A stretch of DNA of 64,000 nucleotides from the NCBI GenBank assembly GCA_951812755.1, contig OX638329.1, forward strand, positions 4,534,522 through 4,598,521. Direction: 5' to 3'. Positions 1-64,000 of this stretch are shown here, piece after piece. This stretch comes from an uncultured Latescibacterota bacterium. Its GTDB lineage: Bacteria > Latescibacterota > UBA2968. The number at the start of each line of letters is the position of its first letter. Positions within the stretch are counted from its first letter, which is position 1. Under the pieces are notes generated by a model that did not search any database, had not been told where the DNA came from, and saw only the letters and a program-made list of their open reading frames with translations. A program made the translations under genes and the position numbers.

Positions 1-1
1 A

Positions 2-3000
2 TTGGATGTCCTGATAAGAGAAGCGAGGGAGTGGCTTGAGCGTGCGCCAAGGATGTCCATGAAAAATAATATACTTAATAGAATTTGGCGGGATTACGTA
101 AAAGATGGAAACCTTGTCCATAATCTCGTATCTCCTATAGCTGAAGATAAAAAGCAACAGGTTGAGGTCGTTAGGGCGATGATAAGTAAACTAAATAATA
201 TCCAAACTTTTGCTCAAGAAGAAGCTACGCAAGCCGCAGGCAATAGATTTGATTATCGACCTCGTCTTCTTGAGAATGGGATAAAAAAGGCTGTAGATTT
301 CGCATCACGTTGGGTCAAATTATATGACCAGAGACCGAAACGGGACGATCGTACAGATTTGACTAGAACGTTAAGGCTACGAGATGAAATTCATCAGCAT
401 GCAGATACGGCTAGAGAACAACTCAAAGATTTTGCAGAACAGCACAAGGATTTCAAACCTATTCTGGCAAGTGTTGCGATTTCTCAACAGGTATTGAAGG
501 TAATAACCGGGCTTTTTCATGGAGGGCCATTACCACCTGAAGATGACGAACGAGTTCTGAGGTCTGCCGAGCTTTTAAAAATTCCCAATTTGGAATTGAC
601 AGAGAAATGGATACCAACAGAGACGGCGTTGGATAATCTTGGGGATCATCTGGTTCAACATATTGCCCTGCCAGAGTCAGACCGAACCTGGGAAAAAGCT
701 TTCGAAAACCAGAAAGAACATCGCAATCACTGGGCTACAGAACATATCCTTCGTTTAATAGCTTTCGAATGTGATAATGAGGTTATACCCAAACTCGAAG
801 AAGCACGTCAAGAGGCAATAGGCGAGTGTATTACAGCCTTGGAAAATGATATTGAAACAACACAACAAGAAATTGAAAGTTCCATATTGAATGACATACT
901 GACGGACCAAGAAAGATCAGATTTTAGCCAACAAATTGAGGGTATAGAGCCAAAGAAGATTCTCAATTTTGGACCTGAACATTGTAAGCTCAAGGAGATC
1001 CGAAATGATATAAAAGATATACATGAAAAGAGGCTTGCTGAATGTAGAAAACAGCTTGAAAAACTATCCATTTCAGAGGACGATATAAAAAAGATTGATG
1101 CCGTACTAGATCGCGGTGATGTTGGAACTGCTGAAGGATTTATTGCTCTTCATGAAAAAGGTGAGCCACTATCTGATCCTAGTGAAGATAATTGGGTTGA
1201 CCAGTTTCAAGATTTTTTTCCCAAAGCTGTGAAGGAATTTGAGGAATTGTTTAGAACAGAGACATTTCATACAATTATTTCCCGCGTAAAAGGGGGACAG
1301 TCTATAGGCCCCATAAATATGGATAAGGTGCCTGATCCCCAAAGGCAAGATATTGACAATGTGTTGGATACTTGGACCCACTTGAAAGGATCTAGAACAG
1401 AGATATTTTCAAAACGCTTTGGGGAGAGGGTAGGAAGAATTCTTGAATGGCTGGGTTTCGAAGCCCAAAATATTGGTCGGCCCAATCGGAATCGGACCGG
1501 CAGCAGGGTTTGGATACCTCTTAAAGCGACTGTCTCCTATCGCTGTCCTATTCCCTCATTTGGATCCGAATCTAATGGGCAATATCGCTTAATGTGTGTA
1601 TGGGACCAATCAAGGGAAGATGAAATTTTAGACTGGATTAACCAAGATAACGAAGGGCAAGCTATTATCGTATTTTATTTTAATCGCATGAATATTCAGG
1701 AGCGTCAAGACCTTGCCCGTTCAACAAGAGAATCTTGCCCACCTTTTCTGTTAATTGACGAAAATCTGCTTCTTTTTCTTTGCAACGAACGGGGAGCGCG
1801 ACTGACGACACTTTTTGATTGTGCTATGCCCTTCACCCGTATCAATCCATATACACCTTTTTCTCCTGGCAATGTACCTCCCGAGATGTTTTTTGGTCGA
1901 GAGCAAGAGGCCGCTTCTTTGATGGACCCAAATGACTCCTGTATCATCTATGGAGGACGGCAACTTGGAAAAACCGCACTGCTTCGATATGTTGAACGCG
2001 AATTCGAAAACAAATCTGGCGAACATAAGGCCATCTACCTTGATCTGAAGGCGAATGGAATTCCAAAACCTAATGCCTTATGGCCCGCATTAGGAAAGTG
2101 TCTTCGAGAGAAGGGTATTATCCCCAGAAGAGCAAGTAATAAAGACTTACTGCTTGATCGGATTAACCGATGGATTAAAGACCGACCAAATCGACGTGTC
2201 CTTTTATTATTGGATGAATCTGATGACTTTCTGGAGGAAGATGCGAAAGAAAACTTCCCTGATGTTTTAAAACTCAAATGGCTTATGGATCGGACGAGGC
2301 GGAAGTTCAAGCTAATATTTGCGGGTTTGCACAATGTGCAGCGTTTCAGTGCCATACCAAACCAGCCATTGGCTCATTTGGGAAAACCTGTATCTATTGG
2401 CCCTCTAACTACTGATGCAGCACAGGATCTGATTTTAAAACCACTAAAAACGCTAGGATATCGTTTTGATGATCTTAGTTTTGTGGCGACGATTCTTTTT
2501 AATATGAACTCCTACCCCAATCTTATCCAATTATTCTGTAATGAGTTGCTCAAATATCTTAGGAAACAACCATTTTCTGCCAAGGATGCACCTCCATATA
2601 GAATTTCAAAAAAACACATTGAAGAGGTCTATCAGAGCCAAGATCTTCGAGCCACTATTCTCGAGCGTTTTAACTGGACGTTAGATCTGGATAAGCGGTA
2701 TCGGTTTATCGCTTATAAGATTGCCTATGAGATCCGTGCTGGTGCAGGAGAGAAAGGCTTTGAAGTCAATTGGATTGCTAATGAAGCGTGTCAAGATTGG
2801 CCAGAGGGTTTCGGTGAGACTATTCAAATCGATGAAATCCGGGGGCTACTTGACGAAATGATAGGATTAGGCATTCTTATTAAGACGGAAAATAACCAAT
2901 ATAGATTGCGCAGCCCAAATGTGCTCCGGCTATTGGGTACGGTCGATCAGATTGAGGGGCAACTTATAGAAATCCTGCAGTATCCTCCATCTCCCGGGTT

Positions 3001-3970
3001 TGATCCAAATAGTTTTAGGCGTCTCCTAAAAGATAAAAATCAGTGTAGCCCATTGACCGCTGCACAAGAGTCGGATATTCTCAAATCTGAGAATGACATC
3101 CGGTTGATATTTGGCAGTGAAGGATTGGGAATTGAAAGTGTTCCCGAAGGTGTGAAAGCGGCCGTTGAAGACTATACTGATACTGAGCAAGTACATTTAC
3201 TAGATGCTAATGTCCAATCGTCCAAACAGCTAAGGTCTTGGCTTCAAGAGCACATTAGAGGAGAGGGATATGTGATTCCGATCGTACCTCTAGAAAAAGC
3301 TGGTTCAGAGCCGAAAAATCTTATTGAGTGGATCGAAACAGCACTGGATGTTGTAAATCGTCGCCGTTCTGAAAAACGGACAATTCGGATTCTCTTCGTA
3401 GTACCACCTCAAGGGGCACAAATCTGGTTTAAAATACCTATAGAAAAACGAAAAGAACTGACTAATGCAGATGGTCGGCTCCTACTGTTGAAGCGATGGA
3501 ATGACGCTGGGTTGCGACGCTGGCTGGAAGACCTTACTATTGCACCAAACACAGATGCATACAAGGAAATTCTGGATGTAACAGGTGGGTGGCCTATCTT
3601 TATAAAAAATTTCACAGAACTATGCCAAAATGATGAAGGAATGAACTGGACAAACGCTGTTCAAAAAATCCGTGAGGTACAACAAAATCTTGACGATACT
3701 CTCAGACAGAGATTCTGTGAAAAATTTGGGCTGAACCAAATGGACCGCGCAGATCAAGTTTGGAGAATTCTATGTGAATGGAAAAACGAACCCCTTGAAT
3801 TTGTCGAACTGCTAGAGGCTGTTAAGGATGAGGACAGTATTAAGGAAATGTCATCTGAAGAACTCCGGCAGGTCATCGAGTATTTTGATTATCTGAATTT
3901 GCTCGACTGCGGAAATGGTAAGCAAATTTGTCCCGAACTTGTTGCCGCAGCGATGACCACAGAGGGATGA
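2..3970 (+). CDS. Large STAND/AAA-type P-loop ATPase, probable conflict-system component (5' end at window edge)
   Basis: About 1,322 residues are open from a TTG at the window edge, so the true start may lie upstream. Residues 1-600 are mostly helical and charged with no recognised domain. A P-loop module follows: a GRE element near residue 630, Walker A GGRQLGKT near 651-658, and Walker B LLLLDES near 733-740. A winged-helix-like segment lies around 905-985. The C-terminal 330 residues include a stretch (LLLLKRW...TGGWP) that looks like a further helical ATPase-associated domain. This order, with a long sensor arm, ATPase and winged helix, is typical of STAND/AAA signalling ATPases. The gene is AT-rich compared with downstream genes and ends 7 bp before the next gene. 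Its place beside that gene and a restriction-modification pair suggests anti-phage defence; the exact family is not recognised. Confidence 0.7.
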   Translation: MDVLIREAREWLERAPRMSMKNNILNRIWRDYVKDGNLVHNLVSPIAEDKKQQVEVVRAMISKLNNIQTFAQEEATQAAGNRFDYRPRLLENGIKKAVDFASRWVKLYDQRPKRDDRTDLTRTLRLRDEIHQHADTAREQLKDFAEQHKDFKPILASVAISQQVLKVITGLFHGGPLPPEDDERVLRSAELLKIPNLELTEKWIPTETALDNLGDHLVQHIALPESDRTWEKAFENQKEHRNHWATEHILRLIAFECDNEVIPKLEEARQEAIGECITALENDIETTQQEIESSILNDILTDQERSDFSQQIEGIEPKKILNFGPEHCKLKEIRNDIKDIHEKRLAECRKQLEKLSISEDDIKKIDAVLDRGDVGTAEGFIALHEKGEPLSDPSEDNWVDQFQDFFPKAVKEFEELFRTETFHTIISRVKGGQSIGPINMDKVPDPQRQDIDNVLDTWTHLKGSRTEIFSKRFGERVGRILEWLGFEAQNIGRPNRNRTGSRVWIPLKATVSYRCPIPSFGSESNGQYRLMCVWDQSREDEILDWINQDNEGQAIIVFYFNRMNIQERQDLARSTRESCPPFLLIDENLLLFLCNERGARLTTLFDCAMPFTRINPYTPFSPGNVPPEMFFGREQEAASLMDPNDSCIIYGGRQLGKTALLRYVEREFENKSGEHKAIYLDLKANGIPKPNALWPALGKCLREKGIIPRRASNKDLLLDRINRWIKDRPNRRVLLLLDESDDFLEEDAKENFPDVLKLKWLMDRTRRKFKLIFAGLHNVQRFSAIPNQPLAHLGKPVSIGPLTTDAAQDLILKPLKTLGYRFDDLSFVATILFNMNSYPNLIQLFCNELLKYLRKQPFSAKDAPPYRISKKHIEEVYQSQDLRATILERFNWTLDLDKRYRFIAYKIAYEIRAGAGEKGFEVNWIANEACQDWPEGFGETIQIDEIRGLLDEMIGLGILIKTENNQYRLRSPNVLRLLGTVDQIEGQLIEILQYPPSPGFDPNSFRRLLKDKNQCSPLTAAQESDILKSENDIRLIFGSEGLGIESVPEGVKAAVEDYTDTEQVHLLDANVQSSKQLRSWLQEHIRGEGYVIPIVPLEKAGSEPKNLIEWIETALDVVNRRRSEKRTIRILFVVPPQGAQIWFKIPIEKRKELTNADGRLLLLKRWNDAGLRRWLEDLTIAPNTDAYKEILDVTGGWPIFIKNFTELCQNDEGMNWTNAVQKIREVQQNLDDTLRQRFCEKFGLNQMDRADQVWRILCEWKNEPLEFVELLEAVKDEDSIKEMSSEELRQVIEYFDYLNLLDCGNGKQICPELVAAAMTTEG

Positions 3971-3977
3971 TGCCGCT

Positions 3978-5204
3978 ATGGAATGGTCCTTACCCGGCCC
4001 CTCAGAATTTATCTGTAAAGCTATTGACAAATTGGAAGATCGTAAAAACCTCACTTTTAGGCTACCAGAAGATTTTGACACTCACCTTCTATCCCAGACT
4101 CTCAGAAAGGCTGTTAGAGAGCGTAATCTAGATCTATTTTGGGAAGAACGATCAGTCTCGGATCTGATAAACGACTATCACGCACAGCCCGGGGAGGCAA
4201 TCACTCGGGCTTTTGGTTTGCAAGGCAATGATTCTACGGCTATTCATGATGCTGGATTTATTGCCCAATCCAATAAATTTTCGGATTTGGTAATCTATTT
4301 GGAGGGTTTGAACGAGTTAGATGAATTAGATAGGCAACGCTGGATAAAATTTCTGGCCGATTACGCCCATGTCTGCCGGGAAAGACGGGATAGATCCCTT
4401 TTCTGTGTTCCGCTAATTGGAAAGCTCGCTTTTGAAGGCCCTTTCGAGGATGTTTTGCTAGAACATCTATGGTGGTGGGGTATTGTATCCAGATGGGATG
4501 TGATGCAGTACCTCGACTTAGTATCGCCAGTTACCTCATTGGAGAGTACCTGGAAGAATGCGATTTTAGCAGAATCAGCGGGATGGGATCTGGACCTCGT
4601 TGATAAATTGATTCAACTTGAGGACCTGAGTTTTGACAATATATTTAGCTGTCTAGTTAGCTATGCTGATAAGAAAGGGTGGAGGGAGATAGCTTTGAAA
4701 AATCTGAATCAAGTTACTTTGATGGACACTCAAGGTTATAAACCTCCGACATCCGCCAGCGACCTTTGGGCAAGCGGAGCCCTAAATTTGATTCCCGGCG
4801 AAGGATATAACGTTCACCCTGCAGTGCTGGTTGCAACAAGAAAGCAAAAGGATCTGAAACGGCTTATGAGGAAAGGTCAATCTCGATCCATTCTTCTCAC
4901 CATTGAAGATCAGCGATTAGCCGTTTGTGAGTATCTGAGTGAAAAACATGGAAATAACTGGCGCAATTGGTGTGATGGACAGTATAATGGCAATACTGGA
5001 GAAATTGGACATTTGCACTATCTGTTTACTCATGAAAACCAGTTGATAAAAAGCGAGTCTGAACTAAATAATATTCGAGATTTGGTATCTTGGATGCTGA
5101 AAACCCGTAATGATCTATCTCATTTAAGGTATCTCGATTTTCAGGATATTAGAACTGGAGCAAGATTAATTGAGCAGGCAAGACCGCATTTGAGAAGCAT
5201 GTAG
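3978..5204 (+). CDS. Partner of the upstream ATPase with HEPN-like RNxxxH motif at the C-terminus
   Basis: This 408-residue protein starts 7 bp after the large ATPase, so the two are probably co-transcribed. The N-terminal half has alternating strands and helices, including a Walker-B-like strand (LVIYLEGLNEL, about residues 104-114), but no Walker A motif, so it may be an inactive ATPase-like fold (inference). Near the C-terminus, K-T-R-N-D-L-S-H places R377, N378 and H382 in the R-x4-H pattern of HEPN ribonucleases, within a helical region. If correct, this would be the effector of a two-gene defence module with the ATPase as sensor. The HEPN assignment rests on one short motif and needs a profile or structure comparison. 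No signal peptide or membrane segment is seen. Confidence 0.65.
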   Translation: MEWSLPGPSEFICKAIDKLEDRKNLTFRLPEDFDTHLLSQTLRKAVRERNLDLFWEERSVSDLINDYHAQPGEAITRAFGLQGNDSTAIHDAGFIAQSNKFSDLVIYLEGLNELDELDRQRWIKFLADYAHVCRERRDRSLFCVPLIGKLAFEGPFEDVLLEHLWWWGIVSRWDVMQYLDLVSPVTSLESTWKNAILAESAGWDLDLVDKLIQLEDLSFDNIFSCLVSYADKKGWREIALKNLNQVTLMDTQGYKPPTSASDLWASGALNLIPGEGYNVHPAVLVATRKQKDLKRLMRKGQSRSILLTIEDQRLAVCEYLSEKHGNNWRNWCDGQYNGNTGEIGHLHYLFTHENQLIKSESELNNIRDLVSWMLKTRNDLSHLRYLDFQDIRTGARLIEQARPHLRSM

Positions 5205-5318
5205 CAGTGGAATGATGCATCTAACAAAGCTAATGTGATTACATATCAGAAATACTACGGATGGGGCGCACGCCTCGCTGGAATAGTAATCTCCTATCTC
5301 CAATAGGGATAAAGACAA

Positions 5319-5356
5319 AATTGCCCGCTTCCATTGAGGAGGCGGGCAATTGTTTT
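5319..5356 (+). terminator. Rho-independent terminator after the ATPase/HEPN-like pair
   Basis: A 14-bp stem (one G-T pair) at 5319-5332 and 5338-5351 encloses a 5-base loop and is followed by GTTTT. It lies 115 bp after the upstream stop codon and separates that module from the restriction-modification operon. Confidence 0.8.
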
Positions 5357-5443
5357 AGTTCAACAAATCAAAATTTGCCTCCAGAATCTCGGCGTCCTAA
5401 ATGAGATATGCCTATCGGAAAATTGCCAGAAAGAATTGATGGG

Positions 5444-5478
5444 ACTTGAAAAACGCCGAAAAATGACTATCTTCAAGT
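5444..5478 (+). promoter_or_regulatory. Candidate promoter with dyad for the restriction-modification operon
   Basis: TTGAAA (5446-5451) and TATCTT (5468-5473) are separated by 16 bp. An inverted repeat, ACTTGAA (5444-5450) and TTCAAGT (5472-5478), overlaps both boxes, so a bound dimer could block transcription. The start codon is about 30 bp downstream. This is read from sequence only. Confidence 0.4.
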
Positions 5479-5509
5479 AGTCCATATATTTTCACACAGG
5501 AAAACCCCA

Positions 5510-6163
5510 ATGAAACCCGAGTTGACAATCAGTTTGCTTTGTGAAGAGGCGAACCAATTTGCTCGTATCGAGTCTTCACGCGAGCATGCCAGTCTGTTTG
5601 GCGTCACAGATGGAAAAGCAATCGGGACCTATGTTGAACATAAATTTCGGGCATATCTGGCTCAAAGATATTCATTTGCGGAAGGAAGTTCCGCAAGGGG
5701 AATAGACTTCCCTGATCTGGCAGTTGATATGAAAGTAACCAGCATTCGGCAACCACAATCTTCTTGTCCCTTTCAGTCTGCGAGACAAAAGATTTTCGGC
5801 TTAGGTTATTCTCTACTGGTGTTTGTCTATGAAAAAGAAGACAATCAGGCGTTTGAAACAGGACGCCTTAGATTTTTCCATACTGTCTTCGTCAATGAGG
5901 CGAGGACAGCAGATTACCAGACAACGAGAGGTTTGAGACAAATTCTTGAAAATGATGGAAATGAAGACGACCTGACTGCTTTTATGTTCGACAGAAATTT
6001 GCCAGTCGATGAAATTGAAGCGCATCGAATAGCTCAGGAATTGTTGAACAACCCGCCCAATATTGGGTACCTCACAATCTCCAACGCCCTACAATGGCGG
6101 CTTCAGTATCGGAGAATTATTGAACAAGCAGGACAGGTAGAGGGGATATTAAAAATTCTATGA
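5510..6163 (+). CDS. Type II restriction endonuclease, PD-(D/E)XK type
   Basis: The 217-residue protein overlaps the downstream DNA methyltransferase by ATGA, the usual arrangement of a type II restriction-modification pair. It has an early helix with an acidic residue (TYVEHKF) and then GIDFPDLAVDMK, placing D66/D69, D73 and K75 in a plausible PD-...-DxK metal-binding core. The next strand-rich segment (FGLGYSLLVFVYE) fits the second half of the fold. It would cut unmethylated DNA in the cytoplasm; the recognition site cannot be read from sequence. AACCCCAATG gives no strong ribosome-binding site, although CAGGAAAA lies upstream of the ATG. Confidence 0.8.
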   Translation: MKPELTISLLCEEANQFARIESSREHASLFGVTDGKAIGTYVEHKFRAYLAQRYSFAEGSSARGIDFPDLAVDMKVTSIRQPQSSCPFQSARQKIFGLGYSLLVFVYEKEDNQAFETGRLRFFHTVFVNEARTADYQTTRGLRQILENDGNEDDLTAFMFDRNLPVDEIEAHRIAQELLNNPPNIGYLTISNALQWRLQYRRIIEQAGQVEGILKIL

Positions 6164-7710
6164 GTGCAAAAAATCACAGACAAACAGTGGAATTTGGTGA
6201 CTTTCAAACGCCGTCTGAACTCACAGATGAGATATGTCACTTCCTATTTTCTACAGGCGTGCGACCTGAGAGCGTCATTGAACCAACGTGCGGCACCGGT
6301 GGGTTTATAGTGAGTGCTATGGACACTTTTGAGCAAACGCGAAAATTTTTTGGCAACGAAATCAACAGGGAGTATTTACTGGCACTTGAGCGAAAACTGC
6401 GGGGGATGGACTTTGCGCGGATCGAACTCAAAAATGAAGATTTTTTTCAACTCGACTGGGAAAATATTTTAACCCGTCTGCCACAACCTATTCTTCTACT
6501 CGGCAATCCCCCCTGGGTAACTAATTCAGGCTTGGGACGTATTCGGGGATCGAATTTGCCTGCTAAGAGCAATTTTCAAGGTCATAAAGGGTTCGATGCT
6601 ATAACGGGAAAATCCAACTTCGATATATCCGAATGGATGCTCATCCATCTACTGGACAAATTGCAGAACAGAAGCGCAGTATTGGCGGTGCTTTGCAAAA
6701 CCACAGTTGCGAGAAAAGTACTGAAGTATATATGGAATCGCGATTTTCGCATCTCCGATACCCGTTTGTATATCATAGATTCTAAGGCGCATTTCAATGT
6801 CTCTGTCTCCGCGTGCTTATTGGTATGCAAGACGGGGGTGCCTTCAAAAACAAAAACGTGCGATGTTTTTCAGGGCATTTCGGAAAAATGTAAAATCTCT
6901 GAGATAGGGATGCACAATACTGAAATTTTAGCCGATCTAAAAAAATATGAAAAATGGTCTCAACTCGATGGTCAGGTTCCTTTCAAATGGCGGTCGGGCG
7001 TAAAGCACGATTGCGCCCGCATCATGGAATTTACGCGCAAAAATGGCACTTTTGTAAATGGCATAGGCGAAGTTGTCGATATAGAAGATACTTTTATGTT
7101 CCCACTTTACAAAAGTTCACATGTCGTCAAATGCAAAACAGAAACGCCCGAGCGATGGGTTCTGATACCCCAGCGAAAAGTCGGAGATGAAACCCATATC
7201 ATTCGAGAAAAGGCACCAAGGACATGGGCTTATCTCACAAACCATGCGGACAAATTGGATCGGCGAAAAAGCTCTATTTACAAAAACAAACCGCGTTTTT
7301 CTATCTTCGGCATCGGCGATTATTCCTTTGCCCAGTGGAAAGTAGCGATTTCAGGGTTATACAAAAAAATCCAATTCTCAATCATCCCTCCTCTGGACGA
7401 AAAACCCGCAATGGTTGACGACACCTGTTATTTTCTTCCATGCACAAATCGAGATGAGGCGATTTTATTCGCCGACCTCCTCAATTCAAAAGCAGCGCAT
7501 GAATTTTTACATGCTTTCATTTTCTGGGATGCCAAACGTCCGATTACAGCCGATATACTCAAGCGTCTGGATTTGATCGCACTCGCAAAGACACTACACA
7601 AAGACCAGCATCTCGCGCGATATATGCCACAATCTGACGTTAGTGAATCCCAATTTGTGCTTTTTAGCGACGTTATGCAGTACTCTAAGCCATTACAAAA
7701 AGCACCATAA
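6160..7710 (+). CDS. N6-adenine DNA methyltransferase of a type II restriction-modification system
   Basis: This 516-residue protein has SAM-binding motif I (EPTCGTGGF, about residues 41-49) and catalytic motif IV NPPW (about 116-119), the form used by N6-adenine methyltransferases of the Eco57I/TaqI-like class. The remaining C-terminal 300 residues would form the target-recognition region. Its start overlaps the endonuclease stop by 4 bp, so translation is probably coupled. It would protect host DNA from the upstream enzyme. Base composition is AT-rich like the preceding genes, consistent with a transferred defence island. Confidence 0.9.
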   Translation: MSAKNHRQTVEFGDFQTPSELTDEICHFLFSTGVRPESVIEPTCGTGGFIVSAMDTFEQTRKFFGNEINREYLLALERKLRGMDFARIELKNEDFFQLDWENILTRLPQPILLLGNPPWVTNSGLGRIRGSNLPAKSNFQGHKGFDAITGKSNFDISEWMLIHLLDKLQNRSAVLAVLCKTTVARKVLKYIWNRDFRISDTRLYIIDSKAHFNVSVSACLLVCKTGVPSKTKTCDVFQGISEKCKISEIGMHNTEILADLKKYEKWSQLDGQVPFKWRSGVKHDCARIMEFTRKNGTFVNGIGEVVDIEDTFMFPLYKSSHVVKCKTETPERWVLIPQRKVGDETHIIREKAPRTWAYLTNHADKLDRRKSSIYKNKPRFSIFGIGDYSFAQWKVAISGLYKKIQFSIIPPLDEKPAMVDDTCYFLPCTNRDEAILFADLLNSKAAHEFLHAFIFWDAKRPITADILKRLDLIALAKTLHKDQHLARYMPQSDVSESQFVLFSDVMQYSKPLQKAP

Positions 7711-7758
7711 CCCTCGCCTTTCCATCCCACCGAGTGAATTAGCGACAAACGCCCGCGC

Positions 7759-7787
7759 TTGATTTTCCCCTATGCGTACACTATATT
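7759..7787 (+). promoter_or_regulatory. Promoter of parAB
   Basis: TTGATT (7759-7764) and TATATT (7782-7787) have the ideal 17-bp spacing. The predicted transcript start near 7794 rules out the upstream TTG start and supports the ATG at 7837. Confidence 0.6.
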
Positions 7788-7836
7788 CTACCGACTTGAA
7801 TATCTCTATTTATTAAGTAAATTTACGGGGTTTGAG

Positions 7837-8598
7837 ATGTCCGCACGGGTCATTGCCATAGCCAATCAAAAAGGCGGCGTGGGCAAAACCACCACCGCAG
7901 TCAACCTATCTGCGTGTCTGGCTACAGCCGAAAAGAAAACCCTGCTACTCGACATAGACCCACAGGCCAATGCGTCCAGCGGATGTGGCATTGTGATAGA
8001 TGAACAAACGCCTTGTGTGTACGAAGTGCTCCTCGAAGACGTACCCCTAACGGAAGTAATCCACGAAAGCGACTTGCCCTTTCTCAGCATTGCGCCCTCT
8101 CACATTCGCCTCACCGGCGCCGAAGTGGAAATGGTCTCCGTCACATCGCGCGAACAACGCCTCAAAAATGCCCTCCTGCAAGCGCGTGAAACCTATGATT
8201 TTATCATCATCGACTGCCCCCCCGCACTGGGATTGCTCACGCTCAACGCGCTGACGGCAGCCGACTCTGTACTCATTCCCATACAATGCGAATTCTACGC
8301 GCTTGAAGGCCTGAGCAAATTACTCAACACCCTGCACCTCGTGCAACAACACCTCAATCCACATCTCACTATTGAAGGCGTTTTACTCACCATGTACGAC
8401 GGACGTCTCAACCTGGCGCGCCAGGTTGCCGAAGAAACCAAATCGCATTTTGGTGACCGCGTCTATAATACGATTATCACTCGCAACGTCAAACTCGGCG
8501 AAGCACCCAGCTTTGGCAAACCCATCATCCTCTACGATATTATATCTACCGGCGCGCAAAATTACATGAACTTAGCCGGGGAGGTCATCAATGGCTAA
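7837..8598 (+). CDS. parA: ParA-family chromosome-partitioning ATPase
   Basis: The 253-residue protein begins [20 protein letters not shown], with the deviant Walker A KGGVGKTT at residues 12-19, then Walker A' in [14 protein letters not shown] and a Walker B strand (DFIIIDCPP). It is the ATPase that moves ParB-bound origin DNA. The ATG at 7837 is preferred over an in-frame TTG at 7759 because that TTG is the -35 box of a good promoter. The stop overlaps the parB start by 8 bp, so the two genes form a tight operon. Length is typical of Soj-type chromosomal ParA proteins. Confidence 0.95.
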
Positions 8599-9493
8599 AC
8601 GCAATGCCCTCGGCAAGGGATTGGGCGCCCTGATTCCCGGTGCCGATGAAATCTCTGCCAACCAGATCACATCGGAAACTACCCCTTCGCCCATGGGACA
8701 GAGCCATCGGCAAATCATCGAAATACCCATTGATGATATTGAACCCAACCCCCACCAACCGCGCACGGAATTCGACCCCAAAGCCGTGAGCGAATTGGCG
8801 CAATCAATCCGCGAAAAAGGTATCATTCAACCTATTTCTGTGCGCAGCTTTGGATCGGGCTATCAATTGATCGCAGGCGAGCGGCGTTTTCGCGCCGCGC
8901 GTCAGGCCGAACTCACAGTTGTACCTGCAATTGTTATGGATGTGGGTACAGACCAGGAAATGATGGAAATCTCGCTAATTGAAAATATTCAGCGAGAAAA
9001 TCTCAATCCCATTGAAGAAGCCAAAGCCTATCGCATGCTCATAGAAGAGTGTTTTCTCACACAAGAAGAGGTAGCAGAACACGTGGGCAAAGACCGCTCC
9101 ACCATTGCCAACACCTTGCGCCTCCTCGCATTGGCACCCGAAGTACTCGACGCCCTGCAAGCCGGGCAGATATCCGCAGGTCACGCCCGCACACTCCTGG
9201 GCCTTGACAACGCGGATCAACAAATTGCCTTATGCCAGCAGATCATTGCACAGGGACTATCGGTTCGCCGTACAGAAGCCCTCGTCAAAGCACTCAAAGA
9301 AGGCACCACAGAAAAAAAATCCACACCACCCAAAGACCCCAACCTGCTATTTCTCGAAGAAGACCTCCAGCGCTATTTTGGCACGGCGGTCAATATCAAC
9401 CGCAGAGGCTCCCGGGGCAAAATCGAAATCGAATTTTACAGCAATGATGACCTCGAGCGCGTACTGGAATTATTGCGAAATAGGGACTTTTAA
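8591..9493 (+). CDS. parB: ParB-family centromere-binding CTPase
   Basis: This 300-residue protein starts inside the parA 3' end. It has the ParB/Spo0J order: an N-terminal basic segment, the ParB nuclease-like domain with GERRFRAAR (about residues 96-104) used for CTP binding, a helix-turn-helix (about 156-180; [20 protein letters not shown]) for parS recognition, and a C-terminal dimerisation region. It would load onto parS and slide as a clamp. No full parS site was found in the window. Confidence 0.95.
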
Positions 9494-9504
9494 ATGGAGA
9501 TATC

Positions 9505-11277
9505 ATGAAACACCTCTCGTACATCCTTTCCTGTCTTCTCATCGGCTGTTCTGCCATTCCCGAAACACCACAATCCATGGACATTGTCGTGGACGATTTT
9601 GGCCTTTATGACCAGAACGGCGAATTCCACACACTCCATGAGCACTCAGACGCATCTGCTATCGTATTATTCATCCAGGGCAATGGTTGCCCAATTGTGC
9701 GCAATGCAGTGCATAGCCTCAACGCAATACGCGATGAATACGCGCCCAAAGGCGTACAATTTTTAATGCTCAATGCCAACTTGCAAGACGACCGCGAAAG
9801 CGTACGCGAGGAAGCCGTCGCCTTCTCCATCGACTATCCTATCCTCATTGACGAAACACAACTCGTCGCCGAATCGCTCGACCTGCACCGCACGGCTGAG
9901 GCCCTTGTCATCGATCCCAAAACATGGCACATCCGCTACCGGGGTCCCATCGACGATCGCCTGAATTACGAAGCACAAAAACCCAGCGCGTCCAACCATT
10001 ATCTCGCCGATGCACTCCTCGCCCACCTCAAAGGTGAGGAAATCGCCGTCAAAGCCCTTGCATCACCCGGTTGCCTGATTGCTCTACCGGGCAAAGACCG
10101 CGCACAACACAAACAGATCTCTTATGCAAAACAGGTCGCTCCCATTCTGCAAAACAAATGCGTGCCCTGCCACCAACCCGGCGGCATAGCCCCCTTTGAC
10201 ATGACCGATTACAAAGAAGTCGCTGGCTGGTCCCCAATGATGCGCGAAGTTGTGCGCACACGCCGCATGCCTCCCTGGCATGCAGACCCACACATCGGCA
10301 CATTTAGCAACGACCTGTCTCTCACATCAGAAGAAGAACAAACCCTCATCTACTGGATCGAAGCTGGATCACCCCGAGGTGATGGTCCTGACCCGTTATC
10401 CGAAAATCCGACACAAGCCACAACATGGGCTTATGGAGAACCCGACCTGGTCATCGCATTGGAACGGCAGGAAATCCCCGCAACCGGCATTATCGACTAT
10501 CGCTATCCCAAAATCACAGTGCCCATCAACCGCGATGTGCAAGTGCGAGGCACTGAATTTTTGCCGGGGAATCGCGCCGCCATGCACCACGCACTGGCGC
10601 GCGTGATCTATCCCAAAGGGCACAAAATGAAAACCGTCAAAAAGAACCGGTGGTTAGACGGCATCTTTGCCTCTTATGTACCGGGCATGGACGGTGTCAT
10701 GCTGCCCAAAGGCACGGCGCAACTACTCCCCAAAGGGAGCAAACTCCAATTTCAAATCCACTATACGACCACTGGACGCCCCGAAGTGGATGAAAGCAAA
10801 CTGGGGTTGTATTTCACCGACGCACAAAACCTGCGAGAACACCGCGTGGTTGGTCCCGCCAATCCGAAAATTAAAATTCCACCATATGCCAGTGCCCATC
10901 GCGATTCATCCATAAAAGTCTTTGAAGAGGATGTAACGCTTTACACCCTCTTCCCCCATATGCACTTCCGGGGCGCGGGTTTCCGATATGTTGCACATTA
11001 TCCCGACGGAACCCGCGAAAACCTGCTCTCTGTGCCCAATTACACGTTCAACTGGCAGCGGTTCTACGCCCTCTCAACCCCCAAATACCTGCCCGCTGGA
11101 ACGCGCGTGGTCAGCCATGCCGTCTTTGACAACTCGGCAAAAAACAAACTCAACCCCGACCCCTCCGCAACGGTCCACTGGGGTGAGCAAAGTTTTGACG
11201 AAATGCTGATTGGCTACATGGGCATTGTCGATGGCAAGATTGAACAAGCCGCTCAACTTTCGGCACTAAAGGAATAA
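9505..11277 (+). CDS. Lipoprotein with redoxin, cytochrome c and PHM-like copper monooxygenase domains
   Basis: This 590-residue protein has a lipoprotein signal ending LLIGC (C15), so it is probably anchored outside the inner membrane. Residues 25-175 are thioredoxin/redoxin-like; the active-site region reads NGCPI, keeping only one cysteine (C62). A single c-type haem site, CVPCH, is at 219-223. The C-terminal 250 residues carry histidine pairs including HHAL and HMH, as in ascorbate-dependent type II copper monooxygenases (PHM/DBM-like). Domain order suggests an extracytoplasmic oxidoreductase fed by haem c; the substrate is unknown. It lies 11 bp after parB but is functionally unrelated. 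Confidence 0.75.
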   Translation: MKHLSYILSCLLIGCSAIPETPQSMDIVVDDFGLYDQNGEFHTLHEHSDASAIVLFIQGNGCPIVRNAVHSLNAIRDEYAPKGVQFLMLNANLQDDRESVREEAVAFSIDYPILIDETQLVAESLDLHRTAEALVIDPKTWHIRYRGPIDDRLNYEAQKPSASNHYLADALLAHLKGEEIAVKALASPGCLIALPGKDRAQHKQISYAKQVAPILQNKCVPCHQPGGIAPFDMTDYKEVAGWSPMMREVVRTRRMPPWHADPHIGTFSNDLSLTSEEEQTLIYWIEAGSPRGDGPDPLSENPTQATTWAYGEPDLVIALERQEIPATGIIDYRYPKITVPINRDVQVRGTEFLPGNRAAMHHALARVIYPKGHKMKTVKKNRWLDGIFASYVPGMDGVMLPKGTAQLLPKGSKLQFQIHYTTTGRPEVDESKLGLYFTDAQNLREHRVVGPANPKIKIPPYASAHRDSSIKVFEEDVTLYTLFPHMHFRGAGFRYVAHYPDGTRENLLSVPNYTFNWQRFYALSTPKYLPAGTRVVSHAVFDNSAKNKLNPDPSATVHWGEQSFDEMLIGYMGIVDGKIEQAAQLSALKE

Positions 11278-11299
11278 TCATCCACATCCTTCCTATGGG

Positions 11300-13366
11300 C
11301 TATGGCTCAATCGCATAACACTCAACCGCAGTATTTGCGGGCGTGCGGACCGACCATGACGCCATAGCGACTTCCGGCACATTCCGAAATGTATTGTGTA
11401 CCAGCATAATCGAGGGCATGCTCCCGATAGTTCCGATCACCCAGAGATTTTTCCGATTCAATTCTATAATCTCCCCAAACAACCGAACCTGTTCCGCCTC
11501 GTCAGGCGTCTCCTCAATCTGCCAGAACAGTTCAATGCAGCGTCGCATATCCCCCGTGGGCGTCTCCCCCCGTTTTCCATTGGTCAAAAGCCAGTGCGTG
11601 AACCCAATCGCGTGGCTCGATCCCACATTATAAGGGACAAACAGGCGCGGCTCCAGAAGTGGGTTCTGAACCTCCCCCCCCGCAGTTGCCGCATCGTGTA
11701 TCAACGCCTTTCTCCGCTCGTAATAAAGCTGTCTGGCCTCCTCCTTGATCTCCGTCTTCACCCCCACTGCCGTCCAATAATTCGCCACCAATTCCAGCAC
11801 CCGGTTGTTGAGCGACATCGTTTCAATTGCCAGTCTGATCGGCCTTCCATCTGACCGCAATCGCATACCGGACCGATCTCTCTCCACCAGTCCCATCTCG
11901 TCCAAAAGCGAGTTGGCCTTATCCGGATCGTAGTCGATATATGCTTTTTCAAACGCCTCTGAATAATGCACCGACGTTCGCAAAGGTGCCGGTTGTCTCG
12001 GCTGACCGATGCCAAACCCACCGACCTCGTTAATCGCCTCCCGATCAATCGCATATGACAGCGCAATGCGGAACCGACGATCCCAAATAATTTCGCGCAT
12101 CACCGGATCTTTGTGGTTCAAATTCAGCGCAACACTCTCACCCCCGGTTCCGCCAGTAATCCAGTGCAGCACCCTGTACCCTCCGCGTGACTGATTTTCC
12201 ATAAATAAGGAATAATTTTCGATCAGAATATGCCGCCCCTGCATCCCGATCTCCCCGTTAATCGCTTTGAGATTGATCGTCTCGCGGTCATAAATCTCGA
12301 AGGTCATACGATCAATATAAGGAAGCTGGTTCCCCTCTGGATCCACCTTCCAATAATAGGGATTGCGCTCAAGCACAGAAGGACGAGCGGGCGGAGGTGC
12401 CACGACCACCCACGGCCACAGTCTGGGGATATCCGGGTTCCACCAGTCTCGCTTGTCTTGAAAAAGCTGGTGCCAAAAGTCAAAACCGTGTTCCCCCGCC
12501 ATCGCTTCCAATTTCTCCAGTGCCACATACCGCGGATGAAACTGCGCCATATAATGCGCCGGATACCGCAACATTTCGTATCCGCGTCCCCATGCCAGCA
12601 ATTTCAGGAAGAGACCATTGGGCCGCCTGAAACGAAAACGCACGGTGTACGCATCGACTTTTTCTATCGCCATCACCTCGCCTCCCCGCTGAAAATCCCG
12701 CGCGACCACTGGTGTCAACTCCTCGTTACTCAACACATTTTCATGCCAGAAGAAAATATCCTCTACTGTAAAGGGATGCCCATCTGACCAGCGCACCCCC
12801 TTTCGCAGCCAGAATGTATAGGTCCGTCCCCCATCGGATATCTCCCAATGTGTTGCCAGATTGGGAAGAATTTTTTGCCCCATCGGATCCCATCTCACCA
12901 ATCCCTCATAGGCAAATCGCGCTTCCACAATACCTATATCTCTCGGTCCCGTTGCAAACCGCGTCCAGGTACCTCCATAAGGCCCGTTCTGATGGGGCGG
13001 CACAATCACCAGCGGATTTTCCGGCAAACGCTCCTCAACCGGCGGCAACTCACCCACCGCCACCCTCTTTTTTAGCATTGGGGCTTCCCGAAACTGGCGT
13101 TCCCATTTCTGCGGCCACTCCATAACCCGATGCACGGCTTTTGCCTTCCTCGGGTGTCGATCTGGTACCACAACCCGGATAGCCCCCTCTGTAGGACTTT
13201 GCACCAACCTGCCCATCATCTCCTCAAACTCGGACGCCTGTTGCATCGACTCCGCATCCCTGGGCATCAGGTACCAGGTCACATATCCCAGTAACTCCAC
13301 CAGGGCGACCAGCCCCAAAAAGACCACGCCCACGCCCATTCCTATGTGCAGAATATTCCGGATCAT
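11300..13366 (-). CDS. ABC transporter solute-binding protein, family 5 (peptide/oligosaccharide type)
   Basis: This 688-residue protein matches the extracytoplasmic solute-binding family 5: ATHWEISDGGRTYTF, then LRKGVRWSDGHPFTVEDIF and later SYAIDREAI are hallmark segments. A hydrophobic N-terminus (about residues 5-30) acts as a signal or anchor. The ATG at 13366 is chosen because GGAG lies 7 bp upstream; earlier in-frame ATGs lack this. Family members bind peptides, nickel, or plant and animal oligosaccharides for import. No permease or ATPase genes are adjacent, so it may work with distant partners. Its codon use (GAG, TTG) matches the island to the right. Confidence 0.85.
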   Translation of the reverse strand: MIRNILHIGMGVGVVFLGLVALVELLGYVTWYLMPRDAESMQQASEFEEMMGRLVQSPTEGAIRVVVPDRHPRKAKAVHRVMEWPQKWERQFREAPMLKKRVAVGELPPVEERLPENPLVIVPPHQNGPYGGTWTRFATGPRDIGIVEARFAYEGLVRWDPMGQKILPNLATHWEISDGGRTYTFWLRKGVRWSDGHPFTVEDIFFWHENVLSNEELTPVVARDFQRGGEVMAIEKVDAYTVRFRFRRPNGLFLKLLAWGRGYEMLRYPAHYMAQFHPRYVALEKLEAMAGEHGFDFWHQLFQDKRDWWNPDIPRLWPWVVVAPPPARPSVLERNPYYWKVDPEGNQLPYIDRMTFEIYDRETINLKAINGEIGMQGRHILIENYSLFMENQSRGGYRVLHWITGGTGGESVALNLNHKDPVMREIIWDRRFRIALSYAIDREAINEVGGFGIGQPRQPAPLRTSVHYSEAFEKAYIDYDPDKANSLLDEMGLVERDRSGMRLRSDGRPIRLAIETMSLNNRVLELVANYWTAVGVKTEIKEEARQLYYERRKALIHDAATAGGEVQNPLLEPRLFVPYNVGSSHAIGFTHWLLTNGKRGETPTGDMRRCIELFWQIEETPDEAEQVRLFGEIIELNRKNLWVIGTIGSMPSIMLVHNTFRNVPEVAMASWSVRTPANTAVECYAIEP

Positions 13367-13490
13367 TATTCTCCACCACATGTATAGAAAATCCCCGCCA
13401 GATAGCGCAACTGATGGGGACCTGCATTGCAAAACATGGATAATGGTAAATCGAGTGCTAATATTCCTCTTGAACAGCGCGTTCGCTTCC

Positions 13491-14681
13491 TTACTTCTGT
13501 GTTGGCACGTAGCGCGACCAGTCCTGCGCCTGATTGCGCTCTTGCTGCTTCCGGGCCCACTCGGCGGACAACTCTACATAGGGCTGGGATGATGATGGGT
13601 GCAGCCACGACACAGCGCCTTCCGGGAACAAAAACCAATCATGGCGAGAGACAATGTAGCCCCGAATAAAAGCCCGGGGGGCGTCATCGGTAATGTAATT
13701 GACCACGTACAGATCGCCGCTGGGAAGTTGCACCCACCCGGAATAGCCGCTATCGGGATGAAGGCTGCGGTCATTGTCCAGAAAGGCGAACCTGGCCTGG
13801 CGATAGTCGGTCGCGTAATCATTCGGGTTCGGATCGTCCCTGCGAACCGCCTCGGCGGTAGTCTCTACATACAGGGCCAGGCTGGTGGATACCGCAGAGC
13901 AGAAGCGGTAGGTGACAACGATCTCGCCAGACCGAACCCGGCCGACCGATGGACGGCCCAGACAGGAGTGCATCTGGCTGCGAAAGGCTTCAGACCATGT
14001 GCGACCACCGTCGTTCGAAGTACTCTTCCAACCCGTGAACCGCTCCCCATCTTCACGCATGTAGCAGACCACCGTGCCATCGTCCAGTTCGGCAAAATCG
14101 CCTTCGTTTAGCCGCAGGTAAGGCGAGGCTGGAACTACTGAGGGTCCCTCCCAGGTTTGACCACCGTCGCCGGAACGATAGATTGTCTGCTCTTCCTTCA
14201 GGCCGGAGAGTCTCCCGTCCGTAGAACGCTGGCGGGTCACACCGACGAGCAGGTCGCCGTTGGAAAGCTCCTTGATGGAAGGCACGATCCCATCGGTGAT
14301 ACCCGTCTCCATAGGCCCCTCCCATGTCCGGCCCGAATCACTGCTCCAGAACAGCAGGTTCTCAACCGGATTCACCAACCGGTCCCGACCGGGCACGTAA
14401 AAATCTACGATCAGCAACAGGGTTCCATCCCGGCAGACTGTGATGCGGGAACAGTTCAGTCGCCCTTCCCCCTTCTCGCCATCCTTCTCAATGACTACCT
14501 GCCTGGGCTGCCAGGTGTAGCCACCGTCCTCGCTGTGGCGCACTACGATCCGCGAGAAAGGCCAGGGACCATGAGCCATGCTCTCGCGATAAGTGCAGAC
14601 AAGAGTGCCGTCCGGCGTCCGGGCAATGTCGGCGAAAGCCTCATAAATTCCGTCATCTCGTGAAACAGTGAGCTTCTGCAT
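13491..14681 (-). CDS. Sialidase/neuraminidase-like BNR-repeat protein
   Basis: The 396-residue protein contains four Asp-box (S-x-D-x-G-x-x-W) repeats: SEDGGYTW (50-57), SSDSGRTW (113-120), SGDGGQTW (170-177) and SNDGGRTW (222-229), defining a six-bladed sialidase fold. Arg-rich segments between them could supply the catalytic triad. No clear signal peptide is visible, so it may be cytoplasmic or exported by another route. A strong GGAGG lies just before the ATG. It might remove terminal sugars, or be a lectin-like relative; related proteins are common in environmental FCB and planctomycete genomes. It is transcribed away from the GWxTD gene. Confidence 0.8.
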   Translation of the reverse strand: MQKLTVSRDDGIYEAFADIARTPDGTLVCTYRESMAHGPWPFSRIVVRHSEDGGYTWQPRQVVIEKDGEKGEGRLNCSRITVCRDGTLLLIVDFYVPGRDRLVNPVENLLFWSSDSGRTWEGPMETGITDGIVPSIKELSNGDLLVGVTRQRSTDGRLSGLKEEQTIYRSGDGGQTWEGPSVVPASPYLRLNEGDFAELDDGTVVCYMREDGERFTGWKSTSNDGGRTWSEAFRSQMHSCLGRPSVGRVRSGEIVVTYRFCSAVSTSLALYVETTAEAVRRDDPNPNDYATDYRQARFAFLDNDRSLHPDSGYSGWVQLPSGDLYVVNYITDDAPRAFIRGYIVSRHDWFLFPEGAVSWLHPSSSQPYVELSAEWARKQQERNQAQDWSRYVPTQK

Positions 14682-14993
14682 AGCCCTCCTCCTCGGCGTG
14701 CCGACATAGTGGGCCTCGTCTCTGACTGAATAAATTTTGCGTCAAGAGTGTACCTGGGAACCCCAGCCTGACAGTCTTCGGTTTAAGTTAGCTTTTTTTA
14801 AAAAATTTCAAAAGGAGTTTTTTTAAACTTCGTGAGGACACAGCAATATAACGAGATCGGATCGTACCTGCCGCTTGACTTCTCCTGTTAGCAAACCTTA
14901 TATTATTCTAAAGTTTCGTAGATGTAATGGTAGTTGGAGAAGGATCCATCTTTACAGTCAAGATCCCAGCGGTGTATAGACTCGAGGTGTACG
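14682..14993. other. AT-rich divergent intergenic region
   Basis: These 312 bp separate the divergent sialidase-like and GWxTD genes. They contain long T and A runs (14793-14826) and a forward promoter at 14875-14904. No open frame or RNA gene is seen. Confidence 0.6.
14875..14904 (+). promoter_or_regulatory. Candidate promoter of the GWxTD gene
   Basis: TTGACT (14875-14880) and TATATT (14899-14904) are 18 bp apart, about 90 bp before the chosen ATG. Confidence 0.55.
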
Positions 14994-17525
14994 ATGAGCG
15001 TTTCTGTCGGATTTCGGCGTTTTACTTTCTTTTTTGTCCCCTTTTGGACGTTGATTTGGATCCTCACACTTGCCGTCTCTGCCCAGGATCTACCGTCCGA
15101 GGCAGCACCACAAGTCCTATCCAAATCCGCGCGGGACTCTATGATCGCCCTGGGGGAGCAGCAGGTGCGAGCGAGCGAATTTGGCAAGGCCGTTGATACC
15201 TTTGCTCGCCTGGCCGAGACATACCCGAAAGACGCCACCCTCCAGATCCGGCTCGGCTACGCTGCCCTCAAGAAGGAAGACTTCGAGGTAGCCAAAGATG
15301 CCTTCGCAGCGGCCAAAGAACTCGATCCCAACCTCCCCGATGCCCGCGTGGGTTTAGGGCTGGCCTACGTCAAGATGCCTGGCAAGGGACTGGCGGCCTT
15401 CTACAATTTCCGGCGTGCTGTGGGCGAGGGGAAGCGGGCGGTCAAGATCGATTCGCTCTACGCCCCGGCCTACTGGCTTCTCGGAGAGGCCTACGAACAC
15501 TTTCGGGAGGATCACCAAAAGGCGATTGGATACTATTTAAAATACGTTAAACTGGAGTCCGATGACCCAAATGGCCTCTACGCTTTCGGGCTCTCCTGCG
15601 TGCAGGCCAGGCAATATGACAAAATTAACACCTACCTCACCCCTTATCTGGAGGCCAATCCCCAGGAGTTCCGGCTCCTGCCTCTGGTAGCCCAGGGCTA
15701 TTTCTTCCATGAGTACTTCGAATCCGCCCTGGAACACTTCGAACGCTATCTACAGAACCTGGATGAAGGGGAGCGCCAGATCTATACGGACATCTCACTT
15801 GTGGCCTCCAAGAAGGAACTCGACGACTACCGGGCTATCGCTGAATCTGCGAAGCGCCAGGCCTATCTGGAGCAGTTCTGGGTGCGTCGGGATTCCGATA
15901 TCTTGACCCCAGTCAACGAGCGTATCATCGAGCACTACCGCCGGGTGTGGTACGCCCGCACCTTCTTCGCTGAGGGGACCCATTCCTGGGACCGGCGGGG
16001 AGAGGTCTATATCCGCTATGGGGAACCCGACTACAGGTCGCGGTCCGACCTGAGGCAACTCAGTGTGAGTGCCGAAGTTGAGGCCGTGCGCACCCGGATG
16101 GCTGTGGATATGTATGGACCCGAGGCCCACTATTTGACTTTTACCGGACCGGTCTTCCCGGTCCGGACGCGCCGTGACGCTCTGTCCGATGACATCACCG
16201 TTGACTCCCGTCAGATGGCTGAAGGGACAGCCGTTGAAGATCCCACTCTGGATGATGAGAATGTTGAAGCGCTTTCGGGATCGACGGATTCGTATCTGGA
16301 TCGTCTTATGTTGCAGAATATTCCCACCCCTCAAGAAGAAGACAGACTCGGGAGCCTTTCCGATGATATCCTGGATCTGAAAGCTCGGCTCAATTTCCAG
16401 GGCTATGCGCCCCTCACAATCGACAACGAGGTCAATACAGTCCCCTGGGAGACCTGGACTTATACACAGCTCCAGAACGGCACCGAGTTTACCTTTACCG
16501 ACGAACTGGGCAACCGCACCTACGACTTTGCCCCGCTTCCCCCGATCCCTGCTGGACACAGGCAATTGAAATATACGGCGCGAATGCTCGAATATGCGCC
16601 CAGCCTCGTCTTTGAAAGAACCATCGTCGCAACCCCGGACTATTACCGTCCCAGCCTCCGGGGCTCTGCCCTCCACTTCTACTACGACCTGGCCGACTTC
16701 CGAGGCCCCGATGGGCAGACCACGCTCGAAGTCTATTACGGCATTTCACCCAAACAGGTAGAATTCGTCGAGGGAGACACGGGTTCGATGGCCCACGCGC
16801 AGGGCGCGCTGGCCCTGGCGGACGAAGGCCACACCAACATCTACCGAACGACAGACACGTTTTCCTATCGAAACACCGGAGAATCCAACTGGGCGAAGGG
16901 GACGTTTGTCCCCGATGTGCTTCAGGTCCAGGTGCCGCCTGGAAAATACGAACTCCAGGTTCAACTCAAGGACCTGGTCTCAGGGCATGTGGGGGCCTAC
17001 AAACAGTCCCTGGAAGTCAAAGACTACCGGTTGGAAACGCTCCAGATGAGCGACATCGAGCTCGCTTCCGCCATCGGCGATAAAGGATCGAACAGCAGAT
17101 TTCGGAAGGGCAATATCTGGGTGGTGCCGATGCCCTCCCGTGCTTATAAACTGGACCAAAAGGTCTATGCCTATTTCGAGATCTACAACCTGAATAAAGA
17201 CGCTTTCGGTCAGACCCGCTACAAGGTGCAATATCTGGTCCGGTTCAGCCCCGAGGGTTCGGTGGGGATCGTCGGAATGGTTGCCTCCGGGTTCCGCTCT
17301 CTCCTCAGGAGCAAGAAGCCTCAGGTCTCAGTGACCTACGAGCAGATCGGGTCGGAGTCGAGTGATAATGAGTATGTAGAGTTGGATTTGAGCAAGACCA
17401 AACCCGGTATCAACGTTCTGGAGGTGAGGATCACGGACCTGGTGAGTGGTGAGACAGCCACCCGCGAGGTCGGTTTCCACTATGGAAGCCGATCGAAAAA
17501 TAAGCGTGTCTCGAAGGAGCATTAG
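14994..17525 (+). CDS. Exported TPR protein with GWxTD domain
   Basis: This 843-residue protein has a signal or anchor segment at about residues 10-37 ending near VSAQD, several TPR-like helical repeats (about 45-300), and a GWxTD-type segment (about 295-350; FWVRRDSD... then GEVYIRYGEPDYR). The rest is beta-rich (about 480-835). GWxTD proteins are known mainly from FCB-group bacteria and have no assigned function; they sit in the periplasm. The ATG at 14994 is preceded by GAGGTG with good spacing; an earlier in-frame ATG lacks a ribosome-binding site. It is first in the island's forward run, upstream of the FadR-type regulator. Confidence 0.75.
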   Translation: MSVSVGFRRFTFFFVPFWTLIWILTLAVSAQDLPSEAAPQVLSKSARDSMIALGEQQVRASEFGKAVDTFARLAETYPKDATLQIRLGYAALKKEDFEVAKDAFAAAKELDPNLPDARVGLGLAYVKMPGKGLAAFYNFRRAVGEGKRAVKIDSLYAPAYWLLGEAYEHFREDHQKAIGYYLKYVKLESDDPNGLYAFGLSCVQARQYDKINTYLTPYLEANPQEFRLLPLVAQGYFFHEYFESALEHFERYLQNLDEGERQIYTDISLVASKKELDDYRAIAESAKRQAYLEQFWVRRDSDILTPVNERIIEHYRRVWYARTFFAEGTHSWDRRGEVYIRYGEPDYRSRSDLRQLSVSAEVEAVRTRMAVDMYGPEAHYLTFTGPVFPVRTRRDALSDDITVDSRQMAEGTAVEDPTLDDENVEALSGSTDSYLDRLMLQNIPTPQEEDRLGSLSDDILDLKARLNFQGYAPLTIDNEVNTVPWETWTYTQLQNGTEFTFTDELGNRTYDFAPLPPIPAGHRQLKYTARMLEYAPSLVFERTIVATPDYYRPSLRGSALHFYYDLADFRGPDGQTTLEVYYGISPKQVEFVEGDTGSMAHAQGALALADEGHTNIYRTTDTFSYRNTGESNWAKGTFVPDVLQVQVPPGKYELQVQLKDLVSGHVGAYKQSLEVKDYRLETLQMSDIELASAIGDKGSNSRFRKGNIWVVPMPSRAYKLDQKVYAYFEIYNLNKDAFGQTRYKVQYLVRFSPEGSVGIVGMVASGFRSLLRSKKPQVSVTYEQIGSESSDNEYVELDLSKTKPGINVLEVRITDLVSGETATREVGFHYGSRSKNKRVSKEH

Positions 17526-17683
17526 TCAGAATGACTCATAAAGCAGCCACTGATAGACATAGAAAAAACGCGAGTGAGCGGTGTACAACTGCGATGGCAG
17601 TTCATTTGAGCGTTTTACACAGCTAGAGGTCAACTGTTTGATAAAAAATTTTCATCTCGAAGCCTGCATGAATCAAAAAATCC

Positions 17684-17712
17684 TTGACAGAGGATGTGAA
17701 TGGGCGTATTAT
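17684..17712 (+). promoter_or_regulatory. Strong promoter of the FadR-type regulator
   Basis: TTGACA (17684-17689) and TATTAT (17707-17712) are separated by exactly 17 bp, close to the sigma-70 consensus. The transcript would start near 17719, inside the palindromic operator. Confidence 0.75.
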
Positions 17713-17718
17713 TTTTAC

Positions 17719-17735
17719 TAATGGTCTGACCATTA
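17719..17735. promoter_or_regulatory. GntR/FadR-type operator overlapping the transcription start
   Basis: The 17-bp palindrome TAATGGTCTGACCATTA has 7-bp perfect arms and a CTG centre. It fits the TGGTnnnACCA pattern recognised by FadR-subfamily GntR regulators (known from PdhR, LldR and relatives). It covers the predicted +1 of the regulator gene, so autorepression is the simplest reading. Confidence 0.7.
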
Positions 17736-17749
17736 TACCATATAATGAT

Positions 17750-18523
17750 ATGTCTGTTTTTGTAAACAGAGCAAAAAAGTCACAAATATCTGTACAATGG
17801 AAATACAAAGGAAGGCCGGGAGAATGGGCTTTGTTTAATAGCATTGAAAAAGAAAATCTGAGTAAGAGGATCATCGGTGCAATCAAGAACCATATTTTGC
17901 AGAATGGATTGATGCCCGGAGACAGGTTGGCCACAGAGCGGGAGATGGCAGAAGCGTTTGGCGTGAGTCGTGCCTCCGTTCGAGAAGCGGTCAAGATTTT
18001 AGAGGCAATAGGCGTTCTGGAAGCTCGTCCCAAGCATGGGATCAGTGTCAGAGAGTTCGACCCTCAGGCTTTGTTTAAGTATCTGAGCTTTATTCCATCC
18101 ATAAATAAAAAGACGATTATAGAGATGTACGAATTGCGGCGGGCGGTGGATATTGGAATTGTGGAGATGGTAATAGAGCGCGTAACTGAAGATCAGCTAG
18201 AAGCGATGGGGCAACACCTGGAAGCGATGCGGGAGGCGTTGGAACGTCCTGTCGAGTTTTACACGCACGACTGGGCGTTTCACTTTGCGACCTACGAAGC
18301 AACAGGAAATCTGGCGACTCAGGCTCTTGGACGGGTGCTGAGTGAATTTTTCGTTACGGCTCACCGCGAGTGGTGGGACTGGGAGAGAATTGACCTGGAA
18401 CACTTCCAGAACCACGAGCGGATCTTCCTCGCCCTGAAGGCGCGTAATCCGGATGGGATGCGGCAGGCAGTGTGGGATCACTTCGATACCGGCTTGAGGC
18501 AATGGGTAAAGCGCACGCAGTGA
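17750..18523 (+). CDS. FadR-subfamily GntR transcriptional regulator
   Basis: From the ATG at 17750 the protein is 257 residues. A winged helix-turn-helix occupies about residues 40-100 (PGDRLATEREMAEAFGVSRASV), followed by an all-helical FCD effector domain with the D...H...H pattern of metal and carboxylate binding (HDWAFH, then HERI). A TTG at 17831 with GGGAG six bases upstream is an equally good start and would give the 230 residues usual for the family. FadR-type regulators sense organic or sugar acids and usually repress neighbouring catabolic genes. The palindrome at its own promoter supports autoregulation. Confidence 0.9.
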   Translation: MSVFVNRAKKSQISVQWKYKGRPGEWALFNSIEKENLSKRIIGAIKNHILQNGLMPGDRLATEREMAEAFGVSRASVREAVKILEAIGVLEARPKHGISVREFDPQALFKYLSFIPSINKKTIIEMYELRRAVDIGIVEMVIERVTEDQLEAMGQHLEAMREALERPVEFYTHDWAFHFATYEATGNLATQALGRVLSEFFVTAHREWWDWERIDLEHFQNHERIFLALKARNPDGMRQAVWDHFDTGLRQWVKRTQ

Positions 18524-18610
18524 GTTCATCCGGGCTAAGGCAGCACTACAATCCCGGGTATAAGAGAAAAGTTTGGAGCGTAAAAACGGAATTTTATTGG
18601 CAAGGCGCAT

Positions 18611-18656
18611 AAAAAAAGCCATTAGCTACCAAACCTTGCACGGAGGAGCTAATGGC
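18611..18656 (-). terminator. Orphan reverse-strand terminator-like hairpin
   Basis: Perfect 10-bp arms, GCCATTAGCT (18618-18627) and AGCTAATGGC (18647-18656), enclose a 19-base loop. Read on the minus strand, seven T's follow. No annotated minus-strand gene ends here, so an antisense RNA or an inverted small element is possible. Confidence 0.5.
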
Positions 18657-18726
18657 CAGAGCAATGAGAGAAAATGTTATAATTTCTCTGCATTGCGCCT
18701 TTCAATATCAGAAAGACAGATTTTGA
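18652..18726 (+). CDS. Possible 24-residue small protein or leader peptide
   Basis: ATG at 18652 follows GGAGGAGCTA, a strong ribosome-binding site, and reads MARAMRENVIISLHCAF... to a TGA. The start region lies in the right arm of the hairpin at 18618-18656, so translation could be controlled by folding. The product has no recognised domain. A chance ORF is possible. Confidence 0.3.
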   Translation: MARAMRENVIISLHCAFQYQKDRF

Positions 18727-18734
18727 TGTCAAGC

Positions 18735-18784
18735 AAAAATTAGTCAAACTTAACTAAACATAAAAATTAGTGAATCTTAAATTA
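18735..18784. repeat. Pair of 23-bp direct repeats upstream of a Gfo/Idh gene
   Basis: Copies at 18735-18757 and 18762-18784 begin AAAAATTAGT and match at 19 of 23 positions, with a 27-bp period. Tandem sites about 100 bp before a start codon suggest regulator binding, but no matching regulator is identified. Confidence 0.4.
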
Positions 18785-18884
18785 ATTATGGAACGGTTTG
18801 TTTTGGCGAGGAATCGTATTGCCTGGATTTGTTGCGCCATTTTCATTTGCGTGACTTAAGATTGTCATTTGTCGGAGGGAATCG

Positions 18885-20003
18885 ATGGCTACCTTGAAGG
18901 CAGGGATCGTGGGGCTTGGATTCGGGGAGTCACATCTGAGGACATTCCACGACTACATCGACGAAGTGGATGTCGCTGCGGTGTGCGATATCGACGAGGA
19001 GAAGGCGAACCAGTTGGCCAGGGAATACGGGGTGCCCAGGGTCTATACGGAATACGGGGACCTGCTGGCCGACCAGGACGTGGACTTCATCTGCACGGGC
19101 ACACCGGGGTTTCGCCACGGAGACGAGTGTCTGGCGGCCCTGGAGGCGGGAAAGCACATCCTGACAACCATTCCGATGGTAGAGAATGCCGACAAGCTGC
19201 ACCAGTGCATGGAGATCGTCAAGGCAGTAGAGAGAACGGGGCTGAAGCTGGCCATGGAACAGAACAGCCGGTGGGATCCACGCACGATCACTTTGAGGCG
19301 GCTGGTGAAGAAGGGCACAATCGGCGAGGTATGCTACGCCGAGTCTGAATATACACACAGTCTGGTGTACCTGTTTGTAAGAGATGGAAAGAAGACCTGG
19401 CGGGACGGGTTCGGTACGACGACGCAGGAGAGCATCTCTTCCGGCGGCGGCATTCACGCGATCGACGACATCCGCTGGATCATCGGGCAGGATTTCACCG
19501 AGGTGGTCGGGTTGGGAAACCGCATTTACTCGCCATATCGGACAGTCAACGACTGGGAGACGGCAATTTTCAGGACGACCGGTGGGGTGACGGTGAAGGT
19601 CGCCTGTTGCAAGGCGATGGCCTGGCCTGGCTGCAACCTCTACAAGTCGCTATACGGCACCAGGGCGGCCGTTGAGGGAGATCGGTATAATGGCGTGCTC
19701 GGTATTGCACATGCACAGGAGGAGGGCGGGCTTCCCGGAGAGATTGAGCCCCTGGAGTTGGTGGGGCTCGAACTGGATGCCGAGGTTGCCAAAAGAACCG
19801 GTCACGGCGGCGGTACGTACCACAACTGCCGCGACTTCGTGGACGCGATTTTAGACGATAGGCTGCCATTTATCAACGTCTATGAGGCGGCAAAGAGCTG
19901 CGCTGCAGCGATCTGTTCGCTAATCTCGATCAACGAGGGGGGCCGGAAAGTCTATATCCCCCAGTTTTACAATCGGCTGGGTCCGGAAAGGGAGATTATC
20001 TGA
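18885..20003 (+). CDS. Gfo/Idh/MocA-family oxidoreductase (paralogue 1)
   Basis: The 372-residue protein has an N-terminal Rossmann fold (GIVGLGFGESHLR) for NAD(P) and the C-terminal alpha/beta substrate domain. The family's EKP catalytic motif is replaced by T95-I96-P97, so the usual lysine is missing, while the later motif GGGIHAID keeps its histidine (H191). Two paralogues at 27529 and 33293 share the same layout, so they arose by local duplication. Family members oxidise or reduce sugars, inositols and related rings. CGGAGGGAATCG precedes the ATG. Substrate unknown; a binding or altered-catalysis role is possible. Confidence 0.85.
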   Translation: MATLKAGIVGLGFGESHLRTFHDYIDEVDVAAVCDIDEEKANQLAREYGVPRVYTEYGDLLADQDVDFICTGTPGFRHGDECLAALEAGKHILTTIPMVENADKLHQCMEIVKAVERTGLKLAMEQNSRWDPRTITLRRLVKKGTIGEVCYAESEYTHSLVYLFVRDGKKTWRDGFGTTTQESISSGGGIHAIDDIRWIIGQDFTEVVGLGNRIYSPYRTVNDWETAIFRTTGGVTVKVACCKAMAWPGCNLYKSLYGTRAAVEGDRYNGVLGIAHAQEEGGLPGEIEPLELVGLELDAEVAKRTGHGGGTYHNCRDFVDAILDDRLPFINVYEAAKSCAAAICSLISINEGGRKVYIPQFYNRLGPEREII

Positions 20004-20052
20004 GACGAGTGGGTTGGCCGAAAAATGACTGCGTATCTTCAAGGAGGTTTTT

Positions 20053-20748
20053 ATGAGAAGGATCATGGGTTTATGGATTCTTTTGTGGGTATTGTCGCCC
20101 ACGGCTTTTGTTGTGGCTCAGGAAGAGGGCCACAGAGGAGGATTCGGCGTATTCGCCGAGCTCTATTCGCCGCTGTTTAACTTCAGAGATATGTACACCG
20201 AGGGATTCAAGCTTGGGGCTGCTGCGCACTTTGTAACCAGTCCGGCACGGATCGTGGAAGTGGAGTATTACTACTCGAAGTTTGCGGGCGGCAGCCTCGA
20301 GGGACGGACGTTTCGTTTCAAGGATGGAAGGGACTACACAAGTCCACAGGCCAAGTCCGATATGACCTTTAACAGCCTGGCGGTCAACTGGCTTTTCGCC
20401 CTGAAGGATAAGAAGTTCGAAGGCGAAGGAAGCGTTCCCTATCTTACCGTTGGGGCCGGGTTCCACAACTACCATTCTAAGGTGAGCGGGCTCATCTTTC
20501 CCGAACAAGGAGGCGCCACGCTGGATCAGACCCTGCTCCTGGAGGCGATCGACGATACGCGGACAGCGCTGGGTGTAAGCGGAGGGGGCGGGATGCAGAT
20601 CTTCTTGGGTCCGAAGGCTGCCCTGGACCTGCGTGTGAGTTATAATGTGATCATTGGAGAGCTCAGGCCCTTCCTGAACTGGGGTGTGAAAAAGACCCAT
20701 CCGTTTCACTTGTTCGACATCGGGGCTGGAGTGAAGTTTTATATGTGA
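20053..20748 (+). CDS. Outer-membrane beta-barrel-like protein
   Basis: This 231-residue protein has a signal peptide ending near VVAQEEG (about residues 1-24). The mature part is made of alternating beta strands with aromatic ends (ELYSPLF, VEVEYYYS, YLTVGAGFH, LRVSYNVI) and finishes HLFDIGAGVKFYM, as in small OmpA/OprF-like barrels. GGAGG lies 8 bp upstream of the ATG. It lies just ahead of the TonB receptor and could be a porin or structural partner in the same operon. Family not recognised. Confidence 0.65.
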   Translation: MRRIMGLWILLWVLSPTAFVVAQEEGHRGGFGVFAELYSPLFNFRDMYTEGFKLGAAAHFVTSPARIVEVEYYYSKFAGGSLEGRTFRFKDGRDYTSPQAKSDMTFNSLAVNWLFALKDKKFEGEGSVPYLTVGAGFHNYHSKVSGLIFPEQGGATLDQTLLLEAIDDTRTALGVSGGGGMQIFLGPKAALDLRVSYNVIIGELRPFLNWGVKKTHPFHLFDIGAGVKFYM

Positions 20749-20778
20749 TCCGCAACCTGTCAATAAAAGGAGAAGAAT

Positions 20779-23700
20779 ATGAAGAGTGATCGTGTTTTCT
20801 GGATTGTAGGGCTGCTCGCCTTTCTGCTGCTGTTTTCGGCGACCTCCGAACAGGCGATTGCCGGGACCACAGGGAAGATCAAGGGTCAGATCGTGGACAG
20901 CAACGGTCAGGCGTTGCCCGGAGCAAATGTGATCATCGAGGGCACCTCACAGGGTACCACCACAGGGCCAGATGGGGACTACTTGATCTTGCTGGTGAAT
21001 CCGGGGATCTACACGCTGACGACGTCCATGATCGGCTACGACCAGGTTTCCAAGACGGATGTCCAGGCCATCGCTGATTTTACGACGACTGTGGATTTTA
21101 CCATGAATGAGACCGCCCTGGAGATGGCCGCAATCGTGGTCGTTGCTGAGCGACCCCCTGTGGAGCCGGACAGGACAACCACCAAATACATCCTGGATAA
21201 CTCCAACATCGAGGAGGTCGCTTCCATTGTCAAGGACACCGAACAGGTGCTTGAACTCCTGGCCGGGGTCGGTCTGGACGGAGACACTTCGATTCGTGGT
21301 GGAGACACGTCGTCATCTGGCTCCGGGAGCAGTGACGTGGTTTATTACGTCGATGGGGTGCCCATGTCTGCAGTCAATGTGGAGCGGCGGTCGCACGCCA
21401 GCCGAAATTTTCAGGGTGTCAACGCCAGTGCTGTCCAGGAACTCGCCGTGGTTACAGGCGGGATGGAGGCCGAGTACGGCAACGCTCAAGCGGGTGTTGT
21501 CAATATTGTGACAAAGGAGGGGAGCAAGGACTTCCACGGCAGCCTGGATTACCTGTTGAATCCGGCCGGAAAGAAGCACTGGGGCAGCAACGTCTATGAC
21601 AGCCCCTATTATGAAGATAAGATGAAGTGGAACGATTCGAACTGGACGGGCGAGACCGACCCGGAGACCGGACGGAGGGTACACGAGCGGACCGACTACA
21701 CCGGCGTGATCGGCCACCGTCTGGAGGGGATTCTGTCCGGACCAGTGGTCGAAAATGCCTCCTTTTTTACCTCGGCCAGATATCGGGGATTGGCGGCGGT
21801 GTTTCCGGAGGGCAAACAGCGTGGCTTCTACCTCTATCCAGACCGTAAATCGGGTTGGGTTGCCTCTCCTGGCAACATCGAGGCCTCCTACAAACTGACC
21901 GGGAATGCGCGTTCAAAGTTCAAGGTGGGCGTGGGGGGCATCTACGGCCGTTCCGGAAGCTACTGGGGAGGCTCAGGTGCCAGAAGGCAGTTGGGCCGCG
22001 ACATCTTTCTTCCGGAGGGAAGTGGCTCCGGGCAGGTCAAGTATAAAAACGACCTGACCTATGTGTCACTGACCCACATCCTGACGCCCAAGACATTTTA
22101 TGAGGCGAAGCTTTCCTTTTTCCGGGATAACCAGGACACCACCAACGTACCGGTAGATCAATACGGAGAAGGCGTTACCGAGGACATTCGTCGGGACGCG
22201 GATGGCTACTTCACAGCAGCTCCCTCGACGAGAACCGAGTATCAGCTTACGAAGCGGGAACGGATCAACTTTAAACTCGATTTCTCCAGCCAGATCACAA
22301 AGGGGCACTTCGTCAAGAGCGGATTCGAGGTCGCGTTCGACAAGGTTCTGACCGTATGGGAACGCTGGCAAAGTATGACGAGTTTTTCCCTGCGCGTGGC
22401 CGGGAAGCCATATACCAGAGATAAGCCGTGGGAGCCCATCCAGTCGTCCTGGTACATCCAGGATAAGATGGAGTTTCACGGGCTGGTCCTGAATGTGGGA
22501 ACCCGCTACGACCGGCTGGATTGGGGCACCCAGGTGCCCCAGGGCGAACACGGACTCTGGTCGATGGCGCCGATGACCAAATCGTGGACGCGCCAACAAC
22601 TCATCCCCCTGGTGGATGCCAAGGCCTTGCAGGCCTGGAGTCCCCGGGTTGGGGTCTCACACCCGATCACCGACAGGGCCACGATCCGCTATTCCTTCGG
22701 GGTGTTCCGCCAGTTGCCTTCCACATGGTACATCGCTCAGTATGGGTGGGTCAGTCGGGCCCGGGCAGCGGATTTCAACAACAACGGTCAGATCGATCCG
22801 ACAGAGGTCGGGAACCAGTCGGACTCGCGGGACTGGTCCGGATTCTGGGACCGCATCAAGTATGAAACGACCACCAGCTTTGAGGTCGGGACCGACTGGA
22901 ACTTTGTCGGGGACTACATCAGTTCTCTGACGGTCTTCTACAAGAGCGGGACAGATCAGTTTTTCTACGGCAACAGCTACTGGTGGGATCCCCAGTTGCA
23001 GGCCCCCCAGCGCGGTGGGGCCGACTGGAGGAACAACTCCTATGAGGACGTCCGGGGCATCGAGCTGTCGCTGAGGAAGAATCTCAGCCACGGGTTCGCA
23101 TTCATGGTTTCGTACAATAAGCAGTGGGTGTCGGCCGCACGCCAGTCCGGGTGGTGGCGGACCTACTTTGTGCCCGACTCGAACTGGGTCGCCACCGGAA
23201 CCAACTACTATGTGACGCACTCCCGGGACACCAACGGCGACGGACAGGTGAACAGCAGCGATTCCGGATCGGAAGTGCCGGTGCCGCTGACCACCGATGA
23301 GATCATGGAATTCGGCCACCGGGCCAACGAACGGCTCCGGGCCATCCAGAATGGCGCGGCGGCGGACTACGATCCGCTAAAGGAATCCGAGATCAAAGAA
23401 ATGGAGGATTGGCCTGGCATGTGGTCCTACAAACAGTTTAACGTGAATCCCCGGGGGCGGGGCACAGCGCAGGGGACCTTCGGCACCGAACGGCCGGGTT
23501 TCGGGTCGGCGGTGTTTATGTATCACTCGCCGACGGACTATGGACCGGTGTGGAGCGACATCAGCGTCACGTTGGTCTATCGGATGCAGGAGGGGAGGGC
23601 CAGGCGGTTCGCACTACCTGGCGAGCCACCGAAGTGGTGGTTCGGACCTGTGCATACCCGGGCCGACCTGGCCTTTGTGAAGCGGTTCCAGCTCCGCAAC

Positions 23701-23910
23701 CAGGTGCGTCCCACACTCTATTTCAACGTCAGGAACCTGTTTAACCAGCGCGATCTACAGCCCAGACCGGATGTGGACTGGTGGAAAAACGGTCTGGATC
23801 AACCCAGGCCCGACAGCGGTAAGTACAACCAGTTCGGCGATACCGGAGAACTGAGCCGGTATGCCGGGTTCCCAAGGGAGATCGAGCTGGGGGTGATGGT
23901 GTCCTTCTGA
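20779..23910 (+). CDS. TonB-dependent outer-membrane receptor with carboxypeptidase-like N-terminal domain
   Basis: This 1,043-residue protein has a signal peptide (1-28), a carboxypeptidase-regulatory-like domain (about 31-115; GKIKGQIVDSNGQALPGANV), a plug domain (about 140-245; VYYVDGVPMSAVN and GGMEAEYGNAQAGVVNI) and a 22-strand-type barrel ending EIELGVMVSF with the terminal Phe of outer-membrane proteins. Two calcium-loop-like inserts are in extracellular regions: DFNNNGQIDPTE (665-676) and DTNGDGQVNSSD (817-828). The layout is SusC/oligosaccharide-receptor-like, but no SusD-like gene follows. It probably imports a ligand with TonB energy. Confidence 0.9.
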   Translation: MKSDRVFWIVGLLAFLLLFSATSEQAIAGTTGKIKGQIVDSNGQALPGANVIIEGTSQGTTTGPDGDYLILLVNPGIYTLTTSMIGYDQVSKTDVQAIADFTTTVDFTMNETALEMAAIVVVAERPPVEPDRTTTKYILDNSNIEEVASIVKDTEQVLELLAGVGLDGDTSIRGGDTSSSGSGSSDVVYYVDGVPMSAVNVERRSHASRNFQGVNASAVQELAVVTGGMEAEYGNAQAGVVNIVTKEGSKDFHGSLDYLLNPAGKKHWGSNVYDSPYYEDKMKWNDSNWTGETDPETGRRVHERTDYTGVIGHRLEGILSGPVVENASFFTSARYRGLAAVFPEGKQRGFYLYPDRKSGWVASPGNIEASYKLTGNARSKFKVGVGGIYGRSGSYWGGSGARRQLGRDIFLPEGSGSGQVKYKNDLTYVSLTHILTPKTFYEAKLSFFRDNQDTTNVPVDQYGEGVTEDIRRDADGYFTAAPSTRTEYQLTKRERINFKLDFSSQITKGHFVKSGFEVAFDKVLTVWERWQSMTSFSLRVAGKPYTRDKPWEPIQSSWYIQDKMEFHGLVLNVGTRYDRLDWGTQVPQGEHGLWSMAPMTKSWTRQQLIPLVDAKALQAWSPRVGVSHPITDRATIRYSFGVFRQLPSTWYIAQYGWVSRARAADFNNNGQIDPTEVGNQSDSRDWSGFWDRIKYETTTSFEVGTDWNFVGDYISSLTVFYKSGTDQFFYGNSYWWDPQLQAPQRGGADWRNNSYEDVRGIELSLRKNLSHGFAFMVSYNKQWVSAARQSGWWRTYFVPDSNWVATGTNYYVTHSRDTNGDGQVNSSDSGSEVPVPLTTDEIMEFGHRANERLRAIQNGAAADYDPLKESEIKEMEDWPGMWSYKQFNVNPRGRGTAQGTFGTERPGFGSAVFMYHSPTDYGPVWSDISVTLVYRMQEGRARRFALPGEPPKWWFGPVHTRADLAFVKRFQLRNQVRPTLYFNVRNLFNQRDLQPRPDVDWWKNGLDQPRPDSGKYNQFGDTGELSRYAGFPREIELGVMVSF

Positions 23911-23938
23911 CAGGTCAACTCTATTTTTATATCTCAGG

Positions 23939-23981
23939 GCTTGGGATTGAATCGGACACAGGCTGTGGCCCAATCCCAAGC
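23939..23981. other. Intercistronic hairpin between receptor and exported-protein genes
   Basis: Perfect 11-bp arms GCTTGGGATTG (23939-23949) and CAATCCCAAGC (23971-23981) flank a 21-base loop. No T run follows, so it is more likely an mRNA-stability or attenuation element than a terminator. Confidence 0.45.
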
Positions 23982-24011
23982 GCTCCTTCATTATCACAAG
24001 GAGGTTTCAAG

Positions 24012-26228
24012 ATGCGAATAGTGAGAATAGGCTTCTGGCCTGTGGTGCTATCGCTGTTGTTTCTGCCGTGTAGCCTTTGGGCCCAGGCTGCGCCGATGCG
24101 GAACCTGACCCGGGGGCTGCTCTGGTCGGGCTATCGCAGCAACGGCATCCAGGGTAAGACCGAGGGCATGACCAGGAGCTGGGCGAGGCTGTGGGACGCG
24201 GGCCTGATGTACCCCGGCGCTCCCATTTTGGAGGGAGACTTTGAAGACCATTGGGCGGTTAAGGAGAGCATCGACTTTGCGGACCGTTCGACCCACACCA
24301 GCCAGGGAGAGGGAATCTATGTGCTGACAAAGGACGAGAGCGGCTTCTACAATGTGTCGATGTCCAACCCCCGGATCGTCACAGAGGATATCATGCCGAT
24401 GACCTACGATGCCTCCGCCGGTCCAGAGAAAGACCTGGGGGTGCGGACGGTCTCCCCGGCAACTGGAGCGGTGACGGCCAACTACTGGCCGGGGGCACCG
24501 CCAGTGGTCAACGATGTGACTGAAATCCACAACTTCGATTACAACCGGTACATTCCCAACGACACCCAACCCGAGGAAATCCTGATTACGCAGTGGGGCA
24601 CCGAAACGGGAATCGTCGTGACTCGAAAGGCCAAGGCGTGGGGCTACCCGGACTATGACGACTTCATCATTCAAGAGGTCATTCTGGAGAATACCGGGAC
24701 GAAGCAGTTGAACGATACCTACCTTTCATTTTTCAATCTGCCCAGAGTCTCTCGGGCGGGACACATGTGGACGGGCTGGACCAGCGGCTGGGAGGGTGTG
24801 GACACCCGGGTGCAGGACGACTGGTTCAAATACAGCGAAGCGCCCAATTTCGACGGCCACGCGGATCTGAGAGGAAAAAAGATCCAGTACGTCTATGACG
24901 GCGACTATCCCTTTGACCAGACCGATGACACGGGAGAGCCTGCCCGGCTGGCTGAGGCCCCGGGCAATGTCCGAAACTCCGGCCTCATCAGAGAAGGGCA
25001 ACTCCGGGCATTTCAGTATATCGGGCTGGCCCTGTTAGACGCCGATCCGACCGACGGGTTCGCCCAGGACGACGAGGTCTATGTGGCACCAAAGAATCCC
25101 GACCAGCCGGCCTTCCCCTTCTGGTGGCAGATCCGCAGCCTAGACGACATCGATACGCCGGAGCATCCTATGTCCGACGAGCAGATCTACCTGGATATGA
25201 CCGGGCAGGGGACGCGCCCCATCTCGCCGAAGCACCCCCAGGACAACCCTACAGAGCTTATGACCATGGGCTTCGCCCAGACCTATGGGCCCTACGACCT
25301 GGGGCCCGGCGATAAGGCCAAGGTCGTGGTGGCCTGGGTGGCCGGCACCGGAGCTGAATTTGCAAGCTCGGGGGGGACGGTGGACATTTTTGGATGGAGC
25401 AGACAGCCAGGTGCCCAGGCTCAGTTGCCCGACGGCGAACGGGCACTGGCCCTGCACCTGGACCGGGCCCGGTTTGCCTACGCCAACAACTACGATATTC
25501 CGGACGCGCCGCCCGACATCAGATTCACGGTAGAGAGCGACGAGGACGGGAACAATCTGCTGTCCTGGTCTGCCGACGCAGAGGACGCTGAAGACCCCGA
25601 CTATGCGGGGACTTCTGAGGCGAAGGATGTATCCGGCTACCGGATTTACCGGTCTGAACACACGTCTATGGGCCCCTGGGAGCTTCTGGTGGACCTTTCG
25701 ACTGGAACGCATAGCTACAAGGATGCCACCTCGCTCGCGGGGTTCAGCTACTGGTACTCCGTCCGGAGCTACGACTCTGGGCACGCCGACTGGAACGGCA
25801 CAGGGATGGCGATCCCTTCCCTGGAGAGCGGACACGGCGCGCCCGAAACGAGGACGCACCTGCGAAGCATACCGTTTGTGGTAGCCTCCGATAAGAAAGA
25901 CCGATTCGAGGACCCGGTGATTGTGGTGCCCAACCCGTTCAGACTCGACGACATCCACCGCTACCCGGGCGGCAGCGAAGAGATCCGGTTTGTGAATGTG
26001 CCTCGAAGGTGCAAGATCTCGATCTTTACAGTCTCCGGGGATCTGGTCGCGGTGGTGGACAACCCAGTGCGAACAAGGTCTCCGGTTCGGGGGGAGACGA
26101 GTTGGAATCAGGTGGTATTGAATTTCGCGTCGAAGGTCTCGACGGGAAAATACTTCTTCGTGGTGGAGTCTCTGATGCCGGGGAGCGAGGGTGAGAAGAA
26201 GACCGGAACCTTTATGATTGTCAAATAA
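24012..26228 (+). CDS. Exported protein with fibronectin-like domain and FlgD/T9SS-like C-terminal domain
   Basis: This 738-residue protein has a signal peptide ending near LWAQAAP (about 26). Residues about 30-480 are a beta-rich domain of unknown function; about 490-610 resemble a fibronectin type III domain (LSWSADAED... then GYRIYRSE). The C-terminal 100 residues (VVPNPF..., KISIFTVSGDLV, STGKYFFVVES, TFMIVK) resemble the FlgD Ig-like or type IX secretion sorting domain found in FCB bacteria. With the PorV/PorQ-type gene next to it, it may be a secreted or surface cargo. The upstream AAGGAGG supports the start. Confidence 0.7.
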   Translation: MRIVRIGFWPVVLSLLFLPCSLWAQAAPMRNLTRGLLWSGYRSNGIQGKTEGMTRSWARLWDAGLMYPGAPILEGDFEDHWAVKESIDFADRSTHTSQGEGIYVLTKDESGFYNVSMSNPRIVTEDIMPMTYDASAGPEKDLGVRTVSPATGAVTANYWPGAPPVVNDVTEIHNFDYNRYIPNDTQPEEILITQWGTETGIVVTRKAKAWGYPDYDDFIIQEVILENTGTKQLNDTYLSFFNLPRVSRAGHMWTGWTSGWEGVDTRVQDDWFKYSEAPNFDGHADLRGKKIQYVYDGDYPFDQTDDTGEPARLAEAPGNVRNSGLIREGQLRAFQYIGLALLDADPTDGFAQDDEVYVAPKNPDQPAFPFWWQIRSLDDIDTPEHPMSDEQIYLDMTGQGTRPISPKHPQDNPTELMTMGFAQTYGPYDLGPGDKAKVVVAWVAGTGAEFASSGGTVDIFGWSRQPGAQAQLPDGERALALHLDRARFAYANNYDIPDAPPDIRFTVESDEDGNNLLSWSADAEDAEDPDYAGTSEAKDVSGYRIYRSEHTSMGPWELLVDLSTGTHSYKDATSLAGFSYWYSVRSYDSGHADWNGTGMAIPSLESGHGAPETRTHLRSIPFVVASDKKDRFEDPVIVVPNPFRLDDIHRYPGGSEEIRFVNVPRRCKISIFTVSGDLVAVVDNPVRTRSPVRGETSWNQVVLNFASKVSTGKYFFVVESLMPGSEGEKKTGTFMIVK

Positions 26229-26256
26229 CCGTGCGACCATGAAAGGAGGCATGAGA

Positions 26257-27195
26257 ATGAGACGAATTCTGTGGATAGCCACTTTGGCCGCACTGATGGG
26301 GTCACTTCTGGCCGTGGATGCAGAGGCCATCTTCAAGAAACTGGGTACGACCGGATTCAACTTTGTGAAGATCGGCCAATCGGCCCGTCCTGTGGCAATG
26401 GGATCTGCGTATATGGCCATTTCCAACGATATAAATAGCATCTTCTGGAATCCGGCCGGTCTGACCCACATCGAGAGGGCTGCATACACCTTTTCTTACA
26501 ATCGCTGGTTTGCCGATTCAAAACTCTACTCGGGCGCTCTGGCCTATCGGTTCGGTGCTTCGGTCTTCGGGGTCAGCATGGTGTCGTTCCAGACAAAGCC
26601 GTTTGAAGAGACGACCATTTTCGAACCCAAAGGCACCGGCAAGATGGTGGAGGGAAACGACTTCGCGATCGGCGTTGCCTATGCCTATCAGTTCACCGAT
26701 CGGCTCTCTTTCGGTGCAAAATTCAGGTACCTTCAAGAGTCCCTGTTCGAAGATTCGAACACTGCTTTTGACGCCAGCGTCGGTACGCTTTTCTACACTG
26801 GCTTCCGGAACTCCCGGTTGGCGATGACCCTGAAGAATTTTGGGCAGGACAACACTGTTATCGCAGAGAGCGCTTTTATGCCGGTGGTTTACACAATCGC
26901 CGGGGCTATGGAGGTGGTCGGGAAGGTGGGAGATCCCACTTACCTGACGCTTTCAGTAGAGAACGTGTTTGCGATTGATTACGAAGGACGCGTCCACCTG
27001 GGTGCTGAGCTGTGGTTGGCCAATACACTGGCGCTGAGAGGGGGGTACAAGTGGAATTACGACGCCGAGGATTTCAGCGTCGGCGCCGGACTCAAGCGGA
27101 CTTTTGGCGCCGCGTCGCTAAGTGTGGACATCGCTTACACCCATAGTAATTTCTTCAACGCACCTTTGAGGTTCACGGTGAACGGGACGTTCTGA
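26257..27195 (+). CDS. PorV/PorQ-type outer-membrane protein
   Basis: The 312-residue protein has a signal peptide (MRRILWIATLAAL...) and a barrel typical of the PorV/PorQ/FadL-like group (GQSARPVAMGSAYMA, then NPAGLTHI). GGAGG at 26245-26249 is 7 bp before ATG 26257; upstream in-frame ATGs are poorly spaced. PorV proteins shuttle type IX secretion cargo in Bacteroidota; here it directly follows a gene with a T9SS-like C-terminal domain, so a cargo-acceptor role is plausible (inference). No other secretion genes are in the window. Confidence 0.75.
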   Translation: MRRILWIATLAALMGSLLAVDAEAIFKKLGTTGFNFVKIGQSARPVAMGSAYMAISNDINSIFWNPAGLTHIERAAYTFSYNRWFADSKLYSGALAYRFGASVFGVSMVSFQTKPFEETTIFEPKGTGKMVEGNDFAIGVAYAYQFTDRLSFGAKFRYLQESLFEDSNTAFDASVGTLFYTGFRNSRLAMTLKNFGQDNTVIAESAFMPVVYTIAGAMEVVGKVGDPTYLTLSVENVFAIDYEGRVHLGAELWLANTLALRGGYKWNYDAEDFSVGAGLKRTFGAASLSVDIAYTHSNFFNAPLRFTVNGTF

Positions 27196-27216
27196 GGTGT
27201 CTGCAACAGTATGCCG

Positions 27217-27260
27217 AACGCCGGGGGCTTGGACTACCCCGCGCTCCCGGTGTTGATTTT
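27217..27260 (+). terminator. Probable terminator after the PorV/PorQ-type gene
   Basis: Arms AACGCCGGG (27217-27225) and CCCGGTGTT (27246-27254), with one G-T pair, are followed by GATTTT. It closes the outer-membrane gene group. Confidence 0.5.
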
Positions 27261-27528
27261 GTGGACTGTTCTCGGGTTTCACTCTATCTTCTGTTCTCAT
27301 TTTTTACCTGGTGGTCCTTGACCGTATTCTTGAATTAAACGGATATCCAAGGGACACCAGTTTTTTTTGAGGAATTCATTTGTCTGTTTTGATTGAACCA
27401 CAGGAACGCCGCACATCAGAGGTGCCCTACCACAGCGATCTGGCGCCCGGGAGGCGGAGGGCACCGGGATGATACTGGAACTGGAAAAGGCGTAGCTTGG
27501 AAACCATTTAAAGGTGGGGGTGCTGGAA
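27261..27528. other. Leader region of the second Gfo/Idh gene
   Basis: It contains a poor promoter candidate (TTGACC at 27318), a T8 run (27361-27368) and an 8-bp hairpin (27421-27428 with 27458-27465). No gene is seen. Confidence 0.4.
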
Positions 27529-28725
27529 ATGAAGACTTACAAGGTCGGTGTGGTCGGGCTCGGTCACGGGGGAAGCCACGTTCGCCTAACCCACGAATAC
27601 CTTGAGCAGACCGAGTGCACTGTGATCTGTGATGTGAACGAGGAACGGCTGCAGAACACGGCCGGGGAATTGGATATAGGCAAGACAACCACGCATTACG
27701 CGGACTTGCTTTCGGACCCGGACCTGGACATTCTGTGTATCTGTTCGCCCTGTCACATCCACGGGCAGATGGTGCTGGCAGCGCTGGATGCCGGCAAGCA
27801 TGTGATGGTTGAGACGCCGATGGAAAACGAGTCCCTGGAACGGCTCTGGAAAATTATCACGATGGCCGAACGGCGACATCTGAAGGTCCAGATGGACTGT
27901 CCGGACCGATGGATCCCAGAGTCGGTGAAGATGAAGCAGTTGATTGACGATGGCCAGGTGGGAGAGATCTATTACGTAATCTGCGAATATTTGCAGGATA
28001 TTCGGCAGCAGGGCGGAGGCGGGCTCATGAAAAAAGAGGGTTTCAGGATGGGCTACGGAGTGAAGGCACAGGAATCTGTGTCTGCCGGAGCTGGCATCTA
28101 TGCTGTGGATACGGCCCGGTGGTTTCTGGGGGAGGACTTCACGGAGGTTTTCGCCTACGGCAATCGCAAGAATCTGCCCAGCCGAAACGTGGACGACCAC
28201 GATGTGGCTCTATTTCGAACGGCCTCCGGGGCGATTGCACGAGTCCAGTGTTCAAAGGCAGCGAGGCGTCCCTACAAGGAAATTACAAAATCGGTGTGGG
28301 GTACTAAGGGCACGATCGAATCTACGGGGTATCTGCCTGCGCCCCCGGACAGTACGGGGCTTTACGGATGTCTGGTGGAGGACGGCGCCGGCCCCAAGCC
28401 TTATACCGGGCCTTACGAGATGCGTCCGATTGAGGTGCCGCCGGTTCCAATACCGGAGTGGATCACCGAGGAGATGGTTCGTAAGGTGGGGCATGGTGGT
28501 GTGGAGTTCTTCAGTTGGATGGACTTGATCCACTCGATTGAGAACGATTGCATGTCGGAAATCAATGTCTATGAAGCGGCGCGCACATGTGCCGGAGCAG
28601 TTGCGGTCAAAGAGTCGAAGGTGGCGCATCGACCGATCTCCATCCCACAGATTGCGGATCGTCACGATGAGATGAAACCGCTTTATCCATTGCCCTACGG
28701 GGAAGCGTCGAGTGCGGAGCTTTGA
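27529..28725 (+). CDS. Gfo/Idh/MocA-family oxidoreductase (paralogue 2) with altered catalytic motifs
   Basis: This 398-residue paralogue of the 18885 and 33293 genes has the Rossmann motif GVVGLGHGGSHVR. The EKP motif reads E95-T96-P97, so the lysine is lost, and the later histidine position is Y191 (GAGIYAVD). Both catalytic markers of the family are therefore changed. GTG at 27514 is an alternative start; ATG 27529 after a G-rich stretch is preferred. It heads a run with an SDR and an M20-like hydrolase and may act on the same compound. Confidence 0.85.
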   Translation: MKTYKVGVVGLGHGGSHVRLTHEYLEQTECTVICDVNEERLQNTAGELDIGKTTTHYADLLSDPDLDILCICSPCHIHGQMVLAALDAGKHVMVETPMENESLERLWKIITMAERRHLKVQMDCPDRWIPESVKMKQLIDDGQVGEIYYVICEYLQDIRQQGGGGLMKKEGFRMGYGVKAQESVSAGAGIYAVDTARWFLGEDFTEVFAYGNRKNLPSRNVDDHDVALFRTASGAIARVQCSKAARRPYKEITKSVWGTKGTIESTGYLPAPPDSTGLYGCLVEDGAGPKPYTGPYEMRPIEVPPVPIPEWITEEMVRKVGHGGVEFFSWMDLIHSIENDCMSEINVYEAARTCAGAVAVKESKVAHRPISIPQIADRHDEMKPLYPLPYGEASSAEL

Positions 28726-28774
28726 GGTACTGGTTTCGTCCATTTTTCAGAAATTGTCCTGGAGGCCGGAAATT

Positions 28775-29608
28775 ATGGAGAACGATACAAAACTATCCCC
28801 TCTTCAAGGCCTGGAAGATCGCGTTGCGGTCGTGACGGGCGGGAGCCGGGGCATCGGCCGGGCGATCGCCCGCGAGTTGGCACTTCAGGGGGCGGCGGTC
28901 GCCGTCAACTATACCGCCAATGCCTCGGCGGCCGCGAGCGTGGTCGGTGAGATTGAACGGGATGATGGACAGGCTATGGCGATCCAAGCCGATGTGTCGG
29001 ATCGCGCAGCGGTGGAGGTCATGATCCAGGCAGCGGTTCAACGTTTTGGCGGGGTCGATATTCTGGTCAACAACGCCGGTATCGATGTCGCCAGTTCTGT
29101 TCTCGATACTACCGATGCCGATTGGGAACGGATTTTTGCGGTGAATGCTCGGGGGTGCTTTCTCTGTACGCAAATCGCGGCTCAGGTTATGATCAATGCC
29201 GGGGGCGGTGGACGGATCATCAACATCAGTTCGCTCAACGCCCGCCTGGGCTGGATTGCGAGAGCCGCCTACAGCGCCTCCAAAGGCGCGATGGAGGCGT
29301 TCACCCGGTGCTGTGCCCGCGATCTGGGACCGCATAGAATCACGGTCAACGCCGTGGCACCCGGCGCGATTCGCACCGAGATCTGGGGCGATACGCTTAC
29401 ATCCGAAGCTGAAAAGGCACAGGCCGAGCGCGTTGCCCTCGGGCACATCGGAGAGCCGGAGGACATCGCAGGGATCGTTGTATTTCTGGCATCCTCAGCC
29501 GCGCGCTTTATCACCGGCGAGGTTATCCTGGTGGATGGCGGCCGGGGGACATGCGATTACTTGCCGACAGAGCATGCGTTAGAGGACAAGATGTATCCAC
29601 AGATTTGA
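28775..29608 (+). CDS. Short-chain dehydrogenase/reductase (3-oxoacyl-reductase/glucose dehydrogenase type)
   Basis: The 277-residue protein has the classical SDR cofactor motif TGGSRGIG (near residue 20), the NNAG motif (VNNAGID), the catalytic Ser in ISSLNA and YSASKG (Tyr-x3-Lys), all intact. It would use NAD(P)H to interconvert an alcohol and a ketone. GGAGG lies upstream of the ATG at 28775; an earlier in-frame ATG overlaps the previous gene. It is in one operon with the Gfo/Idh and M20-like genes (short gaps), suggesting successive steps on one substrate. Confidence 0.9.
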   Translation: MENDTKLSPLQGLEDRVAVVTGGSRGIGRAIARELALQGAAVAVNYTANASAAASVVGEIERDDGQAMAIQADVSDRAAVEVMIQAAVQRFGGVDILVNNAGIDVASSVLDTTDADWERIFAVNARGCFLCTQIAAQVMINAGGGGRIINISSLNARLGWIARAAYSASKGAMEAFTRCCARDLGPHRITVNAVAPGAIRTEIWGDTLTSEAEKAQAERVALGHIGEPEDIAGIVVFLASSAARFITGEVILVDGGRGTCDYLPTEHALEDKMYPQI

Positions 29609-29625
29609 TCAGGAGGGCGTTAAAA

Positions 29626-30999
29626 ATGGCAGAGGATACACTTAAACAGATTTTCGAATATGTTGATCAACATTTCGACGATCATCTGGCAGCTACGCAA
29701 CGCTATCTTCGCCAACCCAGCATCTCAACGGAGAATTTGGGAATACAGGAGTGTGCCGAAATGACCGCAGAGATGCTGCGAGACCTGGGTGCAGACGCGA
29801 GGCTGGTCCCTCTGCAAGGCGGTCATCCCGTCGTGTACGGCCACTTGATGTCCAGGAACAGCGATCGCACCCTTCTGGTCTATGGCATGTATGACGTCCA
29901 ACCGGTAGATCCACTGGAGGCCTGGGATTCGCCGCCCTTTGAGGCCAGGATTATGGATGGCCGTATCATTGCCCGGGGTGCCATAAACACCAAGGGACCG
30001 CTGATGGCTTTTATTCACGCCGTCCATTCCATTCAGGCCGTTACAGGTGATGTGCCCGTCAACCTCATTTTTCTCATAGACGGTGAGGAAGAATTGGGCA
30101 GTCGGCACCTGCCTCAGTTTATTGAACAGTACACAGATGAGTTGAAGACCGCCGATGCAATGTACTACCATCTCCCATTGGAAACCGTTAAAGGCCATCC
30201 GCAGGTAAGTCTGGGTTTCAAAGGCATTGCTTACTTTGAGCTGGAAGTGAAAACACTGCCGACTGATGCGCATTCCATGGTCGGGCCTGTGGTCAACAGC
30301 TCGGTGTGGCGGCTGATCTGGGCACTTAATTCTATGCGCGGAGCCGACGACCGAATCGCGATTGATGGCTTTTATGAGAATGTGCAGCCTCCCACCGAGG
30401 AGGATGAGCGCATGCTCACCGATCTGCTCGATATCTGGGGGCCCCGTGCCTTCAAGGAGATGTACGGTATTACGGAATTCCGTGAAGGGCTTGATGGCCT
30501 GGACCTTGTCAGAGAAGCGATTTTTGCGCCTGGCCTGAATATCGACGGCTTTCTGTCAGGCTACACTGGGCCTGGACCCAAGGCGATTGTGCCGGCTTCG
30601 GCGATGTGCAAGATAGACATCCGGCTGGTGCCGGATATGACTGTCCAGGAGATTCTGGACAAGGTACGCGCCCATCTGGACCGGCACGGATATGGTGATA
30701 TCGAGCTGAGATTTGTGACCGGGTACGATCCAGCCAGAACATCGCCGAAAGAGCATATCGCGCAAGCCGCCGTTAGAGCCCTCAAAAGGTTAGACGCCGA
30801 GCCTGGCGTTGTGCCTATATTACCTGGAACGGCTCCGCAAGTGTTGTTCAGTGAGCCCCCGTTGAACCTGCCCTTTGTGATGTCGGGACTCGGTCACGGC
30901 TGGTTGCTGCACGCCCCTAACGAGTATTTCGAAGTGGAGGGCTTGCTGGCATGCGAAAAGTCGGCGGTTGCACTTCTGTATGAATTTGCGGATGTCTGA
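29626..30999 (+). CDS. M20-family hydrolase-like protein with substituted metal ligands
   Basis: This 457-residue protein has the M20 dipeptidase layout (DVQPVDPLEAW, DGEEELGS, HAPNEY) with a lid domain at about 190-320. The first metal histidine is replaced by M88 (GMYDVQP instead of GHYDVQP), and the bridging aspartate motif reads A-I-N-T-K-G, giving N121. The EEE cluster (E154-E156) and H429 are kept. The enzyme may bind one metal or act in another way. It starts after AGGAGGGCG and its stop overlaps a short ORF by TGATG. M20 relatives hydrolyse peptide or amide bonds. Activity cannot be told from sequence. Confidence 0.8.
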   Translation: MAEDTLKQIFEYVDQHFDDHLAATQRYLRQPSISTENLGIQECAEMTAEMLRDLGADARLVPLQGGHPVVYGHLMSRNSDRTLLVYGMYDVQPVDPLEAWDSPPFEARIMDGRIIARGAINTKGPLMAFIHAVHSIQAVTGDVPVNLIFLIDGEEELGSRHLPQFIEQYTDELKTADAMYYHLPLETVKGHPQVSLGFKGIAYFELEVKTLPTDAHSMVGPVVNSSVWRLIWALNSMRGADDRIAIDGFYENVQPPTEEDERMLTDLLDIWGPRAFKEMYGITEFREGLDGLDLVREAIFAPGLNIDGFLSGYTGPGPKAIVPASAMCKIDIRLVPDMTVQEILDKVRAHLDRHGYGDIELRFVTGYDPARTSPKEHIAQAAVRALKRLDAEPGVVPILPGTAPQVLFSEPPLNLPFVMSGLGHGWLLHAPNEYFEVEGLLACEKSAVALLYEFADV

Positions 31000-31175
31000 T
31001 GGTTGTGGCGGAATTGTCGAAGGCTATTCCGATTGCCGAGGATATCCAGAAAAAGGAAGGGCTGTTGCTCACAAAGATGGAAGAAGGGGTGAGCTTGCTC
31101 GATATGTTGAATTTTGAGGAACACTCTGCGAAGGTGGGTGCTGGAAAAGAGAGCGAGTTGAAGTTTATCGTTTGA
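30999..31175 (+). pseudogene. 58-codon remnant resembling the C-terminus of an RraA-like/HMG-aldolase protein
   Basis: ATG overlaps the previous stop (TGATG) and 58 codons follow. The middle (AEDIQKKEGLLLTKMEEG then VSLLDML) resembles the C-terminal helices of RraA-like/4-hydroxy-4-methyl-2-oxoglutarate aldolase proteins, which usually have about 150 more residues. The rest of the gene is absent, so this is probably a decayed fragment still coupled to the M20-like gene. It could instead be a real small protein. Confidence 0.45.
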
Positions 31176-31223
31176 GTTATTACCGCCCACGATAAAAAAA
31201 ATGGACATTAGGGCAGATAGGTT

Positions 31224-33239
31224 ATGAATAGCCGAGAACCAGTTTTCGTTTCCTCCAGGGCGACGAATGAATCGACTGCCGTAGATGAGGCGCACCTGTC
31301 TGCACCGGTGCAGAAGGAGGGAATTACAACGAGATCGGTGATTCTGGGCGTGCTCTTCGCGGCCTTCGCCAGCCTGTTTCTGACCTACGACGAGTACGTG
31401 ATCCGCTCCTCGTATCTCAACTTGAGTCATTTCCCTCTGATTGCCTTTCTGTGCTTCCTGGCCCTGGTTGTTTTGAACGTCGTTCTGGGTCGTCTGGGTT
31501 TTGTGCGCCCGCTTTCGTCCTTCGAACTGCTGATCATCCTGGCGATGGTGATGGCCGGGAGCGTGTTGCCGACATGGCAACTGACGGGCTTTTGGCTGGC
31601 GATCATTTCCTCTCCTTACTACTTTGCCACGCCAGAGAACCGGTGGGAACCATATTTTCACAACTACATCTCCGACTGGCTGACCCCATCCGACCAGACC
31701 GGCGCGATGACGTGGTTTTTCGAGGGTTTGCCGGCAGGAGAGCGTATTCCCTGGGAGGTGTGGGTAGTCCCCCTATTCTGGTGGGTCTGTTTTATCGCGG
31801 CGGTGACACTGGTTTCGGCGTGCATCGTGGTGGCATTGAGAAGGCAGTGGACTCATCACGAGAAGCTGGGCTACCCTCTGGTGAGTGTCGGAATTGAGAT
31901 GGCGACGAAATCCGGAGCAGTCGGCTTCAGGCCGGAGTTCATGCAGGGAAAACTGTTCTGGGCCGGGGTGGCGATTCCGTTTGGGATCGTCTGCTGGAAC
32001 ATCCTGACCTATCTTGCCCCGGGCCTCCCGGCCATTCCCCTGGGTGGAGGAAACGTGGTTCTTTACCAGGGCGCGCCGGGTATAAACCTGAACATCCACT
32101 TTTTTGCGATGGCGTTCGGTTTTTTTGCGAACTTAGAGGTGCTGTTCAGCATCTGGTTCTTCTTTCTCATCTTTATTCTCGAGGCCTCCATCTTCAACCG
32201 CATCGGCTACAGTGCTGGGGAAGGAGCGTACTGGTCATCCTACAGCGCGGCCACCGGCTGGCAATGCTGGGGAGCGTTCTGGTGTATGGTGTTCTGGGTG
32301 ATATGGACAGCGCGGCACCACCTGAAGAATATAGTGCGCGGTGCCTTCGGGGATGCCAGTCTCGCCGAGGACGGCGACGAGATGATGTCCTATCGGACCG
32401 TCGTGTTTGGATTTATCCTGGGTATAGTATTCATTCTCTTCTGGCTGCACAGCGCAGGGATGAGCTACACGATGGCCCTGGTGTTGACGGTTTCTACTCT
32501 CGTCATATACATCGGGGTGTCGAGGATCGTAGTCGAGACCGGCCTGGCTTATGTGCGGGCGCCGATGACGGCGCAGTATTCCACGCTGTATGTGCTGGGC
32601 ACCGAGGCGACCTCGGGGGCCAGCCTGACCGCCTTGACCTTCACATACTCCTTAGTGGCCCGGGGGACGGGGCTGTTCATGCCGGTATTGACTCAGGTGG
32701 GAAAGGTGGCGGATGTGGCCGCACGTTCCAGGAAAGGAATTCTGGTCTGCACCGGTCTGGCGCTGTTTGTTTCTCTGCTCTGCTCAGTGTGGGGAACCCT
32801 TTACCTGGGATATGCCCACGGAGCCTACAACTTTAACTCCTGGAAGATCAATTCCGCTGCGCCGAAGGTCCTCAACGACGTGGTCGTGTATATGCAATCG
32901 CCTTTTCCGACCGACTGGGTGAAGCTGCAGTTCTTCTGGATCGGCGCCGGGGTTATGGCTGTGATGACGTTCTTGCGGTATCGGTTTTCCGGCTGGCCGA
33001 TCCATCCGATTGGATTTGCGATTTCATCCACCTATTTCAGCTACCGAATGACCTTTTCCATCTTTCTGGCCTGGGCGTTTAAATGGACCTTTATAAAGGT
33101 CGGGGACGCGGCGCTCTACAGGCGATCCAGGCCGTTTTTTATCGGCATCCTGGTCGGCTGGGCACTGGGAGTCTCCCTGACAATTCTTGTGGATGCGATC
33201 TGGTTCCCCGGTAGCGGCCACCATATCCACGCAGACTAA
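31224..33239 (+). CDS. Polytopic membrane permease, DUF6785/OPT-like
   Basis: The 671-residue protein has a roughly 40-residue cytoplasmic N-terminus, then many hydrophobic helices (about 12-14), for example ILGVLFAAFASLFL near 45. It looks like the DUF6785/DUF6784 family, related to oligopeptide-type transporters and frequent beside Gfo/Idh genes in planctomycete and latescibacterial genomes. A uniporter or symporter role at the inner membrane is inferred. It lies between the M20-like and third Gfo/Idh genes, so it may carry their substrate. Confidence 0.7.
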   Translation: MNSREPVFVSSRATNESTAVDEAHLSAPVQKEGITTRSVILGVLFAAFASLFLTYDEYVIRSSYLNLSHFPLIAFLCFLALVVLNVVLGRLGFVRPLSSFELLIILAMVMAGSVLPTWQLTGFWLAIISSPYYFATPENRWEPYFHNYISDWLTPSDQTGAMTWFFEGLPAGERIPWEVWVVPLFWWVCFIAAVTLVSACIVVALRRQWTHHEKLGYPLVSVGIEMATKSGAVGFRPEFMQGKLFWAGVAIPFGIVCWNILTYLAPGLPAIPLGGGNVVLYQGAPGINLNIHFFAMAFGFFANLEVLFSIWFFFLIFILEASIFNRIGYSAGEGAYWSSYSAATGWQCWGAFWCMVFWVIWTARHHLKNIVRGAFGDASLAEDGDEMMSYRTVVFGFILGIVFILFWLHSAGMSYTMALVLTVSTLVIYIGVSRIVVETGLAYVRAPMTAQYSTLYVLGTEATSGASLTALTFTYSLVARGTGLFMPVLTQVGKVADVAARSRKGILVCTGLALFVSLLCSVWGTLYLGYAHGAYNFNSWKINSAAPKVLNDVVVYMQSPFPTDWVKLQFFWIGAGVMAVMTFLRYRFSGWPIHPIGFAISSTYFSYRMTFSIFLAWAFKWTFIKVGDAALYRRSRPFFIGILVGWALGVSLTILVDAIWFPGSGHHIHAD

Positions 33240-33292
33240 AGCCATATGGCACACGCTTGAGCAATTGAGATGATCAGAAGGAGAAACAGGCG

Positions 33293-34531
33293 ATGGCAAA
33301 GACATTGAAGGTTGCCGTGGTCGGGATGGGCCATGGGAGGGCACACGTTCGGGTGTTCAACGAGTACATCGACCAGACGGAGGTGGTGATGGTCTGCGAT
33401 GTCGTTGAGGAGCGAGCCAGGGCTGCGGCAGAGGAGCACGGTATCGGCAAGTGGACCACCCGCTACGCCGATGTGCTCGCCGAAAAGGACGTGGACCTGG
33501 TGGTCCTCTGCACGCCCTGTCACCTGCACGGACAGCACACCCTTGCGGCACTGGACCATTGGAAGCACGTCCTGGTTGAGGTGCCAATGGAGAACCAGTC
33601 TCTGGAGACGCTCTGGAAAATTGTGTATATGTCTGAAAGGCGCAATCTGAAGGTCCAGATGGACAATCAGCTCCGGTGGATGGCACCGACGGTGCATATG
33701 AAGCGGTTGATCGAACAGGGGAATCTTGGAGATATCTACTATGTGGAGACGGAATATGTCCACGACATTGAGGGAATTACCATCCGGCAAGATGGTTCTC
33801 CAACCTTCCGATGGGGGCTGGGAGAACTGGCCCAAGGATCGATCAACGCCGGCGGCGGTCTGTATGCCGTGGACAATGCGTACTGGTTGATGGGAGAGCA
33901 ATTCGTCGAGGTGTTCGGGTACGGAAACAAGAAGAATATGCCCTATCGACAGGTGTACGATCACGAAGTGGCACTGTTCAAAACGGCGAGCGGTGCGATT
34001 GCCCGATGCGTCTGTTCAAAGGGGCCGAAGCGACCCACGATAGAGTATGCCGCTGTGTACGGGACGAAGGGCACGCTGGAGACCTCCGGGCGTCTGCCCC
34101 ATCCTCCCGATGGTCCGGGTGTCTATGGCTGCTTTGCCGACGAAGATCCGAATTATAGCAGGGGTGTCTATGGGTGGATGTACACGGAGTCCGCCAAACA
34201 GGAGGACGGGGCTGCAAAGGAGCAGCCGGAACACGGGATGGTGAAAATCGAGGTGCCGCCGCTGATTGTGGATGAGGAAATCTCCAAGAGGGTAGGCCAC
34301 GGCGGCACGGAGTACCTGGCCGACCTGGATTTGGTGAATGCCATCCTGGAGGACTACCAACCGCCGTGCAACGTCTATGAGAGCGCCCGGTCCTGCGCCG
34401 GGGCAATCTGTGCGGTGCAGTCGATCTACGAGGGCAGGCCGGTCCAGGTGCCGGATATTGTAGATAGAAGCGACGCCGTCAAGCAGTTTGGACCGCTACC
34501 TACTGCACACCAGAACTCGGACGAGCTATAA
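33293..34531 (+). CDS. Gfo/Idh/MocA-family oxidoreductase (paralogue 3) with altered catalytic motifs
   Basis: This 412-residue protein has VVGMGHGRAHVRVF at its N-terminus. The EKP motif reads E96-V97-P98 and the histidine position is Y191 (GGGLYAVD), the same double change as in paralogue 2. It keeps the overall length and C-terminal domain. GGAGAAACAGGCG precedes the start. Its stop overlaps the start of a Tat-signal fragment, so a further partner was probably once encoded here. Substrate unknown. Confidence 0.85.
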   Translation: MAKTLKVAVVGMGHGRAHVRVFNEYIDQTEVVMVCDVVEERARAAAEEHGIGKWTTRYADVLAEKDVDLVVLCTPCHLHGQHTLAALDHWKHVLVEVPMENQSLETLWKIVYMSERRNLKVQMDNQLRWMAPTVHMKRLIEQGNLGDIYYVETEYVHDIEGITIRQDGSPTFRWGLGELAQGSINAGGGLYAVDNAYWLMGEQFVEVFGYGNKKNMPYRQVYDHEVALFKTASGAIARCVCSKGPKRPTIEYAAVYGTKGTLETSGRLPHPPDGPGVYGCFADEDPNYSRGVYGWMYTESAKQEDGAAKEQPEHGMVKIEVPPLIVDEEISKRVGHGGTEYLADLDLVNAILEDYQPPCNVYESARSCAGAICAVQSIYEGRPVQVPDIVDRSDAVKQFGPLPTAHQNSDEL

Positions 34532-34624
34532 TGACACGAAGGGAGTTTCTTGCAAGGGGCGGCCGAGCAACCACCGGTCTGGCAGGTCTGTCTCTGGCTG
34601 TACGGCTGACAATGGAGGATGGAA
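34531..34624 (+). pseudogene. Orphan Tat signal peptide, 5' remnant of an exported-protein gene
   Basis: ATG overlaps the previous stop by one base. The ORF begins MTRREFLARGGRATTG, a twin-arginine signal followed by a hydrophobic stretch. The frame then runs on inside the next gene without recognisable domain content. The mature part has been lost, probably when the TPR/FG-GAP block was inserted or when sequence was deleted. Confidence 0.55.
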
Positions 34625-36907
34625 ATGCGGGTTTTCTTGTTGTTGCTGATCGCGGTTCCGGTCTGGGCCCTAACTTCGGACCAGGAGGAGATCGAGGCGC
34701 ATTATCGGCGCGGGGTCGAATCTATGGATCAGAGCCGGTACAATCAGGCGATCCAGGCATTTCGTCGCTGTCTGGAGATCGACTCTTCCCACTACGATGC
34801 CCGCGTACGGCTGGGAGAGATCTATCTGAGACAGCAGATGTTGGGGCGAGCGGCCGATGTGCTCCACCAGGCGACCGAGATCGAGCCGGACCGGATCGAA
34901 GCTCGCCTGGTGCTTGCGGAGGTTCTGGCGACCGAGGGGCGGTTCTTCGACTCCCGACAGGAGATCCAGCAAGTGCTTTTGACCGATCCAGACAGTATCC
35001 CTGCGGATGCACGGATGAAGGTCGGCTACCTCCTGGGGATCGCGGGAGGGATGCTTCCCAACCTGGAGGAGGCCAAGAGGCAGTTTGAGAAGGTGCTGGA
35101 GGTGAATCCCGATCATGTGGGCGCTTCTTTTCAGCTGGGTATCGTGGAACTCAGACTCGGTCAATTTTTTGAAGCCGCAGAACGCTTCGCATCGATTATC
35201 TCGCATTATCCCCAGCATTTTGAAGCCCAATATCAACTCGGGATTACCTATCTCCGAAGCCAGGATTACCGCAAGGCCATTCCCGCTTTGAAAGAAGCCC
35301 TTAAAATCAGGCCGGGCAGCCTGGAGACCAAATGGGCCCTTAAACTCGCCTACGATCGGGAAGGCGGATATCCAGAGGATTTGGAGGAGAGATACAGACT
35401 CAGTCTTTTCCAAGAGGATATCAATAATTCCCCCGTCCTGTTCACCGACGTTGCTGTCCAGGTCGGGGTTGCAAAGGTGGACGGCGGACGAGGTAGTGCC
35501 TGGGGAGACTATGACAACGATGGAGACCAGGATATTTTCGCCCTGGGACATTATTCGCCTCAGGTCCTCTACCGGAACAACGGGGACGGTAGCTTTACCG
35601 ACGTGGCCGCTCGTGCGGGACTGGCCGATATGCCGGGAGGTTTCGCGTCTCTGTTTGCCGACTACGACAACGACGGGGACCTGGATCTCTACGTAACCCG
35701 GGATGGCTGGTTTGGCAAGAAACCGAATTCGCTCTACCGGAACAATGGGGATGGCACCTTTGACGATGTGACGGAGAGGACTGGTGCAGGAGATTCCGGG
35801 TCGGGCTTTGGCGCTGCCTGGGGGGATTACGACAATGATGGGGCTCTCGACCTTTATATTGCCAACGGTGTGGTCGGGGATGCGTCACCCAACGTGCTCT
35901 ATCGCAACAATGGCGACGGCAGTTTCACCAATGTTGCCGCTCAAGCAGGTGTTGCAGACACCCGATCGGCTATCGGAACAGCCTTTGGGGATTACGATAA
36001 AGATGGCTACCTGGACCTGTATGTCGTCAATCATACGGAGCCCAATGTCCTTTATCACAACAATGGGGATGGGACATTTACAGATGTGAGCGACCGAGCC
36101 GGAGTCGCCTCAAGACGGAAGGGGTTTGTGACGTTCTTTTTGGACTATGACAACGATGCGGATCTCGATCTTTTCTTTTCCTCTATGGCCGATTTCACCG
36201 ATTATATCCAGAGTCAAGTTGACGGAGAAACTGGCCCGGACGCCTATTATAGCACGCCCGTGCTTTACCGCAACAACGGGGATGGAACCTTCACAGATGT
36301 GACCATCCAGGCGGGGCTGAACAAGGCCTTCGGATCAATGGGGGCCAACTTTGGCGATATTGACCAGGATGGATATCAGGACCTCTACCTGGCCAACGGG
36401 GGACCGGAGATGGGGCGGTTAGAACCCGATGCTCTTTACCGCAACAATGGGGATGGGACATTTACAGATGTGACCGCGTCTACCGCCGTCGTCGAACAGG
36501 TCGGAAAGGGGCATGGTGTGACGTTTGCAGATTATGATAGTGACGGTGATTTGGATATTTACGTCCCCGTTGGAGGGGCGTTCATAGGGGATCAATGGGT
36601 GAATCGCTTATATCGCAACGATGGGAATTCCAACGCCTGGCTGGTGGTTAAAACGGTTGGAACTCGGAGCAACCGGGATGGGATCGGGGCGGCGGTGACC
36701 GTGCGTGCGGGTTCGCTGTTATTGTACGCAGAGGTCAGCGGAGGATGCGGCTTCGGATCCACGAATAGCCTTCCGCTGGAGTTCGGGTTGGGATCCAACA
36801 AGCGCGTGGACCTTCTGGAGATTCGATGGCCGAGCGGTGTGGTTCAACGATTTGAGAATCTCCAGGTGAATCAGGTCCTCACGGTGACGGAAGGAGAGGA
36901 ATTGTGA
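34625..36907 (+). CDS. Exported TPR and FG-GAP/ASPIC (CRTAC1-like) protein
   Basis: The 760-residue protein has a signal peptide (MRVFLLLLIAVPVWA), TPR repeats (about 20-260), then about seven FG-GAP/VCBS repeats with calcium-binding loops such as DYDNDGDQD and the recurrent VLYRNNGDGSF, and an ASPIC/UnbV domain at the C-terminus (RDGIGAAV..., RWPSGVVQ). GGAGG is 6 bp before ATG 34625. Such proteins are extracellular beta-propellers thought to mediate binding. It overlaps the next gene by GTGA. Unknown ligand. Confidence 0.8.
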   Translation: MRVFLLLLIAVPVWALTSDQEEIEAHYRRGVESMDQSRYNQAIQAFRRCLEIDSSHYDARVRLGEIYLRQQMLGRAADVLHQATEIEPDRIEARLVLAEVLATEGRFFDSRQEIQQVLLTDPDSIPADARMKVGYLLGIAGGMLPNLEEAKRQFEKVLEVNPDHVGASFQLGIVELRLGQFFEAAERFASIISHYPQHFEAQYQLGITYLRSQDYRKAIPALKEALKIRPGSLETKWALKLAYDREGGYPEDLEERYRLSLFQEDINNSPVLFTDVAVQVGVAKVDGGRGSAWGDYDNDGDQDIFALGHYSPQVLYRNNGDGSFTDVAARAGLADMPGGFASLFADYDNDGDLDLYVTRDGWFGKKPNSLYRNNGDGTFDDVTERTGAGDSGSGFGAAWGDYDNDGALDLYIANGVVGDASPNVLYRNNGDGSFTNVAAQAGVADTRSAIGTAFGDYDKDGYLDLYVVNHTEPNVLYHNNGDGTFTDVSDRAGVASRRKGFVTFFLDYDNDADLDLFFSSMADFTDYIQSQVDGETGPDAYYSTPVLYRNNGDGTFTDVTIQAGLNKAFGSMGANFGDIDQDGYQDLYLANGGPEMGRLEPDALYRNNGDGTFTDVTASTAVVEQVGKGHGVTFADYDSDGDLDIYVPVGGAFIGDQWVNRLYRNDGNSNAWLVVKTVGTRSNRDGIGAAVTVRAGSLLLYAEVSGGCGFGSTNSLPLEFGLGSNKRVDLLEIRWPSGVVQRFENLQVNQVLTVTEGEEL

Positions 36908-38247
36908 ATGCCGGCTTAAGAAAATGGAAAAGAGGTTGGATATATGCTGTACTCCTCCTGTTGATCGGATTTATCATCTACTTCTGGCCGTATCCCGAAA
37001 GGGAGACGGGCATGTCCAGAGGGGAGATAAGATACCATTTAGGGATGAGTCACTTAAACCGGGGCGAACGCGGCAAGGCAATGGAGGTCTTCCAAAAGGC
37101 AGTCGAATTGGACCCGGACTCCCCGATGCCCTACTTTGGTTTGGGCCTTATTTACACATCCCATGGCAAATACGATGAGGCGGTGGAAGCCTTCCGTAAG
37201 GTGATCGTTCTGCGGCCAGATTTTGTGGAGGCCTACTATAACCTCGGCCGGGTTCTTGCACAGCAGGGCGAGTACACAGAGGCGATTCGAGCTTATGAAA
37301 AAGCGGTTTTGATCAACCCGGATCTGACTCAGGTATATTACAATCTGGGGGAAATCTACATGGAGGGAAAGGAGTATGCCCGGGCCATAGCGGAATATAA
37401 TAAGGCGATACAGCTTGACCCCGACTATCGAGATGCCCACTACGCGCTGGGAAACGCTTACTCAAAACAGCGCAAGTATCCGGAGGCTATTCAGGCGTAC
37501 GAACGGACTCTGGAGATCGATCCGGAACACGCGAAGTCCCACTATGGTTTGGGTATGGCCTACATGAGACAGGGAAAAACCGACGAGGGAGAGCGGGAGT
37601 TGGAGATATTCAAACGGCTGTATGCGTATATGGAAGAGGTGGAACAGGTAGAAACCGTTCTACGACAAAGTCCCAATGATCCCTCTGTTTATGTTGAGTT
37701 GGGCGTGATCCACGCACGCTACGAAAAGCTTGAGCGGGCTGCCAGGGCGTTTCAAAGGGCGATTGCGCTGGACGCCGTTTCGGTAGATGCACATCACAAT
37801 CTGGGCCTGGTCTATGCGCAGCAAGGCATGTATCGGGAGGCCGAAACATCGTTTCAAAGGGCGATTGCGCTGGACGCCGTTTCGGTAGATGCACATCACA
37901 ATCTGGGCCTGGTCTATGCGCAGCAAGGCATGTATCGGGAGGCCGAAACATCGTTTCAAAAAGCGATTGCGCTGGACTCCGAGTTTGCGCCAGCGCACGT
38001 TGAGTTGGGTGCGGTACATCAGCAGCAGGGTGTGCTGGATAAGGCGATGGCTGAATATCAAAGGGCGATTGCGCTGGATCCTTATCTGTTAAAAGCCCAT
38101 AACAACCTCGGGGTCATCTATGCAGCGCAGGGGCGATTGCAGGAAGCAGTGGCGGCCTGGAAGACGGCGCTTGCAATTGATCCGGCCGATCCCGAAACGA
38201 AGAAAAATTTGGAAGAGGCAAAAGAGATCGCACGCAAAGCTCCCTAA
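36904..38247 (+). CDS. Membrane-anchored TPR protein
   Basis: A GTG start overlaps the previous stop. The 447-residue protein has one N-terminal membrane segment (about 11-28; WIYAVLLLLIGFIIYFWP) and about ten 34-residue TPR units (A-x-YNLG and AIAL-P patterns). One unit is duplicated exactly at DNA level (37748-37960). TPR arrays are protein-binding scaffolds; between two CRTAC1-like proteins it probably helps organise them at the envelope. Confidence 0.85.
   Translation: MNAGLRKWKRGWIYAVLLLLIGFIIYFWPYPERETGMSRGEIRYHLGMSHLNRGERGKAMEVFQKAVELDPDSPMPYFGLGLIYTSHGKYDEAVEAFRKVIVLRPDFVEAYYNLGRVLAQQGEYTEAIRAYEKAVLINPDLTQVYYNLGEIYMEGKEYARAIAEYNKAIQLDPDYRDAHYALGNAYSKQRKYPEAIQAYERTLEIDPEHAKSHYGLGMAYMRQGKTDEGERELEIFKRLYAYMEEVEQVETVLRQSPNDPSVYVELGVIHARYEKLERAARAFQRAIALDAVSVDAHHNLGLVYAQQGMYREAETSFQRAIALDAVSVDAHHNLGLVYAQQGMYREAETSFQKAIALDSEFAPAHVELGAVHQQQGVLDKAMAEYQRAIALDPYLLKAHNNLGVIYAAQGRLQEAVAAWKTALAIDPADPETKKNLEEAKEIARKAP
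37748..37960 (+). repeat. Recent tandem duplication of one TPR unit (102-bp period)
   Basis: Bases 37748-37858 and 37850-37960 are identical at a 102-bp offset, exactly one 34-residue TPR. Other units have diverged, so this copy is recent; copy number may vary between strains. Confidence 0.85.
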
Positions 38248-38272
38248 AGGTGGATAGAAAGGATCGTTCAGG

Positions 38273-39991
38273 ATGTTCCGGTTTCACTCAGCGCGAACGT
38301 GGACAGCCCGTTTCATGATTCTTGTCGCGTTATTTGGCCTGACTTGTGGTCCAAAACGGGATCCAGGCGATGCACAAGGCGTTCGATTTGTGGATATCAC
38401 GGTTCAAGCGGGTGTTGGATTTCGCCATGTCCACGGAGGAAGCGGGCAAAAGTACTTCGTGGAGACGATGGGAGCAGGCTGTGCCTTTTTTGACTACGAT
38501 GGCGATGGCGACCTGGACCTGTATGCCGTTAACGGCGCTCCGCTTCCGGAGTTTGTAGGAAATGAGACGCCGACGAACAAGCTTTATCGGAATAATGGGG
38601 ATGGGACATTCACCGATGTGACGGAGCGCGCCGCCGTGGGCGACACGGGATACGGAACGGGATGCGCTACCGGCGACTACGACAACGACGGAGATCTGGA
38701 TCTCTATGTGACCAACTACGGCCCCAACCTCCTCTATCGGAACAATGGGGATGGGACATTCACCGATGTGACGGAGCGCGCCGCCGTGGGCGACAGCCAC
38801 TGGGGAGCAGGATGTGCGTTTCTGGACTACGATAATGACGGGGATCTGGACCTCTACGTGGCCAACTACCTCGATTACTCGCTGGACGATCCGCGAATTG
38901 ATCTGATCCCCTATATCGTTGATTATCACGGCACCCGCGCCTCGGATCTGAAGACATATCCCCATCCGCACAACTTCAATGATGCGCCCGACCGGCTCTA
39001 TCGGAACAATGGGGATGAGACATTCACCGATGTAGCCGATGTGGCGGGTGTAGCCAATACCGCAGGGAAAAGTCTGGGTGTAGTCGTCACAGACTACGAC
39101 GACGATGGAGATCCCGATCTATATGTGGCCAACGATATGGTAGGGAATTTCCTCTATCGGAACAACGGGGATGGAACATTCACCGACGTGGGATTGATCT
39201 CCGGAGTCGGTTACAACGAGAACGGTCAAGAGGAGGGAGGCATGGGTGTGGATGCCGGTGATTACGACAACGACGGGTGGATGGATCTGATTGTGACCAA
39301 TTTCCAGCATGAGACTTATACCCTCTATAGAAACAACGGGGACGGGACATTCACTGATGTGTCGTTTGCCTCCGGTACGGGCAGAGTCACCCGGCCTTAC
39401 CTGGGATGGGGGGTCGGTTTTTTCGACTATAACAACGACGGGCACAGCGACCTCTTCGCGGCCAACGGTCATGTGCAGGACAACATCGAAAGGCTGGATG
39501 GGTCAACCTCTTATCCACAGCGCAATCTGCTTTTTCACAATAACGGGGATGGGACGTTCGCCGACGCTTCCCTGAAGTCCGGGGATGGGATGCGCCTGGT
39601 GAAGTCCAGTCGGGGGACGGCGTTCGGGGATTATGACAACGACGGGGATGTCGATCTGTTTGTCCTCAACTCCAACGAGCGGGCGGACCTGCTACGCAAC
39701 GACGGGGGAAACCGGAACAACTATCTGACAGTCCGGACGGTGGGGACGGTGAGCAACCGGGATGGAATCGGTGCCAGGGTAAAGGTGGTCTCTGGAAGGC
39801 TGAGACAGATGAAGGAGGTGCGGAGCGGATCGAGCTATCTCTCCCAGAACGATCTCCGGGTTCACTTCGGATTAGGTAGTTGTTCAACGGTGGATACTCT
39901 GATGATTCGGTGGCCCAGCGGAACGGTGCAGGTGCTGACAGATATACCCGTTAATCGGGTTTGGACAGTGACTGAACAGGCAGGCCCATAA
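38273..39991 (+). CDS. CRTAC1-like lipoprotein with FG-GAP repeats and ASPIC/UnbV domain
   Basis: The 572-residue protein has a lipoprotein-type signal (LVALFGLTC, Cys at about 25), FG-GAP/VCBS repeats with DYDGDGDLD and FLDYDNDGDLD calcium loops, and a C-terminal ASPIC/UnbV domain (NRDGIGARV, RWPSGTVQV). Two repeats share a 61-bp stretch that differs at one base (38585-38645 and 38735-38795), a sign of conversion or duplication. It is the third member of the TPR/FG-GAP block and probably faces the outside. Function unknown. Confidence 0.85.
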   Translation: MFRFHSARTWTARFMILVALFGLTCGPKRDPGDAQGVRFVDITVQAGVGFRHVHGGSGQKYFVETMGAGCAFFDYDGDGDLDLYAVNGAPLPEFVGNETPTNKLYRNNGDGTFTDVTERAAVGDTGYGTGCATGDYDNDGDLDLYVTNYGPNLLYRNNGDGTFTDVTERAAVGDSHWGAGCAFLDYDNDGDLDLYVANYLDYSLDDPRIDLIPYIVDYHGTRASDLKTYPHPHNFNDAPDRLYRNNGDETFTDVADVAGVANTAGKSLGVVVTDYDDDGDPDLYVANDMVGNFLYRNNGDGTFTDVGLISGVGYNENGQEEGGMGVDAGDYDNDGWMDLIVTNFQHETYTLYRNNGDGTFTDVSFASGTGRVTRPYLGWGVGFFDYNNDGHSDLFAANGHVQDNIERLDGSTSYPQRNLLFHNNGDGTFADASLKSGDGMRLVKSSRGTAFGDYDNDGDVDLFVLNSNERADLLRNDGGNRNNYLTVRTVGTVSNRDGIGARVKVVSGRLRQMKEVRSGSSYLSQNDLRVHFGLGSCSTVDTLMIRWPSGTVQVLTDIPVNRVWTVTEQAGP

Positions 39992-40002
39992 GGGATAAAA
40001 AG

Positions 40003-41157
40003 ATGAAAATTACCGATATCAAGCCGATGGCGATTAAAATTCCCCAGGAAGATACCTTTGGCGGAAAGGGAGTGGTAGAAGAAAGAGCCTACGATGTGCA
40101 GCCGGGATGGCGCGGGCTCTATTCCCGCCAGATCGAGACGACGCTGGTCAAAGTGGAGACCGACTGTGGTATTACGGGATGGGGAGAGGGACAGGCACCG
40201 ATCGGTCCGGAGGTGACGGCGATGGTGATCGACAAAGTGCTAAGGCCAATTCTGATCGGAAGAGACCCGGCTGAATGGGGGGTATTGAAACACGAGATGT
40301 ATCACGCGATGAACCTGCGGGGACACTACTCCGGGTTTATGGTACACGGCCTTGCAGCGGTAGATTCGGCCCTGTGGGACATCCAGGGGCAGAAGCTGGA
40401 TGCGCCGGTGGTGGAGCTTCTGGGCGGGGCTTTCCGGAATCGAGTGCCGGTTTATGTTTCGGGAGTGCGGGGAAACTCGATTGGGGAAATGGCGGAGACA
40501 GCACGCGGGCATATATCGGAGGGTTTCCGAGCGCTCAAGATGTTTTTGGGCTTCGGAATAGAAAGAGATTTGAGGCACGTCGAGGGAATTCGAGATGCGG
40601 TGGGGCCGAATGTCCGGCTGATGGTGGATGCACTGTGGAATTATGACACACCGACGGCTCTGCAATTGGGACGGCACCTGGAGCGTCTGGGAGTATTCTG
40701 GTTTGAAACGCCGACCAGTCCGGAGGATATCGAGGGCCATGCGGAGATTGCCCGGGAACTGGATATGTTTGTTGCGGCCGGAGAGACCGAGACAACGCGG
40801 TACCAATTTCTCAACTGGTTTCAGGCGCGGGGGCTGGATATCGCACAGCCCGATGTGGGGCGTTGCGGAATTACAGAGACCAGGAAAATTGCCGATCTGG
40901 CCGAGACGTTCAATATCCCCATTGCGCTGCATGCAGGGGTCTGTCTGCCACCCAGTATCGCGGCTTCAATCCACGTAGCATTGGCCATTCCAAATTTGGT
41001 TTTCCAGGAGTATCAACCGCTGATGCTCGGTCTTTCCAACCAATTTTTGAAGCGGCCCATCGTGTGTGAGGAGGGCCATTTTCACCTGCCTGAGGGGTCG
41101 GGGCTGGGAATTGAAATGGACGAAGATGTCCTATCTCAATATGTAGTTTATCCATAA
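40003..41157 (+). CDS. Enolase-superfamily (mandelate racemase/muconate lactonizing type) enzyme
   Basis: The 384-residue protein has a capping domain (1-130) and a barrel with metal ligands D209 (MVDA), E235 (FETPTSPED) and E261 (AAGETE), an LKM segment near 178 and H310 (ALHAG). This fits the mandelate racemase/sugar-acid dehydratase class, which removes a proton next to a carboxylate; D-galactonate-, L-fuconate- or related dehydratases are possible. All ligands are kept, unlike several neighbours. It follows the CRTAC1-like gene by 11 bp. Confidence 0.9.
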   Translation: MKITDIKPMAIKIPQEDTFGGKGVVEERAYDVQPGWRGLYSRQIETTLVKVETDCGITGWGEGQAPIGPEVTAMVIDKVLRPILIGRDPAEWGVLKHEMYHAMNLRGHYSGFMVHGLAAVDSALWDIQGQKLDAPVVELLGGAFRNRVPVYVSGVRGNSIGEMAETARGHISEGFRALKMFLGFGIERDLRHVEGIRDAVGPNVRLMVDALWNYDTPTALQLGRHLERLGVFWFETPTSPEDIEGHAEIARELDMFVAAGETETTRYQFLNWFQARGLDIAQPDVGRCGITETRKIADLAETFNIPIALHAGVCLPPSIAASIHVALAIPNLVFQEYQPLMLGLSNQFLKRPIVCEEGHFHLPEGSGLGIEMDEDVLSQYVVYP

Positions 41158-41199
41158 CCGTTGAGCGATCGATAGCCGGATTTGAACGAGGTGGTGGGT

Positions 41200-43125
41200 A
41201 TGATTTTTTTTCAGGACGACGCGATTGGTCAGGTGACGCTTTCACCAGAGGGTCCCTTTGTGACCGGCTCATATATGACGTTGAAGTTGACGTTTACAAC
41301 AGGCGTGGACGGTCTAGCTGAAGGTGCGCGGTTGCGTGTTGGAGTGCCCAATACCGGGTGGGAGCCTGTTGTGGTGCCCCAGCTCCGGTACTGGGACGAA
41401 TTGGTGCGGGGAAAAGAACGGAAGTACGCACCCTTTCATTCGGTCAACACGACGGCAGAGGTAGTCACCCAGGGGGACGCTGTGCTGCATCTGGAGACGA
41501 TGGAGCGCATGCTAATTCCCGATGAAGACCCGGCGGAGGCGTATTGGCGATGGTGGATCACGGCGACGGTAGAAGGTGGGCCTCTGGCTGGGGGAGACCC
41601 GATTGTATTGACTTATGGTGACCCTCGATTTGTGAGACGCGGTGTACGGGTTCAGACCTTTCCGGAAGACGAGCTGACGATTTCGGTGTATGTGGACCCG
41701 GGCGATGGAAATTGGGTACGCCCCGGAGGGGCACCGGTTGAACTGGACGTAGTGTCGGGCGCCCCTGCGCGAGCCAACGTAGTAGTCCCGTCTGTGATTA
41801 CGGGGCCCGTACCCCCCGTGCGGATTGCCTTGACAGATGCCTGTCACTGCCGTCCAAACGACGATCCACCCAGGTCCCTGGTCCTGCGCGACGAGCGCTG
41901 GCGTCGGGTGGGCGACGTCCGATTTTCTGGATTGCAACCGGTTAAAGTGGAACTGAAAAATTCGGGAGCCGTTTTTGAGGGGGTGACGCTGACCGATCCG
42001 GAGGGAAAACAAATCTGGGGGACTTCCAATCCGTGCATTCACTCGGATGAGGGCAATTTGCAGCTTTTCTGGGGAGACCTGCACGCCCAGAGCGAATATC
42101 ACGTGATGCACTCGCAAGAGAAGGACGCCCGGCAGGTAGGCTGGTCCAAGGGCATTTCCTGCGGTACGCCGGACGATGTGTATCAGTACGCCCGGGATGT
42201 GGCACTGCTCGATTTTGTGGCTATTACCGATCAGGGCGCGATTACAGGCGTGGGCTGGGAGCTTCTCCAGCAGAAGGCCATCGAGCATTACCGACCAGGA
42301 GAATTTGTGACATTCAAGTCCTATGAAGCTGGCTCTCCAGTGGGCCATCGAAATGTGTATTTTCGGGACGATGCGATTGAGCCGCCTCAAGATGCCGGGA
42401 CGTTCAGCTATATGCCCGATTTTCTGTACGAGCACTATCGAGGACGGAAGGATGTGATGCTGATCCCCCATCACGTCAAGACGTGGACGGATTGGTCACT
42501 TCACGATCCGGATTTGGAACCTTTGATGGAGATCTATTCGTGCTGGGGACAATCTGAAAATCCCTCAATGGACCGGTGGGACAAGGGGATGACGCCGGGG
42601 GCTGGGGCTTGGGAGGCACTGAGACGAGGCTATCGGTTGGGTATGATCGCCAGCAGCGACAACCATGTGGGCATGCCGGGACGGAGCTATCAGCACGACC
42701 GACAAGCCCATACGCCTTTTCCGGGGGGACTTGCAGCGGTCTGGGCACCCGAGTTGACACGGGAGGCACTGTTCGATGCGCTCAAAAGCCGCCGCTGCTA
42801 CGGTACCACGGGTGCTCGCATTATCCTGGATTTCACGCTCAACGATCAGCCTATGGGGAGCATTCTGAAGGTCGAGCGGGCGGAGGTATCGAGAGAGGTC
42901 TATGCCTACGTTCAGGGTACAGACGCGATCGATCGCGTTGAGGTCGTACAGAATGGGAAGATCGTTGAGATCGGAACTCCCCATCACCGGGATAGACAGG
43001 ATGTCTATCGCTTGCAGTGGCGGGACACCACGGCGCTTGAGACGAATACCTATTACTACATCCGCGTGATCCAGACCGACGGAGAGATGGGCTGGTCGTC
43101 TCCGATCTGGGTGGATCGAGTATAG
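41200..43125 (+). CDS. PHP-domain/DUF3604-like protein with substituted metal ligands
   Basis: The 641-residue protein has an N-terminal beta-rich domain (about 1-280) and a PHP/DUF3604-like region starting FWGDLHAQSEYH. The usual HxH and TDH motifs read H295-A-Q297 and T-D-Q345, while H424-H425 (PHH) and D487/H489 (SSDNH) are kept. Relatives with HxQ are common in this family. It may hydrolyse phosphate or glycoside bonds or be an altered binding protein. ATG 41200 follows GAGGTGG; an in-frame TTG upstream is less likely. It is the last gene with island codon use. Confidence 0.75.
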   Translation: MIFFQDDAIGQVTLSPEGPFVTGSYMTLKLTFTTGVDGLAEGARLRVGVPNTGWEPVVVPQLRYWDELVRGKERKYAPFHSVNTTAEVVTQGDAVLHLETMERMLIPDEDPAEAYWRWWITATVEGGPLAGGDPIVLTYGDPRFVRRGVRVQTFPEDELTISVYVDPGDGNWVRPGGAPVELDVVSGAPARANVVVPSVITGPVPPVRIALTDACHCRPNDDPPRSLVLRDERWRRVGDVRFSGLQPVKVELKNSGAVFEGVTLTDPEGKQIWGTSNPCIHSDEGNLQLFWGDLHAQSEYHVMHSQEKDARQVGWSKGISCGTPDDVYQYARDVALLDFVAITDQGAITGVGWELLQQKAIEHYRPGEFVTFKSYEAGSPVGHRNVYFRDDAIEPPQDAGTFSYMPDFLYEHYRGRKDVMLIPHHVKTWTDWSLHDPDLEPLMEIYSCWGQSENPSMDRWDKGMTPGAGAWEALRRGYRLGMIASSDNHVGMPGRSYQHDRQAHTPFPGGLAAVWAPELTREALFDALKSRRCYGTTGARIILDFTLNDQPMGSILKVERAEVSREVYAYVQGTDAIDRVEVVQNGKIVEIGTPHHRDRQDVYRLQWRDTTALETNTYYYIRVIQTDGEMGWSSPIWVDRV

Positions 43126-43171
43126 AGAAGTCGCCCTTGCACCGCGTCCGACGCCTCCGCGAAAACAGTGA

Positions 43172-43200
43172 TTGCCTACCATGTGAAGATTGTGCATAAT
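43172..43200 (+). promoter_or_regulatory. Candidate promoter of the zinc alcohol dehydrogenase gene
   Basis: TTGCCT (43172-43177) and CATAAT (43195-43200) are 17 bp apart, 51 bp before the ATG at 43251. No other strong signal is seen in this short gap. Confidence 0.4.
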
Positions 43201-43250
43201 AACAAAGTACACGACCCCTAAATACATATCCTTTGAACTGCACAAATACC

Positions 43251-44273
43251 ATGCGCGCTGTACGCAAACTAAAACCCGGCCCTGGTCACATCGCCTTATG
43301 CAACATCCCAGAACCGGATATCGAACATCCCGACGATATTAAAATCGCCGTTCGGCGCGGCGGACTCTGCGGCACAGACCTCCACATCCGCCACGGCGGT
43401 TATGGCTTTCGCCCACCTGTCACACTTTGCCATGAACTTTCAGGCGAAGTCGTCAAAGTCGGCACCAATGTCACCCGCGTCAAAACAGGCGACCGCATCA
43501 CGGTCCTTCCCACGGCGAATGGGGCATGTGGGCACTGTCGCTATTGTCGGGCCAGCGAATTTTTCTTTTGCCCCCAGCGCAACTCAGTTGGCAGCATGCG
43601 CGACGGCGGTTTTGCCGAATACTGCGTCATCCCCCAAAACCTCGCCTTCCCGCTTCCCGAATCTGTCTCCTATGACACCGCCGCGCTCGTTGAACCCCTC
43701 GCCTGCTGCATCAAAGCCGTTCTTTTTCACACAACAATTGTACCCGGCGACTGGGTACTCATTTCCGGACCCGGTCCCATTGGCCTGATGTGTGCCGACC
43801 TCGCCCGACTCGCTGGCGGACGCGTTATTGTCTGCGGAACACACCGCGACGCCCATCGCCTCGCTATGGCTAAAAGCGCGGAACACACCGTAGATGTCAC
43901 GCGAGAGAATATATCCGAATTTGTCCACTCGCTCACTGGCGACGGCGCCGACATTGTCATCGAATGTGCAGGTGCTGCCGCCTCCATCGATCAATGCCTC
44001 GACGCTGTGCGCCCCCTCGGCACATTTACACAGGTGGCTCTGGTCGAACACCCCGTTGAAGTGAACTGGGGCAAAATCATCTACAAACAGCTTTCCGTGA
44101 GCAGTTCTATTGCCCAGAACTGGCCCAGTTGGCTACGCGCCCTCGAAATGGTCATCGCCAAAACAATAGATCCCTCGGCATACATATCCCACAGACTACC
44201 ACTCGAAAATTGGGAACAAGCATTTGATAGCGCAGAGCGACAGGAGGGATTGAAATATGTCCTGCACCCTTAA
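43251..44273 (+). CDS. Zinc-dependent medium-chain alcohol dehydrogenase (polyol/threonine dehydrogenase type)
   Basis: The 340-residue protein has catalytic zinc residues C40 (LCGTDLH) and H61-E62 (CHELSG), a structural-zinc cysteine cluster near 92-106 (CGHCRYC...C) and a Rossmann motif (GPGPIGLMC). It would oxidise a polyol or secondary alcohol with NAD(P). The start at 43251 is chosen; a TTG at 43233 is in frame, and no good ribosome-binding site is seen for either. Its 3' end overlaps the convergent cupin gene by 4 bp. Codon use is of the outer-region type. Confidence 0.9.
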   Translation: MRAVRKLKPGPGHIALCNIPEPDIEHPDDIKIAVRRGGLCGTDLHIRHGGYGFRPPVTLCHELSGEVVKVGTNVTRVKTGDRITVLPTANGACGHCRYCRASEFFFCPQRNSVGSMRDGGFAEYCVIPQNLAFPLPESVSYDTAALVEPLACCIKAVLFHTTIVPGDWVLISGPGPIGLMCADLARLAGGRVIVCGTHRDAHRLAMAKSAEHTVDVTRENISEFVHSLTGDGADIVIECAGAAASIDQCLDAVRPLGTFTQVALVEHPVEVNWGKIIYKQLSVSSSIAQNWPSWLRALEMVIAKTIDPSAYISHRLPLENWEQAFDSAERQEGLKYVLHP

Positions 44274-44632
44274 ACCACCGGTACGGTCACCAGGATGTGT
44301 TCAATCCAATCATCGCTGTCATTGATCAACTGATGGTAGGTATGCGGCGGTAAATGCACCGCATCGCCTGGCTCCACGGGATAAATCTCGTCATCGATTT
44401 TCATCTTGCCATGACCGCGCGTAAAATAATAAATCTGTTCTTTGTCATCGTGCATGTGATAATCGCCCGCCTTGCGGCTCTGCATCATGTGCAAGGTAAA
44501 CCCCGATGCCGCCAACATCGGTGCTTCTTCCTCGCTCAAACCAGCAGACCCTTTCTGTCTGAAAATCGACCAGATCAACGCCGTTTCATGGCCCACTGTG
44601 GGCATGGCATCTTGCCAATTGCGAATCACCAT
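44270..44632 (-). CDS. Cupin-domain protein
   Basis: The 120-residue protein is a single cupin barrel: the metal-binding motif is HMHDDKEQIYYFTRG, with a later HLPPHTYHQL. It probably binds a divalent metal and isomerises or stores a sugar or small acid. ATG 44632 has GGAGG at the right distance; a start at 44647 lacks one. It is encoded just downstream of a Gfo/Idh gene on the same strand, so they probably form an operon. Confidence 0.85.
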   Translation of the reverse strand: MVIRNWQDAMPTVGHETALIWSIFRQKGSAGLSEEEAPMLAASGFTLHMMQSRKAGDYHMHDDKEQIYYFTRGHGKMKIDDEIYPVEPGDAVHLPPHTYHQLINDSDDWIEHILVTVPVV

Positions 44633-44648
44633 CTGTCTTTCCTCCATT

Positions 44649-45890
44649 TTAAGTGTTGATGTTCAACGCCGCATCGATCTCTGCTTGATATTCATATAAC
44701 TCGCCGCTTTCGATCTCTGCTGCCGTCACAGTGCGACCTGCGCGAGCAGACTCGCAAATCGCATAAATCGCAGCAACATCCTTCATCCCCTCAACACCAT
44801 CGACCTCAATCGGTTCATCATTCAAGACAGCACAGGCGAGTTCGTATTGTTCATAAGCGATCAATTTCCAATCCACTGCCTGATCGCCCACACTGTTTTT
44901 GCTAGGAAAAAAATGATCTAAGAGAGGATGCAATTCAAAATCGTCAACAGCACTCAGAATCGCATTCTGATCTCTCACCTCGCCATCTGCCGACTGCCAT
45001 ATCGCCTGACTTCCACGGCTGCCGTAGCTCTGGAAACACCCTTTATCACCTAAAATCAACTGACTGCGGCAGGCACCGTGCCCTCCAATGCCCACAATAA
45101 AACTCACCATCACACCGCTTTCCATCTTCATCATCGCCATCGCCGTATCTTCTGCCGTAGCGGGAACTTCGCTGGGCATCGCGCGAAAACGCTGCTGATA
45201 AAATTCATACCGGTCGCCAATAGACTGTTGCTTTTTCCGCACCGGCTCCACCAGGCGCGCATCGCCATATACCTCGACCACATCGCCGAGTTGATACCGA
45301 ATCAGATCCGCATAGTGTACTCCCATATCGATCAACGGACCCCCGCGGTCTTTCAAATGCCGCCAGGGCGTAATAAAAATTTCATTGCCGCCGCGCATGG
45401 CGTGAAGCGTCGCCATATAAGGCGTTCCGATTCGCCCGGTATCCAACAAATGGCGCGTTAACCGCGCCGAAGGATCGCGCCGATAATTTTCAGCAACCGA
45501 CAGTTTTCGCCCATTGCGCTCCGCGGCCTCATTCATAGCATGACACGCTTTTACAGAAATAGCCATAGGTTTTTCAACCAGCACGTGCAATCCCAGGTCC
45601 AGAGCCTCACACACTACCGTGTGATGCACCGACGGATCTGTCACCACATCGACAGCCATCAAATCGGGAATCGCTTGCGCCATTGCTTCCATAGATGTAA
45701 ATACGGGAGGTTTTGAACCGAGCAACTGCTCGGCCTCGCGCGCGGCCAATTCTGCGTTATTCCGATTGAGGTCGCACAGGGCGCACAATTCAACATTATT
45801 AAACGGCGTCTTCGCCAGTTCGCCCAATCCATACAAATGGCGCGTCCCCATACCACCACAACCGATCAGGGCGAGTTTGAGTTTGTCCAT
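44649..45890 (-). CDS. Gfo/Idh/MocA-family oxidoreductase with canonical motifs
   Basis: The 413-residue protein has GCGGMGTRHL for NAD(P) binding, an intact EKP motif (VEKPM) and the downstream GGPLIDMGVHYADL with its histidine. It therefore contrasts with the three island paralogues. An AAAGGAGATAAT ribosome-binding site precedes the start. It shares an operon with the cupin and likely handles a sugar or inositol derivative. Confidence 0.9.
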   Translation of the reverse strand: MDKLKLALIGCGGMGTRHLYGLGELAKTPFNNVELCALCDLNRNNAELAAREAEQLLGSKPPVFTSMEAMAQAIPDLMAVDVVTDPSVHHTVVCEALDLGLHVLVEKPMAISVKACHAMNEAAERNGRKLSVAENYRRDPSARLTRHLLDTGRIGTPYMATLHAMRGGNEIFITPWRHLKDRGGPLIDMGVHYADLIRYQLGDVVEVYGDARLVEPVRKKQQSIGDRYEFYQQRFRAMPSEVPATAEDTAMAMMKMESGVMVSFIVGIGGHGACRSQLILGDKGCFQSYGSRGSQAIWQSADGEVRDQNAILSAVDDFELHPLLDHFFPSKNSVGDQAVDWKLIAYEQYELACAVLNDEPIEVDGVEGMKDVAAIYAICESARAGRTVTAAEIESGELYEYQAEIDAALNINT

Positions 45891-45921
45891 ATTATCTCCT
45901 TTGAATCATGTGAAGCAAAAT

Positions 45922-46716
45922 TCACGCTATCGTCCTGGGATCCGCCAGTAGGTCAGTGCCCGCCAACTCCATTCCAACGGACCATATCGAATGGTAGAGG
46001 GCCATGCCCAGCAACATGATACCCGCAGATTGCCAGAACACTTCAATTGGCAGGACCGTCGTGTGCATTCCCAGTGTATCGCTGGTTCGTTGTGCCTGCT
46101 GTGCGAACCAGCCGCCGCGGTAAGCGAGCAACTCCGCATCAATTTTGGCCGCATCCGGTGCCCACACCGTTACGATTTCCGCCACATCTTTTTCGGGAAT
46201 AAACTCTGTTGTCAGACCTATTCCGATGGACAGCACACTCGCCACTGCAAAAACAACGAGGCCGCTGACTACCAGCGTGCGCGGCGAACGATCCCTAAAG
46301 AGAAAGATGACGGAGCCGCAAAGCGCGTAGGCAACCAATATATCGCCCGACCACAGGAGATAGGCGTGCATAAGACCGAAGGCAAGCAGCCAGAACATGC
46401 GCCGGTAGTGCAAGCCAGCGGAGCGACCACTGCGAGCCTCTGCGCGATCGGCAAACAAGCAGATACCGGCACCAAAAAGAAGCGAGAACATCGACAAAAA
46501 CTTCTGATCGACGAGCAGGTAGCTAACCAGCCAGGTAAAAAAGTTGACACCATTGAGATCGCCATAAGCTGTGGGGTTCAGGTACGCGGCAAAAGGCATT
46601 GCAAACGCCTGGATATTCATGACCAGAATACCGAGTACGGCAAAGCCGCGTAGCACATCCAGACTCTCAATGCGATCTGAGGCTTCAACTGGGCTATTTA
46701 GAACGCGTTTGTCCAT
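45922..46716 (-). CDS. DUF418-family membrane protein, C-terminally truncated
   Basis: The 264-residue protein starts MDKRVLNSPVEASDRIESLD and then LRGFAVLGILVMNIQ, the typical DUF418 opening, with about six membrane helices. Family members are usually near 400 residues; here the frame ends soon after the LLGMALYHS segment that normally begins the DUF418 domain, so the C-terminal part is missing. AAGGTG precedes ATG 46716. It may be a decaying gene. Confidence 0.7.
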   Translation of the reverse strand: MDKRVLNSPVEASDRIESLDVLRGFAVLGILVMNIQAFAMPFAAYLNPTAYGDLNGVNFFTWLVSYLLVDQKFLSMFSLLFGAGICLFADRAEARSGRSAGLHYRRMFWLLAFGLMHAYLLWSGDILVAYALCGSVIFLFRDRSPRTLVVSGLVVFAVASVLSIGIGLTTEFIPEKDVAEIVTVWAPDAAKIDAELLAYRGGWFAQQAQRTSDTLGMHTTVLPIEVFWQSAGIMLLGMALYHSIWSVGMELAGTDLLADPRTIA

Positions 46717-46916
46717 ATTTTCACCTTTACAGATTTGCTTACAGGGAATATATGCCATTATTAAAATTGAACACACTATATCTGATACCGCGCGCATCGC
46801 ACTTACAAAATGGCTTGCCCAATACACCCATCTCGAATAAGTTTATTAATGCTGTGATTTCTACTATTAAAGATCATGTTTCCATGGATGAGCTTGAGCG
46901 ATGAGCCATTTAGAAG
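46717..46916. other. Intergenic spacer before the MITE-like element
   Basis: No convincing gene or promoter is seen in these 200 bp; the sequence is AT-rich, especially 46840-46880. Confidence 0.4.
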
Positions 46917-47092
46917 CTGTTTTAAAATTAATAACTGATGTTACGCATGTCCGGCGTTTTGTCATGCTGAGCGTAGCCGAAGCATCTTTTCCACCTGAGT
47001 TGGTAAGAGATTCTTCGACTCCGCTGCGCTCCGCTCAGAATGACAGGGCAATAGCGCATAGCCGAGAAGGGACAAAATGAGTTTTAAAACAG
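46917..47092. mobile_element. MITE-like element with inverted ends and a nested REP-type palindrome
   Basis: Outer 11-bp inverted repeats CTGTTTTAAAA (46917-46927) and TTTTAAAACAG (47082-47092) flank about 176 bp with no coding capacity. Inside, 46961-47045 carries the widespread motif GTCATGCTGAGCG ... CGCTCAGAATGACA. A nonautonomous insertion is the simplest reading; no target duplication was confirmed. Confidence 0.55.
46961..47045. repeat. REP-like palindromic unit inside the element
   Basis: The ends GTCATGCTGAGCG and CGCTCAGAATGACA are near inverted copies, with GAAGCATCT and AGATTCTTCGA between them. This form recurs in many bacterial genomes as an interspersed repeat. Confidence 0.65.
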
Positions 47093-47121
47093 TCTCTTAG
47101 ATTTTCATGGGAGTTGTTGTT

Positions 47122-48180
47122 ATGATGATCAAACGTCTTAAAGTAAAAAACTGGCGCAATTTTCGAGAACTCGATGTTCCATTGCGCGAGCGTCAGTTTG
47201 TCGTAGGTGCAAATGCGTCCGGTAAGTCCAATCTTCTCGATATTTTTCGCTTTCTTCGAGATATTGTAAAAGCAGAAGGCGGCGGATTGCAGAAAGCGGT
47301 CAAAGACCGCGGAGGCGTATCTAAAATCCGTTGTCTAGCGGCGCGACAATATCCAGAAATCGAAATTCACCTTGCAGACAATGCAGAATCTCCCGAGACC
47401 TGGCGATATGCGATAGGAATTAAGCAGCAACCTCGGGGTTATCGCCAGCCTTTTCTCACTCATGAACGCGTGTGGAAAGATGGCAAACAGATTCTCAACA
47501 GGCCAGATGCAGACGATGCAGAGGATCAACAACGACTCACACAAACCTTTCTTGAACAAATCAACGTCAATGCAAATTTCCGGGATATTGTCCATTTCTT
47601 GCAAAATATTACCTATTTGCATCTGGTTCCTCAACTTTTGAGGTTTGCCGATTCGATTCAGGGAAGAGTTGTTGAAGATGATCCCTTTGGACAAGGATTT
47701 TTGGAAAGAATTGCCACAGTTCAGGAGAGGACGCGTCGTTCCCGGTTGCAAAAAATTGAACAAGCCCTAAAAATTGCTGTGCCCCAACTTGAGCAATTGG
47801 TATTCATTCGCGATGAAATCACAGGAAGGCCTCATTTGCAAGCTCTTTATTCTCACTGGCGTCCGAATGTAGGCTTGCAACGAGAAGATCAATTTTCTGA
47901 TGGGACGCTCCGGCTTTTGGGCTTATTGTGGTCTCTTCTCGAAAGTGACTCCGTACTCTTATTGGAAGAGCCAGAGTTGTCATTAAATGCGGGCATTGTC
48001 TCTCAACTCGCACCGTTTATTTCCCGGATGCAAAGAAGCAGACGCCCCCAAGTCTTTGTAAGCACACATAGCGATGCATTGCTTACAGAAAAAGGCATTG
48101 ACGGCGGGGAAGTTCTGTTGCTTACACCAGCGATGCTGTTTCGACTAAAATTCTCGAATATTTTGGCCTTGAAATCGTAA
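47122..48180 (+). CDS. AAA/RecF-type ATPase with altered C-terminus
   Basis: The 352-residue protein has Walker A GANASGKS (29-36), an ABC-like signature (FSDGTLRLLG), Walker B (LLLEEPE) and the STHS switch motif. Such ATPases often pair with a TOPRIM nuclease in defence modules (OLD, PARIS-like; family knowledge). Its last residues (TPAMLFRLKFSN...) do not match the family; the frame from 48129 is the TOPRIM partner's. A GGGAG lies before ATG 47122. Confidence 0.75.
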   Translation: MMIKRLKVKNWRNFRELDVPLRERQFVVGANASGKSNLLDIFRFLRDIVKAEGGGLQKAVKDRGGVSKIRCLAARQYPEIEIHLADNAESPETWRYAIGIKQQPRGYRQPFLTHERVWKDGKQILNRPDADDAEDQQRLTQTFLEQINVNANFRDIVHFLQNITYLHLVPQLLRFADSIQGRVVEDDPFGQGFLERIATVQERTRRSRLQKIEQALKIAVPQLEQLVFIRDEITGRPHLQALYSHWRPNVGLQREDQFSDGTLRLLGLLWSLLESDSVLLLEEPELSLNAGIVSQLAPFISRMQRSRRPQVFVSTHSDALLTEKGIDGGEVLLLTPAMLFRLKFSNILALKS

Positions 48181-48692
48181 ATAGAATTGGATTTAGGGGC
48201 AATTCTTTCCTGAAACGAAACGCCCGTAACCTCAACCGCACTGCCAGGGGATTGTATAATGTCTTTCTGTTGACAGATTTAGATTCTCCAAAGAATTGCC
48301 CGCCAAAGCTCATTCAATCTTGGGTTGGAGCACCTCTAAATTTTGGATTTCTCTTTTGCGTTGCGGTCATGGAAATCGAATCCTGGATTATGGCGGATCG
48401 CAGAGGCATCGCAAAATTTTTATCGGTACCGCTCAATCGTATCCCACACAACACAGACGAAATAGAAAAACCCAAAGAGTTTCTCGTTTCGCTTGCCCGA
48501 CAGAGTAGAAAGAGAAAATTGAGACAAGAATTGGCTCCTGCACAAGGCGCGACGACCGCAAAAGTAGGCCCTCTCTATAATGCGCGTTTTAACGAATTTG
48601 TACGAGACCATTGGGATTTAGAGCGCGCTGCTACTGTATCTACAAGTTTAAAAAGAACAATGGACCGAATCAGTAGTTTGTACTCCGCTTGA
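48129..48692 (+). pseudogene. TOPRIM-like (DUF4276-type) partner lacking its start, out of frame with the ATPase
   Basis: The frame from 48129 reads SDAVSTKILEYFGLEIV, then NRIGFRGNS, TDLDS and MEIESWIMAD, the TOPRIM/DUF4276 pattern with acidic residues. No usable start codon occurs upstream; the first is TTG at 48252, which would omit the N-terminal strand. A deletion or single-base shift has joined it to the ATPase gene, so both are probably inactive or the pair needs a frameshift. Confidence 0.6.
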
Positions 48693-48793
48693 ATGTATTT
48701 ATAGGGGCTATCCCAATACACTCTCCATCCAAAATACCCCCTTGCATTCTGAAACAAAATTGGGTAACTCTATCACTATCTAACTTGTTCAAC

Positions 48794-48805
48794 CCGCAAT
48801 TGCGG
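48794..48805. promoter_or_regulatory. Palindromic site upstream of the ABC exporter gene
   Basis: CCGCAATTGCGG is a perfect 12-bp dyad 8 bp before the ATG, in the leader. It could bind a regulator or fold at the ribosome-binding site. No functional evidence. Confidence 0.3.
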
Positions 48806-48813
48806 AGTGCATT

Positions 48814-49581
48814 ATGGTTATCGCAAAAAATATTGTCAAAACCTTCAAATTATCGCGGCAGCAAAAGCGCGAAATGGGAGATGACTTTCAGGGCAATACC
48901 ATTGACGCGGTGTGCAATATCAGCTTCACCTGCCAACCCGGTCGCGTCTTCGCGCTATTGGGTCCCAATGGCGCGGGCAAAACCACCGCATTGCGCATGA
49001 TCGCCACCATGCTCAAACCCACTTCGGGCAGCATATCTGTCGCGGAATACGACACCGTAACACAAAGTCAAGCAGTACGTGAAAACCTCGGTTTTCTCAC
49101 TGGCAATACGGGCTTGTACGATCGCCTGACACCCAATGAAATGGTGCGTTACTTTGCCGACCTGCACGGCATGAACAATGCCGATTACAACACGCGACGC
49201 GACCACCTATTTGCCCTCCTCGACATGGAAGCCTTTGCAAACCGCCGCATTGGCAAACTCTCCACAGGCATGAAACAAAAAGTCTCCATTGTACGCACAA
49301 TCATTCACGACCCCGATGTCATTGTATTCGACGAACCCACCGCCGGTCTCGATGTCGTCACCTCGCGCAATATCGTACACCTCATTCGAGATTGTCGGAA
49401 CGCGGGAAAAACCGTCATTTTTTCCACACACCGCATGGGTGAAGTCAGCCTGCTCAGCGATGACCTTGCCATCATCCACAAAGGCCAATTGCAGTTTAAC
49501 GGAACCTTTGAAGACTTTCAAAACCAGATGCAAACCCCCACGCTGGAAGACGAATTTATTCGCATCGTTGAACAGGCATAG
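48814..49581 (+). CDS. ABC exporter ATP-binding protein, NatA-like
   Basis: The 255-residue protein has Walker A GPNGAGKTT (about 50-58), the LSTGMKQKV signature (KLSTGMKQK), Walker B VIVFDEPTAGLD and the switch histidine (STH). It is the ATPase of a two-component NatAB-like exporter with the next gene, which starts 20 bp later. Substrates of such exporters include sodium or drugs. Confidence 0.9.
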   Translation: MVIAKNIVKTFKLSRQQKREMGDDFQGNTIDAVCNISFTCQPGRVFALLGPNGAGKTTALRMIATMLKPTSGSISVAEYDTVTQSQAVRENLGFLTGNTGLYDRLTPNEMVRYFADLHGMNNADYNTRRDHLFALLDMEAFANRRIGKLSTGMKQKVSIVRTIIHDPDVIVFDEPTAGLDVVTSRNIVHLIRDCRNAGKTVIFSTHRMGEVSLLSDDLAIIHKGQLQFNGTFEDFQNQMQTPTLEDEFIRIVEQA

Positions 49582-49601
49582 ATTTGCCATAAGAGGTCCC
49601 C

Positions 49602-50798
49602 ATGAAACCGATCTTCACCATCTTCAAAAAAGAATTTAAGGACATCACGCGCGACCGGCGTTCGATGATGATGATGTTTATCATACCAATGCTATTATTC
49701 CCGCTGTTATTCACAATTGCGACTGTCTTTACTACTCATCAGACCCAGAAAGTTAGGACCAAAACACTCGTAGTTGCCCTGATCGCAAATGGCAATGCAG
49801 AGGCATTCCGCGAAACCCTGCTCAAACGCGACGACCTGAAAATTCGAGAAGACATAGCAGAAGACATAATCCCTCAACTCATCCGCTCCGACAGCATAGA
49901 TGCAGCCATTCGCTTTGATGAGCAATTCGATGCCCAAATCGCCGACTTGCAACGCGGTCAAATTCATCTCTATTTTAAATCATCCCGAGATATGGACGCA
50001 TCTCGCAATCGCCTGACAACACTGATTCGAGACTACGAAAACCAGATCATCAATGACCGATTCCAACGACTTGCCCTCGACCGCATGATTGTAGATCCCG
50101 TACAGGTCAGACGCCACGACATTGCTTCTCAACGGGAAAGAATCGGAAAAAGTGTGGGGGGGTTTTTGCCTTATATTTTTGTCTTAATGTGTTTTATGGG
50201 TTGTATGTATCCCGCCCTTGATCTGGGCGCGGGAGAAAAAGAACGCGCCACCCTCGAAACACTACTCGTTGCTCCCGTCAGCAAAATTCAGATCTTGCTG
50301 GGCAAATGTGGTGTGATTGTCCTATCGGGGTTTGCCTCAATCGCCAATAGTTTTATCGGTTTTTTTATAGCTATTATGTTACAACGAGAAATTGTCGCAA
50401 GAATCCTCGACGCACTACAGGGCATGTTCGAAATATCATCCATCCTCCTGGTCCTTTCTCTGTGCCTGCCCTTAACCATCTTTTTTGCCGCCGCCTTAAT
50501 GTCCGTCTCCATCTTTGCCAAATCTTTCAAAGAAGCACAGAGCATTATGGCGCCCCTCAACATCATCATTATTATCCCCGTATTTATCGGCTTCTTGCCC
50601 GGCATTGAACTCAATGCCATCACATCGCTCATACCGGTCTTGAATGTCTCGCTTGCATCCAAAGAAATTTTCGCTGGAACCATCAAACTACCCTTATTGT
50701 TCGAAGTCTATGCCTCGCTCATCGCCCTTGCAGCCCTCAGCCTCTACGGCTGCGCCAGATGGTTTGAACGCGAAAGCACGATCTTTCGGGAGACTTAA
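49602..50798 (+). CDS. ABC-2-type permease, NatB-like
   Basis: The 398-residue protein has an N-terminal membrane helix (about 20-40), an extracytoplasmic domain to about 180, and five or six membrane helices in the C-terminal half (starting at GGFLPYIFVLM), including LDLGAGEKERATLETLLVAP, a typical ABC-2 segment. It pairs with the preceding ATPase. An 85-residue membrane protein begins right after its stop. Confidence 0.9.
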   Translation: MKPIFTIFKKEFKDITRDRRSMMMMFIIPMLLFPLLFTIATVFTTHQTQKVRTKTLVVALIANGNAEAFRETLLKRDDLKIREDIAEDIIPQLIRSDSIDAAIRFDEQFDAQIADLQRGQIHLYFKSSRDMDASRNRLTTLIRDYENQIINDRFQRLALDRMIVDPVQVRRHDIASQRERIGKSVGGFLPYIFVLMCFMGCMYPALDLGAGEKERATLETLLVAPVSKIQILLGKCGVIVLSGFASIANSFIGFFIAIMLQREIVARILDALQGMFEISSILLVLSLCLPLTIFFAAALMSVSIFAKSFKEAQSIMAPLNIIIIIPVFIGFLPGIELNAITSLIPVLNVSLASKEIFAGTIKLPLLFEVYASLIALAALSLYGCARWFERESTIFRET

Positions 50799-51056
50799 AT
50801 GGAAAATCTCATAGGTGTCGCCATTTTTACACTTATCCTGATTGTTGTCATCGGCTATGCAATTTACGCACTTGTGAAAGGCAGTCACAAAGGTACAGGC
50901 GGATCGGCTACCACAATGCTCGGCGCAACAGATCTCATGCTCAACGAAGACAAAAAACGCGCAGCACAAGAAGTCGTACAACAACGCGCCGGAGAAATCC
51001 GCCATATTTCAGAAGATGATCAGGGTGAGGTTTCAAAGGATAAGACTGAACAATAA
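50799..51056 (+). CDS. Small single-span membrane protein
   Basis: The 85-residue protein begins immediately after the permease stop and has one membrane helix (about 5-27) and a charged cytoplasmic tail rich in Glu, Lys and Gln. It probably is an accessory subunit of the exporter, or unrelated. Family not recognised. Confidence 0.6.
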   Translation: MENLIGVAIFTLILIVVIGYAIYALVKGSHKGTGGSATTMLGATDLMLNEDKKRAAQEVVQQRAGEIRHISEDDQGEVSKDKTEQ

Positions 51057-51309
51057 GCACAACCTGCACACCCCATCGAAATTCCAGCGGACTCATGCTC
51101 ATACACGCAATTTCAACAAATTAAAAAGAACCTGAAAGAATACTCTGCTAAATACCACGTAGAATCAAATTTCTAAGTGTTTGGAAAAAGAACCAAAAGT
51201 AAAAGCCGACGAACAAACGTCGGCTTTTACTTTTGCCCACCGCCCTATATCTGTTATATTGACCACAACTATCCGCCCAAAAATCCAACCTAATCCTGAG
51301 AGGTCAGCT
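51057..51309. other. Intergenic region with bidirectional terminator
   Basis: These 253 bp separate the exporter operon and the S9 peptidase gene. Apart from the hairpin at 51195-51234 nothing coding is seen. Confidence 0.5.
51195..51234. terminator. Strong 17-bp stem terminator
   Basis: A perfect 17-bp stem (51195-51211 with 51218-51234; GCCGACG...CGTCGGC core) and 6-base loop ends in TTTT on the forward strand and A-rich on the other, so it can work in both directions. An apparent coding start within it at 51181 is therefore ignored. Confidence 0.85.
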
Positions 51310-54213
51310 ATGCGTTTATGTCTTCTGTTTGTCCTCTTGTGTTTATTTTCGTCCGTCTTTGCCCAACAGAAAAAGCCACTGGATCACGAAGTGTACGACA
51401 CATGGAATCGCACGCGTGCCAGCAATATTTCCGATAACGGACAATGGGCTTTTCTCTCTATCGGCCCGGACGAAAAAGACACCGAACTCCGCATCGCAAG
51501 CCTCACAGATGACCGCTCCTACGCAATACCGCGCGGAGAATCCATTCGATTCACCAAAGACTCGCATTATATCGTCACCCTCATCAAAGCCTTCAAAGAC
51601 TCGGTAAAACAGGCAACTCGCGACAAGAAAAAGCCCGAAGAATCTCCCAAAGACTCCATTGGCATCATCACCCTCGCCACGGGAGACATCTTTAAGGCTC
51701 CGCGCGTCAAATCCTTCAAACTACCCAAAGAAAGCGGAGGATGGGTCGCCTATTTACTGGAAAAAGAAATCGCAAAAAAAGACACTACTGCGAACAAAAA
51801 GAAAAAACCATCCGAACCTGAAGAAAAAAAAGAAGAGCCAAAACCCGAAAAACAGCCCGAACAAAAGCCTGAAACTAAAGAAGTGAAAAAGGAAGATCCC
51901 AAAGACAGTAAAAAGAAAAAACGCAAAAAAGCCGAAGGCACCACACTCGTTCTTCGCAACCTCCAAACCAGTGCTGAAACGCAATATAACCATGTGGTAT
52001 CCTACGCCTTCACTGAAAGCGGCTCGTACCTCATTTTTGCCGCAGCCAACAAAGACAGCACAGCCGATGGCATCTACGCCATTCGCACCAGCACGGGCGA
52101 CACCACAGCTATACTCACAGGCGCGGGTGATTATAAAAAAATCACCACCGACGAATCCAGTCTCCATCTCGCATTCATTGCCAATCGCGACAGCTTTAAC
52201 GCAGAACAACAGGAATACGCCCTCTATTACTGGCCCATTGGCCCGCGCAATAAGGGAAAAAAAATCGCCCGATCTGGAACGAAGGGCATACCACCGAACT
52301 GGTGGGTCAGCGAACATGCCAACCTCTCCTTTTCCAAAGACGGCAACCGCCTCTTTTTTGGCACCGCACCCAGGCCAGAAGAGGAAGCAAAGGACGATAC
52401 CCCGGGCGACGAAAAAGTCGCAGTTGATATCTGGAACTGGCAGGACCCATACCTCCAACCCATGCAACTCAAAGATGCCAAAGAAGAACGCGAACGCACA
52501 TATCGTGCCGTCTTGCACCTGAACAATGGCAAAATCGTTCAACTCGCCACAGAAACCATTCCCGATATTCGCCTGGGAAGCGAGGGCAATGCCGATATCG
52601 CGGTAGGCACTTCAATACTTCCCTATCGACAACTCATCTCCTGGGATTCGCCAGCTTATTACGACAGCTATTTGATCGACATACAAACAGGTGAGGCAAC
52701 GCGCGTACTCACAAAGATGCAGACGCGCCCCACCCTCTCACCCGAGTCCAACTACATCTACTGGTGGGATCGCGTCCAAAAAAACTGGTATGTTCAGCAT
52801 GTCAAAAACTTGATCCGCGTCAAAGTCAGCAAAAATATCCCCCATCCCGTTCACAACGAATTGCACGACTGGCCGTATCCACCCAGCGCACATGGCAATG
52901 CCGGGTGGACAAAAGGCGACACAGAATTTCTCGTTTACGACCGCTACGATATCTGGCTCACCGATCCCAACGGGCGCAAAGCACCCATCAACATCACAGA
53001 AGGGATTGGGCGTGAAACAGAAACGCGCTTTCGAAATGTAAGCCTCGACCCCGAAGAACGGGCACGCGATCCCAAAGCCGATTTGCTCTTATCGGGTTTC
53101 AATCTCAGAACCAAAGCCATGGGCTACTATCGGGATCGCCTTGAAGGTATCGACAAACCCGTTGAACTCATCGCGCGCGACAAACGATTTTCCAATCTCC
53201 AAAAAGCCAAAGAAGCCGATGTGCTCCTCTTCAGACAATCCTCTTTTGAAGAATATCCCGACCTCTGGACCTCTGACCTCAATTTTCAGAATGCACAAAA
53301 AATAAGTGAAGTCAATCCCCAACAAAAAGACTACCTGTGGGGCACTGCCGAACTCGTCGAATGGGCCTCGCTCGACGGCAAACCCCTGCAGGGCATTCTC
53401 TATAAACCCGAAAATTTCGATCCCGCTCAGAAATATCCCATGCTGGTCTATTTCTATGAAAAAATGTCCCATCGGCTACACGCCCACCGGGCACCAGGAG
53501 CCTCGGGCGGCTCGATAAACTTCCCATTTTACGTCAGCCGTGGGTATCTCATCTTTATTCCGGACATCCCCTACAAAGTCGGCTTCCCCGGAGAAAGTGC
53601 CGTCAACGCCGTTGTCTCTGGCGTGACGCACCTCATAAATCGGGGATTTGTCAATCCCGACCGAATTGGTGTACAGGGCCACAGTTGGGGCGGCTATCAA
53701 ATCGCCTATATGATCACCCGAACCAGCATATTTCGAGCAGCCGAGGCCGGCGCGCCCGTCTCAAACATGGTCAGTGCGTACGGCGGCATCCGCTGGAGTT
53801 CGGGGCTGAGCCGCATGATGCAATACGAAAAAACCCAGAGTCGCATCGGCGGCTCACTCTGGGAAGCACCCACGCGGTTTATCGAAAACTCCCCCATCTT
53901 CTGGGCTGACAAAATTCAAACGCCTCTGCTCATATTACACAACGACGACGACGGCGCAGTACCCTGGTACCAGGGCATCGAACTCTTTGTCGCCCTGCGC
54001 CGCCTGGGCAAACCCGCATGGCTGGTCAATTACAATGGGGAAGCACACGGCATACGCAAACACCACAACCGCAAAGATTGGAGCATTCGCCTGCAACAAT
54101 TCTTTGACCACTATCTCAAAGACGCCCCCGCACCTGTATGGATGAGCGCAGGCATTCCCGCCGTGCAAAAAGGAAAGACACTCGGATTGGAATTAGAAGA
54201 GGAACAACCGTGA
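51310..54213 (+). CDS. S9-family prolyl-oligopeptidase-like peptidase, secreted
   Basis: The 967-residue protein has a signal peptide (MRLCLLFVLLCLFSSVFA) and a beta-propeller followed by an alpha/beta-hydrolase domain with catalytic S792 (GHSWGG), acid D880/D881 (NDDDGAVPW) and H913 (EAHGIRKH). It would cleave peptides outside the cytoplasm. A very charged Lys/Glu insertion lies at about residues 152-209. GAGAGGTCAGCT precedes ATG 51310. It overlaps the downstream SDR by GTGA. Confidence 0.9.
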   Translation: MRLCLLFVLLCLFSSVFAQQKKPLDHEVYDTWNRTRASNISDNGQWAFLSIGPDEKDTELRIASLTDDRSYAIPRGESIRFTKDSHYIVTLIKAFKDSVKQATRDKKKPEESPKDSIGIITLATGDIFKAPRVKSFKLPKESGGWVAYLLEKEIAKKDTTANKKKKPSEPEEKKEEPKPEKQPEQKPETKEVKKEDPKDSKKKKRKKAEGTTLVLRNLQTSAETQYNHVVSYAFTESGSYLIFAAANKDSTADGIYAIRTSTGDTTAILTGAGDYKKITTDESSLHLAFIANRDSFNAEQQEYALYYWPIGPRNKGKKIARSGTKGIPPNWWVSEHANLSFSKDGNRLFFGTAPRPEEEAKDDTPGDEKVAVDIWNWQDPYLQPMQLKDAKEERERTYRAVLHLNNGKIVQLATETIPDIRLGSEGNADIAVGTSILPYRQLISWDSPAYYDSYLIDIQTGEATRVLTKMQTRPTLSPESNYIYWWDRVQKNWYVQHVKNLIRVKVSKNIPHPVHNELHDWPYPPSAHGNAGWTKGDTEFLVYDRYDIWLTDPNGRKAPINITEGIGRETETRFRNVSLDPEERARDPKADLLLSGFNLRTKAMGYYRDRLEGIDKPVELIARDKRFSNLQKAKEADVLLFRQSSFEEYPDLWTSDLNFQNAQKISEVNPQQKDYLWGTAELVEWASLDGKPLQGILYKPENFDPAQKYPMLVYFYEKMSHRLHAHRAPGASGGSINFPFYVSRGYLIFIPDIPYKVGFPGESAVNAVVSGVTHLINRGFVNPDRIGVQGHSWGGYQIAYMITRTSIFRAAEAGAPVSNMVSAYGGIRWSSGLSRMMQYEKTQSRIGGSLWEAPTRFIENSPIFWADKIQTPLLILHNDDDGAVPWYQGIELFVALRRLGKPAWLVNYNGEAHGIRKHHNRKDWSIRLQQFFDHYLKDAPAPVWMSAGIPAVQKGKTLGLELEEEQP

Positions 54214-55049
54214 GCATGGAATTACAAAACCGGGTTGCACTCATAACCGGTGCTGCGCGAGGCATTGGGGCAGCCATTGCACAACACCTATCGGATGCAG
54301 GTGCAAAAATCGCCATTACCGACCTGGACGGCGATGGCGCAAAAAAAACCGCAAAAACGCTCAAAACGCCCGCAATAGGGCTGTCAGCCGATGCATCCGA
54401 TGAGACAGCCATGCGCTCAGCAACAAATCGAGTCGTTGCAAAACTCGGCTCACTCGATATCCTCGTCAACAACGCGGGCATTGGAGGACCCGATACAAAC
54501 GCGGCCAAAGCATCGCTGGAAATCCCACTGACGGAATTATCCGTTGATGACTGGGACGCGCATCTACACACCAATCTACGAACCGCCTTTGTCTCATCCA
54601 GAGCAGCCATTCCACATCTCAGCCGCGGATCCAGCATCATCAACATCGCATCTATCGCCGCGTTAATGCCCAGCGTTTCCATGCCAGCTTATGGCGCGGC
54701 CAAAGCCGGAGTCATTCATTTAACCAGAACTTTAGCCAGCCAACTCGCGGGACGCGGGATCAGAGTCAACGCAATATGCCCTGGCTACCTCTGGACGCGC
54801 GCCTGGGAAATGATCGCATCTCAAATCAAAAATAACAACCCGGCATACACGGGATTTACCGCAAGAGAAGTTTTTGAAGATGTAATACGCAACAGCGTAC
54901 CCCTGGGAACCGAACAAACCCCCGAAGATGTGGGCCACATGGTCGTCTTTTTGGCAAGCGACAAAGGGAAAAATATCACTGGACAAGCACTTACCATTGA
55001 TGGCGGTGCTACATTGGGAGGGCGCAAACAGCGGTCAGATTCTCCGTGA
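54210..55049 (+). CDS. Short-chain dehydrogenase/reductase
   Basis: The 279-residue protein has TGAARGIG near residue 13, NNAGIGG, and the catalytic YGAAKAG (Tyr-x3-Lys). GTG 54210 overlaps the S9 stop (GTGA) and has AGAGGA 6 bp upstream; ATG 54216 is an alternative. It uses NAD(P) to convert an alcohol or ketone. Substrate unknown. Confidence 0.9.
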   Translation: MSMELQNRVALITGAARGIGAAIAQHLSDAGAKIAITDLDGDGAKKTAKTLKTPAIGLSADASDETAMRSATNRVVAKLGSLDILVNNAGIGGPDTNAAKASLEIPLTELSVDDWDAHLHTNLRTAFVSSRAAIPHLSRGSSIINIASIAALMPSVSMPAYGAAKAGVIHLTRTLASQLAGRGIRVNAICPGYLWTRAWEMIASQIKNNNPAYTGFTAREVFEDVIRNSVPLGTEQTPEDVGHMVVFLASDKGKNITGQALTIDGGATLGGRKQRSDSP

Positions 55050-55089
55050 TAATCAACCGAATCATCCACATTCACAAGGAGTTGAGAAC

Positions 55090-56070
55090 ATGAACCTCGA
55101 AGAACTTTATACCCAAATTGACATGGCCAATCGCATGGCCGATGCTGCCACGGCATTTTTGGCATCACTGCGTCCCGATCAGGCGGCGACCGCGCAACTG
55201 GGCTTTGGCGATGAAAACGCACGGAGTGACTGGCACTACATCCCGCGCGACCGATTGGGCCTCGCGCTCAAAGACATGGAAGCCCACCAGCGCGACAAAG
55301 CATTTGCCCTGCTCGACACAGGACTGAGCGAACAGGCGCGCACCAAAGCCAGAACAATTATCAATCTGGAACCCATCCTCGCCGAAGTAGAAGGTCCCAG
55401 ACGGCGGTTCCCGCGCGACCCGGACCTCTACAACCTTGTCGTCTTTGGCACGCCCGGCAGTGATACCACATGGAGTTGGCGTTTTGAAGGCCATCACGTC
55501 TCGGTCAATTACACCATTGTCAACGGCACACTCGTCGCCCCTACGCCCGTCTTCTTCGGCTCCAACCCCGCACAGGTTCGGCACGGCGAACACGAGGGAT
55601 TGCGCGCCCTCAAAGAAGAAGAAGACCTTGCCCGCGACTTACTTGCCTCTCTGGACGGCGAACAAAAAAGAGTGGCGATCATCAGTGACGAAGCACCCGC
55701 CGACATCCTCACCCGCAATGTCCCCCAGGTAAATGATGAAGTCCAAATTGAGGGTCTGCAACTCAGGGACATGACCGCGTCACAACGCGAGGTCGTCGCC
55801 GCGCTCATAGATGTATATATCACCCGCTTGCCCGACAGAATTGCAGAAGCCCAGCGTGCAAACCTCACCTCACTCGACACAGCCGCATTCGCCTGGGCTG
55901 GCGGCATTAATCGCGGCGATGGGCACTACTATCGCGTACTCGGCTCTACCTTCCTCGCCGAATACGACTGCACCCAGGACGAGGCCAATCACATCCACGC
56001 AGTCTGGCGCGACCTGACCAATGACTTTGGCAGCGATATACTCAAGCAACACTATCGGGACAGTCATTGA
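55090..56070 (+). CDS. DUF3500-family protein
   Basis: The 326-residue protein matches DUF3500 in length and pattern (GDENARSDWHYIPRDR, FEGHHVSVNYT, HGEHEGL). The many His residues suggest a metal-binding, possibly haem-degrading or heterocycle-related role in the family, but this is not established. CAAGGAGTTGAGAAC precedes ATG 55090. It is in a run of short-gap genes. Confidence 0.85.
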   Translation: MNLEELYTQIDMANRMADAATAFLASLRPDQAATAQLGFGDENARSDWHYIPRDRLGLALKDMEAHQRDKAFALLDTGLSEQARTKARTIINLEPILAEVEGPRRRFPRDPDLYNLVVFGTPGSDTTWSWRFEGHHVSVNYTIVNGTLVAPTPVFFGSNPAQVRHGEHEGLRALKEEEDLARDLLASLDGEQKRVAIISDEAPADILTRNVPQVNDEVQIEGLQLRDMTASQREVVAALIDVYITRLPDRIAEAQRANLTSLDTAAFAWAGGINRGDGHYYRVLGSTFLAEYDCTQDEANHIHAVWRDLTNDFGSDILKQHYRDSH

Positions 56071-56095
56071 GAGCATCAGTAGTCAGGAGAACTTT

Positions 56096-56803
56096 ATGCA
56101 AGCAGTTGTACTGTTAGCCGGTAAGGGAACGCGGATGGCGATGGATTATGAGGGACCAAAGCACTTATTGCCGGTGGCAGGAAAACCCGTGGTGGAACAC
56201 GCGCTGGATCGATTGCCATGCGAGGTACGCGAACTTGTATTCATTGTGGGGGGACCACACGAAAAGGCGATTCGCCAGCACTTTTCAGATGGCACGTATG
56301 GGGGGCGACGCATTGTATTTCTCGTTCAGGAAGAGCCATTGGGCATCGCCCATGCATTTCGGGTCGCTGCACCTGCAATCACCGGGCGGTGGCTGGGAAT
56401 GGTTGGCGATGACATTTTTGGACCGCGCAGCCTTCAAAATCTCGTACAGCAACAGGACCTCGCCCTGGTCGGCTCGCGTGTGACATATCCTCAACATTTT
56501 GGGGTTCTGGTGACAGATGAAGACGGACACCTCGTTCGGTCAGTCGAAAAGCCAAAAACATTTATTTCAAATTTGGTTTGGAACGGCGCGATGGTCATGG
56601 ACAGAGATTTCTTTGACGCGAAAATCGCGCCATCTGCACGCGGCGAATACGAAACGCCCGATGTATGGATGAAATTGATTGCGACAGGGCGAAAAATTAA
56701 AGTAATCGAAGCTGATTTTTGGCTGCCAATTAACGATAAGCAACAACTCGAGGAAGCAGAACAATTACTCGACGGTTGGGAATCAGACAATCTGGAGAAA
56801 TAG
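56096..56803 (+). CDS. Sugar-phosphate nucleotidyltransferase
   Basis: The 235-residue protein has LLAGKGTRM (about 6-14), KHLLPVAGKP and the catalytic acid in MVGDDIFGP, typical of glucose-1-phosphate thymidylyltransferase/RmlA-type enzymes. It would form NDP-sugars from a sugar phosphate. It has no C-terminal hexapeptide-repeat domain like GlmU. CAGGAGAACTTT precedes ATG 56096. It lies 3 bp before ettA. Confidence 0.85.
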   Translation: MQAVVLLAGKGTRMAMDYEGPKHLLPVAGKPVVEHALDRLPCEVRELVFIVGGPHEKAIRQHFSDGTYGGRRIVFLVQEEPLGIAHAFRVAAPAITGRWLGMVGDDIFGPRSLQNLVQQQDLALVGSRVTYPQHFGVLVTDEDGHLVRSVEKPKTFISNLVWNGAMVMDRDFFDAKIAPSARGEYETPDVWMKLIATGRKIKVIEADFWLPINDKQQLEEAEQLLDGWESDNLEK

Positions 56804-56806
56804 CAC

Positions 56807-58486
<1,680 letters not shown>

Positions 58487-58500
58487 AAGGGACACCCACC

Positions 58501-59256
58501 ATGCAACGCATATACAAAACCACGCCCCAGGGCGAACTCGCCATTCACATTTTTGAACCCGACACCGACGAACAGACAGCCGCGATTGTCTTCTTCTTTG
58601 GCGGTGGCTGGACAGGTGGCAATCCACAACAGTTTTTTCCGCATTGCCAGTATCTCGCAAAACGCGGGATGCTTGCTGCATCGGCTGAATACCGCATCAA
58701 AAGCAAACACAACACCTCGCCTTATGAATGTGTAGAAGATGGCAAATCAGCGGTGCGCTGGCTGCGGGCACATGCCGATGAATTCAACATTGACCCCAAC
58801 CGCATCGCTTCGGGAGGTGGATCGGCCGGCGGTCACGTCGGCGCGTGTACCGGTACTGTTCCCGGCCAGGATGCGCCCGATGAAGATATGACGGTATCTT
58901 CCCGACCCAACGCAATGGTGCTCTTTAACCCCGTCGTCGATGTGGCTGGGCTAAAACGCCTCGCCGAACGTTTTCCCAAAGATCCACGGAAAATCTCACC
59001 TTTTCAACACATCTGTTCCAACCTACCGCCCACCGTAATTTTTCACGGCACGAATGATACAACCGTCCCTTATGAACAGGCCCAACGCTTCACAAAAGCC
59101 ATGCGTGAAGCGGGCAATACCTGTGAACTTTGCGCGTACGAAGGCAGAGGACACGGCTTTTTCAACCACGGCCGCGACGATGGCTCAGATTATGAACAAA
59201 CCGTCGCGCAAATGGACGACTTTCTCGTGCAATTGGGATATCTGGATTCAAAATGA
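58501..59256 (+). CDS. Alpha/beta hydrolase (esterase/lipase-like)
   Basis: The 251-residue protein has an oxyanion-type FGGGW segment (about 31-36), nucleophile S108 in GGSAG, a later D in HGTNDTT and H in GRGHGFFN. It would hydrolyse a small ester. The stop overlaps sthA by ATGA. Confidence 0.88.
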
Positions 59257-60623
59257 CCTGCGACTACGACATCATTGTGATAGGCACTGGCCCTGGCGGA
59301 GAAGGCGCCGCAATGAAATCCGCCAAGGAAGGGAAGCGCGTTGCCGTCATCGACAATTTCAAAAATGTGGGCGGCAACAGCACGCACAGAGGCACAATAC
59401 CGAGCAAAGCGCTGCGCCACTATGTCCAGCAACTCATCGATACCAATGCACATAGCACAACGAGTTTTCCCGAACTGCTCGACCGGGCCGCCGACCTCAT
59501 CGGAGATCAGGTTAACCTTCGCACGGGCTATTACGAACGCAATGATGTCGATATTATCCTGGGCCGCGCATCTTTTTTCGATGAACACACCGTCGAAGTC
59601 GCGTTGATTAACGGAGGGGCTGAGCGCTACACCGCCCGGGGATTTATTATCGCCACGGGGTCTCGCCCATATCAACCGCCCGATATCGACTTTTCCCATC
59701 CGCGGATTCGCGACAGCGACTCCATCCTGGACCTCACAGAAACACCGCGCATTATCACCATCTATGGTGCGGGGGTAATTGGCTGCGAATACGCATCCAT
59801 ATTCCGCGGCCTGCGCATAAAAGTCAATCTCATCAACAGCCGAAGCCAATTGCTCTCCTATCTCGACGACGAAATCATCGACGCCCTCAGTTATCATATC
59901 AGCCAAAACGGAGTGCGTATTCGCCACAACGAAGAATACGACCGCGTTGAAGCCAACGACAAAGAAGCGCGCGTATTCCTGAAATCCAACAAACAAATTG
60001 TCAGCGATATTCTCCTCTGGGCGGAAGGCCGCACCGGAAACTCAGACAACATGGGACTGGAAAATATCGGAATCGAAACAGACGAACGCGGCTCCATTCT
60101 AATCAACGACGCGTATCAAACACTCGCTCAACCCCACATTTATGCTGTTGGCGATGTCGTTGGATTTCCCAGCCTGGCAAGTGCGGCTTACGATCAAGGC
60201 CGGTTTGCCGCCACCCATCTCGTCTTTGGCGAATGCGAACAACACCTCGTGGAAGACATCCCCACGGGTATCTACACCATTCCCGAAATTAGCTCTATCG
60301 GATTTACCGAAAAAGAGCTGACGGCCCAAAAAATCCCCTATGAAGTGGGCCACGCCTACTTTCGCCATATCGCGCGGGCACAGGTAACGGACAGGCTCAC
60401 CGGTATGCTCAAAATTATCTTTCATCGCGAGACCTTTGAAATTTTGGGCATCCACTGTTTCGGCTCTCAGGCATCTGAAATTATCCACATCGGGCAAGCC
60501 ATTATGGCGCAAGAGGGTGAGGCCAATACGCTCATGTACTTTATCAACACCACCTTCAACTATCCCACAATGGCCGAAGCCTATCGCGTTGCCGCGCTCA
60601 ATGGACTTAACAGAGTAAAATAA
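59253..60623 (+). CDS. sthA: Soluble pyridine nucleotide transhydrogenase
   Basis: The 456-residue flavoprotein has the FAD motif [27 protein letters not shown] of the SthA family, and a NAD motif near 175 ([12 protein letters not shown]). It transfers hydride between NADPH and NAD. Length is close to the usual 466. It overlaps the upstream hydrolase. Confidence 0.9.
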
Positions 60624-60670
60624 AAGTGCGTATTTGCACAACTTGTCCTATATTTACGCCAATATTTGAT

Positions 60671-60685
60671 TGCCCTCGCAGGGCA
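60671..60685. other. Short hairpin in leader of the 60715 gene
   Basis: TGCCCTCGCAGGGCA has 6-bp arms and a 3-base loop. A small regulatory fold is possible. Confidence 0.3.
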
Positions 60686-60714
60686 TAACCCATAACCTTT
60701 TTTTGGAGACTCTC

Positions 60715-61131
60715 ATGGCCGACCAGTTGCCACTCGATCAGATTCAGGTAGATCAACAAAACCTCTATCGAGAAGAATCCATCACTGATTTGCGCGTCGC
60801 CACAATTCGGCGCCTGATCCCCATCAACACCGATGGCACAGACGACACAAGTCGTCCGACCCAATACATCGGCTCCACACAGATCATATCTCAAATGGGG
60901 CCTCTGCCAATCTCAGCACCGATTGAAGCCGCTTCGCTTCGGGAAGCAATAGAAAAATTCCCCCAGGCCATCAAAGAGGCTGTTGATCAAATGGTTGAAG
61001 AGGCCAAAGAATATCGCCGCCAGGAATCTTCTCGCATCGTCGTTCCCGGCACAATGCCCGGCGGTTTGCCCGGACAGGGAGGCGCTCCAGGGGCGGGTGG
61101 TTCACCAAGCGGTGGCATCATCTCGAGTTGA
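60715..61131 (+). CDS. Conserved-looking cytoplasmic protein with Gly/Pro-rich tail
   Basis: The 138-residue protein starts MADQLPLDQIQVDQQNL. An N-terminal domain (about 1-110) is followed by a Gly/Pro-rich tail ending SPSGGIISS. TTTTTGGAGACTCTC precedes ATG 60715. A second copy of the same tail lies at 61742-61768 after an insertion. No family recognised. Confidence 0.65.
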   Translation: MADQLPLDQIQVDQQNLYREESITDLRVATIRRLIPINTDGTDDTSRPTQYIGSTQIISQMGPLPISAPIEAASLREAIEKFPQAIKEAVDQMVEEAKEYRRQESSRIVVPGTMPGGLPGQGGAPGAGGSPSGGIISS

Positions 61132-61133
61132 TC
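61114..61133. repeat. Left copy of a 20-bp repeat at the 3' end of the 60715 gene
   Basis: GGCATCATCTCGAGTTGATC at 61114-61133 is identical to 61751-61770. Together they flank a toxin-type module of about 620 bp. Confidence 0.75.
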
Positions 61134-61163
61134 TACCGCTTTACTTCGGTACAAGAGGTACAA

Positions 61164-61604
61164 ATGGCACAAGCAAAAAATTTAGCAGCTATACCAGCAA
61201 GGTCCAAGACTAAGGAAAATGCCAGCAGGTCCCTATCCCGGGTTATAGAAAATAGACCGCCAGATACAGTAACCGCGAGCGAATTGCCGCAAATAGCAGG
61301 ACTACCAACTGATCAGGATGCACAACAGTTTTGCGAGCACCATGACCTCGAAGATACAATATATCAAGCGGTTGATCTGATCACAGCTTCATACCGAAGC
61401 GCAAGCGATCTCAAGCTGTATAAGGAAACAGATCCAGATATTGGGGAATCCTGGCTCGTCATCGACTTTTGTGTACAAGGTGACCTCGATCAGATAGAGG
61501 AAGAAGACGAAATATTCACCCAAAAATGGGTCGCAACTATGCCCCGAGACAAAGATGGCCTCGTTCATGACCTCGTCAGAATTGGGTTCGACATTTTGTC
61601 ATAA
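61164..61604 (+). CDS. Hypothetical protein, probable partner of a HEPN-type toxin remnant
   Basis: The 146-residue protein from ATG 61164 (AGAGGT upstream) has an acidic middle (ETDPDIGESWLVIDFCV) resembling proteins seen before HEPN genes that start MDPRDFL. The next ORF starts with just that sequence. It may therefore be an antitoxin-like partner (inference). Confidence 0.45.
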   Translation: MAQAKNLAAIPARSKTKENASRSLSRVIENRPPDTVTASELPQIAGLPTDQDAQQFCEHHDLEDTIYQAVDLITASYRSASDLKLYKETDPDIGESWLVIDFCVQGDLDQIEEEDEIFTQKWVATMPRDKDGLVHDLVRIGFDILS

Positions 61605-61610
61605 CTGCTT

Positions 61611-61700
61611 ATGGACCCCAGAGACTTTCTCACTACAGCTACCGAACTGGCGAACAAGACTTCCGCGACAAAAGCAGACTAGAGAACGGCTATCATATGA
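61611..61700 (+). pseudogene. Broken HEPN-domain gene, 5' fragment
   Basis: ATG at 61611 reads MDPRDFLTTATELANKT and stops at TAG (61680-61682) after 23 codons; beyond the stop the same frame reads RTAII. The opening is that of HEPN proteins (MDPRDFL...; R-x-A-I), whose remainder is absent. A decayed toxin is likely. Confidence 0.5.
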
Positions 61701-61768
61701 ACGCAAAATCGGGGGTAGATAGCTCTGAACCGAAATCAAGTCCATCAGGCGGCATCATCTCGAGTTGA
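61697..61768 (+). other. Second copy of the SPSGGIISS tail
   Basis: A 23-codon frame ends PKSSPSGGIISS then TGA. Its last nine residues match the tail of the 60715 protein; codons before the last 20 bases differ silently. It is the tail of a second, otherwise lost copy. Confidence 0.55.
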
Positions 61769-61770
61769 TC
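61751..61770. repeat. Right copy of the 20-bp repeat
   Basis: Identical to 61114-61133. The pair may be the ends of an insertion at a gene 3' end. Confidence 0.75.
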
Positions 61771-61787
61771 CAATAGACATATAAAAC

Positions 61788-61820
61788 AAAGCCGCGAGTG
61801 CATCTTTTCGCGGCTTTAAG
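61788..61820 (+). terminator. Terminator ahead of the hydrolase gene
   Basis: AAAGCCGCGA (61788-61797) and TCGCGGCTTT (61808-61817) form a perfect 10-bp stem. It lies right before the next gene, so it can be a terminator for the upstream unit or a leader hairpin. Confidence 0.65.
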
Positions 61821-61829
61821 GATAACGCG

Positions 61830-62597
61830 ATGATCGAAAAAACCATTGAAGTTGCAACTTCAGACGGCACAATGCCCACGTATGTCTTTCATCCGGAAGG
61901 CGAAGGACCGCATCCCGCTGTCATCTTCTACTTTGACATCTTTGGCATTCGCGACGAATTGAAAAACATGTGCCGTCGTTTTGCTCGCGCGGGTTATTAC
62001 ACCGTCCTACCCTCCCTATTTTACCGCATGGGCAATCCGTCTTACAACCCCGAAAAATTCATGAGCGGCAATCTCAATCTCGAAAACACAGATCCCCTGC
62101 ACCCGATGAACCTCAACACCAGCACGACCAATGCCATGGTCATTGAGGACACGGGCGCACTGATCCGCCACCTCGACAACGAAGAACCCCAAGCCAATGC
62201 CCAACGGGTCGGCACTATCGGCACATGTATGGGTGGTCGCCACGCCCTTTTCGCAGCGGCAACCTATCCCGACAATGTTTTGGCCTTTGCGTCCATTCAC
62301 GGCGGCAAACTCGTCACCGATGCCTCAGACTCGCCTCATCTCGCCATTCCAAAACTCAGAGCCGAAGGCTACTTTGGCTGGGCAGACCAGGATGCCGGCG
62401 CGACCGAAGAACACTTACAACTCTACAAAACCGCACTCACCCGCTATGACGTCCCACATCGCATTGACTTTATGCCCGGCGCCCTGCACGGCTATTTCTT
62501 TCCCCAGCGGTTAACGCACTACCACGAAGACGCCGCCGAAAAATCATGGGATGCGGTTCTCGACTTATTCGCCCGCACCCTCAAAAGTAAAAAATAA
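61830..62597 (+). CDS. Dienelactone hydrolase-family protein
   Basis: The 255-residue protein has the Cys nucleophile C133 in GTCMGG, a later GWADQDAG acid and HGYF histidine, the Cys-Asp-His triad of the family. It would hydrolyse lactones or esters. It ends at the terminator at 62596. Confidence 0.9.
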   Translation: MIEKTIEVATSDGTMPTYVFHPEGEGPHPAVIFYFDIFGIRDELKNMCRRFARAGYYTVLPSLFYRMGNPSYNPEKFMSGNLNLENTDPLHPMNLNTSTTNAMVIEDTGALIRHLDNEEPQANAQRVGTIGTCMGGRHALFAAATYPDNVLAFASIHGGKLVTDASDSPHLAIPKLRAEGYFGWADQDAGATEEHLQLYKTALTRYDVPHRIDFMPGALHGYFFPQRLTHYHEDAAEKSWDAVLDLFARTLKSKK

Positions 62598-62625
62598 ACC
62601 CCGATGAGATCACCGGGGTTTTTAT
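62596..62625 (+). terminator. Rho-independent terminator after the dienelactone hydrolase gene
   Basis: AAACCCCG (62596-62603) and CGGGGTTT (62614-62621) form an 8-bp stem followed by TTT and an A/T-rich tail. It separates the forward gene from the converging ExbD-like operon. Confidence 0.8.
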
Positions 62626-62644
62626 TTAGGGATGAAATATGGCG

Positions 62645-63067
62645 TTACCACAGATGCACATATACGGCGGGGCGCACCTTTTGGCCTGCTGTGCCAGCAG
62701 ACAAAAGAGAATCTGCATAAGCCGCATCATTGACCATACGCTCTCGGCTACCCCCCTTCAGAAACAGATGCAAATGCCGATCGGGTTCTGCAACCAGATC
62801 ATTGACTGTTTTGCGAAACTCGCCCGGTCCCAAACTGCGTGTAGCAGATCGCCCATCTTCTGAAAACGCCTGACCTCTGGAAGTATATAAAATCACCACA
62901 TCTCCTGGTTCGGGATTGTGGTGGTAAACGCGCCACACGGGCTGTGACACATTCAAAATCATAATACCCAGGCACAGCATCAACATCATGATACCCAGAA
63001 ACAACTCTTTGCTCACGTCGTGCGCTTCGGCTTCGGCCACCGCGCGCCGTAAAAAACGTCGCCTCAC
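62645..63067 (-). CDS. ExbD/TolR-like biopolymer-transport protein
   Basis: The 140-residue protein has one N-terminal membrane helix (ELFLGIMMLMLCLGIMILNV) and a periplasmic tail. A GTG at 63067 overlapping the ExbB-like stop (GTGA) with GGAG upstream is preferred to ATG 63100. The usual ExbD aspartate in the helix is not obvious, so its proton-channel role is uncertain. It pairs with the next gene. Confidence 0.6.
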   Translation of the reverse strand: MRRRFLRRAVAEAEAHDVSKELFLGIMMLMLCLGIMILNVSQPVWRVYHHNPEPGDVVILYTSRGQAFSEDGRSATRSLGPGEFRKTVNDLVAEPDRHLHLFLKGGSRERMVNDAAYADSLLSAGTAGQKVRPAVYVHLW

Positions 63068-63822
63068 CCTCTTTTCTCCTCTTCGCGCATATCCAACCAT
63101 TTGCGTTCCAGATCAGACATGCGATTTAGCAACATATCATAGCCCTTTCGAAGCGGCAAATAGGCCAGCAAGGCGACGAGCGTTGTCTGAAATGCCAGCA
63201 CCAATCCACCTGCCATATCGCGCAACACCTTAAACGTCTCGGTCGCTTCATCCAGTCGGGTCAGTTCTTCGGCCATCAGCAAAATACCACACACAGTACC
63301 CAAATACCCATAAAACGGAATGCGACTCAAAGCGCGCTGCCCGGACAACAACCGCTCGCCAAACACAGCGAGTAATTCATCTACTGCCTCGTCATCGCGC
63401 GCTTTTAGGTCCGCATAATTCTCGCGGCTCTGGCGAAATTTATCCACCTGCTCCTGGCGCAATGCCGTCAAATTACTTGTTTCTGCACCTTCTGCGCCCA
63501 ATCGCCGCCAAAAATGAATAAACATGACCAGATGCGCTGCCGAACTGCCCAAAACGAGCACATAAGCCGAACGCCCCGTCCACTCAACCCAACCCGAAGC
63601 CGCTGGTGCAAAAAAATAAAAATAAATACCAATACTCGCCACGCCAGCACCGCCCAATCCACCTATTATCGCACCAGGCCAATTGGACTCCTGCAGACCA
63701 AATTGTTTTTCGTAGCCACAAATAGCACTTAAGCGTTGCATCAAAATCAATGCACCTGCTATAGCACACACCACCCAAAAAAGAACCAACGACAACGATT
63801 CAGACCAGTGTAATCCGTACAT
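63064..63822 (-). CDS. MotA/TolQ/ExbB-family proton-channel protein
   Basis: The 252-residue protein has three to four membrane helices, the last two within PFYGYLGTVCGILLMAEEL and GLVLAFQTTLVALLAYLPL, which is the typical MotA/TolQ segment with the conserved Thr/Gly pattern. It would use the proton gradient with the following TolR-like protein to energise outer-membrane or envelope functions, such as the TonB receptor type at 20779. The ATG overlaps the upstream gene's stop (TAATG). Confidence 0.75.
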   Translation of the reverse strand: MYGLHWSESLSLVLFWVVCAIAGALILMQRLSAICGYEKQFGLQESNWPGAIIGGLGGAGVASIGIYFYFFAPAASGWVEWTGRSAYVLVLGSSAAHLVMFIHFWRRLGAEGAETSNLTALRQEQVDKFRQSRENYADLKARDDEAVDELLAVFGERLLSGQRALSRIPFYGYLGTVCGILLMAEELTRLDEATETFKVLRDMAGGLVLAFQTTLVALLAYLPLRKGYDMLLNRMSDLERKWLDMREEEKRG

Positions 63823-64000
63823 TAATCACTCTCTCCCATTAACGATTGCCAGCGTATGGCCACATACAACACATAAATTCCCACTATCAGCGTTGGCAAC
63901 AACAATCCCAATCGCGTGGCCTGACTCGACTGCCCACCCCCACCACCGCGTCTCATCCCCTGCGACTGCACCTGAGCAGTGACTCCCTCATCTTTTGTTT
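63822..64000 (-). CDS. Partial C-terminus of a single-span membrane protein
   Basis: The frame runs in from beyond the right edge, giving 58 residues ending LLPTLIVGIYVLYVAIRWQS and then MGESD, with one membrane helix. Upstream part absent from the window, so identity is unknown; it belongs to the ExbB/ExbD-like operon by a TAATG overlap. Confidence 0.55.
   Translation of the reverse strand, partial: TKDEGVTAQVQSQGMRRGGGGGQSSQATRLGLLLPTLIVGIYVLYVAIRWQSLMGESD

What the first reader, a model, noticed from the sequence alone, without database searches (positions are those of the whole stretch)
18885..34531. Three local Gfo/Idh paralogues lacking the EKP lysine, two also lacking the histidine
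EKP is TIP, ETP and EVP in the 18885, 27529 and 33293 proteins, and the G-x-H motif is H191, Y191 and Y191. A fourth Gfo/Idh protein at 44649 keeps both. Loss of the usual catalytic residues in duplicates from one locus suggests either a new chemistry or a binding role.
Basis: partly seen in the sequence, partly recalled or inferred. Interest (0 to 1): 0.6.

Follow-up and report, generated by a model that had tools for sequence, protein, structure and literature searches.

The report
Lysine-less sugar-enzyme trio near GH109
Three neighbouring sugar-enzyme genes lack the lysine usually called essential for their family, but the lack is inherited from an old branch that includes proven NAD-dependent sugar-cleaving enzymes (GH109), so they are more likely working enzymes with a different active site than dead copies.

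Summary
The neighbour at 44649 keeps K, D and H.

The interpretation needs correcting. The lysine was not lost in local duplicates. With motif columns removed, the trio falls in a Lys-less clade (99/95) with the solved NAD+-dependent glycosidases of GH109 (6t2b, EVP; 2ixa, EVS). It also spans Chloroflexota relatives, and 16 of 88 Gfo/Idh proteins in this genome lack the lysine. All three proteins keep the GH109 Tyr226 and GGHGG-loop His404 equivalents. Only the His259 equivalent changed to Tyr, once, before 27529 and 33293 split. Tyr is standard at that column in another branch of the superfamily.

dN/dS is 0.045-0.077, like the canonical paralogue. In two sister species the cluster continues with a complete sugar ABC importer, of which the window keeps only a deletion scar. 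Best reading: active, cytoplasmic, NAD-dependent sugar or glycoside enzymes of a GH109-related branch. They do not qualify as GH109 proper because the PF21252 cut-off is not met. Substrate and activity are untested.

The parts
18885..20003 (+). Gfo/Idh-like paralogue 1 (372 aa): TIP at 95-97, Gly for Asp, His191 kept, Tyr156, GHGG with His307
19167..19175 (+). TIP codons in place of EKP
19455..19457 (+). His191 (equivalent of GH109 His259 and of the inositol dehydrogenase His)
19803..19805 (+). His307 of the GHGG loop (equivalent of GH109 His404)
27529..28725 (+). Gfo/Idh-like paralogue 2 (398 aa): ETP at 95-97, Tyr191, Tyr154, GHGG with His322
27811..27819 (+). ETP codons in place of EKP
28099..28101 (+). 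Tyr191 in place of the His
33293..34531 (+). Gfo/Idh-like paralogue 3 (412 aa): EVP at 96-98, Tyr191, Tyr155, GHGG with His336
33578..33586 (+). EVP codons in place of EKP
33863..33865 (+). Tyr191 in place of the His
34532..34610 (+). remnant of the start of a solute-binding-protein gene (TRREFLARGGRATTGLAGLSLA): scar of an ABC importer intact in G003 and G007
17762..18523 (+). GntR/FCD regulator heading the cluster
20053..27195 (+). outer-membrane set: small beta-barrel-like protein, TonB-type receptor (by sequence), 738-aa secreted-looking protein with no Pfam hit, PorV-like protein
28775..33239 (+). SDR oxidoreductase, M20 peptidase, DUF6785/DUF6784 membrane protein between paralogues 2 and 3
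40003..44273 (+). enolase-superfamily sugar-acid-dehydratase-like protein, DUF3604 protein, zinc alcohol dehydrogenase
44649..45890 (-). fourth Gfo/Idh protein, canonical EKP and DMGVH; not a close relative of the trio

Best explanation
The trio are active, cytoplasmic, NAD-dependent enzymes acting on an imported sugar or glycoside. [quoted passage not shown] Shown here: the fold family, the missing Lys and Asp, kinship with GH109, retention of the GH109 Tyr226 and GGHGG-loop His404 equivalents, and strong purifying selection. Inferred: NAD takes hydride from the sugar (C3 in GH109), with the GHGG-loop His and the EYxH Tyr doing the proton transfers that Lys-Asp-His do in inositol dehydrogenase. 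The 18885 protein, which has all three GH109 residues, may do redox-assisted glycoside cleavage. In 27529 and 33293 Tyr191 replaces the third residue, and they may be oxidoreductases or altered elimination/hydration enzymes on the same pathway.
For: GH109 enzymes lack the Lys: 6t2b EVP and 2ixa EVS. With the motif columns dropped, trio + EIP/GGGPH relatives + GH109 form one Lys-less clade, 100/99 and 99/95 with more taxa. Column check at AmGH109A Tyr226, His259 and His404: Y/Y/Y, H/Y/Y, H/H/H in the trio. The residue roles come from PMC10755693, which cites Teze 2020 for the GGHGG loop. The profile of the trio aligns over nearly full length with 6t2b. dN/dS is 0.045-0.077 against 0.068-0.073 for the canonical 44649 gene. 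A MalK-type sugar importer directly follows the 33293 orthologue in two sister species. Full-length models with mean pLDDT 82 and 87.
Against: PF21252 (GH109 C-terminal domain) is not reached (12.7-16.9 bits against a cut-off of 27). GH109 is not among the top 50 structural matches, where DgpA1, levoglucosan dehydrogenase and inositol dehydrogenases rank first. Two of three lack the His259 equivalent. No activity, cofactor or substrate was tested. Trio-to-GH109 identity is low.
Confidence: 0.62

Rival explanations
1. Plain NAD(P)-dependent dehydrogenases with relocated acid-base residues, as in PmdC (EIP, catalytic histidines on the helix) or biliverdin reductase (EYP), with no glycosidase or elimination chemistry.
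For: PmdC (EIP) and Synechocystis biliverdin reductase (EYP) are solved Lys-less members; PmdC is active and depends on His177 (PMC11489326). Structure search ranks dehydrogenases first. Tyr stands at the His column in dihydrodiol dehydrogenase and KijD10. SDR and Zn-ADH lie nearby.
Against: The tree joins the trio to GH109, not to biliverdin reductase; PmdC was left out of that tree because only its N-terminal part was at hand.
Confidence: 0.22
2. Catalytically dead sugar- or NAD-sensing proteins, like yeast Gal80 (recalled from general knowledge), regulating the cluster.
For: The textbook K-D-H triad is gone in two of three.
Against: GH109 catalytic Tyr and GGHGG His kept; other Lys-less members are active enzymes; a GntR regulator already heads the cluster.
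Confidence: 0.1
3. The motif is only shifted in the alignment and the proteins are standard dehydrogenases.
For: The Gly-rich loop is one residue shorter than in canonical members, so local shifts exist.
Against: No Lys lies within a few residues of the EKP column on the relevant side in any of the nine orthologues/paralogues; alignments of different depth agree.
Confidence: 0.03

Closest known systems
GH109 (AmGH109A 6t2b; E. meningoseptica NagA 2ixa), NAD+-dependent N-acetylgalactosaminidases
   Same: Lys of EKP absent; Tyr226 and GGHGG His404 columns kept; same supported clade; near full-length profile match
   Different: PF21252 not reached; no YPTH motif; His259 is Tyr in two of three; no N-terminal extension; outside the GH109 subclade
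EIP/GGGPH relatives in the same class (L040-L042) and Chloroflexota (L205, L206)
   Same: Sister group (95/90), Lys and Asp absent, EYLH or GYLH and mostly GHG kept, 33-41% identity
   Different: His kept; different gene neighbourhood; uncharacterised
PmdC, CHMS dehydrogenase (9azo)
   Same: Gfo/Idh fold, EIP instead of EKP, experimentally active (PMC11489326)
   Different: Catalytic HHxxH motif; C-terminal similarity to DHDPR; aromatic-derived substrate
Inositol dehydrogenase / Pl-scyllo-IDH (K106-D191-H195)
   Same: Fold and NAD-domain features
   Different: Catalytic triad of PMC5969746 absent: K lost in all three, D lost in all three, H lost in two
GH188-type NAD+-dependent sulfoquinovosidase (SqgA)
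   Same: Gfo/Idh-fold glycosidase with equivalents of His259 and His404 (PMC10755693)
   Different: Retains Lys107 at O3 (PMC10755693)

Membership tests
Gfo/Idh/MocA superfamily | PF01408 NAD domain plus Gfo C-terminal domain over curated cut-offs | tested here: met
   PF01408 68.6-74.7 bits; PF22725 45-73.5 bits; PF02894 29.7-42.9 bits
Gfo/Idh/MocA superfamily | EKP lysine | tested here: not met
   TIP, ETP, EVP; not universal, also absent in PmdC, BVR and GH109
Inositol dehydrogenase type | K-D-H catalytic triad | tested here: not met
   K and D absent in all, H absent in two; IolG models far below cut-off
GH109 | PF21252 Glyco_hydro_109_C over cut-off | tested here: not met
   16.9, 13.6, 12.7 bits against 27
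GH109 | GGHGG-loop histidine (His404) | tested here: met
   TGHGG, VGHGG, VGHGG
GH109 | Tyr226 equivalent | tested here: met
   Y156, Y154, Y155
GH109 | His259 equivalent | tested here: inconclusive
   met in 18885 (His191), not met in 27529 and 33293 (Tyr191)
GH109 | falls inside the GH109 subclade | tested here: not met
   sister to it within one Lys-less clade
GH109 | NAD-dependent alpha-N-acetylgalactosaminidase activity | not testable with these tools
   needs enzyme assay
Gal80-like non-catalytic regulators | no turnover, regulatory protein partner | not testable with these tools
   needs experiment

The most novel reading that the evidence does not exclude
The 27529/33293 pair founds a new NAD-dependent sugar- or glycoside-processing enzyme type: no Lys, no Asp, Tyr in place of the GH109 His259, GHGG-loop His kept. 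It would work beside a His-type partner (18885) in one pathway, as a redox-elimination route not covered by GH4, GH109 or GH188.
Probability: 0.28. Interest if true: 0.6.

Novelty: new variant of a known kind. Interest (0 to 1): 0.4.

Why it matters
It shows that loss of the EKP lysine in this very large superfamily should not be read as loss of function: in the branch holding GH109 it is the rule. It gives a simple sequence sign (no EKP Lys, EYxH Tyr, GHGG His) for picking candidate redox-type glycoside enzymes among proteins annotated only as 'oxidoreductase'. The His-to-Tyr step within one gene cluster is a natural experiment on what the His259 position does.

Tried and rejected
Motif shift: rejected by several alignments. 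Local decay or pseudogenes: rejected by dN/dS 0.045-0.077, open frames and conservation in three species. Independent loss in each local duplicate: rejected by trees. Filing as GH109: rejected on PF21252 and tree position. Outside relatives: first genome-contig scan found nothing; the alignment scan returned mostly canonical IolG-like proteins of Bacillota, though L092 and L049 were useful; plasmid search gave only distant members; the phylum of G065 gave none at E 1e-40 and that of G066 gave only an EKP protein. Literature: the Taberman review on the superfamily is not held; one search for biliverdin reductase Tyr97 gave nothing. Structure search confirms the fold but does not single out GH109.

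Full report
OBSERVATION. Aligned, EKP of the 44649 protein corresponds to TIP (18885), ETP (27529) and EVP (33293), and its His to His191, Tyr191 and Tyr191. The third member of the K-D-H triad described for inositol dehydrogenase (PMC5969746), the Asp four residues before the His, is Gly in all three. The fourth protein keeps all three residues (VEKPM, DMGVH). AlphaFold models (mean pLDDT 82 and 87) place residue 191 at the start of helix 190-200, as expected for the catalytic helix.

HOW COMMON. The genome holds 88 Gfo/Idh-like ORFs in my set, and 16 lack the Lys. On a tree of these plus relatives the Lys-less proteins need only three changes (shuffles 18.3, none of 500 as low). 'No Lys plus Tyr' was found only in 27529, 33293 and their orthologues.

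ORIGIN. The trio is a clade (52% and about 40% identity, 98/90 to 99/97 support) conserved at 96-98% in two sister species, G003 and G007, and not found at E 1e-50 in the other eight genomes of the genus. Trees with the EKP, EYxH, His and GHGG columns taken out put the trio with an EIP/GGGPH group (same class: L040-L042; Chloroflexota: L205, L206) and, one step deeper, with a GH109-containing group that includes 6t2b and 2ixa: one Lys-less clade at 100/99 and 99/95 with more taxa. The neighbours just outside (L004, L006, L049, L209) have EKP but already Gly for Asp. The likely order of events is therefore Asp lost, then Lys lost, then, much later and once, His to Tyr in the ancestor of 27529 and 33293. 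The local duplications did not cause the Lys loss.

WHY IT IS PROBABLY STILL AN ENZYME. The solved GH109 enzymes have EVP and EVS. In AmGH109A, Tyr226, His259 and His404 are the proposed catalytic residues, His404 in a conserved GGHGG loop (PMC10755693, citing Teze 2020, which I could not read). I recovered these numbers exactly from the chain and read the columns: the trio has Tyr/Tyr/Tyr, His/Tyr/Tyr and His/His/His, the last in (T/V)GHGG. Mutation of the His259 equivalent in the Spirosoma enzyme abolishes activity (H225A, PMC6521355), so His-to-Tyr in two copies is a real change. But Tyr is the residue at this column in dimeric dihydrodiol dehydrogenase, KijD10 and 4had, and a Tyr or His base is described as general for the superfamily (PMC9795676). 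PmdC, with EIP, is an active dehydrogenase (PMC11489326). dN/dS of the trio is 0.045-0.077, the same as the canonical neighbour (0.068-0.073) and the sugar-acid-dehydratase-like gene (0.069-0.072).

CONTEXT. The cluster holds a GntR regulator, an outer-membrane set, SDR, M20, a DUF6785/DUF6784 membrane protein, an enolase-superfamily protein most like galactonate/arabinonate dehydratases, DUF3604 and a Zn alcohol dehydrogenase. In G003 and G007 the gene after the 33293 orthologue is a solute-binding protein, followed by two permeases and a MalK-type ATPase. In the window these genes are gone: a remnant of the binding-protein start (TRREFLARGGRATTGLAGLSLA) runs straight into the next gene, and no copy was found elsewhere in the genome at E 1e-20. 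This links the trio to an imported, probably sugar-like, substrate, and shows that the window's own cluster is a cut-down version. The trio's frames begin directly at the first beta strand, so no export signal is seen (sequence).

LIMITS. Kinship to GH109 is by tree and residues, not by the Pfam model, which stays below its cut-off. Structure search ranks DgpA1, levoglucosan and inositol dehydrogenases ahead. GH109 sequences were taken from alignment printouts, so the ends and 19 residues of 2ixa are missing. The SqgA sulfoquinovosidase keeps its Lys (PMC10755693), so redox-type glycosidases do not need to lack it. Substrate, cofactor and reaction are inferred. I file the trio as a new variant of a known kind: a GH109-related, Lys-less Gfo/Idh branch with a His-to-Tyr pair.

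Noticed in passing
34532-34618 (window); L187 about 3336-7640; L188/L189: Deletion scar of about 4.2 kb: a complete ABC sugar importer present in two sister species is lost here, leaving only the start of the binding-protein gene.
   Followed up: yes
whole genome (G000): 88 Gfo/Idh-like ORFs; besides the trio's clade there are other Lys-less lineages: ETP/EIP proteins related to 44649 (L131, L149, L156, L168), QAR proteins (L130, L150) and an EYP protein resembling biliverdin reductase (L133).
   Followed up: partly
18912-18938, 27556-27582, 33323-33349 (approximate): Gly-rich NAD loop is one residue shorter than in canonical members (GLGFGESH against GIGMIGSDH); similar in GH109-like L141 and L021.
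   Followed up: partly
34619-39991: Two FG-GAP/ASPIC-like repeat proteins (by eye) and a TPR protein sit between the trio and the dehydratase; function unclear.
   Followed up: no
17762-18523: The GntR regulator has clearly higher dN/dS (0.32-0.38) than all other genes of the cluster, perhaps relaxed or shifting specificity.
   Followed up: no
L186:3399-5183: In G007 a PF02129/PF08530 (S15, CocE-like) hydrolase gene lies upstream of the regulator; absent from the window.
   Followed up: no
L202: A GH109-like Lys-less protein in a Chloroflexota genome lies next to an ABC permease gene, again tying this branch to sugar import.
   Followed up: no

Follow-up and report, generated by a model that had tools for sequence, protein, structure and literature searches.

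In PARIS, which pairs the ATPase AriA with AriB in a two-gene ATPase/TOPRIM layout, AriB is a Toprim nuclease that acts as a two-metal tRNase, and its E26A variant does not give the wild-type cleavage products, as reported in PMC12409363. OLD proteins, as described in PMC10568477, hold both domains in one chain. A further pair, HEC-01, from the Hma-embedded candidates, is catalogued in PADLOC as a candidate defence system, with the profiles HEC-01A for the ATPase and HEC-01B for the TOPRIM-type partner. A literature search for HEC-01 with PADLOC found no paper, which we do not take to mean that HEC-01 is unstudied; for HEC-01 alone, the titles among the matches listed were not about defence systems, one being on Desulfovibrio prophages, and nothing was found for DUF4276, or for DUF4276 with defence and ATPase. 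In the Septu and retron systems, the partner of the PtuA ATPase is an HNH nuclease and not a TOPRIM protein.

The locus described here lies in the window, a 64,000-nucleotide stretch of an uncultured Latescibacterota genome. It is very probably a recently broken copy of a HEC-01 pair, disabled by a deletion between CAGCGA repeats that removed the inner ends of both genes. The ATPase frame is open over 47101-48180 on the forward strand and runs from an ATG at 47122 to a TAA at 48180, with GGGAG at 47109-47113 ahead of ATGs at 47122 and 47125 and an extra in-frame ATG at 47107. Its homologous part, 47122-48132, is a truncated AAA_21/ABC-type ATPase (PF13304, 4.1e-35) whose best PADLOC profile is HEC-01A (E 1.8e-142, profile positions 1-337 of 382); the regions of Walker A, the signature (QFSDGT), Walker B (LLLEEPE) and the H-loop (STHS) are retained. 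One base back relative to this frame, a second is open over 48102-48692, and from 48129 to 48692 it encodes a TOPRIM-type, DUF4276-like protein whose best PADLOC profile is HEC-01B (E 4e-49, profile positions 16-197 of 204), with a weak match to DUF4276 (0.0092, under the gathering score). NCBIfam gave no family for the TOPRIM frame and nothing above cut-off for the ATPase. Since one frame matches HEC-01A and the startless frame beside it HEC-01B at these values, the pairing is far beyond chance. The sequence-only reading had called the pair defence-type, which stands at the level of the family, through the PADLOC HEC-01 match; the antiviral role is putative. The motifs quoted in that reading (SDAVSTKILEYFG, TDLDS and MEIESWIMAD) are found in the TOPRIM frame, and its description of this frame as lacking a start codon and lying inside the end of the ATPase gene is borne out both by the frames and by the DNA alignment with relatives. 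The earliest internal start listed in the TOPRIM frame, TTG at 48252, lies past the first strand and helix.

Among ten other genomes of the same genus, three carry the TOPRIM gene: L013 (also L023, a Candidatus Latescibacterota MAG), L014 and L015 (also L024, an uncultured Latescibacteria bacterium), with 83%, 83% and 76% protein identity, respectively, to the TOPRIM frame of the window. In all three, the pair consists of two complete genes that overlap by ATGA, which holds both the stop of the ATPase gene and the start of the TOPRIM gene; as in these relatives, the window genes are adjacent and on the same strand, with the ATPase first, but the window copy lacks DNA across the gene border, whereas most of the relatives examined are complete. 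The alignment places a 180-bp gap in the window at 48127|48128, among other small differences, one of them an in-frame gap of 6 bp in the window ATPase. The missing 180 bp comprise 45 codons at the end of the ATPase gene, closing with VLPRTRPEHAEQLS and about four residues, the ATGA overlap, and 14 codons at the start of the TOPRIM gene (MRSNKVILAVEDTL in L013), so that both HEC-01 profiles are matched by genes that have each lost their inner end. The scar, CAGCGA at 48128-48133, corresponds to a 6-bp direct repeat whose copies lie 180 bp apart, one at each breakpoint, in L013 and L015; because the ATPase breakpoint of L014 reads CAGCAC, we infer rather than observe the repeat to be ancestral. 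Of random 100-300 bp deletions placed in these operons, only 0.17-0.22% have homology of at least 6 bp, and CAGCGA at the breakpoints is what would be expected of slippage or of a microhomology-mediated deletion.

Of 386 genomes searched with a TOPRIM profile, 30 gave the gene, among them the one that holds the window; extending the search to two small phyla, those around G097 and G087, brought in few further genomes (4 and 3). Forty loci were compared, 36 of them distinct and other than the window. All 36 have the ATPase frame, which is at least 385 aa unless cut by a contig end (as in L093), against 359 from stop to stop in the window, and none has it fused to the TOPRIM frame. Of the two explanations offered by the sequence-only reading, for which it had proposed a comparison of homologues, the first, that a deletion fused two genes, agrees with the loss here of 180 bp that L013, L014 and L015 all have. 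The second, a single-base error hiding an ATPase-TOPRIM fusion, is not supported: these relatives have two separate overlapping genes, no fused form is among the 36 loci, and a one-base change could not supply 59 missing residues (45 + 14). The same counts led us to reject a hidden fusion made functional by programmed -1 ribosomal frameshifting within 48102-48177: both frames are indeed open there, with the TOPRIM frame one base back, but the product would still lack those residues, Glu11 of the TOPRIM protein among them, the offset between the frames is explained by the ATGA overlap of the relatives, and no canonical slippery heptamer was seen on inspecting the sequence by eye, all of which makes frameshifting extremely improbable.

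In the window, the ATPase frame enters TOPRIM-type DNA at 48128, and its final 15 residues (MLFRLKFSNILALKS, 48133-48177, followed by the TAA up to 48180) come from TOPRIM DNA translated in the wrong frame. The ATGA overlap in the intact relatives of the same genus suggests that their two genes are probably translationally coupled. A deletion between repeats 180 bp apart would have taken the C-terminus of the ATPase, the stop/start overlap and the N-terminus of the TOPRIM protein with its glutamate; the ribosome would now add 15 foreign residues to the ATPase and then stop, and no start codon would precede the conserved sequence of the TOPRIM frame. Besides the start codon and first strand, the latter frame lacks Glu11, which all 13 full homologues in the alignment have, and it carries Arg91Cys, found in the window alone (Arg in 13 of 13 other aligned rows). 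No second TOPRIM copy that could complement was found in the window's genome, where the one match is the frame itself, and no complementing ATPase copy either, its 14 further matches all being weak (E 3.4e-6 or worse). The present copy is most likely non-functional, as judged from what it has lost, and the locus most likely an ordinary decayed one and not a new fusion protein. It is very unlikely that the truncated ATPase retains a function of its own in the absence of its nuclease partner: its ATP-binding motifs are intact and its substitutions look constrained (dN/dS 0.09-0.11 against three relatives), but its C-terminal strand and helices are gone, and a recent deletion explains the constraint equally well.

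Predicted structures of intact relatives indicate what these ends contain. For the intact TOPRIM protein (L023; mean pLDDT 86, 9 sequences), the six top VIA rows are OLD Toprim domains (Z 7.1-8.1) and PARIS AriB (Z 7.2-7.4), aligned over 153-161 of 201 residues, followed by rows with Z 6.4 over 102 and 125; since unrelated folds also reach Z near 8, these rows support the TOPRIM fold but do not prove it. With Foldseek, an OLD Toprim region comes first (E 0.0019), and a sequence search of the TOPRIM profile against solved structures gave only one match, at chance level (E 0.58). In the full rows of intact relatives, the TOPRIM hallmarks are Glu11 after strand 1 (13 of 13) and a DxD motif (12 of 13, L029 being the exception). 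The part lost from the TOPRIM protein corresponds in the model to the first strand with Glu11, and the part lost from the ATPase is predicted to be the last strand and three helices. The intact ATPase model (pLDDT 79.8) resembles PtuA and the heads of SMC and Rad50, with PtuA among its top Foldseek matches (best E 4.2e-11).

The locus shares features with several systems. Like PARIS it has a two-gene ATPase/TOPRIM layout, with AriB among the best VIA rows; AriB from its residue 16 aligns to residue 1 of the model, so that Glu11 would match Glu26 if the alignment is ungapped. However, AriA and AriB are not the best profile matches: the ATPase of the window matches AriA at 1.4e-31, far below HEC-01A, and no AriB profile is among the nine PADLOC matches (E <= 1) of the TOPRIM frame, which was scanned as it stands, lacking the first 14 residues. 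Over its first 48 residues, the ATPase profile matches GajA of Gabija (5.5e-12), and the TOPRIM model resembles the Toprim domains of class 2 OLD proteins; unlike the single polypeptide of OLD and Gabija, there are two genes in the window and in the 36 related loci. By analogy with PARIS and OLD/Gabija, the intact relatives may use the ATPase as a sensor that controls a TOPRIM nuclease: the ATPase would probably sense infection and hold or activate the TOPRIM protein, which would itself be a two-metal nuclease.

Changes private to the window number 19 synonymous to 8 nonsynonymous in the ATPase and 8 to 11 in the TOPRIM frame, compared with 16:8 and 11:13 in L013 and 22:6 and 8:6 in L014. Relaxed selection, which would have pointed to an old pseudogene, was not found in comparing the window with L013 and L014 (Fisher p 0.49-1). 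The lack of relaxed constraint leaves three readings of the deletion: that it is recent, that it is not fixed, or that it is not real. We take the break to be probably recent and rank an assembly fault as less likely. An error of assembly or consensus, or a minority strain variant in an organism that carries the intact pair, would fit the two frames, which apart from the break are open and evolve much as those of intact relatives do. This is nevertheless unlikely: the loss is a clean 180 bp at a 6-bp repeat and not a homopolymer slip, the genome is a single 6.53-Mb contig, and the segment also carries Arg91Cys, a MITE-like element and a DUF418 deletion as separate lesions.

The pair lies at a variable site. 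Just upstream of the ATPase start is the MITE-like element, 184 bp on the forward strand (46913-47096) with terminal inverted repeats GAAGCTGTTTTAAAA / TTTTAAAACAGTCTC, flanked by the target-site duplication TTA (46910-46912, right copy 47097-47099) and not present in L013 or L014. The genome contains at least 40 matches to it (40 scored of 200 candidates), 39 besides itself, at 95-98% identity; 30 copies were aligned with their flanks and show by eye 3-bp TNA target duplications. Beyond it, the neighbour gene at 45922-46827 on the reverse strand has decayed, with loss of its DUF418 domain through a deletion of about 430 bp at about 45991/45992; the missing stretch is seen relative to both L076 and L073, and L076 is intact and retains DUF418. 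The MITE-like insertion and the DUF418 loss are independent lesions beside the broken pair, so the surroundings decay as well. A neighbouring ABC-transporter gene is present in nine other genomes of the genus. Two of these (G003 and G006) have the pair at the same site as the window, while in G008 it lies on the opposite side of a Gfo/Idh oxidoreductase gene (L024:2808-5878), which suggests movement or rearrangement within the variable site. The other six (G001, G002, G004, G007, G009 and G010) are without the pair; in G004, G007, G009 and G010 the flanks (window positions about 45907-45915 and 48731) are separated by 92-101 bp. A different insert lies nearby in G002, and G001 has a DUF418-type gene only. 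In L023, an IS605 OrfB/TnpB-type gene (PF01385, PF07282; L023:1205-2443) is found upstream of the HEC-01 pair. Two viral contigs also carry the intact pair, which in one of them (L089) lies beside CI- and CII-type phage regulators; plasmid and phage collections searched with the L013 TOPRIM protein gave no match.

TOPRIM frames are whole in 34 of the 36 distinct loci. In G052 (L021/L086; G052:C416:6033-6613), HEC-01B is split by a frameshift, and in L026 (L026:3959-4555) it has an in-frame TAG, the adjoining ATPase being full-length in both. It could be, though we hold it doubtful, that the HEC-01 effector is repeatedly inactivated while the ATPase gene remains, as in the window, G052 and L026; if so, this suggests that the TOPRIM nuclease would be costly or autoimmune and shed first. 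Two independent breaks that both fall in the TOPRIM gene, about one third of the operon, have a chance of about 1 in 8 or 9, the loci compared were collected through TOPRIM, and recurrent effector loss is without statistical support.

Reading the apparent fusion as the scar of a deletion keeps a false "ATPase-TOPRIM fusion" out of catalogues of defence systems. The pieces lost or changed here, namely the C-terminal helices of the ATPase and Glu11 and Arg91 of the TOPRIM protein, flag parts of interest in the intact relatives. The locus would represent a candidate defence operon in the course of decay in a natural genome of the Latescibacterota, and the alleles within this one genus are intact, empty or broken.
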